Source of the DNA: an uncultured Campylobacterales bacterium
GTDB lineage: Bacteria; Campylobacterota; Campylobacteria; Campylobacterales; Arcobacteraceae
NCBI GenBank assembly: GCA_947503785.1
Contig: CANNFB010000002.1
Span: forward strand, 248,001-312,000
Length of the DNA stretch: 64,000 bases
Direction: 5' to 3'
The position numbers were made by a program, and so were the translations under genes. Below are positions 1-64,000 of this stretch, piece by piece (the stretch's first letter is position 1; every line of letters starts with the position of its first letter). The notes beneath the pieces are model-generated. The model was given only the letters and a program-made list of their open reading frames with translations. It was not told the origin of the DNA and made no database searches.

Positions 1-2
1 AA

Positions 3-194
3 TTTAGTAAAAACTATCACCATTTATTTGATGTAAAAACTGGAACAAGTGCAAATTATATAAAGTCAGTTACAGTAAAAGCCAAAAATGCCATGTTAGC
101 GGATGCTCTTGCAACTGCTTTTTGTGTAATACCTCAAAATAAAAGAATGAAACTTCAAAGTCTATATCCTAATATTGAGGTATATACTTCATAA
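3..194 (+). CDS. apbE: C-terminal part of FAD:protein FMN transferase (ApbE family), truncated by window start
   Basis: Frame 3 reads FSKNYHHLFDVKTGTSANYIKSVTVKAKNAMLADALATAFCVIP..., with HHLFDxKTGxSA and AMLADALATA typical of ApbE. Confidence 0.8.
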   Translation, partial: FSKNYHHLFDVKTGTSANYIKSVTVKAKNAMLADALATAFCVIPQNKRMKLQSLYPNIEVYTS

Positions 195-308
195 GTAATT
201 TATTATATAATTTTATTTTATTACTTATATAAGTTTTTTTCTATATAATTATCAACAGATTAAAAAACCTTAATAAAAAATAATTAGTTGATATACACTA
301 GGAACAAT

Positions 309-1130
309 ATGAAAAAAAAATTAATAGAAAAAATGGATTCCCTCCCTCCTTTACCAAGTAGTATTATCGAACTAGATGATTTTAAAAGAATTAAAAACTC
401 AACTCCTGAAAAATTAATAAAAATTATTGAGCAAGATCCTTTGATGATTACCACAATTTTAAGAGTTGCCAACTCATCAATGTTTGGATTTAGAAGTGAA
501 GTTGATACATTAAGTAGAGCTATCCATTTATTAGGAATGAACTTTACTATCTCAGTTGCTATGGGAACTGTAATTCAAGAAACCCTAAAATCAAACCTTT
601 GCGCTTATGCAGTTACAACAGATGATTTTATGGCTACAAGTGCTTTAGCTACAAAAATTGTTAACACGTGGATATCAAGTATTGATTTTGACTTAAAAGA
701 TGAATTACTTCTTCCTGCTTTTTTACAAGAAACAGGTAAGTTTGTAATATCAGAAATGATTCAAGAAAATAGACAAACCGAAGAATTTCTAGCAGCTTTA
801 GATAAAAATAAAGATATAACATTATGTGAAGAAGAGTTTGCAGGATATAGCTGTGCTAGAATTACTGCAAATATATTTAAAAATTGGTCACTTGGCCATA
901 ACTTGATATTTTCAATTGGATTTGTTGGAGATTTAGAAAACTGTCCTAAAGAATTTATTCAAAAAGTACAGATACTAGAGATTATAAAAATCTTAACTAA
1001 TGTAAGAGCTCCACTTAGTGATGAATCAATAGAAAAAGCAATAACTAAAGTTATTGAATATGAATTAGACTTAGAACACTTTATTAATTCAATAGATGCT
1101 ATAAAAGAAGAGCTTGAAAATAATTCTTAA
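309..1130 (+). CDS. HDOD domain-containing protein
   Basis: LPPLPSSIIEL...IIEQDPLMITTILRVANSSMFGF...SRAIHLLGMN HDOD signature; ATG at 309 preferred over the track start at 288. Confidence 0.8.
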   Translation: MKKKLIEKMDSLPPLPSSIIELDDFKRIKNSTPEKLIKIIEQDPLMITTILRVANSSMFGFRSEVDTLSRAIHLLGMNFTISVAMGTVIQETLKSNLCAYAVTTDDFMATSALATKIVNTWISSIDFDLKDELLLPAFLQETGKFVISEMIQENRQTEEFLAALDKNKDITLCEEEFAGYSCARITANIFKNWSLGHNLIFSIGFVGDLENCPKEFIQKVQILEIIKILTNVRAPLSDESIEKAITKVIEYELDLEHFINSIDAIKEELENNS

Positions 1131-1187
1131 CTTCATAGTAAGTAACAATTAAGTATAATATGTAACTTTTTTACACAAGGGACTTAT

Positions 1188-2309
1188 TTGTTAGATGTTA
1201 CTCTTATAATATTATGTGCTGGAAATTCAAGTAGATTTGAACATAAAGCAAAAAAGCAGTGGTTAAGAATAGAAAATGAACCTCTATGGCTAAATGTTAC
1301 AAAAAAACTAGCAACTTATGCCAACTTTCAAAAGATAATAGTTACATCTTCTCAAAACGAACTTTTATATATGAAAAACTTCTCAGATGATTACTGCTTT
1401 ATAGAAGGTGGAAAGACAAGACAAGAATCAATTATAAATTCACTAAAAGAAGTAAATACAAGTTATGTAATGATTTCAGATGTAGCAAGAGCTTGTATCC
1501 CTAAAAGTGTAATTACTGACTTATTAGAAAACAGAAATAATGCAGATTGCATCGTACCTACATTAAATGTTTCTGATACAGTTATTTATGATGAGAATAC
1601 GATAAATAGAGATAATGTAAAATTAATACAAACTCCTCAACTTTCAAATACTAAAGTTTTAAAAGACTCACTAAAAACTTCTATCGAGCATACAGATGAT
1701 AGTTCAGCAATAAAAGCAAATAATGGAACTGTTAAATATATCCAAGGAAGTAGTAAAAGCAAGAAATTAACTTTTGGTAATGAACTAGATGAATTATCTT
1801 GTTTAAAAGCTCCTTCAAATAACTTCTTCACGGGAACTGGTTTTGATATTCATCAATTTGAAGATGATAAAGAAATGTATTTAGGTGGAATTAAATTACC
1901 AACTGATTATGGATTTAAAGCACATAGTGATGGTGATGTTTTAATTCATTCTATTATTGATGCACTCTTAGGAGCTGCTGGTGCTGGTGATATTGGTGAG
2001 TTTTTCCCTGATACTGATGAACAATACAAAGGTATTGACTCAAAAATTTTGTTAGAAAAAATCGTTGAGTTTATTTACAATGTTGGATATGAGATTGTAA
2101 ATATAGACTTAACAATAATTGCCCAAAAACCAAAGATTAATCCTCATAAACAAGAGATTAAATCTTCAATTTCAAAATTATTAGGAATTGAAAAACAATT
2201 TGTAAATATAAAAGCCACTACTGCTGAAAAAATGGGTTTTATTGGAAGAAATGAAGGCGTTGCAGTACAAAGTATAGCTACTTTAAAATATTATAATTGG
2301 ATTAAATAA
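1188..2309 (+). CDS. ispDF: Bifunctional 2-C-methyl-D-erythritol 4-phosphate cytidylyltransferase / 2,4-cyclodiphosphate synthase
   Basis: IspD-like N-terminus (LCAGNSSRFEHKAKKQWL) and IspF C-terminus (TGFDIHQFE...AHSDGDVLIHSIIDALLGAAGAGDIGEFFPD); TTG start. Confidence 0.93.
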   Translation: MLDVTLIILCAGNSSRFEHKAKKQWLRIENEPLWLNVTKKLATYANFQKIIVTSSQNELLYMKNFSDDYCFIEGGKTRQESIINSLKEVNTSYVMISDVARACIPKSVITDLLENRNNADCIVPTLNVSDTVIYDENTINRDNVKLIQTPQLSNTKVLKDSLKTSIEHTDDSSAIKANNGTVKYIQGSSKSKKLTFGNELDELSCLKAPSNNFFTGTGFDIHQFEDDKEMYLGGIKLPTDYGFKAHSDGDVLIHSIIDALLGAAGAGDIGEFFPDTDEQYKGIDSKILLEKIVEFIYNVGYEIVNIDLTIIAQKPKINPHKQEIKSSISKLLGIEKQFVNIKATTAEKMGFIGRNEGVAVQSIATLKYYNWIK

Positions 2310-3200
2310 ATGAATATATTAATTATAGAAAATGAAATTTACTTAGCACAAAAAGTTGTTTCAAGACTACTAGATGATGGGCACAGTTGTGATTATATTG
2401 AATCACCAAATATAGATAACCTAACAAAAGATTATGATATTGTTTTATTATCAACTTCATTACCTTCTTCTTTATGTAAAAATATAATTAAAAGATACAG
2501 CGAAACTGCAATCATACTTTTATTAGTTTCTTATATTTCTGATGAAACTGTTACTAATCCAATTAAAGATGGTGCAAAAGATTATATTATGAAGCCATTT
2601 ATTATGGATGAATTAGTTCGAAAAATATATCATTATAAAGAGTGTAGGTCTTTAAGACGAGAACTTAAAAGTCTAAGAGAATATGTTGATTTTATTATGG
2701 AAGATATTGACACTAAAGAAGTACTACTTCCACCTTCTTTTCCAACATTAATCGAATCAAATTCACAAAAATGTGCGGATAAACTAGTATTTGAATTATC
2801 TAGAAAATTAGATAAACCTATTTCATTTATATCATTAGGAACTCCTAATTGGCAAAAACAGCTAAATAATATTGATAAAAAAAGAATCATTTATTTAACA
2901 CAATTTCATTCATTAAAAAGAAGTGCAAAAGAAAATTTAATTAAATTAATTGAAGACAAAAATTGTGTAATCTCTTCACTAGAAACGGAAGAAGATTTCC
3001 CCTATAGAAAAGTAGAATTTAATGATTCTAATTTATTAATGTCTAATACAAATATTATGACAATAAATGATTATGTAAAACTAATGGTTTTATCATACCA
3101 ATCAAAATACCCAGATACAGAACTTTCCAAAAAATTAGGAATCTCGAGAAAATCTCTTTGGGAAAAAAGAAAAAAACTTGGTATCGAAAAGAAAAAGTAA
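2310..3200 (+). CDS. Orphan atypical response regulator, HP1021/Cj1608-like
   Basis: Receiver-like N-terminus with Ser at the expected phospho-Asp position (DIVLLSTSLP) and C-terminal HTH (LSKKLGISRKSLWEKRKKLGI); directly downstream of ispDF, as HP1021 follows HP1020. Confidence 0.75.
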   Translation: MNILIIENEIYLAQKVVSRLLDDGHSCDYIESPNIDNLTKDYDIVLLSTSLPSSLCKNIIKRYSETAIILLLVSYISDETVTNPIKDGAKDYIMKPFIMDELVRKIYHYKECRSLRRELKSLREYVDFIMEDIDTKEVLLPPSFPTLIESNSQKCADKLVFELSRKLDKPISFISLGTPNWQKQLNNIDKKRIIYLTQFHSLKRSAKENLIKLIEDKNCVISSLETEEDFPYRKVEFNDSNLLMSNTNIMTINDYVKLMVLSYQSKYPDTELSKKLGISRKSLWEKRKKLGIEKKK

Positions 3201-3209
3201 GGATTTGTT

Positions 3210-3686
3210 GTGAATTTAAGAAAATTTTTTTTAACAGTTGGATATTCAGGATTAAGTCCTAAAGCACCTGGAACAGTAGGTTCATTTGTTTCATTATTGT
3301 TAATATTACCACTAATTCCATATTTACATGTATCAACTATATTTATGGTAGCTATACTTATTACTGTAATAGCTGTTAAGCAGATTGATATCTATGAAGA
3401 AGAAGTTGGAGTTCACGATGGCAAAGAGATTGTTATAGATGAACTAGCTGGTATGTGGATTGCTATATCTATTTGTGGAATAACTGAAGCAAATATGATT
3501 ATTATGGCACCATTAGCTTTTATATACTTTAGACTATTTGATATTTGGAAACCCTCAATTATTGGAAAAATTGATAGAGATGTAAAAGGTGGATGGGGAG
3601 TTATGGGTGATGATATAGTTGCAGGAATTGCAGCTGGAGTTGCTACTGCTGGAACTTATGAACTTATACAAATGTTTCTAGTTTAA
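3210..3686 (+). CDS. pgpA: Phosphatidylglycerophosphatase A
   Basis: GYSGLSPKAPGTVGSFVSL, IVIDELAGMWIA, FRLFDIWKPSIIGKIDRDVKGGWGVMGDDIVAG; GTG start. Confidence 0.9.
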   Translation: MNLRKFFLTVGYSGLSPKAPGTVGSFVSLLLILPLIPYLHVSTIFMVAILITVIAVKQIDIYEEEVGVHDGKEIVIDELAGMWIAISICGITEANMIIMAPLAFIYFRLFDIWKPSIIGKIDRDVKGGWGVMGDDIVAGIAAGVATAGTYELIQMFLV

Positions 3687-3710
3687 ATTTAAATAAAAAA
3701 TAAATAAAAA

Positions 3711-3740
3711 AGGGAAAGAGTAAAAACTCTTTCCCTTTTT
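3711..3740 (+). terminator. Rho-independent terminator downstream of pgpA
   Basis: GGGAAAGAGTaaaaaCTCTTTCCC stem followed by a T-run. Confidence 0.75.
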
Positions 3741-3813
3741 TTATACCTAAACTTCAATCTCTCAAACTTTATACAAGATTGTCAAAGAAGTTATTGTTTT
3801 TTGTAAGCTCAAG

Positions 3814-3878
3814 GCAAAAGTATAAATTCGTAAGAAACGTACATCAAGTACGTGACGAATGAATTTATACTTTTAACG
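3814..3878. repeat. Extragenic imperfect palindrome (REP-like candidate)
   Basis: AAAAGTATAAATTC...ACGTAC-atcaa-GTACGT...GAATTTATACTTTT inverted arms in the pgpA-carA convergent intergenic region. Confidence 0.55.
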
Positions 3879-3902
3879 CAGAGATTGCGAAAATAAGATG
3901 AC

Positions 3903-5024
3903 TTATTTTACAATCTTTGCGAATTCGTTGAAAATATATTTTGACTCATGTGGACCTGGACTAGCTTCTGGGTGATGCTGAACTGAGAAAATCTCTTTAT
4001 TCTTATACTTCACACCTTCAATAGTATTATCAAATAAATTCTGATGAGTAATTTCAGCTATTTCTATAATATTATCTGGAACATTATAGTTATGGTTTTG
4101 TGCAGTAATTTCTACTATATTATCAGGATTAGCAACAGGATGATTGCCACCATGTTGACCAAATTTTAATTTATATGTATCAAAGCCATGAGCAATTGAT
4201 AACATTTGGTGTCCTAAACAAATAGCAAACATTGGAATATTTGCATCAATTAGTTTTTGAACTTCTTTCTTTTCTTCTGTAAGTGTTAATGGATCACCGG
4301 GACCATTTGAAAGAAAGATTCCACCAATTTCTTTTTTCTCAAATCTTTCGATTAAATCAACTGCTTTAAAAGATGAAGGAATAACTTCTACTTCAAGACC
4401 TGATTGTACTAATTCATTTAAGATATTTCTTTTAACTCCAAAGTCAACTACAACAACTTTTTTATCACTCATAACAGCTTTATTATAAGCTTTATTTTCA
4501 TGATCCCAAGCTCCAAACTTATGTACATAAGCTTCTTTTGTAGATACTTGCTCAATATAGTTAATATCTTCAATTCGAGGGCTTGCTGCTAATTGCTTAG
4601 CTAATTCTTCTTTTGAAGAAATTTCAGTTGAAGCTATCATCATCATAGCCCCTTCATCTCTTAGCATTTTAGTTAAGTATCTAGTATCAATATCACAAAT
4701 ACCTAAAACATTATGTTCTTTTAATAATGAATCTAAATTATCTGTAGCTCTATAATTAGAGTAATCATGATGATAATTTCTAACTAGTACACCTTTACAA
4801 TGACAAGTTTTACTTTCCATATCATCTGCATTTACTCCAACGTTACCAATTTCTGGCATTGTAAAAGTAACAAATTGACCTGCATACGATGGGTCTGAAA
4901 TAATTTCTTGGTATCCAGTTAATGATGTATTAAAAACTATTTCACCAACAGATGTTCCTGTTGCACCAAATGATCTTGCTTCTAAAAATGTTCCATTTTC
5001 TAAATATATCCAAACTCTTTGCAT
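3903..5024 (-). CDS. carA: Carbamoyl-phosphate synthase small subunit
   Basis: Class I glutaminase motif FAICLGHQMLSIAHG, FLSNGPGDP, HHPEASPGP. Confidence 0.95.
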   Translation of the reverse strand: MQRVWIYLENGTFLEARSFGATGTSVGEIVFNTSLTGYQEIISDPSYAGQFVTFTMPEIGNVGVNADDMESKTCHCKGVLVRNYHHDYSNYRATDNLDSLLKEHNVLGICDIDTRYLTKMLRDEGAMMMIASTEISSKEELAKQLAASPRIEDINYIEQVSTKEAYVHKFGAWDHENKAYNKAVMSDKKVVVVDFGVKRNILNELVQSGLEVEVIPSSFKAVDLIERFEKKEIGGIFLSNGPGDPLTLTEEKKEVQKLIDANIPMFAICLGHQMLSIAHGFDTYKLKFGQHGGNHPVANPDNIVEITAQNHNYNVPDNIIEIAEITHQNLFDNTIEGVKYKNKEIFSVQHHPEASPGPHESKYIFNEFAKIVK

Positions 5025-5025
5025 A

Positions 5026-5577
5026 TTAAATCAATCCCCTTTTTATTAATTCTTCTTCATATAATCTATGATAAATAATATCATAATCCTCAGTTCCTGG
5101 AATTAGTTTTCTTTTGTATGTTTTTATTTTCTCATAAACACAAGAATCAGCTTCTTCAAAACCTTTCATAAATTGGTCAATAGAAGCAAAAATTACATTC
5201 TTAACTTGATTATCTGAACATGTATAATGAATATAATCTTCATCCCATAGATAATCTAAAATTTGATGAGCAATATCAGAAAATCTATCTTCATTATTTA
5301 AGATTACTCCAAAGTCATTTGCTAATCTTTTTTTAGTCATCCAGAATAATTGTCTTCTATCTGCATTATGAAATTCTATTTCTTCTTCTTGCTCATCTAG
5401 AATCGTATCAACTTTTTCATCTAAATCATACTCTTTATCAATATCCGCATCTAGTATTTTTTCAACTTCAGCTTCAATACTATGCTTTTCTTTTCTAATT
5501 TCAACGATATCACAAGTAACTAAATCTCTTGTGATTCTTCTTGAAATATATGGGGTATGATGTGTCTTCATTCTCAT
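5026..5577 (-). CDS. DUF507 family protein
   Basis: MRMKTHHTPYISRRITRDL...; conserved DUF507-like protein next to carA. Confidence 0.7.
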   Translation of the reverse strand: MRMKTHHTPYISRRITRDLVTCDIVEIRKEKHSIEAEVEKILDADIDKEYDLDEKVDTILDEQEEEIEFHNADRRQLFWMTKKRLANDFGVILNNEDRFSDIAHQILDYLWDEDYIHYTCSDNQVKNVIFASIDQFMKGFEEADSCVYEKIKTYKRKLIPGTEDYDIIYHRLYEEELIKRGLI

Positions 5578-5581
5578 AATA

Positions 5582-7682
<2,101 letters not shown>

Positions 7683-7687
7683 TTTTT

Positions 7688-8797
7688 CTAGTTTCCTTTA
7701 AACATATTTGTAGAAAATACTCTATTAGCAGTTCCGTCAAATGTTCTTATTTCTAATTCATCCATTGCTAACTCAACTGTATTTAAAACCCATGCAGCTT
7801 CATTATCATCAACTAATCCCATATGATTAATTCTAAAAATTAGTGATTTAATATGATCTTGTCCACCTGCGATATTTACATCATATTTATTTTTTAATAT
7901 TTTTCTAATAGCAGGGGCGCTTTCTGTGTAAATAGTAGTCATTGCATTTGCAGGAGTTGAAGGGTAAATCTTACAACCAATTGCTTTTAAAGCTTTTCTA
8001 GATGAACTAGCTCTTAAAGCTGTTTTTTCATATAAAGCATCAAATCCACCATTGTTTTTAATATTTGATAAAATTTCTCTTAATCCAATGATAAGAGTAG
8101 TCGCTGCTGTCCACGCTGTAGTATTTTTTCTTTGTTGCTTAATTTCAGTTGCTAAATTAAAATAAAAACCTCTAGATTTCTTTTCTATTTTTGAAACTGC
8201 ATCATTTGATAAACCAATTACTGCAAGTCCAGGAGGAAGCATTAACGCTTTTTGACTTCCTGTAATTACTGCATCTAAATTTCTTGTATCAATCTTTTCA
8301 ACACCAATTGCTGTAATACCATCTGCAACAATCGTAATATCTCTATTTAATTTTTTAACTTCTTGTGCAATTTGTTCTACTGGATGTCTTAATCCCCCAG
8401 CACTTTCACAAATTTGAATAAATATTGCATCGATATCTTTATCTTGGTTTAAAGCATAAAGTACTTCTTCGACACTTACTGCTTTATTCCATTCATTTTT
8501 AATTTCAGTATATTCAATATCGAAAGCTTTACATATCTTTCCAAATCTTTCACCAAATTTACCTGAGTTAATTGTAAGGGCTTTTTTGTGTGTTAAATTT
8601 GTAATACAAGCTTCCATTGCACCTGAACCACTAGATGCAAGCATAACAACTTCATCCATTCCATATAGCTCAAATAATAACTCTCTAGTTTCTGCAAAAA
8701 TAGCTTCAAACTCTGGAGTTCTATGATGAATCGTAATATCAGCCATTGCCTTTCTTACAAATTCTGGTACAGGAGTAGGTCCTGGAGTTAATAACAT
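7688..8797 (-). CDS. Class V aminotransferase (alanine-glyoxylate / serine-pyruvate type)
   Basis: MLLTPGPTPVPEFVRKAMA, HHRTPEFEAIF, GSQKALMLPPGLAVIGLS PLP-lysine region. Confidence 0.85.
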   Translation of the reverse strand: MLLTPGPTPVPEFVRKAMADITIHHRTPEFEAIFAETRELLFELYGMDEVVMLASSGSGAMEACITNLTHKKALTINSGKFGERFGKICKAFDIEYTEIKNEWNKAVSVEEVLYALNQDKDIDAIFIQICESAGGLRHPVEQIAQEVKKLNRDITIVADGITAIGVEKIDTRNLDAVITGSQKALMLPPGLAVIGLSNDAVSKIEKKSRGFYFNLATEIKQQRKNTTAWTAATTLIIGLREILSNIKNNGGFDALYEKTALRASSSRKALKAIGCKIYPSTPANAMTTIYTESAPAIRKILKNKYDVNIAGGQDHIKSLIFRINHMGLVDDNEAAWVLNTVELAMDELEIRTFDGTANRVFSTNMFKGN

Positions 8798-9033
8798 ATT
8801 CGTTTCCTTATTTCATTCTTTATAGCAAAACGTATTATTTTATCTAAGTTTTTATTATGAAGAGGTTAAGTATTTTTTTGATGTATTTTAATTTATCAAG
8901 CAATTTCTAGTACTTTAATCTATAGTTATCAGCTTTTTTTTAATCTTAACAACAATTTTTATGTTAAAAAGAAAAATAACATAATAAATTTTCAAATTTT
9001 AAAAGCCTATTTTCAGGTCTCTGTTAGTAAATA

Positions 9034-9050
9034 TACTACTAGTTAGTATT
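9034..9050. promoter_or_regulatory. MarR-type operator, copy 1 (degenerate)
   Basis: TACTACTAGTTAGTATT, near-palindrome upstream of the marR-family gene. Confidence 0.6.
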
Positions 9051-9068
9051 AAGAATACATCTTAGCTC

Positions 9069-9098
9069 TTGACATTTACTACTAATTAGTACTATAAT
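9069..9098 (+). promoter_or_regulatory. Sigma70-type promoter with embedded MarR operator (copy 2)
   Basis: TTGACA (9069-9074), 18-bp spacer containing TACTACTAATTAGTACTA, TATAAT (9093-9098), ~16 bp before the marR start. Confidence 0.75.
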
Positions 9099-9113
9099 TT
9101 CAATAAGGAGTTA

Positions 9114-9560
9114 ATGATGAATACAAAAAGTTACGGATTAAGAACTGATAAAGCTATGAAAACAATGGTTAGATTAGAAAGACTTAATTTAAAAGTACAT
9201 ACACAAACTGTAAACTATTTATCAGAACATAACCTTACATTTAATCAATTTAAAGTACTTGAAGTTTTATATCATAGAGGTAACTTAAATGTAAGTTCAA
9301 TTACAAAACTTACGATGAGTACTCCTGGAAATATAACAGTAGTTATTAAAAATCTTAAAAGAGATGATTGGATTACTTCTATTTTAAATCCTGATGATAA
9401 AAGAGCATCAATTTTAACTATTACACAAAAAGGCACGAAGGTGATTGAAAAAGTATTTCCAAATCATGCAAAAAATCTTCACAATTGCGTTGAAGTTTTA
9501 AATGATGAAGAATTAGATACTTTTTACAATTTATTAAATAAATTATATCAGGCAAATTAA
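9114..9560 (+). CDS. MarR family transcriptional regulator
   Basis: winged-helix: NLTFNQFKVLEVLYHRGNLNVSSITKLTMSTPGNITVVIKNLKRDDWI...DKRASILTITQKG. Confidence 0.85.
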   Translation: MMNTKSYGLRTDKAMKTMVRLERLNLKVHTQTVNYLSEHNLTFNQFKVLEVLYHRGNLNVSSITKLTMSTPGNITVVIKNLKRDDWITSILNPDDKRASILTITQKGTKVIEKVFPNHAKNLHNCVEVLNDEELDTFYNLLNKLYQAN

Positions 9561-9574
9561 AAAATTTAATCAAT

Positions 9575-9592
9575 TACTACTAATTAGTAGTA
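9575..9592. promoter_or_regulatory. MarR-type operator, copy 3 (perfect 18-bp palindrome)
   Basis: TACTACTAATTAGTAGTA between marR and the yceI-like gene. Confidence 0.75.
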
Positions 9593-9608
9593 TAAAAAAG
9601 GAAATAAT

Positions 9609-10175
9609 ATGAACTTTACAAAATTAACACTAACTTCACTTCTTACAGCATCTGCACTTTTTGCAGGAACATATAATGTGGATGCAAGTCATTCAAATAT
9701 TGGCTTTAAAGTAAAACACTTAATGATTTCAAATGTAAGTGGAAAGTTTGACAAATTTAACGGAACATTTGATTATGATGAAAAAACTAAAACATTAACA
9801 TCTTTAACTGGAAATATTGAAGCCGCTTCAATTAATACTGAAAATGAAAAAAGAGATGCTCACTTAAAATCTGCAGATTTTTTTGAAGTTAAAAAGTATC
9901 CTAATCTAACTTTTAAATTAGATAAAATATCAGGTGATTCTGCTTTTGGTAAGTTAACAATTCATGGTATTACAAAAGATGTAAAACTTGATTTTGAAAA
10001 TAATGGAAGTATTGTTGATCCATGGGGAAATACAAGAGTTGGTTTAGCTTTAAGTGGAAAAATTAATAGAAAAGATTTTGGATTAACTTGGAACAAAGCT
10101 CTTGAAGTTGGAGGAGTTGTAGTTGGTGATAAAATAAAACTTGATATTGAAGTAGAAGGTATCTTAGCTAAATAA
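9609..10175 (+). CDS. YceI family periplasmic protein
   Basis: Signal peptide then YNVDASHSNIGFKVKHLMISNVSGKFDKFNGTFDYD; KSADFFEVKKYPNLTFKL. Confidence 0.9.
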   Translation: MNFTKLTLTSLLTASALFAGTYNVDASHSNIGFKVKHLMISNVSGKFDKFNGTFDYDEKTKTLTSLTGNIEAASINTENEKRDAHLKSADFFEVKKYPNLTFKLDKISGDSAFGKLTIHGITKDVKLDFENNGSIVDPWGNTRVGLALSGKINRKDFGLTWNKALEVGGVVVGDKIKLDIEVEGILAK

Positions 10176-10197
10176 GCTAAGATTAGAAGGAGTTAAA

Positions 10198-10905
10198 ATG
10201 CTAAAGAAATTATCTAAAGAAAATATGGGAACATCAAACTTAGGATGGCTAGAGTCCAGATTTCATTTTTCATTTGCAGAATATAGAAATCCTGAAAATA
10301 TAAACTTTGGTGTTTTAAGAATACTAAATGATGATATTCTTCATACAAATTCAGGTTTTGATACTCACCCACATTCAAATATGGAGATTATTTCTTATGT
10401 AGTTGATGGTGAAATAACACACAAAGATTCAATGGGAAATAGTGAAACTTTGAAAAAAGGTGAAGTTCAGTATTTAAGTGCTGGGGATGGAATTTATCAT
10501 AGTGAGCATAATGTTCATGATTCAAAAGATTTAAGACTTCTTCAAATTTGGATAGTTCCACCTGCTACTTCACTTCCAAGACTTTATGGTTCCAATAGAT
10601 TTAAAGAAGAAGAAAAAGAGAATAAACTTTTAAATATTGTATCTTCACAAGAGGGTAATGCTGAAATAAAAATTTATCAAGATATAAATATTTATGTTTC
10701 AAAACTTGAAGAAAAAAAGAATTTAGAGTATAAAATAGAAGAAAATAGACAGGTATATTTTGTACAAATTGAAGGCTCATCAAAAGTAAATAATATTGAG
10801 TTAAATCATGGAGATGCATTAGAAGTTACAAAAGAGAATATTTTAAATATTCAAGCTATTTCGAACTCTCATTTCTTATTTATTGAAATGAAAGAGGCTA
10901 AGTAA
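10198..10905 (+). CDS. Pirin family protein
   Basis: FDTHPHSNMEIISYVVDGEITHKDSMGN...GDGIYHSEHN. Confidence 0.9.
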   Translation: MLKKLSKENMGTSNLGWLESRFHFSFAEYRNPENINFGVLRILNDDILHTNSGFDTHPHSNMEIISYVVDGEITHKDSMGNSETLKKGEVQYLSAGDGIYHSEHNVHDSKDLRLLQIWIVPPATSLPRLYGSNRFKEEEKENKLLNIVSSQEGNAEIKIYQDINIYVSKLEEKKNLEYKIEENRQVYFVQIEGSSKVNNIELNHGDALEVTKENILNIQAISNSHFLFIEMKEAK

Positions 10906-10919
10906 AAGAAGTAAAAAGC

Positions 10920-11405
10920 TTAAGGAAAATTAAAAAAGCTTTTTACTTTTGCCACAAAATTAGAAATACTTTCTACGTCAATTCCTAGTATTTTATGTTT
11001 TGTTAAAGGGGCTTTATCTTTTAAATATTTTACTATTTCTTTATGTCCAAAAATACTTGCAAAATTAATTGAGTTAGTAGTAACTCTTGCACCACTTTCT
11101 ACAAGAAGTTTAACTATCTCCACATAACCTTTAAAACAAACTCCCTCAAGTGGAGTTTGTTCTCTTTGGTTTACTTTATTTAAATCAGCCCCATTTTTGA
11201 TTAACATCTGAGCTGTTTCATAGTTAGCATTATAAGTTGCTAACATTAGTAAAGTATCATCTTTATGTGTACTAAGATTCACAGGCATTCCATAAGATAT
11301 CATCTTATCTAATTCTGCAGTTCTTCCTTCTCTTGCATAATCTAATGCAAGCAATTGAAGTTCTGCAAATCTTTCTTCTTCTTGGCTACTTACTATTGTT
11401 TCCAT
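10920..11405 (-). CDS. Ankyrin repeat protein
   Basis: [57 protein letters not shown] ankyrin repeats; overlaps the katA 3' end. Confidence 0.85.
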
Positions 11406-12828
11406 CTAAAGCCTTTTTTACACCATTTGCATATACAGATGATATTTGTTGAAATAGTGATACTTGTCTATTTATAATATCACTTGGAACCCCTTGCATC
11501 GCTGCTGCAATATTAGAAAAAAGTAAGTTTTTTTGTTCATCATTCATAAGATTAAATAAATCTCTAGCTTGATAGAAATGGTCATTATTTAAGCTTCTAT
11601 CATATCTTGCTGCATTTCCTTCAATAGGATATGGAGGCTCTAAATATTGTGGATCTTCTTTTGCTCCACCAAAACTATTTGGCTCATAAATAAGCCCAGC
11701 TGTTTTATTTATATCTTCAAAGCTCATAGAACCATCTTTATGATAAGTATTCACTTCATTTAAAGGTCTATTAATTGGTAAGGCTTCATAGTGTGTTCCT
11801 ACTCTATATCTTTGAGCATCAGGATAAGCAAAACCTCTTGCTTGTAACATTTTATCAGGAGATAAAGCAATTCCTGGAACTGTATTTGAAGGTGAAAATG
11901 ATGCCTGCTCTACTTCATTAAAATAATTGTTAGGATTTTTATTTAATTCCATAGTACCTACATCGATAAGTGGATACTCTTTTTTAGACCAAACTTTTGT
12001 TAAATCAAATGGATTATCTTTATGATTTCTAGCTTCTTCTTCACTCATAACTTGAATTTTTAAATCCCATTTTGGAAAGTCTTTATTCTCTATGGATTCA
12101 TATAAATCCTTTTGAGCACTTTCTCTATCATTTCCAATAACAACACTAGCTTCTTCATTTGTAAGGTTTTTAATACCTTGCTGTGTTACAAAATGAAATT
12201 TAACCCATGTTCTTTCATTATCCTTATTTACAAAACTATATGTATGTGAACCAAAACCATGCATATGTCTGTATGAACTTGGTATTCCACGGTCTGAGAA
12301 CAAAATAGTAACTTGGTGTATTGATTCAGGAGTTAATGACCAAAAATCCCACATTGCAGTTGGGCTTCTCATATTTGTTCTTGGATCTCTTTTTTGTGTA
12401 TGTGCAAAATCTGGAAACTTATATGGGTCTGCTACAAAGAAGATTGGAGTATTATTTCCAACTAAATCCCAGTTTCCTTCTTGTGTATAAAATTTCATAG
12501 AGAAACCTCTTACATCTCTTTCAGCATCAGCAGCACCTCTCTCACCTGCGACTGTTGAAAATCTCATAAATAAAGGAGTTTGTTTTCCTACTTTATTAAA
12601 AATATCAGCTTTTGTGTATTTTGTAATATCATGAGTAATTGTTAAAGTACCATGTGCTCCTGAACCTTTTGCATGCATAGTTCGCTCAGGAATTCTTTCC
12701 CTATTTTGATGAGCAAGTTTTTCTATTAAATAATAGTCTTGCATTAATAAAGGACCTCTTTCACCTGCTGTTAAGGCATCTTGATGACTACCTACAGGTT
12801 CACCTGCTGTTGTTGTTATCTTTTTCAT
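11386..12828 (-). CDS. katA: Catalase
   Basis: [69 protein letters not shown]-terminal haem region [16 protein letters not shown]. Confidence 0.95.
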
Positions 12829-12882
12829 GATTATTTCCTTTTCTTTTCATATTATTTGAATAGTATGTCAGATTTAAACTTA

Positions 12883-12903
12883 AAAGATAATTATTATCCT
12901 TTA
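12883..12903. promoter_or_regulatory. PerR/Fur-like box upstream of katA
   Basis: AAAGATAATTATTATCCTTTA, near-perfect palindrome centred on GATAAT-T-ATTATC, ~55 bp upstream of the katA start. Confidence 0.5.
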
Positions 12904-13070
12904 ATAATTTATATAATTAATACATTATAATATCAACTTTTAAAGAGTGTTTTCTTCAGAATTAAGAAAGTGTACGGGGATTGAAAATCTTTTTGAGTGT
13001 TATTTTTATGATAAGAGAAAAGAAAAAAGATACTTTAGAGGAGTGGAAACTCTGTAATTATCTTCTAACT

Positions 13071-13114
13071 ACTTTGTATATTTTTTCATCATCTTACTGA
13101 AAAATATACAAAGT
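13071..13114 (-). terminator. Terminator-like hairpin downstream of the pyruvate dehydrogenase operon
   Basis: ACTTTGTATATTTTT ... AAAAATATACAAAGT, perfect 15-bp inverted repeat with 14-nt loop. Confidence 0.6.
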
Positions 13115-13130
13115 TATTGAAAATATCTTG

Positions 13131-14894
13131 CTATTTTTTTACTGCTTTAGCATTTGGAAGGTCTGTAATTACACCATCAAATATCTCAGCTGCCATACCT
13201 ACAGATTCGTGTAGAGTTGGGTGAGCATGTATTGTAAGTGCGATATCTTCTGCATCACAATCCATTTCTAAAGCTAATGAAATTTCACCAAGTAATTCAC
13301 CTGCATTATCTCCAACTAAAGCACCACCAATTAACTGATGAGTATCTTTATTGAAAATAAGTTTAGTCATACCATCTTTTGAAACATCAGCAGCTAATGC
13401 TCGACCTGAAGCAGACCATGGGAAAGTCGCAACTTCATAGTTGATACCAGCTTCTTTAGCTTCAATTTCAGAAAGTCCTGCTGTTGCAATTTCAGGGAAA
13501 GTATATGCAATTCCTGGAATTTGTTTTGGTTCAAAAAATACTTTATGACCTGCAATAACCTCAGCTGCGACATGACCTTCATGAACAGCTTTATGAGCTA
13601 ACATAGGACCTGCAATAATATCACCAATAGCAAATATATTAGATACATTAGTTCTTAGTTGATTATCAGTAGCAATCATACCTTTATCGTTTACATTAAC
13701 GCCAGCATTTTCTAGTTTAAGGTTTAATCCATTTGGTGTTCTTCCCATAGCAACTAAAACAGCATCATATATTTGAGGCTCAGGGGCATTATCACCTTTA
13801 AACTCTACATAGATACCATCATCTTTAGGAATGATAGCTTGAGTTTGAGTTTTGAACATAAAGTTAAATCTCTTCTCATTTGATTTTGTATAAATTTTTA
13901 CAATATCTTTATCAGTACCTGTCATAACTTGTGGTCCACGAACTACAACATCAACTTGGCTCCCAAGTTTTTGATATACAGTACCCATTTCAAGACCAAT
14001 AATTCCACCACCCATAATAAGTAATCTTTTAGGAACTTCTTTTACTTCAAGAGCATTAGTAGAATCCCAAATTCTTGGGTCTTCATGAGGAATAAATGAC
14101 ATTTTAGAACTTTGCGATCCCGCTGCGATAATACAGTTATCAAAAGTAACTGTAGTTTGTTCATCAGAATTAGTATGATTTACAATAACAGAATTTTTAT
14201 CAATAAATTCTGCCGTTCCTTGAATCACTGTTACTTTTCTCATTTTAGCCATCGCACCTAAACCATCAGTAAGTTTTTTAACAACTCCTGATTTATATGC
14301 TGCAACTCCTGCTAAATCAATTTCTGGTTTAGGAAATTTAATACCAGCATGTTCAATATGCTCAGCTTCTTCCATAACTTTTGCTACGTGAAGAAGAGCT
14401 TTTGAAGGAATACATCCAACATTTAAACAAACTCCACCTAAAGTAGGATGTCTTTCAACTAAAACTACATCAAGACCTAAATCCGCACATCTAAATGCAG
14501 CAGAGTATCCACCAGGACCTGCACCAATAACTAGTACTTGACCTTTAACATTTTTTGCATCAGCATTAACTGTTGTTTCAGTTTTTTCTTTTTGAGCCAC
14601 TTTTGGTTCAGCTTGAGCTGTAGGAGTTGGTTCAGGTGCAACTTCTGCTGCCCCTTCAACTTCGATTCTAGCGATTAAATCACCAGAATTTACTTTATCA
14701 CCAACATTTACAAGTATCTCTGTAATAGTTCCGCCCGTCGTTGTTGGTACATCCATTGAAGCTTTTTCTGTTTCTAATGTAATTAGACCATCTTCAACTT
14801 CTACTTTATCACCAATAGCCACCATGATGTCAATTAAATCAACATCAGTGTCACCACCTAAATCTGGAATAAAAATATCTTTAATTGTACTCAT
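13131..14894 (-). CDS. lpdA: Dihydrolipoyl dehydrogenase with N-terminal lipoyl domain
   Basis: Lipoyl domain (LETEKASMDVP) plus FAD disulfide oxidoreductase GGVCLNVGCIPSKALLHVA and C-terminal HAHPTLHES. Confidence 0.95.
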   Translation of the reverse strand: MSTIKDIFIPDLGGDTDVDLIDIMVAIGDKVEVEDGLITLETEKASMDVPTTTGGTITEILVNVGDKVNSGDLIARIEVEGAAEVAPEPTPTAQAEPKVAQKEKTETTVNADAKNVKGQVLVIGAGPGGYSAAFRCADLGLDVVLVERHPTLGGVCLNVGCIPSKALLHVAKVMEEAEHIEHAGIKFPKPEIDLAGVAAYKSGVVKKLTDGLGAMAKMRKVTVIQGTAEFIDKNSVIVNHTNSDEQTTVTFDNCIIAAGSQSSKMSFIPHEDPRIWDSTNALEVKEVPKRLLIMGGGIIGLEMGTVYQKLGSQVDVVVRGPQVMTGTDKDIVKIYTKSNEKRFNFMFKTQTQAIIPKDDGIYVEFKGDNAPEPQIYDAVLVAMGRTPNGLNLKLENAGVNVNDKGMIATDNQLRTNVSNIFAIGDIIAGPMLAHKAVHEGHVAAEVIAGHKVFFEPKQIPGIAYTFPEIATAGLSEIEAKEAGINYEVATFPWSASGRALAADVSKDGMTKLIFNKDTHQLIGGALVGDNAGELLGEISLALEMDCDAEDIALTIHAHPTLHESVGMAAEIFDGVITDLPNAKAVKK

Positions 14895-14902
14895 CTCTAC
14901 TC

Positions 14903-16597
14903 CTATAAACTTAATAATCTAATATCGCTTAAAAGCTTAGATAAAGTTGTTGTAAATCTAGCTCCATCTGCTCCATCAATTACTCTATGATCATATGATA
15001 ATGATAAAGGTAACATTAATGCTGGGTCAAATGATTCCCCATTCCATTTTGGTTTAATTTCAGATTTAGATAAACCTAAAATCGCAACTTCAGGAGCATT
15101 AATAATTGGTGTAAATTTAGTTCCGCCAATTCCTCCTAAAGAAGAGATTGTAAAACAAGCACCTTGCATATCTGCAGATTTAAGTTTTCCTTCTCTGGCT
15201 TTCGTAGATATTTCAGCCATCTCTAATGCAATCTCTTTAAAACCTTTTTTATCAACATCTTTAATTACAGGTACCATTAATCCATTAGGAGTATCAACTG
15301 CAATTGCAACATTAAAATATTTTTTAAGAATAATACTATCTCCATCTGTACTTAACGAAGAGTTGAACTTAGGATGAATCTCTAATGCTTTAGCAACAGC
15401 TTTAACAACAAATACTAATGGAGATAACTTAAATCCATCTGCAAGTGCATTTTGCTCTTTTCTAAACTTTTCTAGTTCAGTAATATCTGCTTCATCATAT
15501 TGTGTAACATGAGGAATAGAAACCCAGTTTCTATGTAATGAAGGTCCAGAAATCTTTTGAATTCTATTTAGTTCAAGAGTTTCTATCTCTCCAAATTTAC
15601 TAAAGTCAATCTCTTTTAATTCTGGTAAATTAAATCCTAATCCAGAACTTGCAACAGATGCTGGTTTATTTAATTGTTCTTTTACATACGCTTTAATATC
15701 ATCTTTTAAAATTCTATTTTTCTTACCACTACCTTTAACAAAACCTAAATCAACACCAAACTCACGTGCAACTTTTCTTACACTAGGACTTGCATAAACT
15801 TTAGTAGCTTTTGTAGATAATACATTTGAATTTTCGGGTGTACTTATTATTGAAGTCTTTGCCATTGCTTCTTGAATTGTTGATTGTTGTTTTGTCTCTT
15901 TTGGAGCTTCTGTTTGTACAGGTGTAGCTGTTTCTGCTGGAGTTGGAAGTTTGTTTTCCATAACAACAGTTTTTGTCATTTTAGCGATTAAATCACCAGA
16001 ATTTACTTTCATTCCTGCTTCAACATATAACTCTAATATTTCTCCTCCAAAAGTAGCTGGTACATCCATAGATGCTTTTTCTGTCTCAAGTGTAATAAGA
16101 CCCATTTCCTTAGCAACAGTATCTCCAACAGCAACTAATACATCTATTAAATCAACATCTTTATCATCCCCTAAATCAGGAACATAAACTTCTTCAATAA
16201 CTGTACAAATTGTTTGCTCATTTACAAATTGGCAAGAGATTTCTGCATTTGCATTTGAAACAGCTTGTAGCTGCTCTTCTGCACTTTTTAAAGAAGGTTC
16301 AGCATTTGAAACTGTAGTAGGAACTGAAACTTCTTCAACTGCTGCTTCATTAAGATCTCCCAATTCAACTCTAGCAATTAAATCACCAGAATTAACTTTT
16401 GCACCAACTTCAACAAGAATCTCTTTGATAACACCACTATGAGTTGTTGGAACATCCATAGAAGCTTTTTCTGTTTCTAATGTAATTAAGCCATCTTCAA
16501 CTTCAACTGTATCACCAACACTAACCATAATGTCAATTAAATCAACATCAGTATCTCCACCTAAATCTGGGATAAATATATCTTGAATAGTACTCAT
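14903..16597 (-). CDS. aceF: Dihydrolipoamide acetyltransferase (pyruvate dehydrogenase E2) with two lipoyl domains
   Basis: Two LETEKASMDVP lipoyl domains, E3-binding domain (ASPSVRKVAREFGVDLGFVKGSGKKNRILKDDI), catalytic SYDHRVIDGADGARF. Confidence 0.95.
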   Translation of the reverse strand: MSTIQDIFIPDLGGDTDVDLIDIMVSVGDTVEVEDGLITLETEKASMDVPTTHSGVIKEILVEVGAKVNSGDLIARVELGDLNEAAVEEVSVPTTVSNAEPSLKSAEEQLQAVSNANAEISCQFVNEQTICTVIEEVYVPDLGDDKDVDLIDVLVAVGDTVAKEMGLITLETEKASMDVPATFGGEILELYVEAGMKVNSGDLIAKMTKTVVMENKLPTPAETATPVQTEAPKETKQQSTIQEAMAKTSIISTPENSNVLSTKATKVYASPSVRKVAREFGVDLGFVKGSGKKNRILKDDIKAYVKEQLNKPASVASSGLGFNLPELKEIDFSKFGEIETLELNRIQKISGPSLHRNWVSIPHVTQYDEADITELEKFRKEQNALADGFKLSPLVFVVKAVAKALEIHPKFNSSLSTDGDSIILKKYFNVAIAVDTPNGLMVPVIKDVDKKGFKEIALEMAEISTKAREGKLKSADMQGACFTISSLGGIGGTKFTPIINAPEVAILGLSKSEIKPKWNGESFDPALMLPLSLSYDHRVIDGADGARFTTTLSKLLSDIRLLSL

Positions 16598-16607
16598 CTT
16601 TTACTCC

Positions 16608-19280
16608 TTAGGCATTTAATGGATTGATTCTTGTAGGATCAATATTATGTTTTTTCATAGCTTCGGCTACCACTGATTTTTCAATTTTACCATTTCTAGC
16701 AAGTTGTGCTAATGTAGTAAATACGATAAAGTCTGTATCAACTTCAAAGAATGATCGTAAATTAGCTCTTGAATCTGATCGTCCAAAACCATCTGTACCT
16801 AATGCTTTAAATGAACCTTTTACAAATGGAGCAATTTGCTCAGAGTAAGCTTTCATGTAATCAGTTGCAGAGATAATGATATTTTCATCATCACTTCCTA
16901 GTACTTGATCTACATAAGCTATTTCATCAACTACATCAATATTTAACAAGTTATCTCTTTCAACATTTTGTGCTTCTCTTGTTAATTCATTATATGAAGT
17001 AGCAGAATAAAGTTCAGATGCAATTCCATAATCAGATGCTAATATTTCAGCTGCATGTCTAACTTGCTCTAAAATAGTACCAGAACCTAATAATTTAACT
17101 TTATAATCATTTTTAGCTTCGTAAGTTGCGAATTTATAAATACCTTTTAAAATACCTTCTTCAACACCTTCTGGCATCGCAGGTTGTTTATAATTTTCAT
17201 TTAATGTTGTTAAGTAGTAGTAAATATCTTCTTGTTTTTCACCATACATTCTGTTCATACCATCTTGAACAATAACAGCAACTTCATATCCATATGTAGG
17301 ATCATAAGTTACACAAGAAGGAACAGTATTCGCAATAATATGAGAATGTCCATCTTCATGTTGTAAACCTTCACCATTAAGTGTCGTTCTACCAGATGTA
17401 CCACCTACTAAGAATCCTCTAGCTTTTTGATCAGCCGCAGCCCAACACATATCACCAGTTCTTTGGAATCCAAACATAGAATAGAAAATATAGAAGGGAA
17501 TCATAGGACAATCATTTACAGAGTAAGATGTAGCTGCTGCTGTCCAAGAACCCATAGCACCAAGCTCATTGATACCTTCTTGAAGTACTTGACCTTTTTT
17601 ATCTTCTTTGTAATAAGCAACTTGATCTTTATCTTGTGGGATATATTTTTGACCTTCGTTCGCATAAATACCTAATTGTCTAAACATACCTTCCATACCA
17701 AATGTTCTAGCTTCATCTGGAACAATAGGAACAATATTTTTACCAATTTTTTTATCTTTAACTAAGATATTTAAAACTCTTACAAATGCCATAGTTGTAG
17801 AAATTTCTCTATCTCCAGAACCTTTTAGTACAGCTTCAAATTTATCCAGTGTTGGAATCTCTAAAGTTGCAGAGAATTTTTCTCTTCTTTGAGGTACATG
17901 ACCATGTAACTTTTGTCTATGTTCTTGCATATATTTATACTCAGGAGAATCTTCATCTGGTCTATAATATTTTAAGTTGTCAACATCTTCATCAGAAATT
18001 GGAATAGCAAATCTATCTCTAAATTGTCTTAATACAGATGTGTCCACTTTTTTAACACCATGAGCAATATTTTTACCCTCAGCAGCTTCACCCATACCAT
18101 AACCTTTAACAGTCTTAGCAAGAATTACAGAAGGCACTCCTTTCGTATCATTTGCTTTTTTATAAGCAGCGTATACTTTTACAGGATCGTGTCCACCTCT
18201 GTTTAATTGCCAAATTTCATTGTCACTCATATTCTCAACAAGTTTTGCAGTTTCAGGATATTTATTAAAGAATTTTTCTCGTGTGTATGCTCCACCTTTT
18301 TGTTTAAAGTTTTGATACTCACCATCAACAGTTTCTTCCATTAGTTGAAGTAATTTACCAGATGTATCTTGCGCTAAAAGTTCATCCCATTTTCTACCCC
18401 ATACTACTTTAAGAACTTGCCAACCAGCTCCTCTAAATTCACTCTCTAACTCTTGAATAATCTTACCATTACCACGTACAGGACCATCAAGTCTTTGTAA
18501 GTTACAATTAATAACAAATACTAAGTTATCTAAACCTTCTCTTCCGGCTAATCCAATTGCACCTAAAGATTCTGGTTCATCACACTCACCATCACCCATG
18601 TAACAATATACTTTTTGCTCGCTACAATCTTTAATCCCTCTATCTGTAAGGTATTTTAAGAATCTAGCTTGATAAATTGCTTGAATTGGTCCTAGTCCCA
18701 TTGATACAGTTGGAAACTGCCAATATGAAGGCATAAGCTTTGGATGTGGATATGAAGATAAACCATCAGCAAATGCTTCTTGTCTAAAATTATCCATTTG
18801 TGCTTCTGAAAGTCGACCTTCTACAAAACTTCTAGCATATATACCTGGAGAAATATGTCCTTGGTAAAATACTAAATCCCCTCCATCTTTTTCATTTGGT
18901 GCTTTAAAAAAGTGGTTAAATGCAACATCATATAATGTAGCAGATGATTGGAATGATGCAATATGTCCACCAAGCTCTAAATCTTTTTTAGAAGCTCTTA
19001 AAACCATAGCTTGCGCATTCCATCTAATAATTGATCTTATTTTTCGCTCTAAGTCTCTATCACCTGGCATTTTTGGTTCTTGATTAACAGGTATCGTATT
19101 TAAGTATGCTGTATTTCCACTATGCGGAATATCCGCACCACTTCTTCTTGATTTATCAATAAGTTTTTCAAGTAAAAAGTGAGCTCTTTCAACACCTTCT
19201 TCATCAATAACTGCCTCTAATGCTTCCATCCATTCTTCTGTCTCTAATGGATTAATATCTTCTAAATTTAACAACGACAT
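16608..19280 (-). CDS. aceE: Pyruvate dehydrogenase E1 component (homodimeric type)
   Basis: DFK/ThDP-binding GDGECDEPESLGAIGLAGREGLDNLVFVINCNLQRLDGPVRGN; PDEARTFGMEGMFRQLGIY. Confidence 0.96.
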   Translation of the reverse strand: MSLLNLEDINPLETEEWMEALEAVIDEEGVERAHFLLEKLIDKSRRSGADIPHSGNTAYLNTIPVNQEPKMPGDRDLERKIRSIIRWNAQAMVLRASKKDLELGGHIASFQSSATLYDVAFNHFFKAPNEKDGGDLVFYQGHISPGIYARSFVEGRLSEAQMDNFRQEAFADGLSSYPHPKLMPSYWQFPTVSMGLGPIQAIYQARFLKYLTDRGIKDCSEQKVYCYMGDGECDEPESLGAIGLAGREGLDNLVFVINCNLQRLDGPVRGNGKIIQELESEFRGAGWQVLKVVWGRKWDELLAQDTSGKLLQLMEETVDGEYQNFKQKGGAYTREKFFNKYPETAKLVENMSDNEIWQLNRGGHDPVKVYAAYKKANDTKGVPSVILAKTVKGYGMGEAAEGKNIAHGVKKVDTSVLRQFRDRFAIPISDEDVDNLKYYRPDEDSPEYKYMQEHRQKLHGHVPQRREKFSATLEIPTLDKFEAVLKGSGDREISTTMAFVRVLNILVKDKKIGKNIVPIVPDEARTFGMEGMFRQLGIYANEGQKYIPQDKDQVAYYKEDKKGQVLQEGINELGAMGSWTAAATSYSVNDCPMIPFYIFYSMFGFQRTGDMCWAAADQKARGFLVGGTSGRTTLNGEGLQHEDGHSHIIANTVPSCVTYDPTYGYEVAVIVQDGMNRMYGEKQEDIYYYLTTLNENYKQPAMPEGVEEGILKGIYKFATYEAKNDYKVKLLGSGTILEQVRHAAEILASDYGIASELYSATSYNELTREAQNVERDNLLNIDVVDEIAYVDQVLGSDDENIIISATDYMKAYSEQIAPFVKGSFKALGTDGFGRSDSRANLRSFFEVDTDFIVFTTLAQLARNGKIEKSVVAEAMKKHNIDPTRINPLNA

Positions 19281-19464
19281 AAATATCCTTTGAAATAATG
19301 TTTAATTCTTAACATTTAATTAATTTATAAAACTAATTTTTTAAATTATAATAGACTTTAAATTATAATAAACTTAGTTTTATCGAAATTTTCAATTAAT
19401 TTAAACTCTTCTTAAATAAAAATACTATAAAAATATATAAATAAAAAAATAAGTTAGGGCTAAA

Positions 19465-20181
19465 ATGATTTTTAACAATAAGTTCAGATTAATTAAATCT
19501 CAAAATCTTAGTGCAAAAGCTAACTCTTGTTTAGATTCTGCGTTATTTAAAACTTTTACTAAAGATAGTTTACCTGTTTTACGGCTTTATTCTTGGCAAA
19601 CTAGTATTACTTTTGGCCTTTCTCAAAATCCAAGTGATTATGTAACACTATTAAAAGAATATAAAAACAATTTTGCAAAAAGAATTACAGGGGGTGGAGT
19701 TTTATTTCATGGGCACGATATTTCATACTCCTTAATAATTCCAGCAAGTTATATCCAAGACAAAGGGGTAAAAGAAACTTACGAGCTAATTTGCTCATTT
19801 ATTCTTAACTTTTATGCTAGTTTTGGCCTAAAAGCCAATTTTGCAAAAGATTGCGAGTCAATAGTTTTAAGTAAAGATGCATTTTGCCAAGTTGGATTTG
19901 AGGCTTATGATATTATAATCAATGGACAAAAAATTGGTGGAAATGCACAAAAAAGAGCAAAAAATGTGATTTTTCAACATGGCTCAATTCCACTAAAAAC
20001 AATTAAAAAAGATAAACAACATGGCTCTTCATTAGAAGATTTTTCTATTAATATAAATTTTAATGATGCAGCTGATGCTTTACAAAAGGCATTTGAAAAG
20101 ACTTTTAATGCACAATTTATAGAATCAAAATTATTAGATAATGAACAAAATATATATAATGAATTATACGAAGGAAAATAA
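19465..20181 (+). CDS. Lipoate ligase/octanoyltransferase family protein (LplA/LipM-like)
   Basis: RLYSWQTSITFGLSQNP, KRITGGGVLFHGHDISYSLI, FCQVGFEAYDIIINGQKIGGNAQKRAKNVIFQHGSIPL; directly precedes lipA. Confidence 0.85.
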   Translation: MIFNNKFRLIKSQNLSAKANSCLDSALFKTFTKDSLPVLRLYSWQTSITFGLSQNPSDYVTLLKEYKNNFAKRITGGGVLFHGHDISYSLIIPASYIQDKGVKETYELICSFILNFYASFGLKANFAKDCESIVLSKDAFCQVGFEAYDIIINGQKIGGNAQKRAKNVIFQHGSIPLKTIKKDKQHGSSLEDFSININFNDAADALQKAFEKTFNAQFIESKLLDNEQNIYNELYEGK

Positions 20182-20182
20182 T

Positions 20183-21064
20183 ATGACAAAAGAAATTACA
20201 ACAAAAGAAGTAAAATTTAAAAAACCTGAATGGTTAAGAAAAAAACTAACACCTCACACTCAAATAGAAATGGAAAACCTTCTAAAAGATGTGGGAGGAT
20301 TGCATACAATCTGCCAAGAAGCAAAATGTCCAAATATTAGTGAATGTTTTGCAAATAAAAATGCTACATTCCTAATCTTAGGAGCTATTTGTACAAGAAG
20401 ATGTACTTATTGTAATGTTACAACAGGATTACCAAGTGGTGTTGATGAAAGTGAGATACAAAAAGTTACAACTTCTGTTTTAAGCCTTGGTCTTAAATTT
20501 GTAGTAATTACAAGTCCTGCTAGAGATGACTTAAAAGATGGAGGAGCAGAACAGTTTTACAAAGTTACACAAGATATTATAAAAAAAGCTCCTGGTACAA
20601 AAGTTGAAATTCTAATTCCTGATTTTAAAGGAAAAGAAGAGAGTCTAAAAAGAGTTATAGAATCGGGTGCCACAATCATTGGACACAATGTTGAAACTGT
20701 TCCAAGTTTATATAGAGTAAGAAGAAATGGAAAATATGAAAGATCTTTAGAAGTTTTAAAAAGACTAAAAGAACTTGGTGGAGATAAGATAAAAACAAAA
20801 TCAGCTTTAATGGTAGGTTTAGGTGAAACTGAAGAAGAAATGATTGCTGTTTTCAAAGATTTATTAGCTGTTGGATGTAAGTTTTTAAGTATTGGACAAT
20901 ATCTTGCACCCTCAGGAGAATATGAAAAAGTTATTGAATATGTAAAACCTGAACAGTTTGCAAGATATGAAAAGTTAGCAATGGATTTAGGTTTTGATTA
21001 TGTAAAAGCAAGCCCTTATGCTAGAAGTTCTTATATGGCACATGAATATTTGAAAGAAGCCTAA
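20183..21064 (+). CDS. lipA: Lipoyl synthase
   Basis: CQEAKCPNISECFANKNATFLILGAICTRRCTYCNVTTG radical SAM motifs, ASPYARSSYMAHEY; ATG at 20183 preferred. Confidence 0.95.
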   Translation: MTKEITTKEVKFKKPEWLRKKLTPHTQIEMENLLKDVGGLHTICQEAKCPNISECFANKNATFLILGAICTRRCTYCNVTTGLPSGVDESEIQKVTTSVLSLGLKFVVITSPARDDLKDGGAEQFYKVTQDIIKKAPGTKVEILIPDFKGKEESLKRVIESGATIIGHNVETVPSLYRVRRNGKYERSLEVLKRLKELGGDKIKTKSALMVGLGETEEEMIAVFKDLLAVGCKFLSIGQYLAPSGEYEKVIEYVKPEQFARYEKLAMDLGFDYVKASPYARSSYMAHEYLKEA

Positions 21065-22216
21065 TTATTTTGATAATCTAAGAGAAAGTAAGGCTAGAAG
21101 TGAAGTTGTTAGCATCATTAGAAATACAGGAGTTAATTCCCCTGTATGAATAAGTGATGCTAAGAATCCAATAATCCCTGCAATTGTAAATTCAGTTACT
21201 CCAATAACAGAGTTAGCTACTCCACTATCATTTTTAAAATATTCCAAAGCTAAGGCCATTGCATTTCCAAAAATAAAACCCAAAGAGCCTATAAAAAAAA
21301 CCATTGAAATAAAAGTAGTATAAATACTTGCGTTAAAAGAGAATATTATTAAGCAAGTAGCACTTAATACTTGTAATAAAACTCCAAAATATAAAATTTT
21401 TGAAGGTTCTATATTTTGTACTAGTTTCATATTAATTTTTGTAAGTATTATCATCATTAAAACATTTGCACCAAAAAGAAAAGGGAAAATATCTTTTGTA
21501 ATATTAAAATATTCCATATAAATAAAACTACTTTTTTCTATAAATATAAACATCCCAGAAAAGGCAAAAGATACAGATAGTATATATCCCATTGCTTTTT
21601 TATGTGTTAAGACCCTCTTATAAGCTTCTTTAATTTTTGTTTTAGTTTTACTTCCTGTAATTGGTAGTTTAAAATAGATAAATAACATAACAATTAAAGA
21701 GTAGAAACCTAGGAATAAAAATATATATTGCCATGGATAAAAAGTAATTATAAGTGAACCTAGTGCTGGTGCAATCATTGGTGCTATCATCATAATTGAG
21801 GCAATCGCAGAAAATATTTTTGCAGCCTCTTTTCCATGAAATAAATCTCGTACAATTGCGGCTGTATTAACAGTAGACATAGCACCTGCTAAAGCTTGTA
21901 ATGCTCTGTAAAAATACAAACTTTCAAGTGTTGAGGAAAAGAAAAGTGCAAAACTTGCAAGAGAAAATCCAAATAAACCTATTAAGGCAGTTCTTTTTCT
22001 TCCAATTCTATCTGATAATATTCCACCAAGTAGTTGTCCTAGTGCAAAAAAGATTAAAAAAATGCTAAGAGTCATTTCAATTTTATTTATACTTACATCC
22101 AATTCATCTGCAATATTAGGCATTGAAGGTAAATAGGTATCAATAGCAAGAGGAGCTACGGAAGATAAAATAGCTAATAATAAAATTAATGTGATATGGT
22201 TTTGTGCTGTTTTCAA
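21065..22216 (-). CDS. Bcr/CflA family MFS efflux transporter
   Basis: PLAIDTYLPSMPNIADEL, FFALGQLLGGILSDRIGRKRTALIG. Confidence 0.85.
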   Translation of the reverse strand: MKTAQNHITLILLLAILSSVAPLAIDTYLPSMPNIADELDVSINKIEMTLSIFLIFFALGQLLGGILSDRIGRKRTALIGLFGFSLASFALFFSSTLESLYFYRALQALAGAMSTVNTAAIVRDLFHGKEAAKIFSAIASIMMIAPMIAPALGSLIITFYPWQYIFLFLGFYSLIVMLFIYFKLPITGSKTKTKIKEAYKRVLTHKKAMGYILSVSFAFSGMFIFIEKSSFIYMEYFNITKDIFPFLFGANVLMMIILTKINMKLVQNIEPSKILYFGVLLQVLSATCLIIFSFNASIYTTFISMVFFIGSLGFIFGNAMALALEYFKNDSGVANSVIGVTEFTIAGIIGFLASLIHTGELTPVFLMMLTTSLLALLSLRLSK

Positions 22217-22328
22217 TGTGATTCTTTTTGTCTATTATTTAATATAAGTGTGATTATAGTCATATAGATATGAATATATACTTTATGCTACAATTTCAAA
22301 AAACTTGTATTAAATTAGGTAGTTACAT

Positions 22329-23360
22329 ATGAAAAAAAAAGTTTTATTAAATGGTGTAGGACGCATAGGAAAGATAATTCTTAGATTGTTAAATAAAAAT
22401 GATACTTTTGAAATAGTTTCAATAAATGAAATAAATCCTTATATTAAAAACATTGTTTATTCAATAAATCATGACTCAACTTATGGAAATATTGAAGATA
22501 AATTTAAAGTTTTAAAAGACAACTATATAGAAAATAACTCTTCAAAAATAAAAATATTAAATCACTCTTGCTTAAAAGAAATAGACTTAAAAGATATAGA
22601 TATTATAATAGATGCAAGTGGAAAAAAAGAAGACAGAAATATTTTACAGAACCTCGATGTTGAAGCTATTTTTTTAACACATCCAAATACAAATGCAGAT
22701 ATTAACCTTATCTTAGGTGTAAATGAAAAAAAACTTGATATAAAAAAACACAAAGTAATATCAACAAGTTCATGTAATGCAACTGCACTACTTCCTGCTT
22801 TAAATCTTTTAAAAAAAGAAAAAGGAATTTTTTGTGGAGATATTGTAACTATTCATCCATTACTAAATCATCAAAGAGTTTTAGATGGAAGTTTTGTGGG
22901 AAGTGCAACTAGAGATGTTGAGTGTAACTTTGAATTTGGGCGTTCATCAACTCAAAATATTATTCCAAATAAAACAACTACTATTGAAGCCTGTTCATAT
23001 ATTTGTCCAGAGATTAATGCTGAGTTAATTTCATCATCTTCACTTAGAGTTCCAACAGATACAGTAGGTGCTATTAATGTAACTTTATTTACAGAAGAAC
23101 TATGTTCAAAAGAAGAGGTAATAAGTATTTTTGAAGAGTATGAAAAAAATCAAACTTTTCCAATTATGCTAAATAATTATGAGCCATTAGTTTCAAGTGA
23201 CTTTAAAAAAGAGAATAAAACTACAATTATCGATCACAGATATACAGATGTTAAAAATAATAGAATGATAAAACTTCTACTTTGGTATGATAATGAATGG
23301 GGATATGCATCTAAAGTTGTGGAGATACTAAAATATTATCAAGACATAAAAAAAGGCTAA
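22329..23360 (+). CDS. gap: Divergent glyceraldehyde-3-phosphate dehydrogenase
   Basis: GVGRIGKIILRLL, active-site-like STSSCNATALLPALN, FRVPT-like LRVPTDTVG, WYDNEWGYASKVV. Confidence 0.8.
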   Translation: MKKKVLLNGVGRIGKIILRLLNKNDTFEIVSINEINPYIKNIVYSINHDSTYGNIEDKFKVLKDNYIENNSSKIKILNHSCLKEIDLKDIDIIIDASGKKEDRNILQNLDVEAIFLTHPNTNADINLILGVNEKKLDIKKHKVISTSSCNATALLPALNLLKKEKGIFCGDIVTIHPLLNHQRVLDGSFVGSATRDVECNFEFGRSSTQNIIPNKTTTIEACSYICPEINAELISSSSLRVPTDTVGAINVTLFTEELCSKEEVISIFEEYEKNQTFPIMLNNYEPLVSSDFKKENKTTIIDHRYTDVKNNRMIKLLLWYDNEWGYASKVVEILKYYQDIKKG

Positions 23361-23383
23361 GTTCATAAAACTTAGCCTTTTTT
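23349..23383. terminator. Bidirectional terminator between convergent gap and purM
   Basis: AAAAAAGGCTAAG-ttcataaaa-CTTAGCCTTTTTT. Confidence 0.8.
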
Positions 23384-23409
23384 ATTAGTTAGAAAGATAT
23401 TCAAGTTTA

Positions 23410-24405
23410 TTAGATAAACTCAACACCTTTTTCACCTTGTGCAATTTCACCAATTACATAACCATCAGTATTTGCTAAAATAGCATCTACATTTGCAGGA
23501 TTTACAACTAAAACCATACCAACACCCATATTGAATGTTCTGTACATTTCTTCTAATTCTACATGTTGTCCCATAAATTCAAAAATAGGTAAAACTCTAA
23601 CAGAGTCTCTTTTTACAACAGCTTTTAAATGATCAGGTAAAACTCGTGGTAAATTTTCAGTAATTCCACCACCTGTAATATGTGCTAAAGCGTTGATATT
23701 ATCTTTATTAGCTTTGAATTCTTTTACATAAATTCTTGTTGGTTCTAATAAAACATCTTTTAAAGGCTTTCCTTGGAAATCGTCATCTAAAGACATACCT
23801 AATTTTTCTAGTAATAGTTTTCTTACAAGTGAGAAACCGTTTGAATGGATTCCAGAAGATGGTAAAGCAACTAAAATATCACCAGCAGCGATTCTTTCAA
23901 TTCTGTTTAATTCTTCTTTTTCTGCAATTCCAACACAAAAACCAGCTAAATCAAAATCACCTTCTTTATACATACCAGGCATTTCAGCAGTTTCTCCACC
24001 AACAAGTGCACACTCAGATCTAATACAACCTTCTGCAATTCCTTTAACAACAGCTGTAGCTTCTTCAACTTCAAGTTTTGCAGTTGCATAGTAATCTAGG
24101 AAAAATAATGGTTCACCAAAGTTACATAATAAATCATTTGTACACATAGCAACTAAGTCAATTCCTACTGTATCAAACTTTTTAGAGTCAATTGCTAACT
24201 TAAGTTTTGTACCAACTCCATCAGTTCCTGAAAGAATAACAGGCTGTTTATATCCAGTAGGTAATTCAAAAGCTCCTGCAAAAGAACCAATTCCACCTAA
24301 TACTCCTGGAATCATTGTTGATTTTACAAGAGGTTTAATATTTTCTACAAACTGATTACCAGCATCGATATCAACGCCTGCGTCTTTGTAACTAACTGTG
24401 CTCAT
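23410..24405 (-). CDS. purM: Phosphoribosylformylglycinamidine cyclo-ligase
   Basis: SYKDAGVDIDAGNQFVENIKPLVKST, LSGTDGVGTKLKLAIDSKKFDTVGIDLVAMCTND. Confidence 0.95.
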   Translation of the reverse strand: MSTVSYKDAGVDIDAGNQFVENIKPLVKSTMIPGVLGGIGSFAGAFELPTGYKQPVILSGTDGVGTKLKLAIDSKKFDTVGIDLVAMCTNDLLCNFGEPLFFLDYYATAKLEVEEATAVVKGIAEGCIRSECALVGGETAEMPGMYKEGDFDLAGFCVGIAEKEELNRIERIAAGDILVALPSSGIHSNGFSLVRKLLLEKLGMSLDDDFQGKPLKDVLLEPTRIYVKEFKANKDNINALAHITGGGITENLPRVLPDHLKAVVKRDSVRVLPIFEFMGQHVELEEMYRTFNMGVGMVLVVNPANVDAILANTDGYVIGEIAQGEKGVEFI

Positions 24406-24556
24406 TATTCACCTTTTTAATTGTCTTTGATTAATTTAAAATATTTTGGCAATTATATCAAAATGTTTATAAATATTAAGGATTACATATTATGAAATAA
24501 AAAGATAAAAATTCTATTAAATTTTAAATAAATCATTATTATTGTAAACTTTTTAC

Positions 24557-25147
24557 ATGAACAAGGATTTATTTAAAAACGCAATCGCCTTAACAGGTGG
24601 AATTTCTACAGGTAAAAGTACAGTTTGTAAGCTTCTCAAACTTCATGGCTTTTCAATAATTGATGCAGATCTTATTGCACATAGATTATTAGATGAAAAT
24701 GCTCAAGATATAGCTTCAATGTTTGGAGAGAAGTATGTCGAAAATGGAAAAGTTATAAGAAAAGAGCTAGGAAAGATTATCTTTTCAAATGAAGAGAATA
24801 AACTAAAACTAGAAGCTTTACTTCATCCACTAATAAAAGAAGAAGTTGTAAAAGAATCAAAAATATTAGAAAAGCAAAATAAAACATATTTTGTTGATAT
24901 TCCTTTGTTTTTTGAAAAGATGCGTTATCCAATACCAAAATCATTAGTAGTTTATACGCCAAATAGTATTCAAATTCAAAGACTAATGATAAGAGATAAT
25001 ATTAGTGAAAGTGAAGCTAAATTAAAAATATCTAATCAAATGGATATTGAAGAAAAAAAGAGTTTAGCAGATATGCTAATAGATAACTCAAAAAATTTAG
25101 AACATTTAGAAAAAGAAGTGCAAAGAATTATAGGAGAGATTATATGA
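24557..25147 (+). CDS. coaE: Dephospho-CoA kinase
   Basis: ALTGGISTGKSTVCKLLKLHGFSIIDADLIAH P-loop; DIPLFFE. Confidence 0.9.
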   Translation: MNKDLFKNAIALTGGISTGKSTVCKLLKLHGFSIIDADLIAHRLLDENAQDIASMFGEKYVENGKVIRKELGKIIFSNEENKLKLEALLHPLIKEEVVKESKILEKQNKTYFVDIPLFFEKMRYPIPKSLVVYTPNSIQIQRLMIRDNISESEAKLKISNQMDIEEKKSLADMLIDNSKNLEHLEKEVQRIIGEII

Positions 25148-25893
25148 CATATACTAAATATAGTGCAAGTGGAAATGACTTTGTTATTTTCCATACTTTT
25201 ATTAAAAAAGATTATTCAAAAGAAGCAATACAACTTTGTAATAGAACAGAAGGAATAGGAGCTGATGGATTAATAGTATTAGTTCCTAATGAAAAAGCAG
25301 ATTTTGAATGGCTATTTTACAATAGTGATGGAAGTGATGCTTCAATGTGTGGAAATGGAACGAGAGCTTGTGCACATTATGCATATAAAAATGGTTTAGC
25401 AAGCTCTTCAATGCAATTTTTAACAGGTGCAGGACTTATTAAATCAATAGTTGAAGGGAATATTGTTGAAACAGAATTAACAGCACCTATTGTTATAAAA
25501 GAAGAGTTTGAGCAAGATGGATTTACTTGGTATTTAGTTGATACTGGTGTTCCTCATTTGGTAACTATTGTAGATGATTTAGAAAAATATGACCATGATT
25601 TAAGTGCAAAAATGAGATATGAACATAATGCAAATGTAAACTTCGTAAAAATAGAAAAGGGCAAAGAAGGAAAAGTTTTAAAAGTACGTACTTATGAAAG
25701 AGGTGTTGAAGGGGAAACATTAGCTTGTGGAACTGGAATGGCAGCTTGTTTTTTAAGGGCAAATGATTTAAATCTAGTTTCTAATAAAACTTTTGTTTAT
25801 CCAAAAAGCCAAGAAGAACTAACATTATCATTAGTTGATAATAGTATATATTTTAAAGGTGCTGTAAAGAATATTTTTACAACAAGCAGGTAA
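25144..25893 (+). CDS. dapF: Diaminopimelate epimerase
   Basis: YSASGNDFVIF, DGSDASMCGNGTRACAHYAY, YERGVEGETLACGTGMAA. Confidence 0.95.
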   Translation: MTYTKYSASGNDFVIFHTFIKKDYSKEAIQLCNRTEGIGADGLIVLVPNEKADFEWLFYNSDGSDASMCGNGTRACAHYAYKNGLASSSMQFLTGAGLIKSIVEGNIVETELTAPIVIKEEFEQDGFTWYLVDTGVPHLVTIVDDLEKYDHDLSAKMRYEHNANVNFVKIEKGKEGKVLKVRTYERGVEGETLACGTGMAACFLRANDLNLVSNKTFVYPKSQEELTLSLVDNSIYFKGAVKNIFTTSR

Positions 25894-25899
25894 ATAGTT

Positions 25900-26637
25900 A
25901 TGAAACTAACAAAAGTTTTTTTAGCCATTTTTTTAATATTTTCTTTAAACCTTTCTGCAAAAGGAATGCCTAGTGAATATTATGCAATTAAAAATACTAA
26001 AAAAGCTAAAGAGTACTTTTCTGAATATATTTATAAACTAACAAAAAAAGAAAACATAAGAATTTTAGAAGAAAGAAATTTTGTTAAAAAACTACTTTCT
26101 TCGAATGATGCAAAAACAAATATTACTAAAGAACAATTAAATAAACTTACAGAACTTCAAAAAAGATATAGAATAAAAAAGCTTTATAATTTAAAATCTT
26201 ATATGCTAAAAATTGACGTAATTCCACCTTCAATGAGTATAGCCCAAGCTGCAGTTGAAAGTGCTTGGGGTAAAAGTAGATTTACAAAAAAAGCCAATAA
26301 TATCTTTGGACATTGGACGTACAATTCAAAAAATGGAATTGTTCCAAAAAGAAGACCAGCAGGATCAAAGCATTTTATTAGAGTTTTTCCAAATATTCAA
26401 TCTTCTCTTCGTGCTTATATGTTAAATCTGAATAGACATACAGCATATAAATCTTTTCAAAAGAAAAGATATCAAACAAGAACAAAAAATAAAAATCCAA
26501 TGGGAATGGAATTGTCACAAACAATGTTAAAGTATTCAGGTATTGGAAAAAAGTATTTAGCTATTTTAAAATCTGTAATAAGAAAAAATAAACTTCAAAA
26601 ATATGATAATAGATTTTATCAAGAAATTAAAAAATAA
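25900..26637 (+). CDS. Glucosaminidase domain (Bax/FlgJ-like) secreted protein
   Basis: Signal peptide; [35 protein letters not shown]. Confidence 0.85.
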
Positions 26638-26662
26638 AATAAATTTAACAAAAGGGAAAAAT

Positions 26663-27832
26663 ATGAATTTCACAGCACCTTTAAAATCCGACTCTATAAA
26701 AATAATGCTTTTAGGAAGTGGAGAGTTAGGAAAAGAAGTTGTAATCGAAGCACAAAGACTTGGAATTGAAACAATTGCAGTTGATAGCTATAACAACGCT
26801 CCAGCACAGTTAGTTGCAAATAAATCATATACTATTAATATGAAAAATAAAGAAGAAATTTTAGATGTAATTAGAAGAGAAAAACCTACATATATATTAC
26901 CTGAAGTTGAAGCTATAAATATTCAAGCACTTTTTACAGCAGAAGAAGAAGGTTTTCATGTAATTCCAAATGCAGATGCAGTAAATAAAACAATGAATAG
27001 GAAAAATATTCGTGAGTTTGCAGCAGTAGAACTTGGTGTTAAAACTGGTGGGTATGAGTTTGTAACTACATTTGAAGGCTTACAAAAAGCAGCAGAGAAA
27101 ATGGGATTCCCTTGTGTAATTAAACCAGTTATGAGTTCTTCAGGACATGGACAAAGTGTTGCAAAAAGCCCAAATGAACTACAAAAATCTTGGGAAATAG
27201 CAAAAGAAGCTAGAGGAGATGCTAGTGAATTAATTGTAGAAGAGTTTATAACTTTTGATTATGAAATTACAATGCTAACTGTACGAAATGGAAAACAAAC
27301 AGTATTTTGTGAACCAATTGGACATATACAAGAAGATGGTGATTTTATCTTTTCATGGCAACCTATGAATATGAGTGAAGATGCAAAAACAAAAGCTCAA
27401 AAGATTGCAAAAACGGTAACTGATGGTTTAGGTGGTCGAGGTATCTTTGGTGTTGAAATGTTTGTAAAAGGTGACGAAGTGTATTTTTCTGAAGTAAGCC
27501 CAAGACCACATGATACAGGAATGGTTACTATGATTACTCAATCTGCTAGTGAATTTGCACTTCATGTACGTGCGGTTTTAGGACTTCCATTAGATTATAT
27601 TGATTATGGAGCAGGTGCTAGTGCTGCATACAAAGCTAGAAATGATACATTTAATCCTCAAATTGATATTTATGATCAGTCATTTGCAAAAGATTCAATT
27701 ATTAGAGTATTTGGAAAGCCACAAAGTCATGTAGGAAGAAGAATGGCTGTTGCCTTGACATTTGATAAAGATTCTAGTGATAAAGCTTTACAGAGAGCTA
27801 AAGAGATTATTGGGAATTTTGACGATAAATAG
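26663..27832 (+). CDS. purT: Formate-dependent phosphoribosylglycinamide formyltransferase
   Basis: ATP-grasp: [60 protein letters not shown] at 26663 preferred over 26603. Confidence 0.93.
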
Positions 27833-27859
27833 AACTAAAGTATAACTTTAGTTCTATTT
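27827..27859. terminator. Bidirectional hairpin overlapping the ends of purT and the convergent CDS
   Basis: AAATAGAACTAAAG-tataa-CTTTAGTTCTATTT, perfect 14-bp stem. Confidence 0.7.
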
Positions 27860-28931
27860 ATATTTTAAAAGAGCAAGAATAAGCCATACCTTCATCTTCA
27901 ATAGTATTTACATCAATTGTAGCACCTATCATAGTTGCTAAATTTTTCGCTTCAATAATATATTTGTTTTCCGTATCAGAAAGAAAGAGAGTATGAATAT
28001 TCTTCACTTCAAACCCATTATTTTTAACTACTAATTGAATAGTCTTTTTATGCTTAAAAATACTCACTTCAATTAGTTTATTAATCTTCCCTTTTTTCAT
28101 CTCTTTTTTTACTAAATCCATACATGATTGTTCAATAAAAGATGAGATAATATTTTCAAGATAAAGAATATTCATTTCTACTTCTTTTCTTAAATTTAAA
28201 TCTAAGTTATAATCTAAAGATATTCTATATCTAAAGTTTGCATAAATATAATTATCAGATCTTCTTTTATGTAATTCAAGTAAATAGTTAAGAACAGTAA
28301 AATCTTTTACTTGCTCACTTTCTTTATCAAAGTTGTTGATTACATATTCAAACTTTTTTAATTCTTCAAAATGTAAGGCAAAAGTATCGATGAGTTCAAA
28401 AATAAATGTACTATTAATTAAGTCTTCTACACCTAGTTTATTTAAATATTTATCAACAATTGTAGTATCAAACATTGTTACTAAGTATTTTAAATTAAAA
28501 ATTTTGTTCTTGATATTTGATAGAGTTTGAACATCTCTTAAAAGTTTCTTTTTAGATGCAGTAGGAATAACTTTAGTTTCTAAGTCCATTTCTAATAAAT
28601 CTAAAAAATTCTTATCATCATATATTAAATTTACAGTTTCAATCTGGCTTGATTTATTACACTCTAATAATAAAACCTTCATATATTCTTTAACAAGCTC
28701 TAAAGATTGATTTAGTTCAGAAACTATTAAAAGAATTTTATTTTGCATCAAATCATGTTGGTCATTTAGTATTTGTCGATTTAATTTTGTTTTTCCACCA
28801 TTTTCACTTATTAATATTTCATCAAAGATAAATAACTTATTAAAAATATCTGTAAAAGGCTTTATTTCTTCAGAAATATTTTTTATATGATGATTTACTT
28901 TTTCATTACATTCATCTACTATATTAGTCAA
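27858..28931 (-). CDS. Hypothetical protein with possible degenerate HATPase-like C-terminus (last gene of pilus-like locus)
   Basis: Helical N-terminal ~270 aa; C-term VVKNNG...YIIEAKNLATMIGATIDVNTIEDEGMAYSCSFKI weakly resembles GHKL ATPases. Confidence 0.5.
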   Translation of the reverse strand: MTNIVDECNEKVNHHIKNISEEIKPFTDIFNKLFIFDEILISENGGKTKLNRQILNDQHDLMQNKILLIVSELNQSLELVKEYMKVLLLECNKSSQIETVNLIYDDKNFLDLLEMDLETKVIPTASKKKLLRDVQTLSNIKNKIFNLKYLVTMFDTTIVDKYLNKLGVEDLINSTFIFELIDTFALHFEELKKFEYVINNFDKESEQVKDFTVLNYLLELHKRRSDNYIYANFRYRISLDYNLDLNLRKEVEMNILYLENIISSFIEQSCMDLVKKEMKKGKINKLIEVSIFKHKKTIQLVVKNNGFEVKNIHTLFLSDTENKYIIEAKNLATMIGATIDVNTIEDEGMAYSCSFKI

Positions 28932-28940
28932 AATTATACC

Positions 28941-29969
28941 TTATCGACAATTTTCATCTTCTACTAATAAATTAGTATCTACAAGTTGAACCCAATTTGA
29001 GTCATTATCTACAACCATTACATCACCAGATTTCTTTTTATAAATAGTGTCTAAATGTAACCAATTTGCTCTTTTCGCTTGAATAGTAAATTGATCATTA
29101 ATTTTTAAAACTCTTAAAATTGTTGCATTTAAATCATTTGTATTTCTTACATTTAATTTACTTTTATTTACTGTATATAAACATGCAGATAAATCTTTTT
29201 TTATAGTATTGTTTTTTATATTTGCAAAAGATTCTTTTACACTGTAGTTTTTTGCTTCTTTTACTACACTTATATCTTCTATTTTTTTACTTTCTTTTTT
29301 CTTTTCTTTTTTTACTACTTTTTCTATCTCTACTTTTGCTTCTTTCTTTAAATCACTTACAGATATTCCATAATTATTTAAATAAATCACATAACCATAA
29401 TCTTCATCAACTTTTTTATATAACTTGATAGTTTTTGTTCTTACATCAATTTTTATGATTTTATGACCTAAAATACTGTCACCTCTTACATATCTACCTT
29501 CAATATTAGAACTTAATTCACTATCTGCTTTTGCTGTACTTTTTTCATCAACTTTTAAGATTACATAATCTTTCCCATTAAAAGAGTACATACTTTTTAT
29601 TTTGATATCTTTTAATTTTTTAGTTCTTGTAAAATCACTAGTTAATCTAGCCATTTCATTTTGATGTTTAAATACATTTTTCTCATAATCTTCTTGTGAA
29701 ACTTCAAGTTTTTCAACATAAATACCTTGAGTACTTGTATTTGAATTCACATTCTTATTATTAGGATTAGTAGTTTTATTTTGAATTGAATCAATTTGTT
29801 CTTCTAGATAATCTTTTTCAAGTCCAGTTATACTTTTAAAAAAATTTTTTGATTGTTGGTCTAAAACATCTAATTTATCAACATTATCCATACTTTCTTT
29901 ATTTACTTCTTGGGCATATAAATTAATAACTGTAAAAATAAATACAATAATTAAACTAATTCTCTTCAT
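28941..29969 (-). CDS. Secreted/periplasmic pilus-locus protein with C-terminal SH3-like region
   Basis: Signal peptide MKRISLIIVFIFTVINLYA; C-term KLNVRNTNDLNATILRVLKINDQFTIQAKRANWLHLD; ATG at 29969 with AAGGAA RBS preferred over 30020. Confidence 0.6.
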   Translation of the reverse strand: MKRISLIIVFIFTVINLYAQEVNKESMDNVDKLDVLDQQSKNFFKSITGLEKDYLEEQIDSIQNKTTNPNNKNVNSNTSTQGIYVEKLEVSQEDYEKNVFKHQNEMARLTSDFTRTKKLKDIKIKSMYSFNGKDYVILKVDEKSTAKADSELSSNIEGRYVRGDSILGHKIIKIDVRTKTIKLYKKVDEDYGYVIYLNNYGISVSDLKKEAKVEIEKVVKKEKKKESKKIEDISVVKEAKNYSVKESFANIKNNTIKKDLSACLYTVNKSKLNVRNTNDLNATILRVLKINDQFTIQAKRANWLHLDTIYKKKSGDVMVVDNDSNWVQLVDTNLLVEDENCR

Positions 29970-29988
29970 TTTTTTCCTTTTAAAACTT

Positions 29989-32247
29989 TTACTTAAATAT
30001 GAATTCATAATTAAATCCACCTATATATGTTGGGTATTTCATAAAGAAATATTTATCTTCAACTCCATCTTTATCAGTTTTCATTATAGAAAAAGGATAA
30101 TCTTCAACAAAAAGAAAATCTTTATCTAAGTCAAGTAAATTAGAATTAAATATTGGTAGCATAACAGTATTCCCAATTCTGGATTGAGTTTCACCATTAG
30201 AGCCTTGATAAAAAACCATTTGACCCCAACAATACATTTGATTTTCAGTACTAATTCCACACATACCATTTTGATCTTCAATCATACGTATTATTTTCCA
30301 ATCAATATCGTTAATAGCATTTTTGAATAAAGTTTCTTCTTCAGTAGTATATGTATTTAATTTATTTATTTTTGTAAAATAATCACCTTTTAATTGATTT
30401 TTACTATTAACCCAAATAATGCCTTTTCCATAACTTTCATATTCTACTATGCTGCCACCAGCTTCAGCTTTACTTGAAATATCAACAGAAAGAATTTCAC
30501 CATCCACTGCTGCATCATAATCAATATGAGATTCAATTAAAGTACTGATATTCTCAACTTTTGCATCTTCATCTTTAGCTTGAGATATTTTATAAAAATT
30601 TCCATTAGCATCTTTTGCTATAACTGTTTGTTGTCCTGCAAGTATTGATTCAAAAGTTATGTCACTTTTTACAAGCTTTGGTTTACATAAATTAGCAGTT
30701 GAACAATTATTTCCACCTATTTGGCTATCCGTTCCCCATGTATATATTTCACCTGTCGTACTTAATCCCACCATTCTTCTAAAGCCGACACTAATCGTGT
30801 AGGTTAAATCTTTAAATTTTATATTAGTTGCCAGGAGAGTTGGTTCCTCGTTAGATTCGCTATCAGAGGCTCCAGTATAGCCCAATGTTGTATGATTTTG
30901 TCCCCAATAATAAATATATCCATCATCTGAAAGAACAAACCATGATGATAAAAGAGAAAATACTCTTTTGGCACGTTTTGTTATTTTTATCTTTCCTTCA
31001 ACAACTGTCTCAGTATTTGTACCATCGAAAAAAACACTTCGGTGAAGAATTTCAGTATTCTTTTTTATATCCCTATCATATCCTTCAAAGTCTATAAAAG
31101 TTTGATTAAGAACATAATCTCCAGCACAATAAAGTTCTCCTTTAGCAGTAATTGCACAAGTACCATGATAAACATCTGATGTAAAATCTACAAATTTAGG
31201 TCGTAAAGGAGAAGAAAAATAATTTTGATTATATAATTCATTATATACTATATCAGCAGCATCAATCTTCCCATCACCATTATTATCAACATTTTTCTTA
31301 CCATAAAGCCTTGATTTAGCTTTAACTAAAACACTAATCACTGCTTTACTATTTCCTATTGTACCATTTGCTGTACGATAAGTATTATTTCCAATACTAA
31401 CACCTTTGAGAACATTATTACCCCAAGTGTATAAATCACCATTTACAATCATTCCACCAGCACGTCTAGAAAACTTTAAAATTGTTTCTCCAATATCTCT
31501 GATAGTTCCACCTAATTTAACAATACCTACATCTCCACCAATATTAATATATTCTTGTGCTATTTCATCTTCCATATTAAATATTTGCTGGCCTGGAGAT
31601 AAAATCTTGTTATTATCTATAATTGTTTTAAAGGCAGGAGCAATTCCACCGACTAAATCAGTTCTACTTAAATCTTCGTAAATAATTAAACTTTTATCTA
31701 AAGAATAAACTAAGGTATCTCTATTATACCAATGAAGAACTCCATCATCATCTAAATAATACATACTTGTAGTTGTCGATTTTGCTGTATCTTCATCACT
31801 TGTAACTTCACTAGCTAAAGATAGAATATACGTTTCTTTAATAGAAAAAGAGATAGAAACATTATGATTTTTTTTGCTAAGAGGTGCTTTTGAATAAGTT
31901 CTGTTTTCATTTGAATAGTATTTATCATATAGTGCTGATTTTACATTTGAAGGTATTGAACTTATTATATAAGTTTTAGTATCATCTAAAGACATTGACC
32001 CTCCAAATAAATTTGAATTATTAAAGCCATTTGGTAAATAAGTTTTTAGACTTGTACTTTCTGAACCTAGTATTGAAGTTGGTTTTGAAGCTTTTGTCAG
32101 AACATATTTTTTATATGCTTTAGCAATTTGTTCTTCTTTTTTTATTACTTTTTTTATTTTTGATAAAGAAATGGTATCAAAGTACATCTCTTTTGAATAC
32201 AAAGTTATTGATAATAAACATATAATAAAAAGTTTAATAAAAATCAT
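29989..32247 (-). CDS. Secreted RCC1-like beta-propeller protein (pilus-locus)
   Basis: Signal peptide; RCC1-like blades LYTWGNN, CAITAKGELYCAGD, VLSDDGYIYYWGQN, GLSTTGEIYTWGTD, CGISTENQMYCWGQ; ends YPTYIGGFNYEFIFK. Confidence 0.75.
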   Translation of the reverse strand: MIFIKLFIICLLSITLYSKEMYFDTISLSKIKKVIKKEEQIAKAYKKYVLTKASKPTSILGSESTSLKTYLPNGFNNSNLFGGSMSLDDTKTYIISSIPSNVKSALYDKYYSNENRTYSKAPLSKKNHNVSISFSIKETYILSLASEVTSDEDTAKSTTTSMYYLDDDGVLHWYNRDTLVYSLDKSLIIYEDLSRTDLVGGIAPAFKTIIDNNKILSPGQQIFNMEDEIAQEYINIGGDVGIVKLGGTIRDIGETILKFSRRAGGMIVNGDLYTWGNNVLKGVSIGNNTYRTANGTIGNSKAVISVLVKAKSRLYGKKNVDNNGDGKIDAADIVYNELYNQNYFSSPLRPKFVDFTSDVYHGTCAITAKGELYCAGDYVLNQTFIDFEGYDRDIKKNTEILHRSVFFDGTNTETVVEGKIKITKRAKRVFSLLSSWFVLSDDGYIYYWGQNHTTLGYTGASDSESNEEPTLLATNIKFKDLTYTISVGFRRMVGLSTTGEIYTWGTDSQIGGNNCSTANLCKPKLVKSDITFESILAGQQTVIAKDANGNFYKISQAKDEDAKVENISTLIESHIDYDAAVDGEILSVDISSKAEAGGSIVEYESYGKGIIWVNSKNQLKGDYFTKINKLNTYTTEEETLFKNAINDIDWKIIRMIEDQNGMCGISTENQMYCWGQMVFYQGSNGETQSRIGNTVMLPIFNSNLLDLDKDFLFVEDYPFSIMKTDKDGVEDKYFFMKYPTYIGGFNYEFIFK

Positions 32248-32738
32248 TTTTTAATATCCTTTGCCTTTGATATATAATTTACAAAATAAATAGTATTGTT
32301 CTTCTCACTTTTTTTCATCTCACCTAAATAAGATAAAATACCCTCTCCTGCTTTTAAGCCTTCTTTACTTCTGGCTGTTAATTGCGTAACTATAATATAA
32401 TTATCTATACACATTTTTTTAGAATTTAAAAACTTTAGATTATAATCTAAAACTGACATTCTTTTATAAATATCTTTTATTTTACTATCTATTTCTTCTT
32501 TTTTAATATATTTAGATTCAATTTCCACCATTTTAGCTTTTGTCTTTACAACTTTTCTTTTTAAACTAAGTGTTTCTTGCTTTTTAATTTGAAGTTCTTT
32601 TGTGAGTTGTTCTTTTTCATAAACTAATTTAAAAAAACTTGCTAATTTAAAAAAGAAAAATCCAATAAGATATGCAACAAATATAAATAAACCTACTTTA
32701 ATAATTAGTTTAAATCTCTTATTATTAATACTAATCAT
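32244..32738 (-). CDS. Single-TM coiled-coil inner-membrane protein (PilO/GspM-like)
   Basis: N-terminal TM then long coiled coil; operon position between ATPase and RCC1-like genes. Confidence 0.45.
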   Translation of the reverse strand: MISINNKRFKLIIKVGLFIFVAYLIGFFFFKLASFFKLVYEKEQLTKELQIKKQETLSLKRKVVKTKAKMVEIESKYIKKEEIDSKIKDIYKRMSVLDYNLKFLNSKKMCIDNYIIVTQLTARSKEGLKAGEGILSYLGEMKKSEKNNTIYFVNYISKAKDIKK

Positions 32739-33487
32739 TTATTCACCTTATTAGGAGTAATACAATCAGTTAATTCCCTGTATTTTTTATCTGTTCTATT
32801 TAATAAGATTTTCTGTCGATGTATTAATCTTTTTTCTATTTTTATTTCTCTTTTTAGTTTTTCTAAAGGCTCTTTATAAATATATTTCTTTGTTAGTAAA
32901 TCTAATCCAAAAAACATAACCCAAACAATTAAAATTACAAATAGTAATATAAAAATATTTTTTCCAAAGTGTGATTTAAAAGTATCTAATTCATTTAAAG
33001 GTTTTATTAATTCTTCAACATTTCCTAAACTATATGCAATTTCTTCATCTTTCTCATTTTTAGTATTTTGTTTAAGAATATTTTCAACTGCACTTTTATA
33101 TTTTGAACTAATAACATAGTAGTATTTTTTAATACTTCCACCACTAGAAAGCATTGCTATATGTTTAGTAATCAGAATGGATTTTATTATATCATCAGTA
33201 ATGAAGTTTTGATTTATTTTTGCAGAATATACAGTTTTATGATTAAATAAAATAAAGTACTCACTATCTGTAATATGAACTAATAGTTGATTTTTATTTA
33301 GATATTCTCTTGATAGTAAATTTAGAGAATATATTTTATCTGTGATTTCATATTTGGATAAATATACACTATGCTTTTTAAAAGATTCGTATGTAAACAT
33401 TTTTTGAGAAATGTCAAAATCATCTTTAAGGTAGAAAGTTTCATTGTCTTCTTTAGTTGCAAAATCTGTAACTACTAATCGTACCAT
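32735..33487 (-). CDS. Inner-membrane pilus accessory protein (PilN/GspL-like position)
   Basis: Cytoplasmic-like N-terminus then TM NIFILLFVILIVWVMFFGLDLL, coiled-coil tail; overlaps ATPase gene by 13 nt. Confidence 0.45.
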   Translation of the reverse strand: MVRLVVTDFATKEDNETFYLKDDFDISQKMFTYESFKKHSVYLSKYEITDKIYSLNLLSREYLNKNQLLVHITDSEYFILFNHKTVYSAKINQNFITDDIIKSILITKHIAMLSSGGSIKKYYYVISSKYKSAVENILKQNTKNEKDEEIAYSLGNVEELIKPLNELDTFKSHFGKNIFILLFVILIVWVMFFGLDLLTKKYIYKEPLEKLKREIKIEKRLIHRQKILLNRTDKKYRELTDCITPNKVNK

Positions 33488-35142
33488 ACTTCCTCCCCTT
33501 TGATAATTGCTGTTGCATCTGCTTTTGTAATAAGTCCTGCATTATATTGTGCCATACAAGCTTTTTCAACTGTCATATATTCAGCTGGGTTTTCAAAGTC
33601 ACCACCAAATCCTAATTTGAATCTAATAACCTCAGCGATTGGAACCCTATCTTTAAATCCACTATTATTACATTCCTCACAACCAACTTTTTTATAGCCA
33701 CCTTCTCCATCTTCTTCTTTACAGAAATCACAAAGTTTACGAACTAACCTCTGAGATACAATACCTCTTAAGTTATCTACTACATCTCCTTCATTAATAC
33801 CTAATGAACTAGTCATTCTTGATACTGTTGCAGGTGCTGAGTTGGTATGCATAGTAGAGAATACCAATTGACCCAAGTTTGATGCATTTACTAATTGTGA
33901 TGCAGTTTCTGGCTCTCTTGTTTCCCCAATAAGAATAATATTTGAATCTTGTCTTAAAATATCAACTACGGCTTCAGGGTAACCATATTTAAACTCTTCA
34001 CTAGCACTTGCAAACTCTGACAAGTCAATTTGGAAGAAAGATTCATCCACATACTCAACTGGATCTTCAATAGTAATTACATATTGCTGTTGTTTAGCAA
34101 GTTCTTGTAGTAATGCGTACATTAAATGTGTTTTACCAGAACCTACTTGACCAGTAATTAAAATCATACCATTTGAGTATTTTGTTAAGTTATCAAGAAT
34201 ATCGACTGTTTCGCTAGGATAATTAAGTCCTCTTAAGTTATGAGAAACTACACCTTTACCACCAATCATTCTCATTACAAGCGAAAAATTTAGTTTAGAG
34301 TTAATAAGACCAAGTCTAAATTTAATATTTTTCTTTCCATAATCATAATTAATTACACCGTTAATTGATTCAAAATCAGAATCTTCTTGATCTGCCATAG
34401 TAACAAGTCTTCTTTTAATTGTTTTTGCAATTGCAATTGGCATTGTTCCCATATCAACTTTAATACCATCAATTCTAAACCATAAAGAAGCAAATCTATT
34501 TGTTTTTTGAATATGTATATCTGAAGCACCCAATAAAATTGCTTGTCCCATCATCTTGTCAAAGTACTTATTAATTTCCTCATCATTATCAGTATCTGAT
34601 GAAGAGCCAAAGATAATCTCTCTATCTTCTCCAAATACTGAAGATAATACACCCTCACCTAAAACAACAATTTTTGTAAAGTAAAACTTACTTAATACAT
34701 CAAAATCTAAGTTTACAACATCTCTAATACCTAGAACTTTATTTTTTGTCTTTTTATCTTCAAGAGTAATAATATACATTGTTGTACAAAACTCTAGCTT
34801 TCTTTCATCTAATTGAAATGATGTATCTTGATATAGCTTTGATAGTTCGTTATAAGAAGCATAATACTCATAACCTAAGCTTCTTACAAATTCTGCATAT
34901 TTTGATTCATTTGCAATTAAATCAGAATAACCACCAGAAAAATTAAATTTTTCTTTTATCACATCTTCAATAAGAGTAGACAAGACAGTATCTTTTTCTT
35001 CTTCTTTATTTATATACTGAGTAAGTGCTGTTTTTTTTTCTTCAAAAAATTCTTTTATATTAATTTTTTTGTTTTTTTTGCTTTTTTTATTAAATAAAGA
35101 AAGGTTTCTTGATTTATATCTTTTGATTAATTTTTTTATCAT
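33475..35142 (-). CDS. GspE/PilB-family secretion/assembly ATPase
   Basis: Walker A ITGQVGSGKTH, Asp box VITIEDPVEYVDESFFQID, Walker B IILIGETREPETA, His box LVFSTMHTN, tetracysteine CDFC...CEEC. Confidence 0.93.
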   Translation of the reverse strand: MIKKLIKRYKSRNLSLFNKKSKKNKKINIKEFFEEKKTALTQYINKEEEKDTVLSTLIEDVIKEKFNFSGGYSDLIANESKYAEFVRSLGYEYYASYNELSKLYQDTSFQLDERKLEFCTTMYIITLEDKKTKNKVLGIRDVVNLDFDVLSKFYFTKIVVLGEGVLSSVFGEDREIIFGSSSDTDNDEEINKYFDKMMGQAILLGASDIHIQKTNRFASLWFRIDGIKVDMGTMPIAIAKTIKRRLVTMADQEDSDFESINGVINYDYGKKNIKFRLGLINSKLNFSLVMRMIGGKGVVSHNLRGLNYPSETVDILDNLTKYSNGMILITGQVGSGKTHLMYALLQELAKQQQYVITIEDPVEYVDESFFQIDLSEFASASEEFKYGYPEAVVDILRQDSNIILIGETREPETASQLVNASNLGQLVFSTMHTNSAPATVSRMTSSLGINEGDVVDNLRGIVSQRLVRKLCDFCKEEDGEGGYKKVGCEECNNSGFKDRVPIAEVIRFKLGFGGDFENPAEYMTVEKACMAQYNAGLITKADATAIIKGEEVWYD

Positions 35143-35151
35143 TTTTTCATC

Positions 35152-36168
35152 TTATTGGTACAATGTTTTAAAAGTAAATGTACTTATAACTAAATTTATA
35201 ATATCTGAACCTATTATTACTGTAACAAGCATAGCTATTAACCAAAAAAGAAGTCTCCATTGAATAACCATATATGCAATGTTCTTTTCATACATAGTGT
35301 CACAAGTTTGATATAAAGCTTTTGTTACATCAGCAAAACTTGTTTGACTTAATTCTGATAGTTTAATATCAGCTGTTATTAATGGAGGGAAATTATACTT
35401 TTCAAAAACTAAAAATAGCTTTTTATTCTTACTTATAATATCAGCTAATTCTCCAAAAAAAGGACGTAAACCTAATTTGAAATAATCTTTTGAAAGAATT
35501 AATGATGTCTTATGAAAAGAAATACCAGCACTTAACATTCCATTTAGAATCCTAAACATAAATCTACCATCTGAGTAACATTGTGTTTTAAATACTTTGT
35601 ATAACCATGCGGGCTTATATTTTTCAGTATATACATATCCTAAGAATATAAATAGGGTCACAAAAATTGAAACTCCAAGCCCTAAATATGCAAATTCATA
35701 TGTAAAGTATCCAGGAACACCCAAAAAAGATTCTACATCAGAATTTAGTTTTCGTAATCCTATTAAATCTTTTTCAAGCATTCCTAAATATAAAATCAAG
35801 CCATAAAAAGAAAAAATGATAATTGATAAAGGTACAAATATAGGATTAATCATTTTAGGTAAGAGGTTTGAGTTTGCTTTAGCAAAGGATTGGACTAATT
35901 TTAAACCATCTACGGTATTAGTACTATTTACTACTAAACTATATTGAAAATCGTTTAAAAACTTATTTTTATGTAAAATCGCTTCTAGCTTATGCTTTCC
36001 GATTTCCATATCTTTAATAGCAGCCTCAAGTCTTTTTTTAAATCTTGTCTCTTTTGTAATTTGTTCTTTGTATAAAAGTAAAGCTTTTCTAGTATTAGAT
36101 CCATTTTCTAATTTTGTTACTAGATAATCTAGTAAAAATTGTTCATAAGGATCAGCAAACATACTCAT
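35152..36168 (-). CDS. GspF/PilC-like inner-membrane platform protein
   Basis: Three predicted TM segments; RFMFRILNGMLSAGISFHKTSLIL GspF-like motif. Confidence 0.7.
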   Translation of the reverse strand: MSMFADPYEQFLLDYLVTKLENGSNTRKALLLYKEQITKETRFKKRLEAAIKDMEIGKHKLEAILHKNKFLNDFQYSLVVNSTNTVDGLKLVQSFAKANSNLLPKMINPIFVPLSIIIFSFYGLILYLGMLEKDLIGLRKLNSDVESFLGVPGYFTYEFAYLGLGVSIFVTLFIFLGYVYTEKYKPAWLYKVFKTQCYSDGRFMFRILNGMLSAGISFHKTSLILSKDYFKLGLRPFFGELADIISKNKKLFLVFEKYNFPPLITADIKLSELSQTSFADVTKALYQTCDTMYEKNIAYMVIQWRLLFWLIAMLVTVIIGSDIINLVISTFTFKTLYQ

Positions 36169-36170
36169 TA

Positions 36171-37826
36171 TTAGAAGCCTTTAATACTTTGTACAGAAAC
36201 AACATATACTATTTCTCTTCTTATATAAGATTTTGAATCACTTCCACCAATAGCAAAGCCTTCTAAAGGAAGAATACCTTCATACTCTTTTGCATCATCA
36301 TGAACAATAATCGAACCAACAATAGAAGTTTCTCCAACTTTTATTTCTCTTGAAATATTATAACTTTGATCTTTATACTCTGGTAATTGAATTGTTGCAT
36401 CTCCAACTTTAGCTTCAGAAATTTTTATTAGTTTTTTAATATTTGGTGTAATATTTAAAAATAGTTTATCCCTAGATATCTTTGCCATAGCAGTTATTGA
36501 AGTACCATCTTTAATAGTATTTACAGTAGCTTCTGATGTTGTTACATTGTCATTTACTGTTGTTTCAATTTTTTCTATATAATCTGTATTTTGACTAATT
36601 GATTGAACAGATGGAATATTGTTTTTTAATACCATAACATTTTTACTATAGTTTAATATTTTTCCTATTTCATTATCTATTGTTCCCGTAACTTCTAGAA
36701 GTCTTGTTGTTCCTTGATTAAGAAAGGAAAGTGCTCCTTCTGTTGCTAAAGATTTTGTAATTCCTGTTGATGTTGAAGGACCTGCTGTTCTTTTTATTGA
36801 ACCAATACCATATTCTCTACTTTTGTTTAAAACTAATTCAATTCTTTCAAATACAATTGTAGCTTCTCTTGCAAAACTATCTTCATATGCTTTTGCAATA
36901 GTTCTAACAGTTGCTTCTACACTTTTTGTAGCCTTCATAAAAATAAGGCCACTTGCTTTATCGATATGATATGTAGAAATAGTATCATTTCCAATTATAT
37001 TTTTCATCATTTTATCTAGTTCATCATAGAGTATTATTTCTGAACTATTTTCAACTTTACTTTCACCAGTTGTTTCACTTGATGATGTTTCGTTTGATGT
37101 TGTGATATTTAATAAAGGAATATTTAGTTCAACAACAATATCTTTATATCTTTTTATATTAATCATCTCTTTATCATAATCAATATCTACATAAACATTT
37201 TTAGCATGTCCTAAAGAATCAATAGCATTTATTAAATTCTTTGATTTTATTGAAACAATACTATTTTGAAAATCATCTTTATTTTTAATATAATTTCCAA
37301 TTGAAACCTCATAACCTGATTGGGCAGTAATTAGTTTGATTAATTCTTCTACTGAGATTTGACCATCTAAATTAAAAGGAATATCTTTAATAGATTGTTT
37401 TTTAGTTTCACTTGAACTTAAAAGTTTTACTAAATATATTGACCCACTTTTTTTAATAAAAAGTTCTTTATCAAGTACGGCGTTTAAATACTGATTTAAT
37501 TCTGCCATATTATGAATTTTCATTCTACTTTTAGGTACTAAAATATCACTACTTTTTAAATAGTAAAAATTGCCATCAATAAGCTCTAGCTCTTTTAAAA
37601 CATCACTTAATGATTTATCACTTAAGATATTTATAAACTCTTTATTTCTATTTTTTTCATCTACTAGTTTTTCAGAGTAAGAGTTTCTTACTTCCTCATA
37701 ACTTTTTTCATTTACTATTTTTTTTGCCTCGGCTGTCATTTCATTGTGATAACTCTTATTTGAACAAGCACTAGCTAATATAATAATTGACATATAGAAG
37801 ACAGATATTTTTAATATTTTTAACAT
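36171..37826 (-). CDS. Lipoprotein secretin (type IVB pilus PilN/BfpB-like)
   Basis: Lipobox IILASAC; C-terminal secretin-like beta domain ...DKLFLNITPNIKKL...IQLPEYKDQSYNISREIKVGETSIVGSIIVHDDAKEYEGILPLEG. Confidence 0.75.
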   Translation of the reverse strand: MLKILKISVFYMSIIILASACSNKSYHNEMTAEAKKIVNEKSYEEVRNSYSEKLVDEKNRNKEFINILSDKSLSDVLKELELIDGNFYYLKSSDILVPKSRMKIHNMAELNQYLNAVLDKELFIKKSGSIYLVKLLSSSETKKQSIKDIPFNLDGQISVEELIKLITAQSGYEVSIGNYIKNKDDFQNSIVSIKSKNLINAIDSLGHAKNVYVDIDYDKEMINIKRYKDIVVELNIPLLNITTSNETSSSETTGESKVENSSEIILYDELDKMMKNIIGNDTISTYHIDKASGLIFMKATKSVEATVRTIAKAYEDSFAREATIVFERIELVLNKSREYGIGSIKRTAGPSTSTGITKSLATEGALSFLNQGTTRLLEVTGTIDNEIGKILNYSKNVMVLKNNIPSVQSISQNTDYIEKIETTVNDNVTTSEATVNTIKDGTSITAMAKISRDKLFLNITPNIKKLIKISEAKVGDATIQLPEYKDQSYNISREIKVGETSIVGSIIVHDDAKEYEGILPLEGFAIGGSDSKSYIRREIVYVVSVQSIKGF

Positions 37827-37835
37827 TTACTAACC

Positions 37836-40700
37836 TTACTTAAAATAAAACTCATAATCGAACCCTCCAATATAAGTAGGAAATTTAAGATGTAAATTTC
37901 CATCATTATTAAACTTATCATATGACATAGGGATTTCTTTATCCGATTCTTCTGTAATAAATAATTTATTTATACTGTTTATTTTATCCATATCATATAA
38001 AGATGTACTTAATATAGGAATACTTCTAGCTATATTTCCCCAACAATACATTTGGGACTTAGAACCAAATCCTGTCATTGCACATACAAATTTTTTGTTT
38101 GTTTCTTTAACTTTTATTTTTACATTATCAATTCCCCAAGATTCATTTTCTACATCTTCATTATAACTTCCTTGATAATAAGTACGAGAATAATGATTAG
38201 CATAAGGAAGATCATATTCAAACTGAGTTTTAAACTTTAAAGTAACATTTCCGGAAGAATCTAGCTTTGATCTTAATTTATAGCTATAACTCTGGTCTCC
38301 TGCATAACCTGTATTAGGATTTATATTATCTTGTAAGTTAATACCCGTAATATTTGTATCTTTTAAAGTCTCATGCCAATCAAAAATAAAGTGATCCACA
38401 GATAAAAGTTCACCATTTGCATAAACTTCAAATCTTTCACCATCCCAAGTATCTATTTCATAAAAATCAAATTCGATATCAATCTCATGATTCGGATAAG
38501 ATGGAAAGCTATAAGTTTTACTAACTTCATAATAATCTTTTGTTTCATTTACTGCAATAGGAAATCTACCTAGAAAATCAGTAGAGGGAAGTTGCGTTTG
38601 AGTATCTGTTTGATCAAGATCAACTGTAGTAATCATATTGTTATCACTAGAATTAGTAGCTGTCCAACCACTTGTAGCTGTTTCAAAATTTTCAGATTGG
38701 GTACTTAATACTCTATCTAATTTAAAAATGCCTGCATTAGTGAACGTAGCATACATCTTTCCCTTTATATTATTCAATTTTGTATTTAATTGATTAAAAG
38801 CTAATGTAAATATGTCATTACTATTATCATCATTATTACATTCATCAATTTCATTGGCTTTCATACATTTAAGTAATTCAGGACTTCCCTTTAATTCTAA
38901 ATATTCATTTATATATGTAAAAAAATTACCATAAACAGAAACACTTATCGCAGTATTTGGAATATTTAGTTTTTTAGTGCTATTACTATTTGTTGTTTGA
39001 TAAAAGAAATTATCAAGTCCTTTTAATACAAACTCATTTGTATTTATAAAAATTGCATCTTCGTTATACCTTCTATTATCATTTAAACGTGTTGGCTTGT
39101 TATAAATTTCACCATTTGGTCTTCCTCCCCAAATCCAAAAATAATTTTCCTCATCAATAGCTCCAAATCCTCTAATATCTCTAAGAGCAAAGATTTTTTT
39201 AAAAATTGTACTGCCATTGATTTTTGAAGGTGTTGTAGATATGATAAACTTATCACTACTTCCAATTCCTAAAGCACCTTTATAATTTCGTCCAAAAGTA
39301 TAAATGTCTCCTGTATCAGATAAAACAGCTGCAGTATCTTCAACCATTACAATATCTTTTAGATATATTTCATTACCATCATTTGTTTTATCTTCTTTGC
39401 CTATTCCAAAAAATATATTTTTTTTCAAAATAGAAGTTGATTTAACAGTAGATGATAAATCTTCAAAATATGAAGAAGAAATATTTCCATTACAAAATAA
39501 ATCTCCTCCAACTTTTTGACTAAATTCTTCATCTGGATCTAGAAATATTGGCGAAATAGCACATACATTTGTACTATTCATTGCCATTTTTTCAAATTTT
39601 ACTCTATATGGATTGTTATACCAGTTTTTAGCATGCCGTGTAGACTCAATTCCATTATCATCCGTATATTTTTTTGTTTTATCTATTTGAGCTTTTAACA
39701 TTATGGGAGTATTTACATAATCAGGTTTTAATGTTTTATCAATTTGCCCATAACTTTCAATTCCTACTTTTTTATATTTATTATTACCCCAACAAAAGAT
39801 ATCACCATTTGCAAGCATGCATCCTCCATCTTGCCTAAAAACTAAATCTTTAGAACCGGGGATATACTTAAGTATCAAGTCTTCTAAATCTTGACTTTCA
39901 TCAGCTTCATTTACATCTGAACCTAAATATACAGCAACCCAAGGAAGATTTGTGTCACCTTGATAATAGTATTCATACCATATACCATTTTTCTTTGCGT
40001 ATGCTTTGTCTCCTATTTTTGCTTTTATATATTTTAATTCACTTGAATCTTCTACATAAATAGGAGAATCTTGATATACAGTAATAGGATTATCAACAGT
40101 TTTACAATACTTGTAAGTTAATTCTTTTCCTTTTAACTCATAATAATGAGTATTTACTACACAGTCTTGACTATCAAGTTTTATTGTATTATTACTTGAT
40201 AAATTAACTGTTTGTACTATTTCTTTTTGAATTGAAGAGTAAAGAACTTGAGAACCTATTTTTAGTTTTTCTACTGTTGTATCTATTGGTGCTAAAGTAT
40301 TTACTCTAAATATTCTACTTGCATAAAAATTATATAAATATTTTAAATCTTCATCGTATGAAGATTCTGGCTCTTCCAAAGTTCCTATATTAGCAACAAC
40401 TCCCCGAATAAAAAAGTTGTAAGTTTTAGGCTCATAATAAACATCGATATCATCAGAAGTTAATAGATTCTTTCTATTAAAGAGTTCACCTAAATAATCT
40501 TTATGTTCTAATTTTTCCCAATCTAATTTATTTGAATCTGTTTTAGGAATAGTTCCTGTTTGTAATATATATTTATTAATTGCCAAAGCAATATATTCTT
40601 CTTTTTGAATAACACTTTTTAGGGCATTCATCCTAGATATATTTAGACTATTTGCAAAACTGATGTTTATTAATAATAAAACAAAAAGTAAAAATCTCAT
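37836..40700 (-). CDS. Large secreted RCC1-like beta-propeller protein with inserted LamG/jelly-roll-like domain
   Basis: Signal peptide; CMLANGDIFCWGNN, VLSDTGDIYTFGRN, MYCWGN blades; insert EIDIEFDFYEIDTWDGERFEVYANG...ESWGIDNVKIKV; ends FPTYIGGFDYEFYFK. Confidence 0.75.
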   Translation of the reverse strand: MRFLLFVLLLINISFANSLNISRMNALKSVIQKEEYIALAINKYILQTGTIPKTDSNKLDWEKLEHKDYLGELFNRKNLLTSDDIDVYYEPKTYNFFIRGVVANIGTLEEPESSYDEDLKYLYNFYASRIFRVNTLAPIDTTVEKLKIGSQVLYSSIQKEIVQTVNLSSNNTIKLDSQDCVVNTHYYELKGKELTYKYCKTVDNPITVYQDSPIYVEDSSELKYIKAKIGDKAYAKKNGIWYEYYYQGDTNLPWVAVYLGSDVNEADESQDLEDLILKYIPGSKDLVFRQDGGCMLANGDIFCWGNNKYKKVGIESYGQIDKTLKPDYVNTPIMLKAQIDKTKKYTDDNGIESTRHAKNWYNNPYRVKFEKMAMNSTNVCAISPIFLDPDEEFSQKVGGDLFCNGNISSSYFEDLSSTVKSTSILKKNIFFGIGKEDKTNDGNEIYLKDIVMVEDTAAVLSDTGDIYTFGRNYKGALGIGSSDKFIISTTPSKINGSTIFKKIFALRDIRGFGAIDEENYFWIWGGRPNGEIYNKPTRLNDNRRYNEDAIFINTNEFVLKGLDNFFYQTTNSNSTKKLNIPNTAISVSVYGNFFTYINEYLELKGSPELLKCMKANEIDECNNDDNSNDIFTLAFNQLNTKLNNIKGKMYATFTNAGIFKLDRVLSTQSENFETATSGWTATNSSDNNMITTVDLDQTDTQTQLPSTDFLGRFPIAVNETKDYYEVSKTYSFPSYPNHEIDIEFDFYEIDTWDGERFEVYANGELLSVDHFIFDWHETLKDTNITGINLQDNINPNTGYAGDQSYSYKLRSKLDSSGNVTLKFKTQFEYDLPYANHYSRTYYQGSYNEDVENESWGIDNVKIKVKETNKKFVCAMTGFGSKSQMYCWGNIARSIPILSTSLYDMDKINSINKLFITEESDKEIPMSYDKFNNDGNLHLKFPTYIGGFDYEFYFK

Positions 40701-41408
40701 TTAATCCACCTTTACAATATCTGTAACAGTTTTTATATATTTACCACTATTATTTACAAAAATAAAGGTACCAACATTTAATTTATCTAGTTTTACACTT
40801 GATAGAAGTCCACTTGTACTTACAGTCACATTACCTTCTTCAAAATCTTCATTATTGTATTCAATCCAATTTAAATTAACATCATACCATCTAATTGTAT
40901 TTAAATTTGTAATACAATAACTCTCTTTTAAAGGAGCATCACAGTCACTTGTAATAGTAGAACCTGTTTCTAAAATTTCTAAAATATTCTCTGCAACTTT
41001 TGATTTTAATTCAAAAGAAACATAAGAATTACTTAGAGTATCTTTATCTTTATAAACAGTTGTCATATCTCGATATAAATCTCTTTCATATAAAGCAGTA
41101 ACATATAACTGCAAATTTTCTTGAGTAATTGCATATTTTATTTTTAAATTCTCACCCGAAACAAAATCTATATTAGAACCAAATTTATTTGTACTTGTGA
41201 AATTACTTCCTAAATACTCATCTATTTTTAATTTATCAAGAGTTGGAACTTCAAACTTTTCTAATAAATATTTTTCAAAATTACTTGCTATTTTTTCTTC
41301 TACTTCTATTAGGTTTTGTACGTATAACACATTTTGTTGTTGTACTACTAATGTATCTTTTGCATTTAAAAAGCTATAGAATAAATATAGTATTATTAAT
41401 ATTTTCAT
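40701..41408 (-). CDS. Secreted protein sharing the pilus-locus N-terminal module
   Basis: Signal peptide; LIEVEEKIASNFEKYLLEKFEVPTLDKLKIDEYLGSNF. Confidence 0.6.
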   Translation of the reverse strand: MKILIILYLFYSFLNAKDTLVVQQQNVLYVQNLIEVEEKIASNFEKYLLEKFEVPTLDKLKIDEYLGSNFTSTNKFGSNIDFVSGENLKIKYAITQENLQLYVTALYERDLYRDMTTVYKDKDTLSNSYVSFELKSKVAENILEILETGSTITSDCDAPLKESYCITNLNTIRWYDVNLNWIEYNNEDFEEGNVTVSTSGLLSSVKLDKLNVGTFIFVNNSGKYIKTVTDIVKVD

Positions 41409-42148
41409 TATTTCACCACTTCTATTGAATCTCTTGTTTTTATATATTTTACAGCTTCTGTATCATATAAAAGTGCACCTTTAGGAATTGAAGTAAACTC
41501 ATCATTAGAGTGTAATCCAGTATCTTTTGTGATTATAATTGGACCTGTTTTAAACTTTTCTACTGAATAGTACATTAGAAGTTCAGCTGCATTTTGAGTC
41601 TCATCTTTATAAATATATATTACATTTTTATCTTCAAGTTCTTTATTCCAACAATATTTTTTCTTTGGAATATCTCCACATTTAATTAGATTAAATCCAG
41701 CAGTTGAACTTAAAAAATATAAATGATTTGCAAAATCATCTTCAAGTTTTATTCCTATTTTATCACTATCATAAAAATAAGTTTTTTTTCTAAATAAGTC
41801 ACTTTCATACAAGTTTTTTATACTTACATCATTTTCTAATGCTGTACCTTTTAATCTATTATTTATTTCTTTTTTAAAGCCAAAATCTGTTATTGATGCA
41901 ACTTCTCCAACTACAAATGGTGTTAAGGAGAAAGCTGTTCCTAGATATTCATCTGTTTTTAAGTTAGAAAAAGTTGTCGGTAGTTTTTTTGTATTTAGAA
42001 TATAGCTTTCATAAGCACGGGCTATTGATTCTTCTTCTTGAATAATCGTTTTTACTTTTAAAAACAATTCCTGCTGTGCTATATACACAGCATCATCTGC
42101 ATTTAAAATGTTTAGTGTTAAAAAAAATGTTAAAAGTATTTTTATCAT
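41408..42148 (-). CDS. Secreted protein sharing the pilus-locus N-terminal module
   Basis: Signal peptide; IIQEEESIARAYESYILNTKKLPTTFSNLKTDEYLGTAF; 1-nt junction with downstream gene. Confidence 0.6.
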   Translation of the reverse strand: MIKILLTFFLTLNILNADDAVYIAQQELFLKVKTIIQEEESIARAYESYILNTKKLPTTFSNLKTDEYLGTAFSLTPFVVGEVASITDFGFKKEINNRLKGTALENDVSIKNLYESDLFRKKTYFYDSDKIGIKLEDDFANHLYFLSSTAGFNLIKCGDIPKKKYCWNKELEDKNVIYIYKDETQNAAELLMYYSVEKFKTGPIIITKDTGLHSNDEFTSIPKGALLYDTEAVKYIKTRDSIEVVK

Positions 42149-42903
42149 AATTCATCTTTCAAGAGGTAATATAGTTTTGTTTCCATAGCATTTTTATTTA
42201 AAATCAATTCTTCTTTTATTCTTTTTTTAAAAAACTCTTCTTTCCTCAACTTTATTTTTTCAGGAGTTAATTCTGCTATATCTGAATCTTTTCTCATATC
42301 TTGGTAAATATCATTATATGGAGTATATTTTCCAGATACGAGGCCTTCACCTATTACAGTTTTTAATACTGCATCAAGATCAACACTTGCTGTTGCATAC
42401 AAAATAGCTGTACTTAAATACTCTATCGCTTTTGCTACACTTTCTTCAATAGATATATTTTTATTTACAATATTTTTATCTTTTTTACCAACAATAAAAG
42501 TATGTGTTCCCTCACTTACATTTTCAGTATTTCTATCTGATAAGTTATTTAGTTTTGCTCTTAAAGCAAAAAGTTTTAACTGTTCACTTTCATTTAATAC
42601 AAAATTACCATCAACATCGACTAAAGCATCATTTGCAAGTGTACTAGAACTATTTCGGTCTAAAAGCAAAACCTTTTCCCAGTTTCCACCAGCAGGTAAA
42701 TGCATTATAATTTCATCACGTGTTACTTCATCTGGATTTTTATTGTATTGCTTGGCTAATAATGTTTTTATGTCAGATATAATTTGATAGTTTTCTTGAA
42801 TTTGTTTAGCTTCTTGAGTATCAGAATATGATTTATATACAGAAGATGCTGAAAATATAGCTGTAACAATTAGTGCTGATGATAGCCATATATTTCCTAA
42901 CAT
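42145..42903 (-). CDS. Pilin-like protein with N-terminal hydrophobic helix
   Basis: MLGNIWLSSALIVTAIFSASSVYKSYSDTQEAKQIQENYQIISDIKTLLAKQY; pilin-like hydrophobic then amphipathic helix. Confidence 0.5.
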   Translation of the reverse strand: MLGNIWLSSALIVTAIFSASSVYKSYSDTQEAKQIQENYQIISDIKTLLAKQYNKNPDEVTRDEIIMHLPAGGNWEKVLLLDRNSSSTLANDALVDVDGNFVLNESEQLKLFALRAKLNNLSDRNTENVSEGTHTFIVGKKDKNIVNKNISIEESVAKAIEYLSTAILYATASVDLDAVLKTVIGEGLVSGKYTPYNDIYQDMRKDSDIAELTPEKIKLRKEEFFKKRIKEELILNKNAMETKLYYLLKDEL

Positions 42904-43006
42904 TTGTATTTGCCTTTTTTGTAAAATAAAAAGTAAATACTAGAACTAGAACTTACTTTTTATTTTAAAAGAAGGGGAAACCCCATCTTTTATTCTTTTT
43001 ATTTAA

Positions 43007-43792
43007 TTATTCTACGATTGTTTGAGGCATATCTTTAAAGTAAATTGTAAAGATTCCATCATCCAATGCTGATGTAGCCGTTCCCTTATTACCAGCTGCA
43101 TCTACAACTCCTGCAGGTCTATTTCCAACAGGAACTTCTCCATCTGCTAATAAATCAACAGCAGATCCATCAATTGTTGTTCTATCAATTCCTGCTACTG
43201 CTTGTAAATCTGTAGCAATTTGACTTTCTAAAAATGCAGCATTACCTGCTAGCGCATTTAATAATTGAACTCTAATACCAGGTCTAGTAGCTGAATCACC
43301 AACAACCATACTTAAATTCATTCCAGGGTTAGTCTCTCCACCAAAAGAAATCGCAGAATAAGTATTTTGCTGACCGGCTGTATTAGTAGTAGCATTGTAC
43401 GCACTAACAGTTGTTGCATTATTACCAATTTCATCATTCATTTGATCAGCAAAATAACCTAAAACAGCTAATCCTATTAGTGTACTATCTCCTGCAGGTA
43501 TAGCAGCTCTTGCTGGTATTGCATCAACTGGAGCAACATAGTCAGTATCTCCAGGAGTTCCAACTTCTGCAACCGCAGCAACTGCTGCTTGTGAAGCAAC
43601 TGCAATAACAGATTTCTCTATATCTCCAGCTCTAACTGCTAACTGTAAACCATTTCTAATATTATTAATTTCTGTAATAATACTTGTTTTTTGTGCGATA
43701 CCTTCAATCTTATCACCTGTTCCACCAAATGTTTGGAACATATAAATCATTGCTCCAACTACTACGATAACCATTGCTATTAACTGTGGCAT
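43007..43792 (-). CDS. Pilin-like protein, leaderless (candidate major pilin)
   Basis: MPQLIAMVIVVVGAMIYMFQTFGGTGDKIEGIAQKTSIITEINNIRNGLQLAVRAG; RBS AAGGA; in-frame stops just upstream exclude a longer leader. Confidence 0.6.
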   Translation of the reverse strand: MPQLIAMVIVVVGAMIYMFQTFGGTGDKIEGIAQKTSIITEINNIRNGLQLAVRAGDIEKSVIAVASQAAVAAVAEVGTPGDTDYVAPVDAIPARAAIPAGDSTLIGLAVLGYFADQMNDEIGNNATTVSAYNATTNTAGQQNTYSAISFGGETNPGMNLSMVVGDSATRPGIRVQLLNALAGNAAFLESQIATDLQAVAGIDRTTIDGSAVDLLADGEVPVGNRPAGVVDAAGNKGTATSALDDGIFTIYFKDMPQTIVE

Positions 43793-43876
43793 TTTAATCC
43801 TTTTTTATTAATTTTAATTTTTTCCTACCTACCTACCAAATGTTTATAATTTATAAATTTTTATAAATCACACCAA

Positions 43877-44416
43877 TTACTTAAATACTATACAAACAAA
43901 CGAACCATCACTAGTTGTTCCATCTACATCAAAAGTTTCTGCTCCAGCTGTAGAGTCATAGGTCTTTCCATTAACTTGAAATGTTCCAAATAAAGTTTTT
44001 TCACAAAACTCTCTACCTGAAAAACTCTCAGAGAAAATAGCCTTACTCATCAATCCTGCACTTCCAGTCATATTAACTAATAGTTTATATGAATTACTAA
44101 TAACTATAGGATTGCGATTTGGTATTATCTGCCAAACAACATTATTATTAGGCAACGTTAATGTTGAGGCTAAACCTACTCCATTAACTGTTGAATTGCT
44201 TAGTAATACTCCTGAAGTATCAAGTTCTTCAAAATTGATATCAGTTAAATCACCACCACTATCAACATAAGTATTAACAAATCCATCCACCATTGAAAAC
44301 ATCACTTTCATGTTCGCAAGCTCTGCTTTTATAGTACTATCATCTGCTTCATATCTTGTAAGTAAAAGTGTCAAAGCTGCAACAATAGCGATAATAGATG
44401 CAACAATATATGGCAT
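43877..44416 (-). CDS. Pilin-like protein, leaderless, with C-terminal Cys pair
   Basis: MPYIVASIIAIVAALTLLLTRYEADDSTIKAELANMK...; CEKTLFGTF...SFVCIVFK; RBS AAGGAAG. Confidence 0.6.
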   Translation of the reverse strand: MPYIVASIIAIVAALTLLLTRYEADDSTIKAELANMKVMFSMVDGFVNTYVDSGGDLTDINFEELDTSGVLLSNSTVNGVGLASTLTLPNNNVVWQIIPNRNPIVISNSYKLLVNMTGSAGLMSKAIFSESFSGREFCEKTLFGTFQVNGKTYDSTAGAETFDVDGTTSDGSFVCIVFK

Positions 44417-44726
44417 TTTCTTCCTTAATATAAATATAGATAATATTCTATTTAAGTAATTTTATCATATCTAATATTAAAACCAAGCTTAATCAAAATT
44501 ATTTTTATTTTATTTATATTCTAATATTTGATGTAAATTAATCAAAAAGCCTAAAATAGGTTAATTATTAAAAAAATATACGTTTTATAATTAGGTTTTA
44601 TAATTATTTTAAACTAATTTTTATAAATGCATAATAATTTTATTCTAAATAATATAATAAAATAGTGTTTGATTGTGTAAAAGTGATTTTGGAATAAGTT
44701 CAAATATAAAAGAGAGGGTTATTAAG

Positions 44727-45530
44727 TTACCTATTCTCTTCTTTATTTTTATACATTAAATCATCAACTATAACTAATATATCTTCGATGTTGTCTTCTT
44801 TTTTAAAAGGTGTGATTCCATATGAAAAAGAAAATTTAAGTTTTTTAATTTTTGAAGATGAAAGAACTATTTTTGATAGTTTATCTTGTGTCTCTTTCAT
44901 TTTTTTATCAGGATTTAAGATTGTTGATTTATTTTTATTAAATAATACAATAAATTCATCACCCGCATATCTTAAAATATCTACAGCAGGGTTATCTAAC
45001 TCTTTTTGTAAAAAGTTAACCAAATATTTTAGAATTTGATCACCTACTATATGCCCATAATTATCATTGATAGATTTAAATTTATCTAAGTCAAGAAAAA
45101 CTATAAACCCATCATTTTTAAATAAGTCATCTTTTAAATAATAATCTGAAAACCATTTTCTATTATAAGCACCAGTTAATGGATCAGAAAAAAGTTCTTT
45201 TTGTAAAAAATCAATTTGCTTTTGCATTTCAACTAAGTCGTTATTTATAATACTCAAAGAAGCATCATCCTTATCATGAATCGCTTTTCTAGCATTTGTA
45301 GTTGATGTTTGTAATGCACTTAGATTATCACTAGTTTTTTTTACAATACTATCAACATGCGATGAATCTTGTTGTAAATCTTTTAAGATGATTTTTTCAT
45401 CATCAATATTTACTTTTAATTCTTTTGCATAGTTTTCAAAAATATCAGAGTATTTTCCAGGAAGAATGATTGATTGTTTTTTTAAATCTTTTATTGTTAA
45501 ATACGTAATCTCTTCTAATTTATTACTCAC
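44727..45530 (-). CDS. GGDEF-domain diguanylate cyclase
   Basis: DPLTGAYNRKWFSDYY, FLDLDKFKSINDNYGHIVGDQIL, RYAGDEFIVLF (AGDEF variant). Confidence 0.88.
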   Translation of the reverse strand: MSNKLEEITYLTIKDLKKQSIILPGKYSDIFENYAKELKVNIDDEKIILKDLQQDSSHVDSIVKKTSDNLSALQTSTTNARKAIHDKDDASLSIINNDLVEMQKQIDFLQKELFSDPLTGAYNRKWFSDYYLKDDLFKNDGFIVFLDLDKFKSINDNYGHIVGDQILKYLVNFLQKELDNPAVDILRYAGDEFIVLFNKNKSTILNPDKKMKETQDKLSKIVLSSSKIKKLKFSFSYGITPFKKEDNIEDILVIVDDLMYKNKEENR

Positions 45531-45627
45531 TATAACTCCTAGAATATTTCTTTGAGTATTATAATTAAATAAATATTAAATTAGGATATAGAAGGGATTT
45601 TTAAGACGTTTTTAAAGTATTTAAATA

Positions 45628-45675
45628 AAAAAAGCCCGAGCTAAACACTGTAAACAGTGATTAAATCGGGCTTTT
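45628..45675 (-). terminator. Terminator downstream of tRNA-Arg
   Basis: AAAAAAAGCCCGAg...aTCGGGCTTTT, with inner CACTGTaaACAGTG hairpin. Confidence 0.7.
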
Positions 45676-45678
45676 AGG

Positions 45679-45755
45679 TGGTACGCCTGGAGGGATTCGA
45701 ACCCCCAACCGCCGGGGCCGAAACCCAGTGCTCTATCCAGTTGAGCCACAGACGC
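45679..45755 (-). tRNA. tRNA-Arg (anticodon TCG)
   Basis: Reverse complement GCGTCTGTGGCTCAACTGGATAGAGCACTGGGTTTCGGCCCCGGCGGTTGGGGGTTCGAATCCCTCCAGGCGTACCA folds as a cloverleaf; anticodon loop TT-TCG-GC; encoded CCA. Confidence 0.92.
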
Positions 45756-45828
45756 GCTTTAAATAAGGGAAGAATATTACCACATAAAAGCTTATATACC
45801 TTTTAGGTGGCGCTTATTTCTTCTTTTT

Positions 45829-46689
45829 TTAGTAAAAAATATTATCTAATACTATCAAAACAAAAAATACTATTCCTAAATATCCATTTACTGTAAAGAA
45901 GGCTTTATCTATTTTTGTAAAATCTTTATTAACTAAATAGTGTTCATAAGCCAGCATCACAGCACTTATAACTACTGCTAAATACGCAAAGGCTGAACTT
46001 TCTGAACTTATTACAAATAGTAACCAAAAAATTACTGTTAAGATATGAAATACTTTTGATATTAACATTGTATTTTTAGCACCGAATTTTGAAGGAATTG
46101 AGTGAAGGTTTAATTTTTTATCAACTTCTATATCTTGCAGTGAATAAAGTAAATCAAATCCTGCAACCCAAAACATAACCCCAATACTTAAAAATACTGT
46201 CCATAAAGGAATTGTTTCTAAAACTGTTACAACTCCTGCGATTGGTGCAAGTCCTAATGATATTCCAAGTATTATATGTGCTAAATATGAAAATCTTTTA
46301 AAATATGAGTATGAACCAATTATAAATAAAATTGGTAATGACAAATATAAAGCTAAATCATTTACAAAATATGCAATTAGGATAAATCCCAAAGCATTTG
46401 CAATTGTAAAAGTTAGCATTTGTGTTGCAGAAATTCTACCATCTACATTTGGTCTATTAACTGTTCTTGGATTTAAAGCATCTATATCTCTATCCATATA
46501 TCGGTTAAAGCCCATTGCAAAGTTTCTAGCTGTAAGTGCAGCTAAGATTCCTAGAATCATTAATTTAAATCCAAACCAACCATTTGCCGCAACAACCATT
46601 GCTATAAAAATAAAAGGTAGTGAAAATATCGAATGTTTGAACATTACTAGTTCATTAAAATCATTAAGTTTTTTTAGCAGTTTTTCCAT
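45829..46689 (-). CDS. UbiA-family polyprenyltransferase (menaquinone biosynthesis, MqnP-like)
   Basis: NFAMGFNRYMDRDIDALNPRTVNRPNVDGRIS; GFDLLYSLQDIEVDKKLNLHSIPSKFG. Confidence 0.88.
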   Translation of the reverse strand: MEKLLKKLNDFNELVMFKHSIFSLPFIFIAMVVAANGWFGFKLMILGILAALTARNFAMGFNRYMDRDIDALNPRTVNRPNVDGRISATQMLTFTIANALGFILIAYFVNDLALYLSLPILFIIGSYSYFKRFSYLAHIILGISLGLAPIAGVVTVLETIPLWTVFLSIGVMFWVAGFDLLYSLQDIEVDKKLNLHSIPSKFGAKNTMLISKVFHILTVIFWLLFVISSESSAFAYLAVVISAVMLAYEHYLVNKDFTKIDKAFFTVNGYLGIVFFVLIVLDNIFY

Positions 46690-46799
46690 AAAGAGGATTT
46701 TATCTAAGAATAATAAAAAGGTAAATTAAGTTACATATATATAATGTATAAGGAAGAATAAATAAAGACTTTAAATTGTCTTTATTTATTGATTAGTTT

Positions 46800-47279
46800 T
46801 TATTGCTCTTGAAATTTTGTAGTTGCAATTCTACTTTTTTGATTTGAAATATAGTTAGATAATTCAGTAGATGTATTAAATACTTCACCAACTACTCTTC
46901 TGTTTTGTGCAGCACCAGATTCTGTATTGTTGTTGTATAATGGAGTTGACTCACCAAATCCCATTGCTCTTACTTTAGATGAAGAAACACCTAATCTAAC
47001 TAGTTCAGCTTTAACTTTTGCAGCTCTTTTTGAAGATAAATCATAGTTATAGTTAGCATTTGCTAAAGAACTTGTATGACCTTCGATTACAGTATATAAA
47101 TCAGTTTCTTTTAAAAATTGTGCATATTCTCTAATTTCTTTCATTTCTGATGAATCAGCATAAACAGTTGACGCATTTTTAAATTGAACGTTTAAGTCCT
47201 TAACCATAACACAATCAGCAGCACTTAAAGATGCAGCTCCAACAAATCCAACTAGTGTTGATAAAATAATTTTTTTCAA
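46800..47279 (-). CDS. OmpA-family C-terminal domain protein
   Basis: Signal peptide; VIEGHTSSLANANYNYDLSSKRAAKVKAELVRLGVSSSKVRAMGFGESTPLYNNNTESGAAQNRRV. Confidence 0.85.
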   Translation of the reverse strand: MKKIILSTLVGFVGAASLSAADCVMVKDLNVQFKNASTVYADSSEMKEIREYAQFLKETDLYTVIEGHTSSLANANYNYDLSSKRAAKVKAELVRLGVSSSKVRAMGFGESTPLYNNNTESGAAQNRRVVGEVFNTSTELSNYISNQKSRIATTKFQEQ

Positions 47280-47396
47280 TTTTTTCTCCTCAAATTTAAT
47301 AATTAATAAGATAATATCATAATTAAACTAATTTTAAAGTAATATTTATGATTATTTAGATAGCATTTAGTAATTATTCAAAAAAAAGGGATCAAA

Positions 47397-48767
47397 ATGT
47401 CAAAATATTTAAGAAATTCTGCGATATTAGCAGCAGCTGCTGTTATTGGGATGACTGGTTGTACTTCAAAAGATACAATGGGAACATCATCTGATAAAGT
47501 TATGCAATTACAAAAAGAAATTAATGCACAAAATGCAAAAATTTCTCAGTTAGAAATGGATAAGTCAAAGGCTTTAAATTCAATTAGCATGATGAATGCT
47601 GAAGGTAAAGATGCAAATGCTGTAATGAATTCATTAGTTCCTGCAAATGCAAAAGCTGGTGAGTGTTACGCAAAAGTTTTAGTTCCTGCAAAATATGAAA
47701 CTAAAAATATTCAAAAAATGTTAAAAGAAGCTAGAACTAATATAGCTATTATTCCTGCTACTTATAAAGTTGTAGAAAAGAAAGTTACTATTAGAGAAGC
47801 TTCTTCAAGATTAGTTGCAGTTCCAGCAACTTATAAAACTATTACTGAAAAAGTTTTAATTAAGCCAGAAACGACTAAATTAGTTGTTATTCCAGGTACT
47901 TTTAAAAAAGCTACTCAAAACTTAATGGCTTCTCCTGAGTCTTCAAGAATTGTTACAGTTCCTGCAACTTATAAAACTGTAACTGAAACTATTATGGTTG
48001 AACCAGAAAAAACTAAATTAGTTACAGTTCCTGCAACTTATAAAACAGTTTCTGAAAAAATCTTAGTTAAACCAGCTTATACTTCATGGAAAAAAGGTAG
48101 AGGTGAAATTGAAAAAATTGATAACTCTACTGGTGATATTTTATGTTTAGTTGAAGTTCCAGCTGTTTATAAAACACTTACTTCAAAAGTAATTGACAAA
48201 CCTGCGTACACTAAAGCGGTTAAAACTCCAGCTGTTTATAGAACTGTAGAAAGAAGAGTTGTTGTAACTGCTCCAAGTACAAAAGAAATTAAAATTCCAG
48301 CTACGTATAAATCAGTAGCAACTCAAGTTGTTGCAACTCCTGCTACTACGAGAAAAGTTGTTATTCCAGCTGTTTACAAAATGGTAACTAAAAAAGTTGT
48401 AGCAACTCCAGCTACTACTAAAGAAGTTAAAATTCCAGCTGTATGTAAAATGGTTAAAACAAGAGAAATTGCTACTCCTGCAAAAGAAGTTAAAACTAAC
48501 ATTCCTGCAGTTTACACAAACGTACCAACAAAAGTTAAAGTTGCAGATTCTTACTTAAGATGGCAAGGAATTCTTTGTGAAACAAATACTACTAATGATG
48601 TAGTTGCTAACTTACAAAGAGCATTAAAAACTAAAAATTTCAACATCACTAAAATTGATGGTGTGTATGGACCAGAAACAAAAGCTGCTGTTCAAGCATA
48701 CCAAAGAGCAAACAAATTAAATGAAGGTGCTCTTACATTAAAAACACTTAAATCTTTAGGTTTATAG
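47397..48767 (+). CDS. Repeat lipoprotein with C-terminal peptidoglycan-binding domain
   Basis: Lipobox (MTGC); ~11 tandem ~23-aa units (VPATYKTVTEKVLVKPETTKLV); C-term NLQRALKTKNFNITKIDGVYGPETKAAVQAYQRANKL. Confidence 0.8.
   Translation: MSKYLRNSAILAAAAVIGMTGCTSKDTMGTSSDKVMQLQKEINAQNAKISQLEMDKSKALNSISMMNAEGKDANAVMNSLVPANAKAGECYAKVLVPAKYETKNIQKMLKEARTNIAIIPATYKVVEKKVTIREASSRLVAVPATYKTITEKVLIKPETTKLVVIPGTFKKATQNLMASPESSRIVTVPATYKTVTETIMVEPEKTKLVTVPATYKTVSEKILVKPAYTSWKKGRGEIEKIDNSTGDILCLVEVPAVYKTLTSKVIDKPAYTKAVKTPAVYRTVERRVVVTAPSTKEIKIPATYKSVATQVVATPATTRKVVIPAVYKMVTKKVVATPATTKEVKIPAVCKMVKTREIATPAKEVKTNIPAVYTNVPTKVKVADSYLRWQGILCETNTTNDVVANLQRALKTKNFNITKIDGVYGPETKAAVQAYQRANKLNEGALTLKTLKSLGL
47682..48540 (+). 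repeat. Coding tandem repeats, ~69-bp period
   Basis: Repeated IPA/VPA-x-YK-x-V units in the 47397-48767 CDS. Confidence 0.8.
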
Positions 48768-48770
48768 TAT

Positions 48771-48811
48771 AATTAAAACAAAAAGCTTAATTGCTTTTTG
48801 TTTTTAATTAA
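48771..48811 (+). terminator. Terminator downstream of repeat lipoprotein
   Basis: AATTAAAACAAAAAGC-ttaatt-GCTTTTTGTTTTTAATT. Confidence 0.65.
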
Positions 48812-48828
48812 ATTGGAAAGAAACACTT

Positions 48829-49047
48829 ATGAAAATATTAAAACTTACACTATCTATTTTATTTATCACTATTTTATTTACAGCTTGTACATCAAAAACA
48901 CAAACACATGTAGTAGAATCAAATAAAGATGATGTTTCAAGTCTATTAAAAACTTTGATTGAAAAAGAACAAGAAATAAATAAACTAAATCAAAATTTAG
49001 AAGATTGTAAAAATAAAGATGTAGACTCAAAAGAAAACTCTAAATAA
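48829..49047 (+). CDS. Small lipoprotein
   Basis: MKILKLTLSILFITILFTAC lipobox, charged coiled-coil tail. Confidence 0.6.
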   Translation: MKILKLTLSILFITILFTACTSKTQTHVVESNKDDVSSLLKTLIEKEQEINKLNQNLEDCKNKDVDSKENSK

Positions 49048-49082
49048 GATAGTCTTCACAAGATTTTTGCTAAAATCACAAG

Positions 49083-49955
49083 ATGAAAGAAATCGCAATT
49101 ATAGGTTCTACTGCCTCAGGTAAAACTGGTTTATCACTAAACTTAGCATACAAAACAAACTCCATAATACTATCTCTTGATTCACTTGCAGTATATAAAG
49201 AAATAGATGTAGCATCTGCAAAACCTACAAAAGAAGAACGTGGAGATATTATTCACTTTGGGATTAATGAAGTTTTACCAAATGAAGAATTTGATGTAAT
49301 TCAATTTATAAACTGTTATAAAAGAGCCAAAGAATTTGCAAAAAAGAACAATAAAAATCTTATTATTGTTGGAGGAACTGGATTTTATTTAAAAAGTTTA
49401 ATTGAAGGTATTTCTACAGGAGTTGATTTTAAAGTAAAACTTGATTCAAATGTTGGTGAAATATATGATTTACTATATTCATTAGATAAAGATTATATGA
49501 CTAAAATTGAAAGAAATGATAGGTATAGAGTGGAAAAAGCTTATGCAATTTATAAAAAAACTGATTTGACTCCAAGTGCTTATTTTAAAGAAAACCCAAA
49601 AGTTCCAATTGCTCAAAATCTTAAACTTTTTGAAATACTTTGGGAAAAAGATGCGCTTAAAAAAAGAATCTATCAAAGAACAACTCAAATGATGAATGAT
49701 GGAATCATTGATGAAGTAATTTATTTAGAAAGAAAATATACTAGAAAACCAAACAGCATGTCCTCAATTGGAATACTTGAAACTCTAGAATTTTTAGATG
49801 GAAAACTAAATAAAAAACAATTAGAAGAAAAAATTGCTCAAAATACAATCAAACTTGCAAAGAGACAAAATACCTTTAATAAAGGTCAATTTAAAAGTAA
49901 TAAAACCTCAAATATTATAACAAACTTAAATTCAGATATTATTAAGTATTTTTAG
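49083..49955 (+). CDS. miaA: tRNA dimethylallyltransferase
   Basis: IIGSTASGKTGLSLNLA, LSLDSLAVYKEIDVASAKPT, IIVGGTGFYLKSLIEG. Confidence 0.93.
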   Translation: MKEIAIIGSTASGKTGLSLNLAYKTNSIILSLDSLAVYKEIDVASAKPTKEERGDIIHFGINEVLPNEEFDVIQFINCYKRAKEFAKKNNKNLIIVGGTGFYLKSLIEGISTGVDFKVKLDSNVGEIYDLLYSLDKDYMTKIERNDRYRVEKAYAIYKKTDLTPSAYFKENPKVPIAQNLKLFEILWEKDALKKRIYQRTTQMMNDGIIDEVIYLERKYTRKPNSMSSIGILETLEFLDGKLNKKQLEEKIAQNTIKLAKRQNTFNKGQFKSNKTSNIITNLNSDIIKYF

Positions 49956-50039
49956 ATATAATCCCGCTTCAAAGAGTTTAATAAAGGGCAACATAGACTT
50001 GACCTTTTGTTTTACATTAATTAATATAAGGAATATGGC

Positions 50040-50246
50040 GTGAAAAAAGATATACACCCAGATTACAAAACTTGTGCAGTATCTTGTGCTTGTGGTAATG
50101 CGTTTGAAACTAGATCAAATGTTGAAACTATGAGAATAGATATTTGTTCAGCTTGTCACCCATTCTTTACTGGAGAGCAAAAAATTGTTGATGCTGCTGG
50201 TAGAGTTGAGAAATTCAAAGCTAAATATGCTGCTGCAGCAAAATAG
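50040..50246 (+). CDS. rpmE: 50S ribosomal protein L31
   Basis: [62 protein letters not shown] start. Confidence 0.95.
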
Positions 50247-50255
50247 TTTACTATT

Positions 50256-51071
50256 ATGTTGTGCTTAGTTCCTACTCCAATTGGTAATCTTGAAGATATC
50301 TCAAAAAGATCTCTTCAAGTTTTGCTGGAGGCGGAACTAATTTTTTGTGAAGATACAAGAGTAACAAAAAAACTACTTTCACTTTTAGGTGAAAAAAACA
50401 ATCTAGACTTTAAAGATAAAGAATACAAATCTTATCACTCTCACAATGAAAAGAAAGTCTTAGAAACATTATCAAAAGAAACTTTTACTAAAAATGTTGT
50501 TTATGTAAGCGACGCAGGAATGCCTTGTGTTTCAGACCCAGGTGCTACTCTTGTAGATTACTGTATTCAAAATGATATAAAATATGATGTATTACCTGGC
50601 GCAAATGCTGTTTTAACAGCTTATGCTATGAGTGGATTTATACATACTACTTTTTCATTTCATGGTTTTTTAGATCATAAAGGAGCCTCAAGAGCTCAGA
50701 AATTAAATGCAATTTTAAATGATGATAAATTAGCAATACTTTATGAATCACCACATAGACTAGCAAAATTACTTGAAGAGTTAAATTCCCTTGAACCTTC
50801 AAGAACAATATTTTTAGCAAAAGAAATTACAAAACTACATCAAACAACTTATAAGAATACTGCTTCAAATTTATATGAAGAGTTTAAAAGTATAAATATA
50901 AGAGGAGAATGGGTTGTAGTAATTGAACCTAAAGAGATAAGTGGTTCACGCCTTGAATTAAAAGACATCCAAGACCTTGATTTAGCTCCTAAAATTAAAG
51001 CAAAACTTATTTCAAAACTTACAGGACAATCTACAAAAGAGGTTTATCAACAACTTTTAGATAAAATCTAG
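50256..51071 (+). CDS. rsmI: 16S rRNA (cytidine1402-2'-O)-methyltransferase
   Basis: LVPTPIGNLEDISKRSLQVL, FCEDTRVTKKLL, VSDAGMPCVSDPGATLV. Confidence 0.93.
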   Translation: MLCLVPTPIGNLEDISKRSLQVLLEAELIFCEDTRVTKKLLSLLGEKNNLDFKDKEYKSYHSHNEKKVLETLSKETFTKNVVYVSDAGMPCVSDPGATLVDYCIQNDIKYDVLPGANAVLTAYAMSGFIHTTFSFHGFLDHKGASRAQKLNAILNDDKLAILYESPHRLAKLLEELNSLEPSRTIFLAKEITKLHQTTYKNTASNLYEEFKSINIRGEWVVVIEPKEISGSRLELKDIQDLDLAPKIKAKLISKLTGQSTKEVYQQLLDKI

Positions 51072-51073
51072 CC

Positions 51074-51763
51074 ATGATAATATATGGAAAACAAATCGTA
51101 CTATACGTACTAGAGAATCACCCAGAATTAATTGAAGAAGTTTTTCTTTCAAAAGAAATAGATAAAAAACTTTTTTCAAAGTTTGCAAGCCTTAAAAAAG
51201 TAATCTACAAAGTAGATAATCAAAAAGCACAAGCATTAGCAAAAGGTGGAAACCATCAAGGTTTCTTTTTAAAACTGGTTCAATTTAACTATGCACCAAT
51301 TAAAGATTTCAAAGAAATGAACTTTATCTTAGTTTTAGATGGAGTTACTGATGTTGGAAACATTGGAGCAATTGCAAGAACTGCATACTCAATGGGTATT
51401 GAAGGAATTATAGCTTCAAATATCAAAACAATTAACAATGCTGGAATTGTAAGAACAAGTTCAGGAGCATTACTTGACTTACCATTTATGGTTCATCCAA
51501 GATCAGCTGATTTATCAAGTGAACTTAGAGATTGTGGCTTTACTTTAATAGGTGCAACAACTGATGGTGTTGACTTAAAAAAATACGGTAAAATCGAAAA
51601 AACTGATAAAGTTGCACTATTTTTAGGAAGTGAAGGTGAAGGTATATCTCCTAAAGTTGCTAAAAAACTTGATTTAAAAGTATCAATCGCAATGGAACAT
51701 GAATTTGATTCGTTAAACGTATCAGTAGCTGCTGGGATTTTAATTTATAATCTAAAAAGATAA
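51074..51763 (+). CDS. rlmB: SpoU-family 23S rRNA (guanosine-2'-O)-methyltransferase
   Basis: LVLDGVTDVGNIGAIARTAYSMGIEGII, LFLGSEGEGISPKVAKKLD, DSLNVSVAAGILIY. Confidence 0.9.
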   Translation: MIIYGKQIVLYVLENHPELIEEVFLSKEIDKKLFSKFASLKKVIYKVDNQKAQALAKGGNHQGFFLKLVQFNYAPIKDFKEMNFILVLDGVTDVGNIGAIARTAYSMGIEGIIASNIKTINNAGIVRTSSGALLDLPFMVHPRSADLSSELRDCGFTLIGATTDGVDLKKYGKIEKTDKVALFLGSEGEGISPKVAKKLDLKVSIAMEHEFDSLNVSVAAGILIYNLKR

Positions 51764-51774
51764 GAGATTTTATT

Positions 51775-52581
51775 ATGATAAAAAAACTAATTTTAATAAT
51801 TACTTGTACTATAGCTTTAAATGCAAATGTAAATACTCAAATTAGAGATATATTAGGTCAGAGTGCTTATAATAAGCATAAAAACCTTATAAATTATATC
51901 TTTAATGGCTCATCATACTCTAATAATGGCCAAGTTAATTATATTGCATTAACAAGTAAGTTACAAAACAATGGTTTATTAAAATTAAAATATGGATCTA
52001 CTAAATATATAGATGTATCATTTAAAATAAGTGATACACCTAAAAAATCTCTTTTGATTTTAAAAGATGCACTTAATTCTTTGGGACACTATTACTATCT
52101 TGTTCAAGATGCAAGATATGACAAGAACAGCTTTATTTGGAAGATAAAACTAAAAACTGAAGCCGCCATTAACCCTCTCAGATTAGCAAAAGCACTTGAA
52201 AAAAACAATTCTCAAGTAAGCTATATAAAAAGAGAGGGAGCTTATAGCTGGAAATATTCAATAAATAGTGATAATTCAAATATATATAAAGCAAAAGATT
52301 TAATAACAACAAATCAAATATCACTAAAGAAACCACTTAAACCTTATTTAGTAAAAGTTTCAAACGCTAATAGTTTGAATATAACTTCTAATAGAGGGAA
52401 TAGATGGCATCCAGATGTTGTTTTTTATGATAATGATTTAAATATTATAGAAAACTTTAAAGATGATAGTTTACATCAAAATTTAAGAGTTGATGTACCA
52501 ATTAATACAACTTATATAAAAATAAATGATTTGTATTCCCTTGCTAATTTAAAGCGTGGGATTAGTATTACTAAGGAGTAA
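51775..52581 (+). CDS. Conserved periplasmic hypothetical protein
   Basis: Signal peptide; good codon pattern; no recognised domain. Confidence 0.6.
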   Translation: MIKKLILIITCTIALNANVNTQIRDILGQSAYNKHKNLINYIFNGSSYSNNGQVNYIALTSKLQNNGLLKLKYGSTKYIDVSFKISDTPKKSLLILKDALNSLGHYYYLVQDARYDKNSFIWKIKLKTEAAINPLRLAKALEKNNSQVSYIKREGAYSWKYSINSDNSNIYKAKDLITTNQISLKKPLKPYLVKVSNANSLNITSNRGNRWHPDVVFYDNDLNIIENFKDDSLHQNLRVDVPINTTYIKINDLYSLANLKRGISITKE

Positions 52582-52584
52582 TAA

Positions 52585-53799
52585 GTGTTTGATGAAATAG
52601 AGTTTGAAAGAATGAAGCGACTTCCAAACTACGTGTTTGCAGAAGTTAATAATATAAAAATGGAAGCAAGACGTGCGGGTGAAGATATTATAGATTTTTC
52701 TATGGGAAATCCTGATGGTCCTGCACCACAACATGTAATTGATAAATTAAAAGAAACTGCTGATAAAGCAAAAAATCATGGTTACTCTGCAAGTGCTGGT
52801 ATTTATAAACTAAGACTTGCAATTTGTAATTGGTATAAAAGAAAATATGGTGTTGATTACTTAGATCCAGATAAGCATGCATGTGCAACTATGGGTTCTA
52901 AAGAAGGTTATGTTCATCTAGTTCAAGCAATAGTAAATGTAGGTGATGTAGCAGTTGTTCCTGATCCTACATATCCAATTCACTCTTATGCATTTATGTT
53001 AAGTGGAGCAGCAATTCATAAGTTTGAACTTTCATTTGGAAGTGATTTTAGAGTTGATGAAGATTTATTTTTTGAAAGATTACAAAAAACTTTAAATGAG
53101 TCAATTCCTAAAGTAAAATATGTTTTAGTTAACTTTCCACATAACCCAACTTGTGCAACAGTAACACCAGAGTTTTACCAAAGATTAGTTGATATGGCAA
53201 AAAGAGAAAGATTCTATGTGATTTCTGATATTGCTTATGCTGACATAACTTTTGATGGATATAAAACTCCTTCAATTTTTGGAGCAGAGGGCGCACTAGA
53301 TGTTGCAGTTGAATCATTTACTTTATCTAAATCTTATAATATGGCTGGATGGAGAGTTGGATTCATCGTAGGAAATGAAAAACTTGTTGGTGCTTTAAAG
53401 AGAATCAAATCATGGCTTGATTATGGAATGTTTACGCCAATTCAAGTAGCAGCTACTGTAGCGTTAGATGGTCCACAAGAATGTGTTGCAGAGCATACTG
53501 AAAAATATAGATTCAGACGTGATGTAATGATTGATGCATTTAAAGATGCAGGTTGGGATATGGATGTACCAAATGCTTCAATGTTTATTTGGGCAAAAAT
53601 TCCAAAATGTGCAGAGCATTTAGGAAGTATGGAATTCTCAAAACAATTAATTACTCATGCAAAAGTGGCAGTAAGTCCTGGGATTGGATTTGGTCATTAT
53701 GGTGATAATTATGTAAGAATTGCACTAATTGAAAATGAAAAAAGAATTAGACAAGCAGCGAAAAATATAAAGAAATATTTAAAATCATTAGAAAAATAA
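52585..53799 (+). CDS. Class I/II PLP aminotransferase (alanine/aspartate type, AlaC-like)
   Basis: IIDFSMGNPDGPAPQHVIDKL, FPHNPTCATVTPEFY, SFTLSKSYNMAGWRVGFIVGN; GTG start; upstream of hom. Confidence 0.88.
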   Translation: MFDEIEFERMKRLPNYVFAEVNNIKMEARRAGEDIIDFSMGNPDGPAPQHVIDKLKETADKAKNHGYSASAGIYKLRLAICNWYKRKYGVDYLDPDKHACATMGSKEGYVHLVQAIVNVGDVAVVPDPTYPIHSYAFMLSGAAIHKFELSFGSDFRVDEDLFFERLQKTLNESIPKVKYVLVNFPHNPTCATVTPEFYQRLVDMAKRERFYVISDIAYADITFDGYKTPSIFGAEGALDVAVESFTLSKSYNMAGWRVGFIVGNEKLVGALKRIKSWLDYGMFTPIQVAATVALDGPQECVAEHTEKYRFRRDVMIDAFKDAGWDMDVPNASMFIWAKIPKCAEHLGSMEFSKQLITHAKVAVSPGIGFGHYGDNYVRIALIENEKRIRQAAKNIKKYLKSLEK

Positions 53800-53813
53800 T
53801 AATAGGAAAACAA

Positions 53814-55076
53814 ATGCTAAAAGTAGGAATTATTGGAGTTGGAACTGTTGGAGCTAGTGTTGCAAATATTTTAAGAGATAATAAAAATATTATTACTGCA
53901 CGTGCTGGTATTGAAATTGAACCAGTTCTAGGAGTAGTTTCTAACTTAAGTAAAGAAAGAGATGTATCTATTAAATTAACAGATAATATTGATGAAGTTT
54001 TAAATGACGATTCAATTGATATTGTTGTTGAACTTATGGGTGGAATTGAAAAACCTTATGAGATTGTAAAAAAAGCCCTAGCAAAAGGTAAGGCAGTTGT
54101 AACTGCAAATAAAGCCTTACTTGCATATCACAGATATGAATTACAAGACTTAGCAGGAGATACACCTTTTGAATATGAAGCGGCGGTTGCTGGTGGTATT
54201 CCAATTATTAATGCTTTAAGAGAAGGTTTAACTGCAAATAATATTTTGTCAATCAAAGGTATCATGAATGGTACTTGTAACTATATGCTTACAAAGATGA
54301 TTGATGAAGGTATTGATTATGATACTATTTTACAAGAATCACAAGAATTAGGATATGCAGAAGCTGATCCAACATTTGATGTTGGTGGTTTTGATGCCGC
54401 TCATAAATTACTAATTTTAGGATCAATTGCTTATGGTATTGATGCAAAACCTGAAGATATTTTAATTGAAGGTATTCAAGATATTTCTCCTGAAGATATT
54501 GATTTTGCAAATGAGTTTGATTATTCAATTAAACTTCTTACAATTGCTAAAAAAATAGGTAATGAGATTGAATTAAGAGTTCATCCTGTTTTACTTCCAA
54601 ATAGTGAAATGATTGCAAAAGTAGATGGTGTTATGAACGGTGTTTCTGTTATTGGAGATAAAGTTGGTGAAACAATGTATTATGGACCAGGAGCAGGTGG
54701 AGATGCTACAGCCTCTGCTGTTGTTGCAAATATAGTTGATATTGCTAGACGTGGGAAAGGTTCTCCTATGTTAGGTTTTGAAACTTCTTATGGTGAAGAT
54801 TTAAAACTAATGAGCAAAGATGATATAAAAACAAAATATTACCTAAGACTTAGAGTTGAAGATAAAGCTGGAGTATTAGCAAAAATTGCAACTATCTTAA
54901 GTGAATATGATATTTCAATAGAAAAAATGATTCAAAAACCACTTAATAAAACTTGTGCTCATTTATTACTTTCAACTCATACTTGTATTGAAAGTGATAT
55001 AAGCAAAGCATTAGCAAAGATTGAAGCGACAAGTTTTGTTACTTCAAAACCTGCAATGATAAGAATAGAAGATTAA
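53814..55076 (+). CDS. hom: Homoserine dehydrogenase
   Basis: GVGTVGASVANIL, GTCNYMLTKM, ELGYAEADPTFDVGGFDAAHK, C-terminal ACT domain. Confidence 0.95.
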   Translation: MLKVGIIGVGTVGASVANILRDNKNIITARAGIEIEPVLGVVSNLSKERDVSIKLTDNIDEVLNDDSIDIVVELMGGIEKPYEIVKKALAKGKAVVTANKALLAYHRYELQDLAGDTPFEYEAAVAGGIPIINALREGLTANNILSIKGIMNGTCNYMLTKMIDEGIDYDTILQESQELGYAEADPTFDVGGFDAAHKLLILGSIAYGIDAKPEDILIEGIQDISPEDIDFANEFDYSIKLLTIAKKIGNEIELRVHPVLLPNSEMIAKVDGVMNGVSVIGDKVGETMYYGPGAGGDATASAVVANIVDIARRGKGSPMLGFETSYGEDLKLMSKDDIKTKYYLRLRVEDKAGVLAKIATILSEYDISIEKMIQKPLNKTCAHLLLSTHTCIESDISKALAKIEATSFVTSKPAMIRIED

Positions 55077-55182
55077 ATTCTTCTTTTCTTATCTTTAAAC
55101 AAATTAACAACATAAACATCTAATTCTTCTTTTTTACACTATAATCAATTTTAAACAAACTAATATAAATACGGATACAATT

Positions 55183-56538
55183 TTGAGAAAATCAGCACAT
55201 TTAACAACACAAGATATACCAACTTTAATAAAACAACTTGCAATTCCAGCAAGTACAGGAATGTTCTTTAATACAATGTACAACGTAGTTGATACATTTT
55301 ATGCAGGACTTATATCAACACAGGCAATTGCAGCCTTATCACTTTCTTTTATGATATTTTTCCTAATCGTTGGATTAGGATATGGTTTTTCTTCTGCAAT
55401 TATTGCATTACTTGGAAATTCATTTGGGAAAGGAAAACATAAATTAGCTTCTATTTATGCTTACAAAGGTCTTGTATTTGTTCCATTAATTGGAATAATA
55501 CTAAGCATTGTAGGTTATTTTGCAGCTCCTTATTTATTTATTCTGTTAGGTGCAAGTGGAGAGTATTTAGAAATTTCAATTGAATATATAAATCCTATTT
55601 TATTTGGTGCAATCTTCTTTATGCTAAACTTTTCACTAAATGCTATTTTGGTTTCTCGGGGTGACACAAAAACTTATAGAAACACACTTATCTTTGGATT
55701 TTTTGCAAATATGATACTTAATCCTATTTTTATTTACGGATTTTTATTTATTCCAGCGATGGGAATAAAAGGTATTGCAATAGCTACAGTTCTAATTCAA
55801 ATAATAAATATGATATATATGTTTAGAAAAGTTTTAGATACAAAAATAATCAACTTTGATAACTTAAACTATTTTCTTCCAGACTTAAGAGTTTATAAAC
55901 AGTTTGTAAACCAAGGTTTACCTGCGAGTTTAAATATGCTTACAATGGCAATTGGTTCATTGATTCTTACATACTTTGTAGCTCACTATGGTGTAGAAGC
56001 CGTTGCTGGTTATGGAATTGGATTTAGAGTTGAGCAACTTATGCTTTTACCTGCACTTGGTCTTAGTACTGCTGTATTAACACTTGTTTCAAATAACTAT
56101 GGCGCAAAAAAATATGATAGAGTAATAGAAACTTTAAGAACTGCTATTAAATATGGTTTTATAATTGCAACTGTAGGAATAATTGTACTTTCAATTTTAG
56201 GTAAATTTATTATTTCACAATTTGATCCAAATGAAACAGTAATCTCATTTGGTCTAGATTATCTACTTGTAGAAGTTTGGATTTTCTATGCATATGTGAT
56301 TTTATTTGTATGTGTTTCAACACTTCAAGGAATAAAAAGACCAAAAATGATTTTATTTATAGGTATTTATAGACAAATTGTTGCAAAATTAATTGTTGCA
56401 TATATCATTGTTAAATACTTTGAACTTGATTATATTTATTTATGGTTTGGGATTTTATTTATGATTTATAGTGCAGCTATATTTGCATATTTTTATACAA
56501 ATAAACTTTTAAAAGAAAATTGTAATAAAACTATTTAA
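55183..56538 (+). CDS. MATE family efflux transporter
   Basis: MFFNTMYNVVDTFYAGLISTQAIAALSLSF; multi-TM; RGDTKTYRNTLIFG. Confidence 0.88.
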   Translation: MRKSAHLTTQDIPTLIKQLAIPASTGMFFNTMYNVVDTFYAGLISTQAIAALSLSFMIFFLIVGLGYGFSSAIIALLGNSFGKGKHKLASIYAYKGLVFVPLIGIILSIVGYFAAPYLFILLGASGEYLEISIEYINPILFGAIFFMLNFSLNAILVSRGDTKTYRNTLIFGFFANMILNPIFIYGFLFIPAMGIKGIAIATVLIQIINMIYMFRKVLDTKIINFDNLNYFLPDLRVYKQFVNQGLPASLNMLTMAIGSLILTYFVAHYGVEAVAGYGIGFRVEQLMLLPALGLSTAVLTLVSNNYGAKKYDRVIETLRTAIKYGFIIATVGIIVLSILGKFIISQFDPNETVISFGLDYLLVEVWIFYAYVILFVCVSTLQGIKRPKMILFIGIYRQIVAKLIVAYIIVKYFELDYIYLWFGILFMIYSAAIFAYFYTNKLLKENCNKTI

Positions 56539-57230
56539 ATGTTATAAATTGCCTTTGAAAGGACTAACTCTTTTAAAGGCTCGTGCAAAATCTCTTTTGC
56601 TTCATTAAAATCTATCTCATTTTCTTTACATAAAAGCTCTAGGGTTTTTGAAATGCTCTGTTTTTTATTTGCATCTTTAACTAGTGTATAGATAAATTGG
56701 TTAATTTCTCTAAATAATACATCATCACTTTTATAGTCATAATATATTACTAAAAAGTTTTCTCTTTTTGTTTCATGATTTTTATTTATAATATCAAAGT
56801 TACATTTTTTGATTCTACTCCAAGGGGCTAAAAAATATGAGTTATCCCAAGAAAACTTAGGCTTTTTGATTTTTTTATACTCTTTCATATATATTTCAAC
56901 TTCAATCCAATCAAAATATAAAAGCTCATATAAATACTTTCTATTATGAAAAAGTTTTTGTTTTTTTACAAATTTTCTATAATCATTTGCAATTTGCCAT
57001 ATAAAAGGTGTACTTGGTGGATTCTTTAAAAACTCATAAATACTTTTCTCTAATTCATCTTCGCTAACATATTTAGAAAACTCTATAAAAGTAGATTTTA
57101 CTATCTCTTCATATCTATTAAAAACAAGTTTTTGATAAACATTATATGCAGAACTATTTGGATTATTTTTTTGATCACTTATAATATCAAAGAATCTATT
57201 TTGAACATCTCTTTCAATACTATTTGCCAT
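56535..57230 (-). CDS. DUF2063-like partner protein of MNIO RiPP enzyme (BufC-like)
   Basis: QNRFFDIISDQKNNPNSSAYNVYQKLVFNRYEEIVKSTFIEFSKYVSEDELE; ATG 57230 overlaps the 3' end of the DUF692 gene by 11 nt. Confidence 0.7.
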   Translation of the reverse strand: MANSIERDVQNRFFDIISDQKNNPNSSAYNVYQKLVFNRYEEIVKSTFIEFSKYVSEDELEKSIYEFLKNPPSTPFIWQIANDYRKFVKKQKLFHNRKYLYELLYFDWIEVEIYMKEYKKIKKPKFSWDNSYFLAPWSRIKKCNFDIINKNHETKRENFLVIYYDYKSDDVLFREINQFIYTLVKDANKKQSISKTLELLCKENEIDFNEAKEILHEPLKELVLSKAIYNI

Positions 57231-58044
57231 TACGAACTGCCTTACAAATACGTTCCATCTTTTTATACTCAATTGCAAGTTCTTTTAATGGAGGTACATT
57301 ATTATCACGTTCAATCATAACAGGGGCATCTATTTGTTTTAAAGTGTATTCTAAAAGTTTCCAAACACCTGAGCATATTGGCATTCCATGTGAATCAATT
57401 TTTAAGCCAGCCTCTTCATCAAAATAATGTCCTGCCATATGCATATAAGCTACTTTACTTTTATCAATTTCATCAATAAATTTTCTACCCTTAAAGGAAT
57501 GATTTACAGAGTTTACAAATACATTATTTACATCTAAAAGCATTTGTGCACCTGATTTTTCCATTACTTCATTTATAAAGTCAACTTCTCTCATTTCTGA
57601 ATAAGGAACTAAATAATATGTAGCATTTTCAAGTATTAAATTTCTTTGAATTATATCCTCAACCTCTTTTATTCTATCACTTATTATATTCACCATTTTT
57701 TTAGTCATGGGAACAGGTAATAATTCATAAGATTGCTTATTATCTAGAGAAGAGAAAGAAAGGTGCTCAGAATAAAATTCGATATTGTATCTATCGAGGA
57801 AGGTTTTGATCTGTTTGACAAACTTTTTATTAAGTTTGTCAGCAGATCCAATTGATAAAGATAAACCATGTGCAATTGTAGGTCTTGAAAACACTGCTTC
57901 TTCAAATGCTTTTTCATACATTCGAGGCATATGCATCCAGTTTTCAGGAGTTACCTCCCACCAATCTGGTTGAAATTTACTTGATTTTATATCAAGTAAA
58001 AAATCGCTTCTTAGTCCTAATCCACATCCGTTTAAATTTATCAT
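57220..58044 (-). CDS. DUF692 / MNIO multinuclear iron oxidase, RiPP modifying enzyme (BufB-like)
   Basis: GCGLGLRSDFLLDI, WWEVTPENWM, HGLSLSIGSADKLN, EFYSEHLSFSS, LENATYYLVPYSEMREVDFINEVMEKSGAQMLLDVNNVFVNSVNH, HMAGHYFD. Confidence 0.88.
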   Translation of the reverse strand: MINLNGCGLGLRSDFLLDIKSSKFQPDWWEVTPENWMHMPRMYEKAFEEAVFSRPTIAHGLSLSIGSADKLNKKFVKQIKTFLDRYNIEFYSEHLSFSSLDNKQSYELLPVPMTKKMVNIISDRIKEVEDIIQRNLILENATYYLVPYSEMREVDFINEVMEKSGAQMLLDVNNVFVNSVNHSFKGRKFIDEIDKSKVAYMHMAGHYFDEEAGLKIDSHGMPICSGVWKLLEYTLKQIDAPVMIERDNNVPPLKELAIEYKKMERICKAVRNGK

Positions 58045-58072
58045 TTTTTATATTTTTTAAAATAGCTTTTGA

Positions 58073-58378
58073 CTATTTACTACCACATTTACCAGCGCCA
58101 CAAGAACCTTTTTTCATTTCTTTTTTCGCTTCTTTTTTCATGTCGCCACCACATTTACCAGCACCACATGAACCTTTTTTCATATCTTTCTTCGCTTCTT
58201 TTTTCATGTCGCCACCACATTTACCAGCACCACATGAACCTTTTTTGTCCATTTTTTCAACTTTCTTCATGTCTCCACCACATTTACCAGCTCCACAAGA
58301 TCCACTTCCTGCAAATGCAGTTGTAGTTGTTAAAGCAGCTCCTAACATAATTCCAGCTAATTTCATTTTAGTATTCAT
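58073..58378 (-). CDS. Cys-rich repeat precursor peptide with signal peptide (bufferin-like RiPP precursor)
   Basis: MNTKMKLAGIMLGAALTTTTAFAGSGSCGAGKCGGDMKK...; four GSCGAGKCG units; ATG at 58378 with AAAGGAA RBS. Confidence 0.8.
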   Translation of the reverse strand: MNTKMKLAGIMLGAALTTTTAFAGSGSCGAGKCGGDMKKVEKMDKKGSCGAGKCGGDMKKEAKKDMKKGSCGAGKCGGDMKKEAKKEMKKGSCGAGKCGSK

Positions 58379-58534
58379 TTTATTTCCTTTAGTTTTAATT
58401 GATATTAATTTTATCATTAAATTTATTTACTTTCAAATAAAGAAAGCGTCGTTTCTTTTCTTTACTTCATTTTTATCAAATGTTCAGTCGTATTTTATAT
58501 ATTTATTGTGTAGTAAGTGTGTAGGTTATAAACA

Positions 58535-61500
58535 CTAATGACTTAAATCACAATCTTCCATCTTCCCATCTTTTCTTAGTGCTAATATATAAAAGATTGA
58601 AGGTATTACAATAAGTGTTAAGAATGCCGAAGATATCATACCTCCAATCATTGGAGCAGCAATTCTTTGCATTACTTCACTCCCTACTCCATCTATATAC
58701 ATAATAGGAATAAGTCCTCCCAAAATTGCAAATAAAGTCATAAGTTTAGGACGTAATCTTAATACTGCACCTTTATAAATAGCATGAAAGATATGTGTTT
58801 TCTCTATGTCAATACATTTTTCTTTTAACTCATGCATTGCTTCATGTAAATATACAATCATAACTATGGAAGTTTCAGCTGCAACTCCTAAGAGTGCTAA
58901 GAACCCGACAATAACAGCAATTGAGATATTAAAATCTAAGAAGTCTAAATAAAATATTCCTCCAGTTAATGCAAATGGTAATGTAAAGAAAATAATCATT
59001 GTATATGTAATATTTCTTAGTGCAAAATATATAAGAATAAATATAATTACAAAGGTAAAAGGAATAATATATGTTAATCTTGCCATTGCAGATTCTAGAT
59101 ACTCACTTTGTCCTGCCCATTCATAATAGAACCCCGTAGGAATCTTTACATCTTCTAATAATGCTTTTGCTTCATCTTTATATTGTTTTGCAGAAATTCC
59201 TGTTTTTGGTGTAATATATATAAAGTTTACATTTAATGCTTTTTCTGACTTAATAATAGAAGGGCCTTCTTCATATTTAAGTTCTGCAAACATTTCAAGA
59301 GGTTGGAATCCAAGTTTTGTTTTAACTTGTAAGTTACGTAAACTTGTAATATCTTCTCTTTGAGTTGTTTCAAATCTTAAACTCATAGGATAACGCTCTA
59401 ATCCATCTAAAAATGTTGATACTTTTGCACCTGCGACTCCAAGAGATACAGTTGATAAAACATCATTTTTATTAATTCCATATCTTGATATCATTTCTTC
59501 ATCTATATTGATATTTAAATAATATCCTGAATTAATCTTATCAGTTGAAACAGAAAGTGTTTTATCAAACTTTTTTAATTTTTGTTCAATTAAACCTGCT
59601 GTAGCTTCAAGTTTTTGGTGATTGTTTCCATATAATTTTATTCCTAAAGGTGTTCTAATACCAGTAAGAAGCATATCTATTCTTCCTCTAATTGGATATG
59701 TCCAAGAATTAATAAGACCTGCTACTTGCAGTTTCTCATCCATTTCTTCCATTAGTTTTTTATATGTCATTCCCTCTCGCCATTGATCTTCAGGTTTAAA
59801 AGTAATAATTGTTTCAATCATTGCTAAGGGTGCTGGATCAGTTGCGGTATCTGCACGCCCTGCTTTTCCAAATACAGTTTCAACTTCAGGAAAGGATTTT
59901 ATAATTTTATCAGTTTTAAATGTTAGCTCTTTAGCTAAATCAATACCTAATCCATAAGGAGTTACAGGCATATACATAAATACTGTTTCATTCATCATTG
60001 GCATAAATTCCCAGTTTTGTTTTTTATAAACTGGATATGATAATACAATAGTTGCTATAAATGCTACAACAACTAAGTATCTAAATTTTAATGATAATTT
60101 TAAAAGGGGAGAATAAAGAAAGATAAAAAATCTATTTAACCAGTTTTTATTTTCATTCATTATTTTTCCTCTTATAAAGAAGACCATTAAAATTGGTACA
60201 ACAGTTATAGAAAGAATTGCTCCAGATATCATTGCAAAGGATTTAGTAAAAGCTAAAGGAGTGAATAGTCTTCCTTCTTGACCAGTTAAAGCAAAGATTG
60301 GTAGAAAAGAAACTACAACTAAAATAAGAGCAAAAAAGATAGGACGCCCTACTTGTTTTGCTGATTTAATTATAATTGATATTCTCTCTTCATTTGAGAT
60401 ATTCTCTTTTCCTTGAAGATATTTATGAGCATTTTCAACCATTACAATTGTGGCATCTACCATAGCACCAATTGCAATTGCAATTCCACCTAAACTCATA
60501 ATATTTGAACCCATACCAAAAGCTTTCATAAGTAAAAATGTAATTAATACTGTAAGTGGTAAAGTAATGATAATAATAAGAGCTGATCTAAAATGGAATA
60601 AAAAAAGTCCAGTTATAATCATAACAATAATTGATTCTTCAAGTAATGTATTTGTTAAAGTATCAATTGCTTTATCAATAAGTGAGCTTCTATCATAAGT
60701 TTCAACTACTTCAACACCATCCACTCTTAAAGTTTTTATCTTTTCTTTTACAGCTTTTATAACAGCGTATGGATTTTCCCCATATCTAACTACTACAATA
60801 CCACCAACAGTATTACCTTCACCATTTAAATCAGCCATACCACGTCTATTTGAAGAAGTAATGTTTACCTCAGCAATATCTTTAATCTTTAGAGGAATAG
60901 AATCCGTAGTTTTTACAGTAATATTTTCAATATCAACTACACTTTGTAAATAACCTTTGGCTTGAATCATATGTTCAAAACCATTTTCTAAGATTATTCG
61001 TCCACCTTTTTCATCGTTGTTTTTACTTATTGCATTTTTAACATCTTTGATGCTTAAATTATATTGAACTAATTTATCTTGATCTAGTGTAATCTCATAG
61101 TTTTTAATAAAACCACCAATAGATGCAATCTCACTAACACCATCAACACCAAGTAATGCATACTTATAATAATAGTCTTGTAAAGTTCGTAATTCATCTA
61201 AAGATTTTGTATCAGATTTTAAAGCATATTCATAAGCCCAACCAACACCAGTTGCATCTGGACCAATTGCTACATTTACACCTTGAGGGAAAGTACCTTG
61301 TAATTGAGATAATTGTTCTAGGATTCTATTTCTTGAATCATATAAATCAGTACCATCTTTAAAAATTATATATATTAATCCATTTTGAAAAGAACTCATC
61401 GCTCTTACTGTATCAATATTAGGTAAAGACATAAGATTTGAAATCAAAGGGTAAGATACTTGCTCTTCAATAGTTTTAGGACTCTGCCCTGCCCACTTAA

Positions 61501-61651
61501 CTTGCACAATTACTTGAGGAGGAGATAAATCAGGTAAGGCATCTAATGCTGTATTCTTAACAGCCCAAATAGATGCAAAAGTTAAAATGATTACTGAAAA
61601 TAGTATTAAGAACTTATTTCTTATACTATATGATATTATACTTTCAACCAT
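58535..61651 (-). CDS. CusA/CzcA-family heavy-metal RND efflux transporter
   Basis: ALDALPDLSPPQVIVQVKWAGQSPKTIEEQVSYPL; GGIAIAIGAMVDATIVMVENAHK; ~1038 aa. Confidence 0.93.
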   Translation of the reverse strand: MVESIISYSIRNKFLILFSVIILTFASIWAVKNTALDALPDLSPPQVIVQVKWAGQSPKTIEEQVSYPLISNLMSLPNIDTVRAMSSFQNGLIYIIFKDGTDLYDSRNRILEQLSQLQGTFPQGVNVAIGPDATGVGWAYEYALKSDTKSLDELRTLQDYYYKYALLGVDGVSEIASIGGFIKNYEITLDQDKLVQYNLSIKDVKNAISKNNDEKGGRIILENGFEHMIQAKGYLQSVVDIENITVKTTDSIPLKIKDIAEVNITSSNRRGMADLNGEGNTVGGIVVVRYGENPYAVIKAVKEKIKTLRVDGVEVVETYDRSSLIDKAIDTLTNTLLEESIIVMIITGLFLFHFRSALIIIITLPLTVLITFLLMKAFGMGSNIMSLGGIAIAIGAMVDATIVMVENAHKYLQGKENISNEERISIIIKSAKQVGRPIFFALILVVVSFLPIFALTGQEGRLFTPLAFTKSFAMISGAILSITVVPILMVFFIRGKIMNENKNWLNRFFIFLYSPLLKLSLKFRYLVVVAFIATIVLSYPVYKKQNWEFMPMMNETVFMYMPVTPYGLGIDLAKELTFKTDKIIKSFPEVETVFGKAGRADTATDPAPLAMIETIITFKPEDQWREGMTYKKLMEEMDEKLQVAGLINSWTYPIRGRIDMLLTGIRTPLGIKLYGNNHQKLEATAGLIEQKLKKFDKTLSVSTDKINSGYYLNINIDEEMISRYGINKNDVLSTVSLGVAGAKVSTFLDGLERYPMSLRFETTQREDITSLRNLQVKTKLGFQPLEMFAELKYEEGPSIIKSEKALNVNFIYITPKTGISAKQYKDEAKALLEDVKIPTGFYYEWAGQSEYLESAMARLTYIIPFTFVIIFILIYFALRNITYTMIIFFTLPFALTGGIFYLDFLDFNISIAVIVGFLALLGVAAETSIVMIVYLHEAMHELKEKCIDIEKTHIFHAIYKGAVLRLRPKLMTLFAILGGLIPIMYIDGVGSEVMQRIAAPMIGGMISSAFLTLIVIPSIFYILALRKDGKMEDCDLSH

Positions 61652-61660
61652 TACTATTCC

Positions 61661-62680
61661 CTACCAATCATCATCAGAGTCAGAGTCATATAAGGCATTT
61701 GTAACAGCATCTGAATCTAATAAGAATAAAGCATTGTTTATAACTTTGTCACCTGCAGATAAACCATCTAGTATTTCATATTTATTCGTACTAATTCTTT
61801 TAGCTTCTACCTTTACAGGTTCAAACTCTTTTTCTGAGATTGGCTTAAATACAAAATGGTTACTTCCTTTACTCAATACTGCTGTTTTTGGTAAAGTTAA
61901 CATTGTTTTATTAACAGATTTGATTTTAACACTTGCAAACATATTTGGATATATACTTAAGTCTTTATTATCAATTATAAATCTTACATCTACCGTTTTG
62001 TTTTTTTCATTTACCATAGGATAAATAAAATCTACTTTAGATTTTACAGCTTGTGTTAAACCATCTATATAAATATAAGCACTCATGTCTTTTTTAATAA
62101 AATTTAAATCTTTTTGATAAACCTGTGCTATAAACCATAATTTATTTATATCTGCTAATTGTAAAAGAAGTTTTCCTTTTTTAACTGCACTATTCTTATT
62201 AATATTCTTCTTTATCACTAAGGCATTAAGTGGAGATAAAACTTTGATGCCTGATATTGAACTTTTATTTCTTTTTATTTTATTAATCTCTTGTTTGTCT
62301 AGGTCTAATACTTTAAGTTTTTCTAGTGAACTTCTATAAAGATTCTTATTTATACTTCTTGATATTTGTATCTCTTTTTGTATACTTAATATTGTATCAC
62401 TGTATACCGAAAATAAAGGCTCACCTTTTTTTACATACATTAAGTTTTTATCTGCATTTAGATTAGTTACAAAACCATCATACCTTGTAACGATATCTAC
62501 AACATTTGATTCATCAATTTTTGTTTTTCCATAAAAACTTTTAGTAATACCAATTTTTTCTTCTTTTACTAATACTGTTTTTTTATTAAACAGTTGCTCT
62601 ACTTCTATAATTTTTGCATCCATTACGCTAATTGTAAGAAGCGATAAAAAGGAAGCTTTTAAATACTTTATTATATTCAT
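61661..62680 (-). CDS. CusB-like RND periplasmic adaptor
   Basis: VTRYDGFVTNLNADKNLMYVKKGEPLFSVYSDTI; AVKKGKLLLQLADINKLWFIAQVYQKDL; DGLSAGDKVI. Confidence 0.85.
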   Translation of the reverse strand: MNIIKYLKASFLSLLTISVMDAKIIEVEQLFNKKTVLVKEEKIGITKSFYGKTKIDESNVVDIVTRYDGFVTNLNADKNLMYVKKGEPLFSVYSDTILSIQKEIQISRSINKNLYRSSLEKLKVLDLDKQEINKIKRNKSSISGIKVLSPLNALVIKKNINKNSAVKKGKLLLQLADINKLWFIAQVYQKDLNFIKKDMSAYIYIDGLTQAVKSKVDFIYPMVNEKNKTVDVRFIIDNKDLSIYPNMFASVKIKSVNKTMLTLPKTAVLSKGSNHFVFKPISEKEFEPVKVEAKRISTNKYEILDGLSAGDKVINNALFLLDSDAVTNALYDSDSDDDW

Positions 62681-63873
62681 TATTTAACCTTTGCCATATA
62701 ATATTTTGATTTTGAATAGTTTGAGAAATACTCTGTTAATTGATCATAAGATTTAAGTTCATAAGATATTAACTCATTTAGATTACGTATTGCCATTTGA
62801 GGTTTAATTCCTGAAAAGCTATTGTAATTCTCAATATTCTTTTGTATTTTTTGTTTTAAAGGAATAATAGTTTTATTAATTAATGAATAATTTGAATATG
62901 CATTATTAATATTATTTTGAAGAGAACGTAGTTCAATTTTAAAGTTCTGTTTAGTATCTTCTAAATTACTACTTTCTTCATTTGCTTTAATTTTTTGTTT
63001 TAAAGCTTTTACTTTTTCTGTTTTATATAAAGACAAGGGAATACTTACTGAGATATTTGCATAATCTTTAAACTTAGAATCTCTATTAAAATAGGCAACA
63101 TTAACTTTTATATCGCCTTTCTCATTTTCAAGTTCTAATTTTGAAAGCTCATTAAATTTACGTATTTTTTCTTCTTGCATTCTTATCTTCGGATGATTTT
63201 GTATATCCATATTTAAAACTAGCTCTTCTATTTCTACGGAAGCATCAATAGTATCAATTTTTTCATACGAGATTTGTTCTAATTTTAAATATAGATTATT
63301 TATCATATTTTTTAGATTTTGTTTTTGAATTTGAACATTTGAATATGCTACTTTTGCATTTAGTATTTCATTTTGGCTTGATTTACCAAGTGAGTATAAT
63401 GCTTGAGATAGTTTTTCTACCTTTTTTATATTTTTTTCATACTTACTTAAAAGTTTTAATTTTTTTTCTAAAATTAAAATATTATATGAAATCTCATATA
63501 ATTTAGATTTTAGTATTAGTTTTTTATCTTCTAATTGTAAAGTAACAATATTCTTATCTTTTTGTGAGATTTCTTCTTTAATATCTAGCTTATTTCCAAC
63601 AGGAATAACTTGAGAAAAACCAATATATTGTCCCTGCATTGCTTCTGCATCTCTTTTAAAAGGTTCATCAAAATGAATATCATTTACACCAAGTGTAAGA
63701 GTAGGATTCTTCCATTTTCTTGAAAGTTTAATATTCTCATCTGCAACATTTATTGAAGATTGAATACTTTTTAAGTTTTGATTATTTTTTAAAGCAGTAT
63801 CTACTATTTCATCAAGACTTAATGCAAAGCTCGATGAAATTAAAAAAGATAGAGCTATTGCTATCTTTTTCAT
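62680..63873 (-). CDS. TolC-family outer membrane efflux protein (CusC-like)
   Basis: Signal peptide; repeated coiled-coil OEP architecture; IGFSQVIPVGNKLDIKEEISQKD. Confidence 0.85.
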   Translation of the reverse strand: MKKIAIALSFLISSSFALSLDEIVDTALKNNQNLKSIQSSINVADENIKLSRKWKNPTLTLGVNDIHFDEPFKRDAEAMQGQYIGFSQVIPVGNKLDIKEEISQKDKNIVTLQLEDKKLILKSKLYEISYNILILEKKLKLLSKYEKNIKKVEKLSQALYSLGKSSQNEILNAKVAYSNVQIQKQNLKNMINNLYLKLEQISYEKIDTIDASVEIEELVLNMDIQNHPKIRMQEEKIRKFNELSKLELENEKGDIKVNVAYFNRDSKFKDYANISVSIPLSLYKTEKVKALKQKIKANEESSNLEDTKQNFKIELRSLQNNINNAYSNYSLINKTIIPLKQKIQKNIENYNSFSGIKPQMAIRNLNELISYELKSYDQLTEYFSNYSKSKYYMAKVK

Positions 63874-64000
63874 TAGATATTCACGCTTCCTCTAACAGTA
63901 TGAATCTTTCCATCTTTAGATTTAAACTTTAAGTGATACTGCCATGTTCCACCCATTGCAAAATTAACCATCATTTTATATGAACCATCTACTAATTTAG
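63873..64000 (-). CDS. C-terminal part of a FixH/YtkA-like auxiliary protein, truncated by window end
   Basis: Reverse strand reads ...VDGSYKMMVNFAMGGTWQYHLKFKSKDGKIHTVRGSVNI*, TAATG overlap with the tolC-like start. Confidence 0.5.
   Translation of the reverse strand, partial: KLVDGSYKMMVNFAMGGTWQYHLKFKSKDGKIHTVRGSVNI

Follow-up and report, generated by a model that had tools for sequence, protein, structure and literature searches.

The recognition and loading of large tip proteins on type IV filaments are known for very few systems. Among the closest described parallels are TcpF and CofJ, which are secreted by type IVb pili and hook a short, extended N-terminal segment into a trimer of minor pilins (TcpB/CofB); CofJ uses a Gly–Gly–Ala–Phe segment, which is contacted through its main chain (PMC9565799). 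In Saccharibacteria, PilX2 has been described as carrying a C-terminal RCC1 propeller, lacking a PilD signal and being required for pilus function, and has been proposed to be an adhesin (PMC12206443). In type IVa pili, PilY1 – a large secreted β-propeller protein – is described as priming the pilus together with minor pilins (PMC7541494, PMC12206443). At the level of the machine itself, the nearest relatives are the bundle-forming and R64-type type IVb pili, with their secretins BfpB and PilN.

The locus considered here resembles each of these in part. It lies in a 64,000-nucleotide stretch of DNA (the window) from an uncultured member of the Arcobacteraceae, to which all coordinates refer unless another locus is named. 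A run of minus-strand genes, leading from 44416 down to 27858, holds two propeller proteins (P1 and P2) together with pilin-like, accessory and machine genes, in the order 179-, 261-, 252-, 246- and 235-aa proteins, P2, secretin, F, ATPase, O, P, P1, an SH3-like protein and a cytosolic protein. In the literature, we found no paper on this locus in Arcobacter or on such a machine in Arcobacteraceae.

The secretin (36171–37826), a lipoprotein of the BfpB/PilN/MshL kind with an invariant lipobox cysteine (C21), matches BfpB from the PDB over 248–543 in a profile comparison (5e-20), as well as the NCBIfam models MshL (1.4e-9) and PilN (1.8e-6), both significant yet below their curated cut-offs. 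The ATPase (33475–35142) belongs to the GspE/PilB family (Pfam T2SSE, 2e-65), while the GspF/PilC-like inner-membrane protein F (35152–36168) is assigned from a weak Pfam match (T2SSF, 0.018), synteny and 73–95% conservation within the family. Subunit O (32735–33487) has a soluble part and one transmembrane segment, occupies the PilO/PilL position and is syntenic nearly everywhere; subunit P (32244–32738) has a transmembrane segment and a coiled coil. They are followed, beyond P1, by a syntenic secreted protein with an SH3_3-like domain (28941–30020, with a true start probably near 29966; Pfam SH3_3, 0.0017) and, at the end of the operon, by a cytosolic protein (27858–28931), which has no meaningful Pfam match and whose ending resembles, by eye, a histidine-kinase-type ATPase domain. 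On the combination of a BfpB-type secretin with a PilB/GspE ATPase, the locus is classified from its sequence as a type IVb-pilus-like machine. It shares with the bundle-forming and R64-type pili the BfpB-homologous secretin lipoprotein, the PilB-class ATPase and a compact operon, and differs from them in having pilin-like proteins without prepilin leaders, a putative propeller tip module and further subunits that match no known family clearly.

The pilin-like proteins deserve separate attention. The 261-aa protein (43007–43792, minus strand), which begins MPQLIAMVIVVVGAMIYMF and is the probable major pilin, and the 179-aa protein (43877–44416, minus strand), which has an invariant pair of cysteines, start directly at the hydrophobic helix (MPQLIAM... 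and MPYIVAS...), so that neither open reading frame has the prepilin leader of type IVb pili. In about 20 genomes in which the start of the 261-aa family can be read, an in-frame stop lies 1–18 codons upstream, with no ATG, GTG or TTG in between. By hhalign, the 179- and 261-aa proteins are homologues (E 1.5e-6); they have no match in Pfam or NCBIfam, and their hhalign comparison with canonical pilins of distant relatives is not significant, but their architecture and gene position fit type IV pilins. Distant relatives with the same machine core have canonical prepilin leaders, and a prepilin peptidase (PF01478) is encoded elsewhere in the window's genome and was found in 16 of the 16 genomes checked. 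A leader-independent type IV filament is possible on this evidence. With its apparent absence of leaders, the locus offers a test of whether a type IV filament can manage without prepilin processing, and the leaderless pilins may perhaps be more surprising than the C-terminal tail to which we now turn.

The tail belongs to P1 (752 aa, 29989–32247) and P2 (954 aa, 37836–40700). Both open reading frames exist with the endings reported in the first-pass annotation, on the minus strand, which had gone unmentioned; at both places, the plus strand is broken up by numerous stop codons. Each protein consists of a signal peptide, an N-domain, an RCC1 β-propeller and the conserved tail, with about seven RCC1-like units and a variable linker before the tail in P1. 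Their identification as RCC1-like propellers has been borne out by Pfam matches above the curated cut-offs – RCC1_2 in P1 (8e-12, 45.0 bits against a cut-off of 22; also WD40_RLD, 3.8e-15) and RCC1 in P2 (1.3e-08, 35.7 bits against 21.7) – and by Foldseek, which matched the AlphaFold models to RCC1/UVR8 propellers (P1 to RCC1, 2.2e-10; P2 to RCC1-like folds, 1.1e-09), the models having low overall confidence (mean pLDDT 64.5 for P1 and 55.4 for P2) and shallow input alignments (9 and 7 sequences). The MYCWG motif, an RCC1 blade, is present in both proteins as first reported; the L-x-D-x-D-K stretch (LLDLDK/LYDMDK), which had been placed before it, actually follows it, between MYCWG and the tail. 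In P2, an extra β-rich domain is inserted before the last blade (about 38100–38690, minus strand; ...GWTATNSSDNN...DIEFDFYEIDTWDGERFEVY...ESWGIDNVKI), which resembles a module of the jelly-roll or lectin type.

The N-domain (minus strand; 31543–32190 in P1 and 39951–40649 in P2), modelled in P1 as a long N-terminal helix followed by an α/β domain, is shared, according to alignment, with two secreted proteins that consist of this domain only: the 235-aa (40701–41408) and 246-aa (41408–42148) paralogues. Profile comparison found no similarity between the N-domain and pilins, leaving its identification as a pilin unsupported. Together with the 252-aa protein (42145–42903), a putative minor pilin with an N-terminal hydrophobic helix, these N-domain-only paralogues belong to what we refer to as the accessory module, all three again on the minus strand.

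Compared by its published description, PilX2 may be a close counterpart in architecture, having a pilin-like N-terminal part and a C-terminal, RCC1-type, seven-bladed propeller; it comes, however, from another phylum and another type of type IV pilus, the part of the description on which we draw makes no mention of a C-terminal tail, and the locus studied here, unlike what is described for PilX2, has two propellers and two N-domain-only paralogues. P1 and P2 resemble PilY1 as large secreted β-propeller proteins, but they are built of RCC1 repeats, belong to a different machine with a BfpB-like secretin and have no PilY1-type Pfam match.

The last 16 residues are KYPTYIGGFNYEFIFK in P1 (29992–30039, minus strand; stop codon 29989–29991) and KFPTYIGGFDYEFYFK in P2 (37839–37886, minus strand; stop codon 37836–37838), as read from the translation and supported by conservation, synonymous variation and a pattern search of the window. 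In that search, a degenerate terminal pattern with up to three mismatches allowed gave two matches, both with no mismatch, against 0.00 expected from shuffles. Orthologues were collected from whole Arcobacteraceae genomes: 24 of P1 (the window's and 23 others) and 22 of P2 (the window's and 21 others). All of them have the motif or a close variant at their end, and the claim that it is strictly C-terminal and conserved has held, as each propeller orthologue with the motif has it at the terminus. In P1, the tail is the best conserved 16-mer of the whole protein (94% identity to the window's sequence, compared with a mean of 41%); in P2, the 16-residue stretch covering it is among the best conserved (85% versus 49%). 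The two paralogues are identical at a fraction of 0.77 of positions within the tail, versus 0.29–0.34 elsewhere. Among the orthologues of both genes, synonymous variation is seen at most codons of the tail, and the two tails of the window differ by six synonymous codon changes across their last 12 codons, which argues that selection acts on the protein sequence. Two other explanations are ruled out by this variation: that one paralogue was recently converted by the other, and that the downstream gene, which overlaps, constrains the nucleotide sequence. A chance match is ruled out by the conservation, the identity between paralogues and the shuffle expectation.

What the tail does is a matter of interpretation. 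The reading that we favour, and to which we give about even credence, is that P1 and P2 are tip proteins of the type IVb-pilus-like machine and that the tail is their C-terminal docking signal. A different role, which we consider doubtful although worth weighing, is that of an intramolecular strand without which the protein would not fold, whether it seals or caps the seven-bladed propeller in the manner of molecular velcro or lies against the N-domain. RCC1 propellers are indeed closed by terminal strands, P1 has about the right number of repeats, and the tail, with its alternating aromatic residues, is strand-like. Yet the P1 tail is better conserved than P1's own RCC1 blade signatures, and the paralogues share 77% of it compared with about 30% of the propeller against which it would pack. 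The spacing between the last blade and the end speaks in both directions: from YCWG to the end, P2 has an almost fixed distance of 70 residues, as expected of a built-in strand, whereas P1 has between about 57 and 92, a variation of about 35 residues, as expected of a tethered element. Propellers of a more distant relative (genome G052) end without such a tail. AlphaFold, for its part, did not fit the tail into the fold, leaving it unresolved at a pLDDT of about 24 in both models, in which the propeller is partly resolved; with alignments of 9 and 7 sequences, such a low value fits a flexible docking element and an unmodelled strand alike. A profile of the tail found only chance-level matches among solved structures.

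The same amphipathic, aromatic strand at the extreme C-terminus could also act between molecules, as a donor or polymerisation strand: by β-augmentation, P1 and P2 would complete one another, or the head of a pilin, to form a stalk or a cap at the tip. A short, conserved strand, DGxFVCIVFK, closes the 179-aa pilin-like protein, and DGxFTIYFK is found close to the end of the 261-aa one, but the likeness of the tail to these ends is short and of low complexity, and there are only two such paralogues per genome, so we regard this role as unlikely. Much less probable still, in our judgement, is an outer-membrane targeting signal, whether a look-alike of the β-signal read by BAM (G-F-N/D-Y-x-F) or a covalent sorting tag. 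The G-x-x-Y-x-F pattern of the tail does resemble the C-terminal signal of outer-membrane barrels; nevertheless, the last residue of P1 and P2 is Lys or Arg, not Phe, and both proteins contain propellers, with no predicted barrel. Nor do they have the transmembrane-plus-basic tail or hydrophobic helix of a covalent sorting tag. A comparison of both proteins with NCBIfam, C-terminal sorting domains included, gave no match at E 0.1, which rules out the LPXTG, PEP-CTERM, GlyGly-CTERM and T9SS CTD tags of sortase, exosortase and T9SS systems.

The docking reading finds its best analogue in TcpF and CofJ. Here, too, a secreted protein encoded in a type IVb pilus operon has, at one end, a short, extended stretch that includes a key aromatic residue, and Gly–Gly–Ala–Phe of CofJ may be set beside Gly–Gly–Phe of the P1/P2 tail, with no sequence relationship claimed. 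The differences are equally clear: the TcpF/CofJ signal is N-terminal and differs between species, whereas the P1/P2 tail is C-terminal, 16 residues long, nearly invariant and common to two paralogues, and the N-terminus of P1 and P2 is instead taken up by a signal peptide and the conserved N-domain. By analogy, the tail may work like the TcpF/CofJ signal, without P1 and P2 belonging to that family.

A further line of evidence comes from the distribution of the tail, for which the F subunit served as the marker of the machine. It is present in 15 of 397 Campylobacterota genomes; a DNA pattern for the core of the tail occurs in 12 of the 397, all of them among these 15. The co-occurrence by which the first-pass annotation had proposed to judge the motif was thus upheld (12 of 15 genomes with the machine, 0 of 382 without it; Fisher P about 1.7e-20, a value that ignores the shared ancestry of the genomes). 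Within the family, F was counted in 27 of 104 genomes and a tail-profile match (E ≤ 0.01) in 26 of 104, the matches in G044 and G052 being weak and not tails. The exception is G094, from the same genus as the window, which has an intact P1 with its tail, no F and few of the other locus genes. What survives in this locus (L047) is P1, P, the SH3 protein and the last gene, along with a truncated O that runs into unrelated sequence with a helicase-like frame; the remainder is absent, and the locus looks to be decaying.

Two relatives bear on where in the system the tail belongs. G050, a close relative, has the SH3 protein and the machine itself (two pilins, the secretin, F, the ATPase, O and P), but it lacks both propeller proteins, the tail and the 252-, 246- and 235-aa proteins, the last of which is otherwise present with the tail; G052 has two tail-less propellers and lacks the 235- and 246-aa proteins as separate products. 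A propeller-less core in one genome and tail-less propellers in another indicate that the tail belongs to the accessory module and not to the core exporter. They also divide the original suggestion of a sorting or assembly signal: an assembly signal fits best, while the idea of a sorting signal has to be restricted, a general secretion tag used machine-wide being ruled out. G044, G043 and G141 have distant relatives of the machine only.

On the docking reading, the steps that we infer – binding by the tail, its partner, the location at the tip and transport by pilus extension – would run as follows. P1 and P2, large adhesin or receptor-binding tip proteins, would be exported by Sec, and their N-domain and RCC1-type propeller would then fold in the periplasm. 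The tail, predicted to form a Pro–Thr–Tyr–Ile–Gly–Gly turn followed by an extended, aromatic-faced strand (F-x-Y-x-F-x-F), would bind a receptor at the tip, which is most likely built of the co-inherited 252-, 246- and 235-aa proteins because these come and go with the propellers. Growth of the pilus would finally carry the tip complex outward through the BfpB-like secretin. The two tails may bind related sites and not necessarily the same one, given that in three loci (L046, L049 and L050) the GG of the P2 tail has become NS, while P1 of the same genomes keeps GG; covariation of the two tails within genomes is weak (p 0.026) and confounded by phylogeny. If correct, the docking reading would mark out, within Arcobacteraceae, a family of pili tipped with propellers, and a short, near-invariant C-terminal signal on two diverged cargoes would provide a clean experimental handle that lends itself to deletion, reporter fusion and use as bait. 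A more far-reaching version – a leaderless, peptidase-independent filament that exports two RCC1 tip proteins through a secretin by means of a C-terminal cargo-loading code common to different cargoes – we put forward only tentatively.

More broadly, eight loci were confirmed among 84,980 species genomes scanned, in Poseidonibacter, Aliarcobacter, Arcobacter and uncultured Campylobacteraceae MAGs. No viral or plasmid relative of the locus was found, nor any motif in viral contigs. Of the 24 loci compared, 15 adjoin purT, a pattern suggesting vertical inheritance accompanied by losses; cargo of a phage or another mobile element is ruled out by this neighbourhood and by the absence from viral contigs and plasmids.

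Individual loci show some further features. In L050 (genome G015; 9784–12116 of that locus), an inserted open reading frame of 400 aa, perhaps a transposase, interrupts the F gene, and the machine is probably inactive. L093, the locus of G050 (10117–17616), is a minimal machine without propellers or small accessory proteins; beside it, on the opposite strand (17654–18775), lies a gene for a protein of 373 aa that shares the leaderless pilin N-terminus and continues into a long extension at the C-terminus. Finally, just upstream of the operon in the window, a GGDEF protein is encoded on the minus strand (44727–45530), and one is also found beside the L034 locus; with such a gene next to two loci, c-di-GMP may be linked to control of the pilus.

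Follow-up and report, generated by a model that had tools for sequence, protein, structure and literature searches.

Can a type 4 filament be assembled from subunits that are translated without a prepilin leader? Prepilins are defined by a class III signal peptide, whose leader invariably ends in Gly or Ala (PMC10191384), and the prepilin peptidase is counted as an ancestral part of the type-4-filament machinery (PMC10191384, PMC6668835). The question is raised by two minus-strand ORFs in the window, the whole stretch of 64,000 nucleotides analysed here (G000:C2:248001-312000, within a 2.76-Mb genome). According to the original prediction, both products are leaderless, pilin-like proteins that begin with Met-Pro and a hydrophobic helix behind good ribosome-binding sites (AAGGA and AAGGAAG), and we found the starts and ribosome-binding sites of both as described. 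Subunit 1 (43877..44416; 179 aa; MPYIVASIIAIVAALTLLLTRY, M-P-YIVASIIAIVAALTLLLTRYEADDS...) and subunit 2 (43007..43792; 261 aa; MPQLIAMVIVVVGAMIYMF, M-P-QLIAMVIVVVGAMIYMFQTFGGTGDK...) are encoded by the first two genes of a 14-gene minus-strand operon (44416->27858), the gene order of which is kept across the clade.

Judged from its gene sequences, the setting of the two ORFs is a type-4-filament machine. The ATPase (33475..35142, minus strand; 555 aa, with a tetracysteine motif) matched T2SSE (PF00437) at E 2e-65, which places it in the PilB/GspE family as an extension ATPase, and its nearest solved structures in the PDB were GspE (4pht, E 2.8e-44) and PilB (5zfr, E 4.4e-40). A secretin, as needed for a diderm type 4 filament, is present as a secretin-like outer-membrane lipoprotein (36171..37826, minus strand; 551 aa) with the lipobox LASAC and an invariant Cys21; its matches to MshL (E 1.4e-9) and PilN (E 1.8e-6) lay below the cut-offs, and it was 23-27% identical to its homologue in locus L023. 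The divergent inner-membrane platform protein (35152..36168, minus strand; 338 aa, PilC/GspF-like) resembled Pfam T2SSF at E 0.018 only, below the cut-off, and had no match in a PDB search. It is 71-94% identical across the clade (94% to Poseidonibacter lekithochrous, the closest named relative, which places the genome in the Arcobacteraceae) and homologous to the platforms of related systems with ordinary prepilins. Among these more distant Campylobacterota systems, G075/L023, G043/L024 and G190/L129 have a secretin homologous to that of this operon, and in L023 and L024 the platform and ATPase are homologous as well, with bitopic proteins in addition. Their gene order differs and their pilins carry both leader and Glu5 (KKG|ITLIEIILAIV, RKA|ISMVEVILVII, GG|FTSLELILTL).

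Two bitopic proteins are encoded beyond the ATPase gene on the same strand, one with a cytoplasmic domain and a transmembrane segment (32735..33487; 250 aa; kept in the operon, no family match; PilO/PilL-like by position and topology only) and one with a coiled coil (32244..32738; 164 aa; no credible family; PilP/PilO-like by position and topology only). The remaining genes, also on the minus strand, encode mostly secreted or exported products. Two giant RCC1-repeat proteins (37836..40700, 954 aa, PF00415 at E 1.3e-8; 29989..32247, 752 aa, RCC1_2 at E 8e-12), both kept in the operon, are candidate tip adhesins; they may serve as filament tip adhesins or as cargo. To our knowledge, these giants and several of the signal-peptide proteins have no counterpart in type 4b or MSHA operons. 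The giants share the C-terminal tail PTYIGGF(D/N)YEFxFK, and their N-terminal signal peptide and helical domain (EExIAxAYExYIL) recur in two smaller secreted paralogues (41408..42148, 246 aa; 40701..41408, 235 aa). An exported protein (28941..30020; 359 aa) matched SH3_3 weakly (E 0.002, below the cut-off), and a conserved operon protein (27858..28931; 357 aa) is the last product. Directly behind the two subunit genes lies that of a third helix-start protein (42145..42903, minus strand; 252 aa; MLGNIWLSSALIVTAIF...), conserved in the operon and putatively minor pilin-like or accessory. Its uncharged hydrophobic helix also begins straight from the N-terminus without a charged leader (MLGNIW...; MFSNIF... 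in relatives), and its residue 2 is unsuited to Met removal. A family search with this protein gave no match, and profile comparisons between it, the secreted paralogues and the two subunits revealed no similarity.

Subunits 1 and 2 themselves are homologous (hhalign E 3.8e-7), and their iterative profiles merge. We compared 52 distinct proteins of both families, in which residue 2 was Pro in 47, Ala in 4 and Gly in 1. Pro at this position occurred in 0/154 other ORFs of the same loci (ATG-started, at least 150 aa), so its prevalence is not due to chance. Residues 1-19 held no Asp, Glu, Lys or Arg, and no acidic residue occurred within residues 1-20. Without Met1, the sequence PQLIAM falls in register with the canonical FTLIEL; the would-be mature position 5, where Glu5 is frequent in pilins but not universal, was Ala, Ser or Gly, or once Leu, in all 52. 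Pairwise identity in the subunit 2 family was 83% over residues 1-22, 76% over residues 23-48 and 40% from residue 49 to the end, a pattern that indicates a functional N-terminal helix rather than a mis-called start. The N-terminal 48 residues of subunit 2 are near-invariant; about residues 60-103, a 40-residue Ala/Pro-rich insertion is seen in this genome and is absent from relatives. Subunit 1 has two invariant cysteines, C138 and C175, both in its C-terminal domain, where type IVb pilins likewise have two conserved cysteines. In a distant relative (G243), both subunits start MPLLIA.

AlphaFold2 models of both proteins showed an α1 helix of about 54 residues from residue 2-3, broken at about residues 21-25 and followed by a mixed α/β head. 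The helix spans residues 2-55 in subunit 2 (2-21 and 26-55, with the break at 22-25) and 3-52 in subunit 1 (3-20 and 26-52), a length and break that match known pilins. A hydrophobic α1N of 20-25 residues running into α1C, as expected of a pilin, is present, with α1N itself predicted at low confidence. Overall model confidence was modest (pLDDT 64 and 69, pTM 0.64 and 0.66), and the N-terminal helix was among the least certain parts. Foldseek searches with both models returned nothing significant; TcpB (7w64, E 4.3) and an ETEC type IVb pilus (9iuf, E 2.4) were among the chance-level matches. Given this modest confidence and the lack of a significant Foldseek match, a pilin fold is not established. 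Searches of Pfam, NCBIfam and PDB sequences with both subunits were likewise without significant result.

A weak match to a conventional prepilin was obtained for one of the subunits. The globular C-terminal domain of the subunit 1 family aligned with the L023 prepilin at E 3e-4, whereas none of 101 controls, of which 41 were unrelated and 60 shuffled, scored better than 0.019. The match was limited to one of four prepilins tested and, since eight family-target pairs were tried, it is suggestive rather than conclusive; subunit 2 had no significant profile match to any conventional prepilin tested. The term pilin-like is supported by operon context, the predicted α1 and weak globular homology but is not proven, the Foldseek, Pfam and PDB searches being without significant match. 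On this evidence, the two proteins are probably derived type-4-filament subunits, that is, pilins whose prepilin leader has been lost. Because the defining feature of ordinary type 4 pilins, the class III signal peptide, was looked for and is absent, we do not file them as such; they are proposed to work like type 4 pilins, as a derived variant.

A different reading is that the two proteins stay fixed in the inner membrane as accessory parts of a type-4-filament machine whose true pilins are PilD-processed prepilins encoded elsewhere. N_methyl proteins and further ATPase systems are indeed encoded elsewhere in this genome, and an accessory role would fit proteins that have neither leader nor Glu5 nor a significant pilin fold or family match. 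Such a role nevertheless appears doubtful: filament subunits typically combine a near-invariant α1N with a variable surface domain, and the predicted α1 of about 54 residues and the globular homology to a prepilin also speak for subunits. Moreover, the conventional prepilin motif was absent from all ORFs of the 11 operon loci, whereas the related systems keep their prepilins beside the secretin or platform gene.

It is also conceivable, although unlikely, that the operon encodes a separate kind of machine for secretion or adhesion, built on the same core of ATPase, platform and secretin. Its leaderless helices would then make up not a surface pilus but a short pseudopilus in the periplasm, which would push the RCC1 proteins out in the manner of a type II secretion system. 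The operon has no PilT-like retraction ATPase, it encodes four secreted proteins including the two RCC1 giants, and its ATPase is slightly nearer to GspE than to PilB in the PDB. Against this, the lipobox secretin with its MshL/PilN similarity points to pili, and a surface-exposed position would suit two diverse subunits whose heads vary. The distinction touches the length and role of the filament only and is compatible with leaderless subunits.

In the window, the frame ahead of subunit 2 is interrupted by stops 5 and 6 codons upstream of its ATG, in agreement with the stops soon upstream that had been reported for this gene, and the first in-frame stop upstream of subunit 1 lies 16 codons before its start. 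In the first ten genomes checked, the upstream frame was closed by a stop at a distance of 2-8 codons in most subunit 1 homologues outside the closest relatives, which leaves no room for a leader in those. The sequence LRKK ahead of MPY in close relatives is merely the translated Shine-Dalgarno sequence. Throughout these ten genomes, both genes almost always had a good ribosome-binding site at normal spacing ahead of the ATG, the upstream frames were stop-rich and unconserved, and the proteins were conserved from residue 2 on. The further copies begin at this position too, in most cases behind a good ribosome-binding site and with stops a short way upstream. On account of the stops and unconserved frames, a hidden leader from an upstream or non-AUG start was rejected for the ten genomes; translation from a non-AUG start, named in the original prediction as the result that would overturn it, is thus not supported. 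In place of a leader ending in Gly or Ala, 52/52 proteins start with Met-Pro, Met-Ala or Met-Gly directly before the helix. The designation leaderless is therefore upheld, by a conserved start, no Gly/Ala-ended leader, no Glu5 and no conventional prepilin in the 11 operon loci. That both proteins are nevertheless ordinary prepilins, made with a leader from an upstream non-AUG start or cut by PilD at an unusual site, is close to refuted: PilD is encoded in all 33 genomes searched and a few subunit 1 homologues start MA-Y or MG-Y, where Ala or Gly could in principle be the -1 residue, but the upstream frames run into stops within 2-16 codons, the ribosome-binding sites are set immediately before the Met-Pro codons, residue 2 is Pro rather than Gly or Ala in 47/52, and the helix has no basic residues ahead of it.

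We then have to ask how leaderless pilins would mature in a cell that has PilD. As had been suggested, the genome was searched for a PilD homologue outside the locus, and an intact one was found at C8 (265 aa, with the zinc-finger cysteines and GxGD; one PF01478 match). Each of the 33 genomes searched (this one and 32 others) had at least one copy of PilD (PF01478), none of them in the operon; among the operon-bearing genomes, 26/26 had PilD and none was without it. Conventional candidate substrates (N_methyl proteins) are encoded elsewhere in this genome, and both subunits offer PilD no cleavage site. Since PilD is encoded elsewhere in all genomes searched, these results point to independence of the substrates, not absence of the enzyme. 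The idea that such subunits are assembled without a prepilin peptidase or with an unusual one is thereby narrowed: assembly without PilD is the inference that fits these subunits best, the enzyme itself is encoded in the genome, and an unusual or new peptidase is unneeded because Met-Pro, Met-Ala and Met-Gly are standard substrates of methionine aminopeptidase. Removal of Met from such starts is textbook activity of this enzyme, and the leader can therefore be replaced by the initiator Met.

In the mechanism that we propose, the chain would enter the inner membrane in N-in/C-out orientation, its export favoured by the acidic residues (EADD, GDK-E) just behind the helix. Removal of Met1 by methionine aminopeptidase would then expose Pro1 (P-Q-L-I-A-M, in register with F-T-L-I-E-L). 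The mature subunit would never be a PilD substrate and presumably would not be N-methylated by PilD; it would be extracted by the ATPase and platform and polymerised through the secretin. In this way the initiator Met would take the place of the leader, subunit register would be set by other means than contact of Glu5 with the N-terminus, and PilD would be retained for other systems, this operon's subunits having left its substrate set. On balance, we lean towards a filament with conserved subunits that, save for the initiator Met, are mature as translated and are assembled without PilD cleavage, N-methylation or Glu5. It would have evolved within the Arcobacteraceae out of a system that had ordinary prepilins.

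Type 4b pili (R64 thin pilus, TCP, BFP) and MSHA pili resemble this system in their clustered genes, a lipobox secretin (with weak MshL/PilN similarity here), a single PilB/GspE-type ATPase and a platform protein. MSHA loci are without a prepilin peptidase of their own and are thought to borrow one (PMC6668835); for this operon, too, PilD is encoded elsewhere in the genome. This operon differs from both in that its subunits have neither leader nor Glu5 and its platform is far from Pfam T2SSF. A tip-capping subunit without Glu5 has been described (PMC10191384). Minor tip pilins of the GspK/PilX type lack Glu5 as the present subunits do, but they keep a PilD-cleaved leader, and there is one such subunit per filament, whereas both conserved subunits lack Glu5 here. 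In the related system G004/L128, which likewise has a homologous secretin, a pilin-like protein with an atypical start (KGMRKAMISIADWSGEGILLAVIATIAF; L128:3919-4548) is without a standard Gly/Ala-xxxxE motif. No description of leaderless or PilD-independent pilins was found in the open-access literature searched. If the proposal is true, a natural system without leader and Glu5 would mean that neither is intrinsically required, and it would become possible to separate what cleavage, N-methylation and Glu5 each contribute to membrane extraction and to subunit register. Searches by prepilin motif may miss such systems, as suggested by the fact that no Pfam pilin signature reached its cut-off on these proteins.

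Profile searches found the subunit 2 family in 26/107 Arcobacteraceae genomes, in 8/20 genera. No credible match was obtained outside the Arcobacteraceae in an even sample of the phylum; a single match, in G431, was rejected as spurious. One genome (G267) has subunit 2 in two tandem copies (L111:1311-2804, minus strand) and in a third copy that is more divergent (L108); each of the three starts MPQ. In G057, a 400-aa transposase-like ORF (L022:7666-8868) splits the platform gene, so the system may be broken there; the pilin-like genes are intact. Directly upstream of the operon, here and in P. lekithochrous, lies a gene for a GGDEF-domain protein (44727-45530, minus strand), through which a link of the operon to c-di-GMP is possible.
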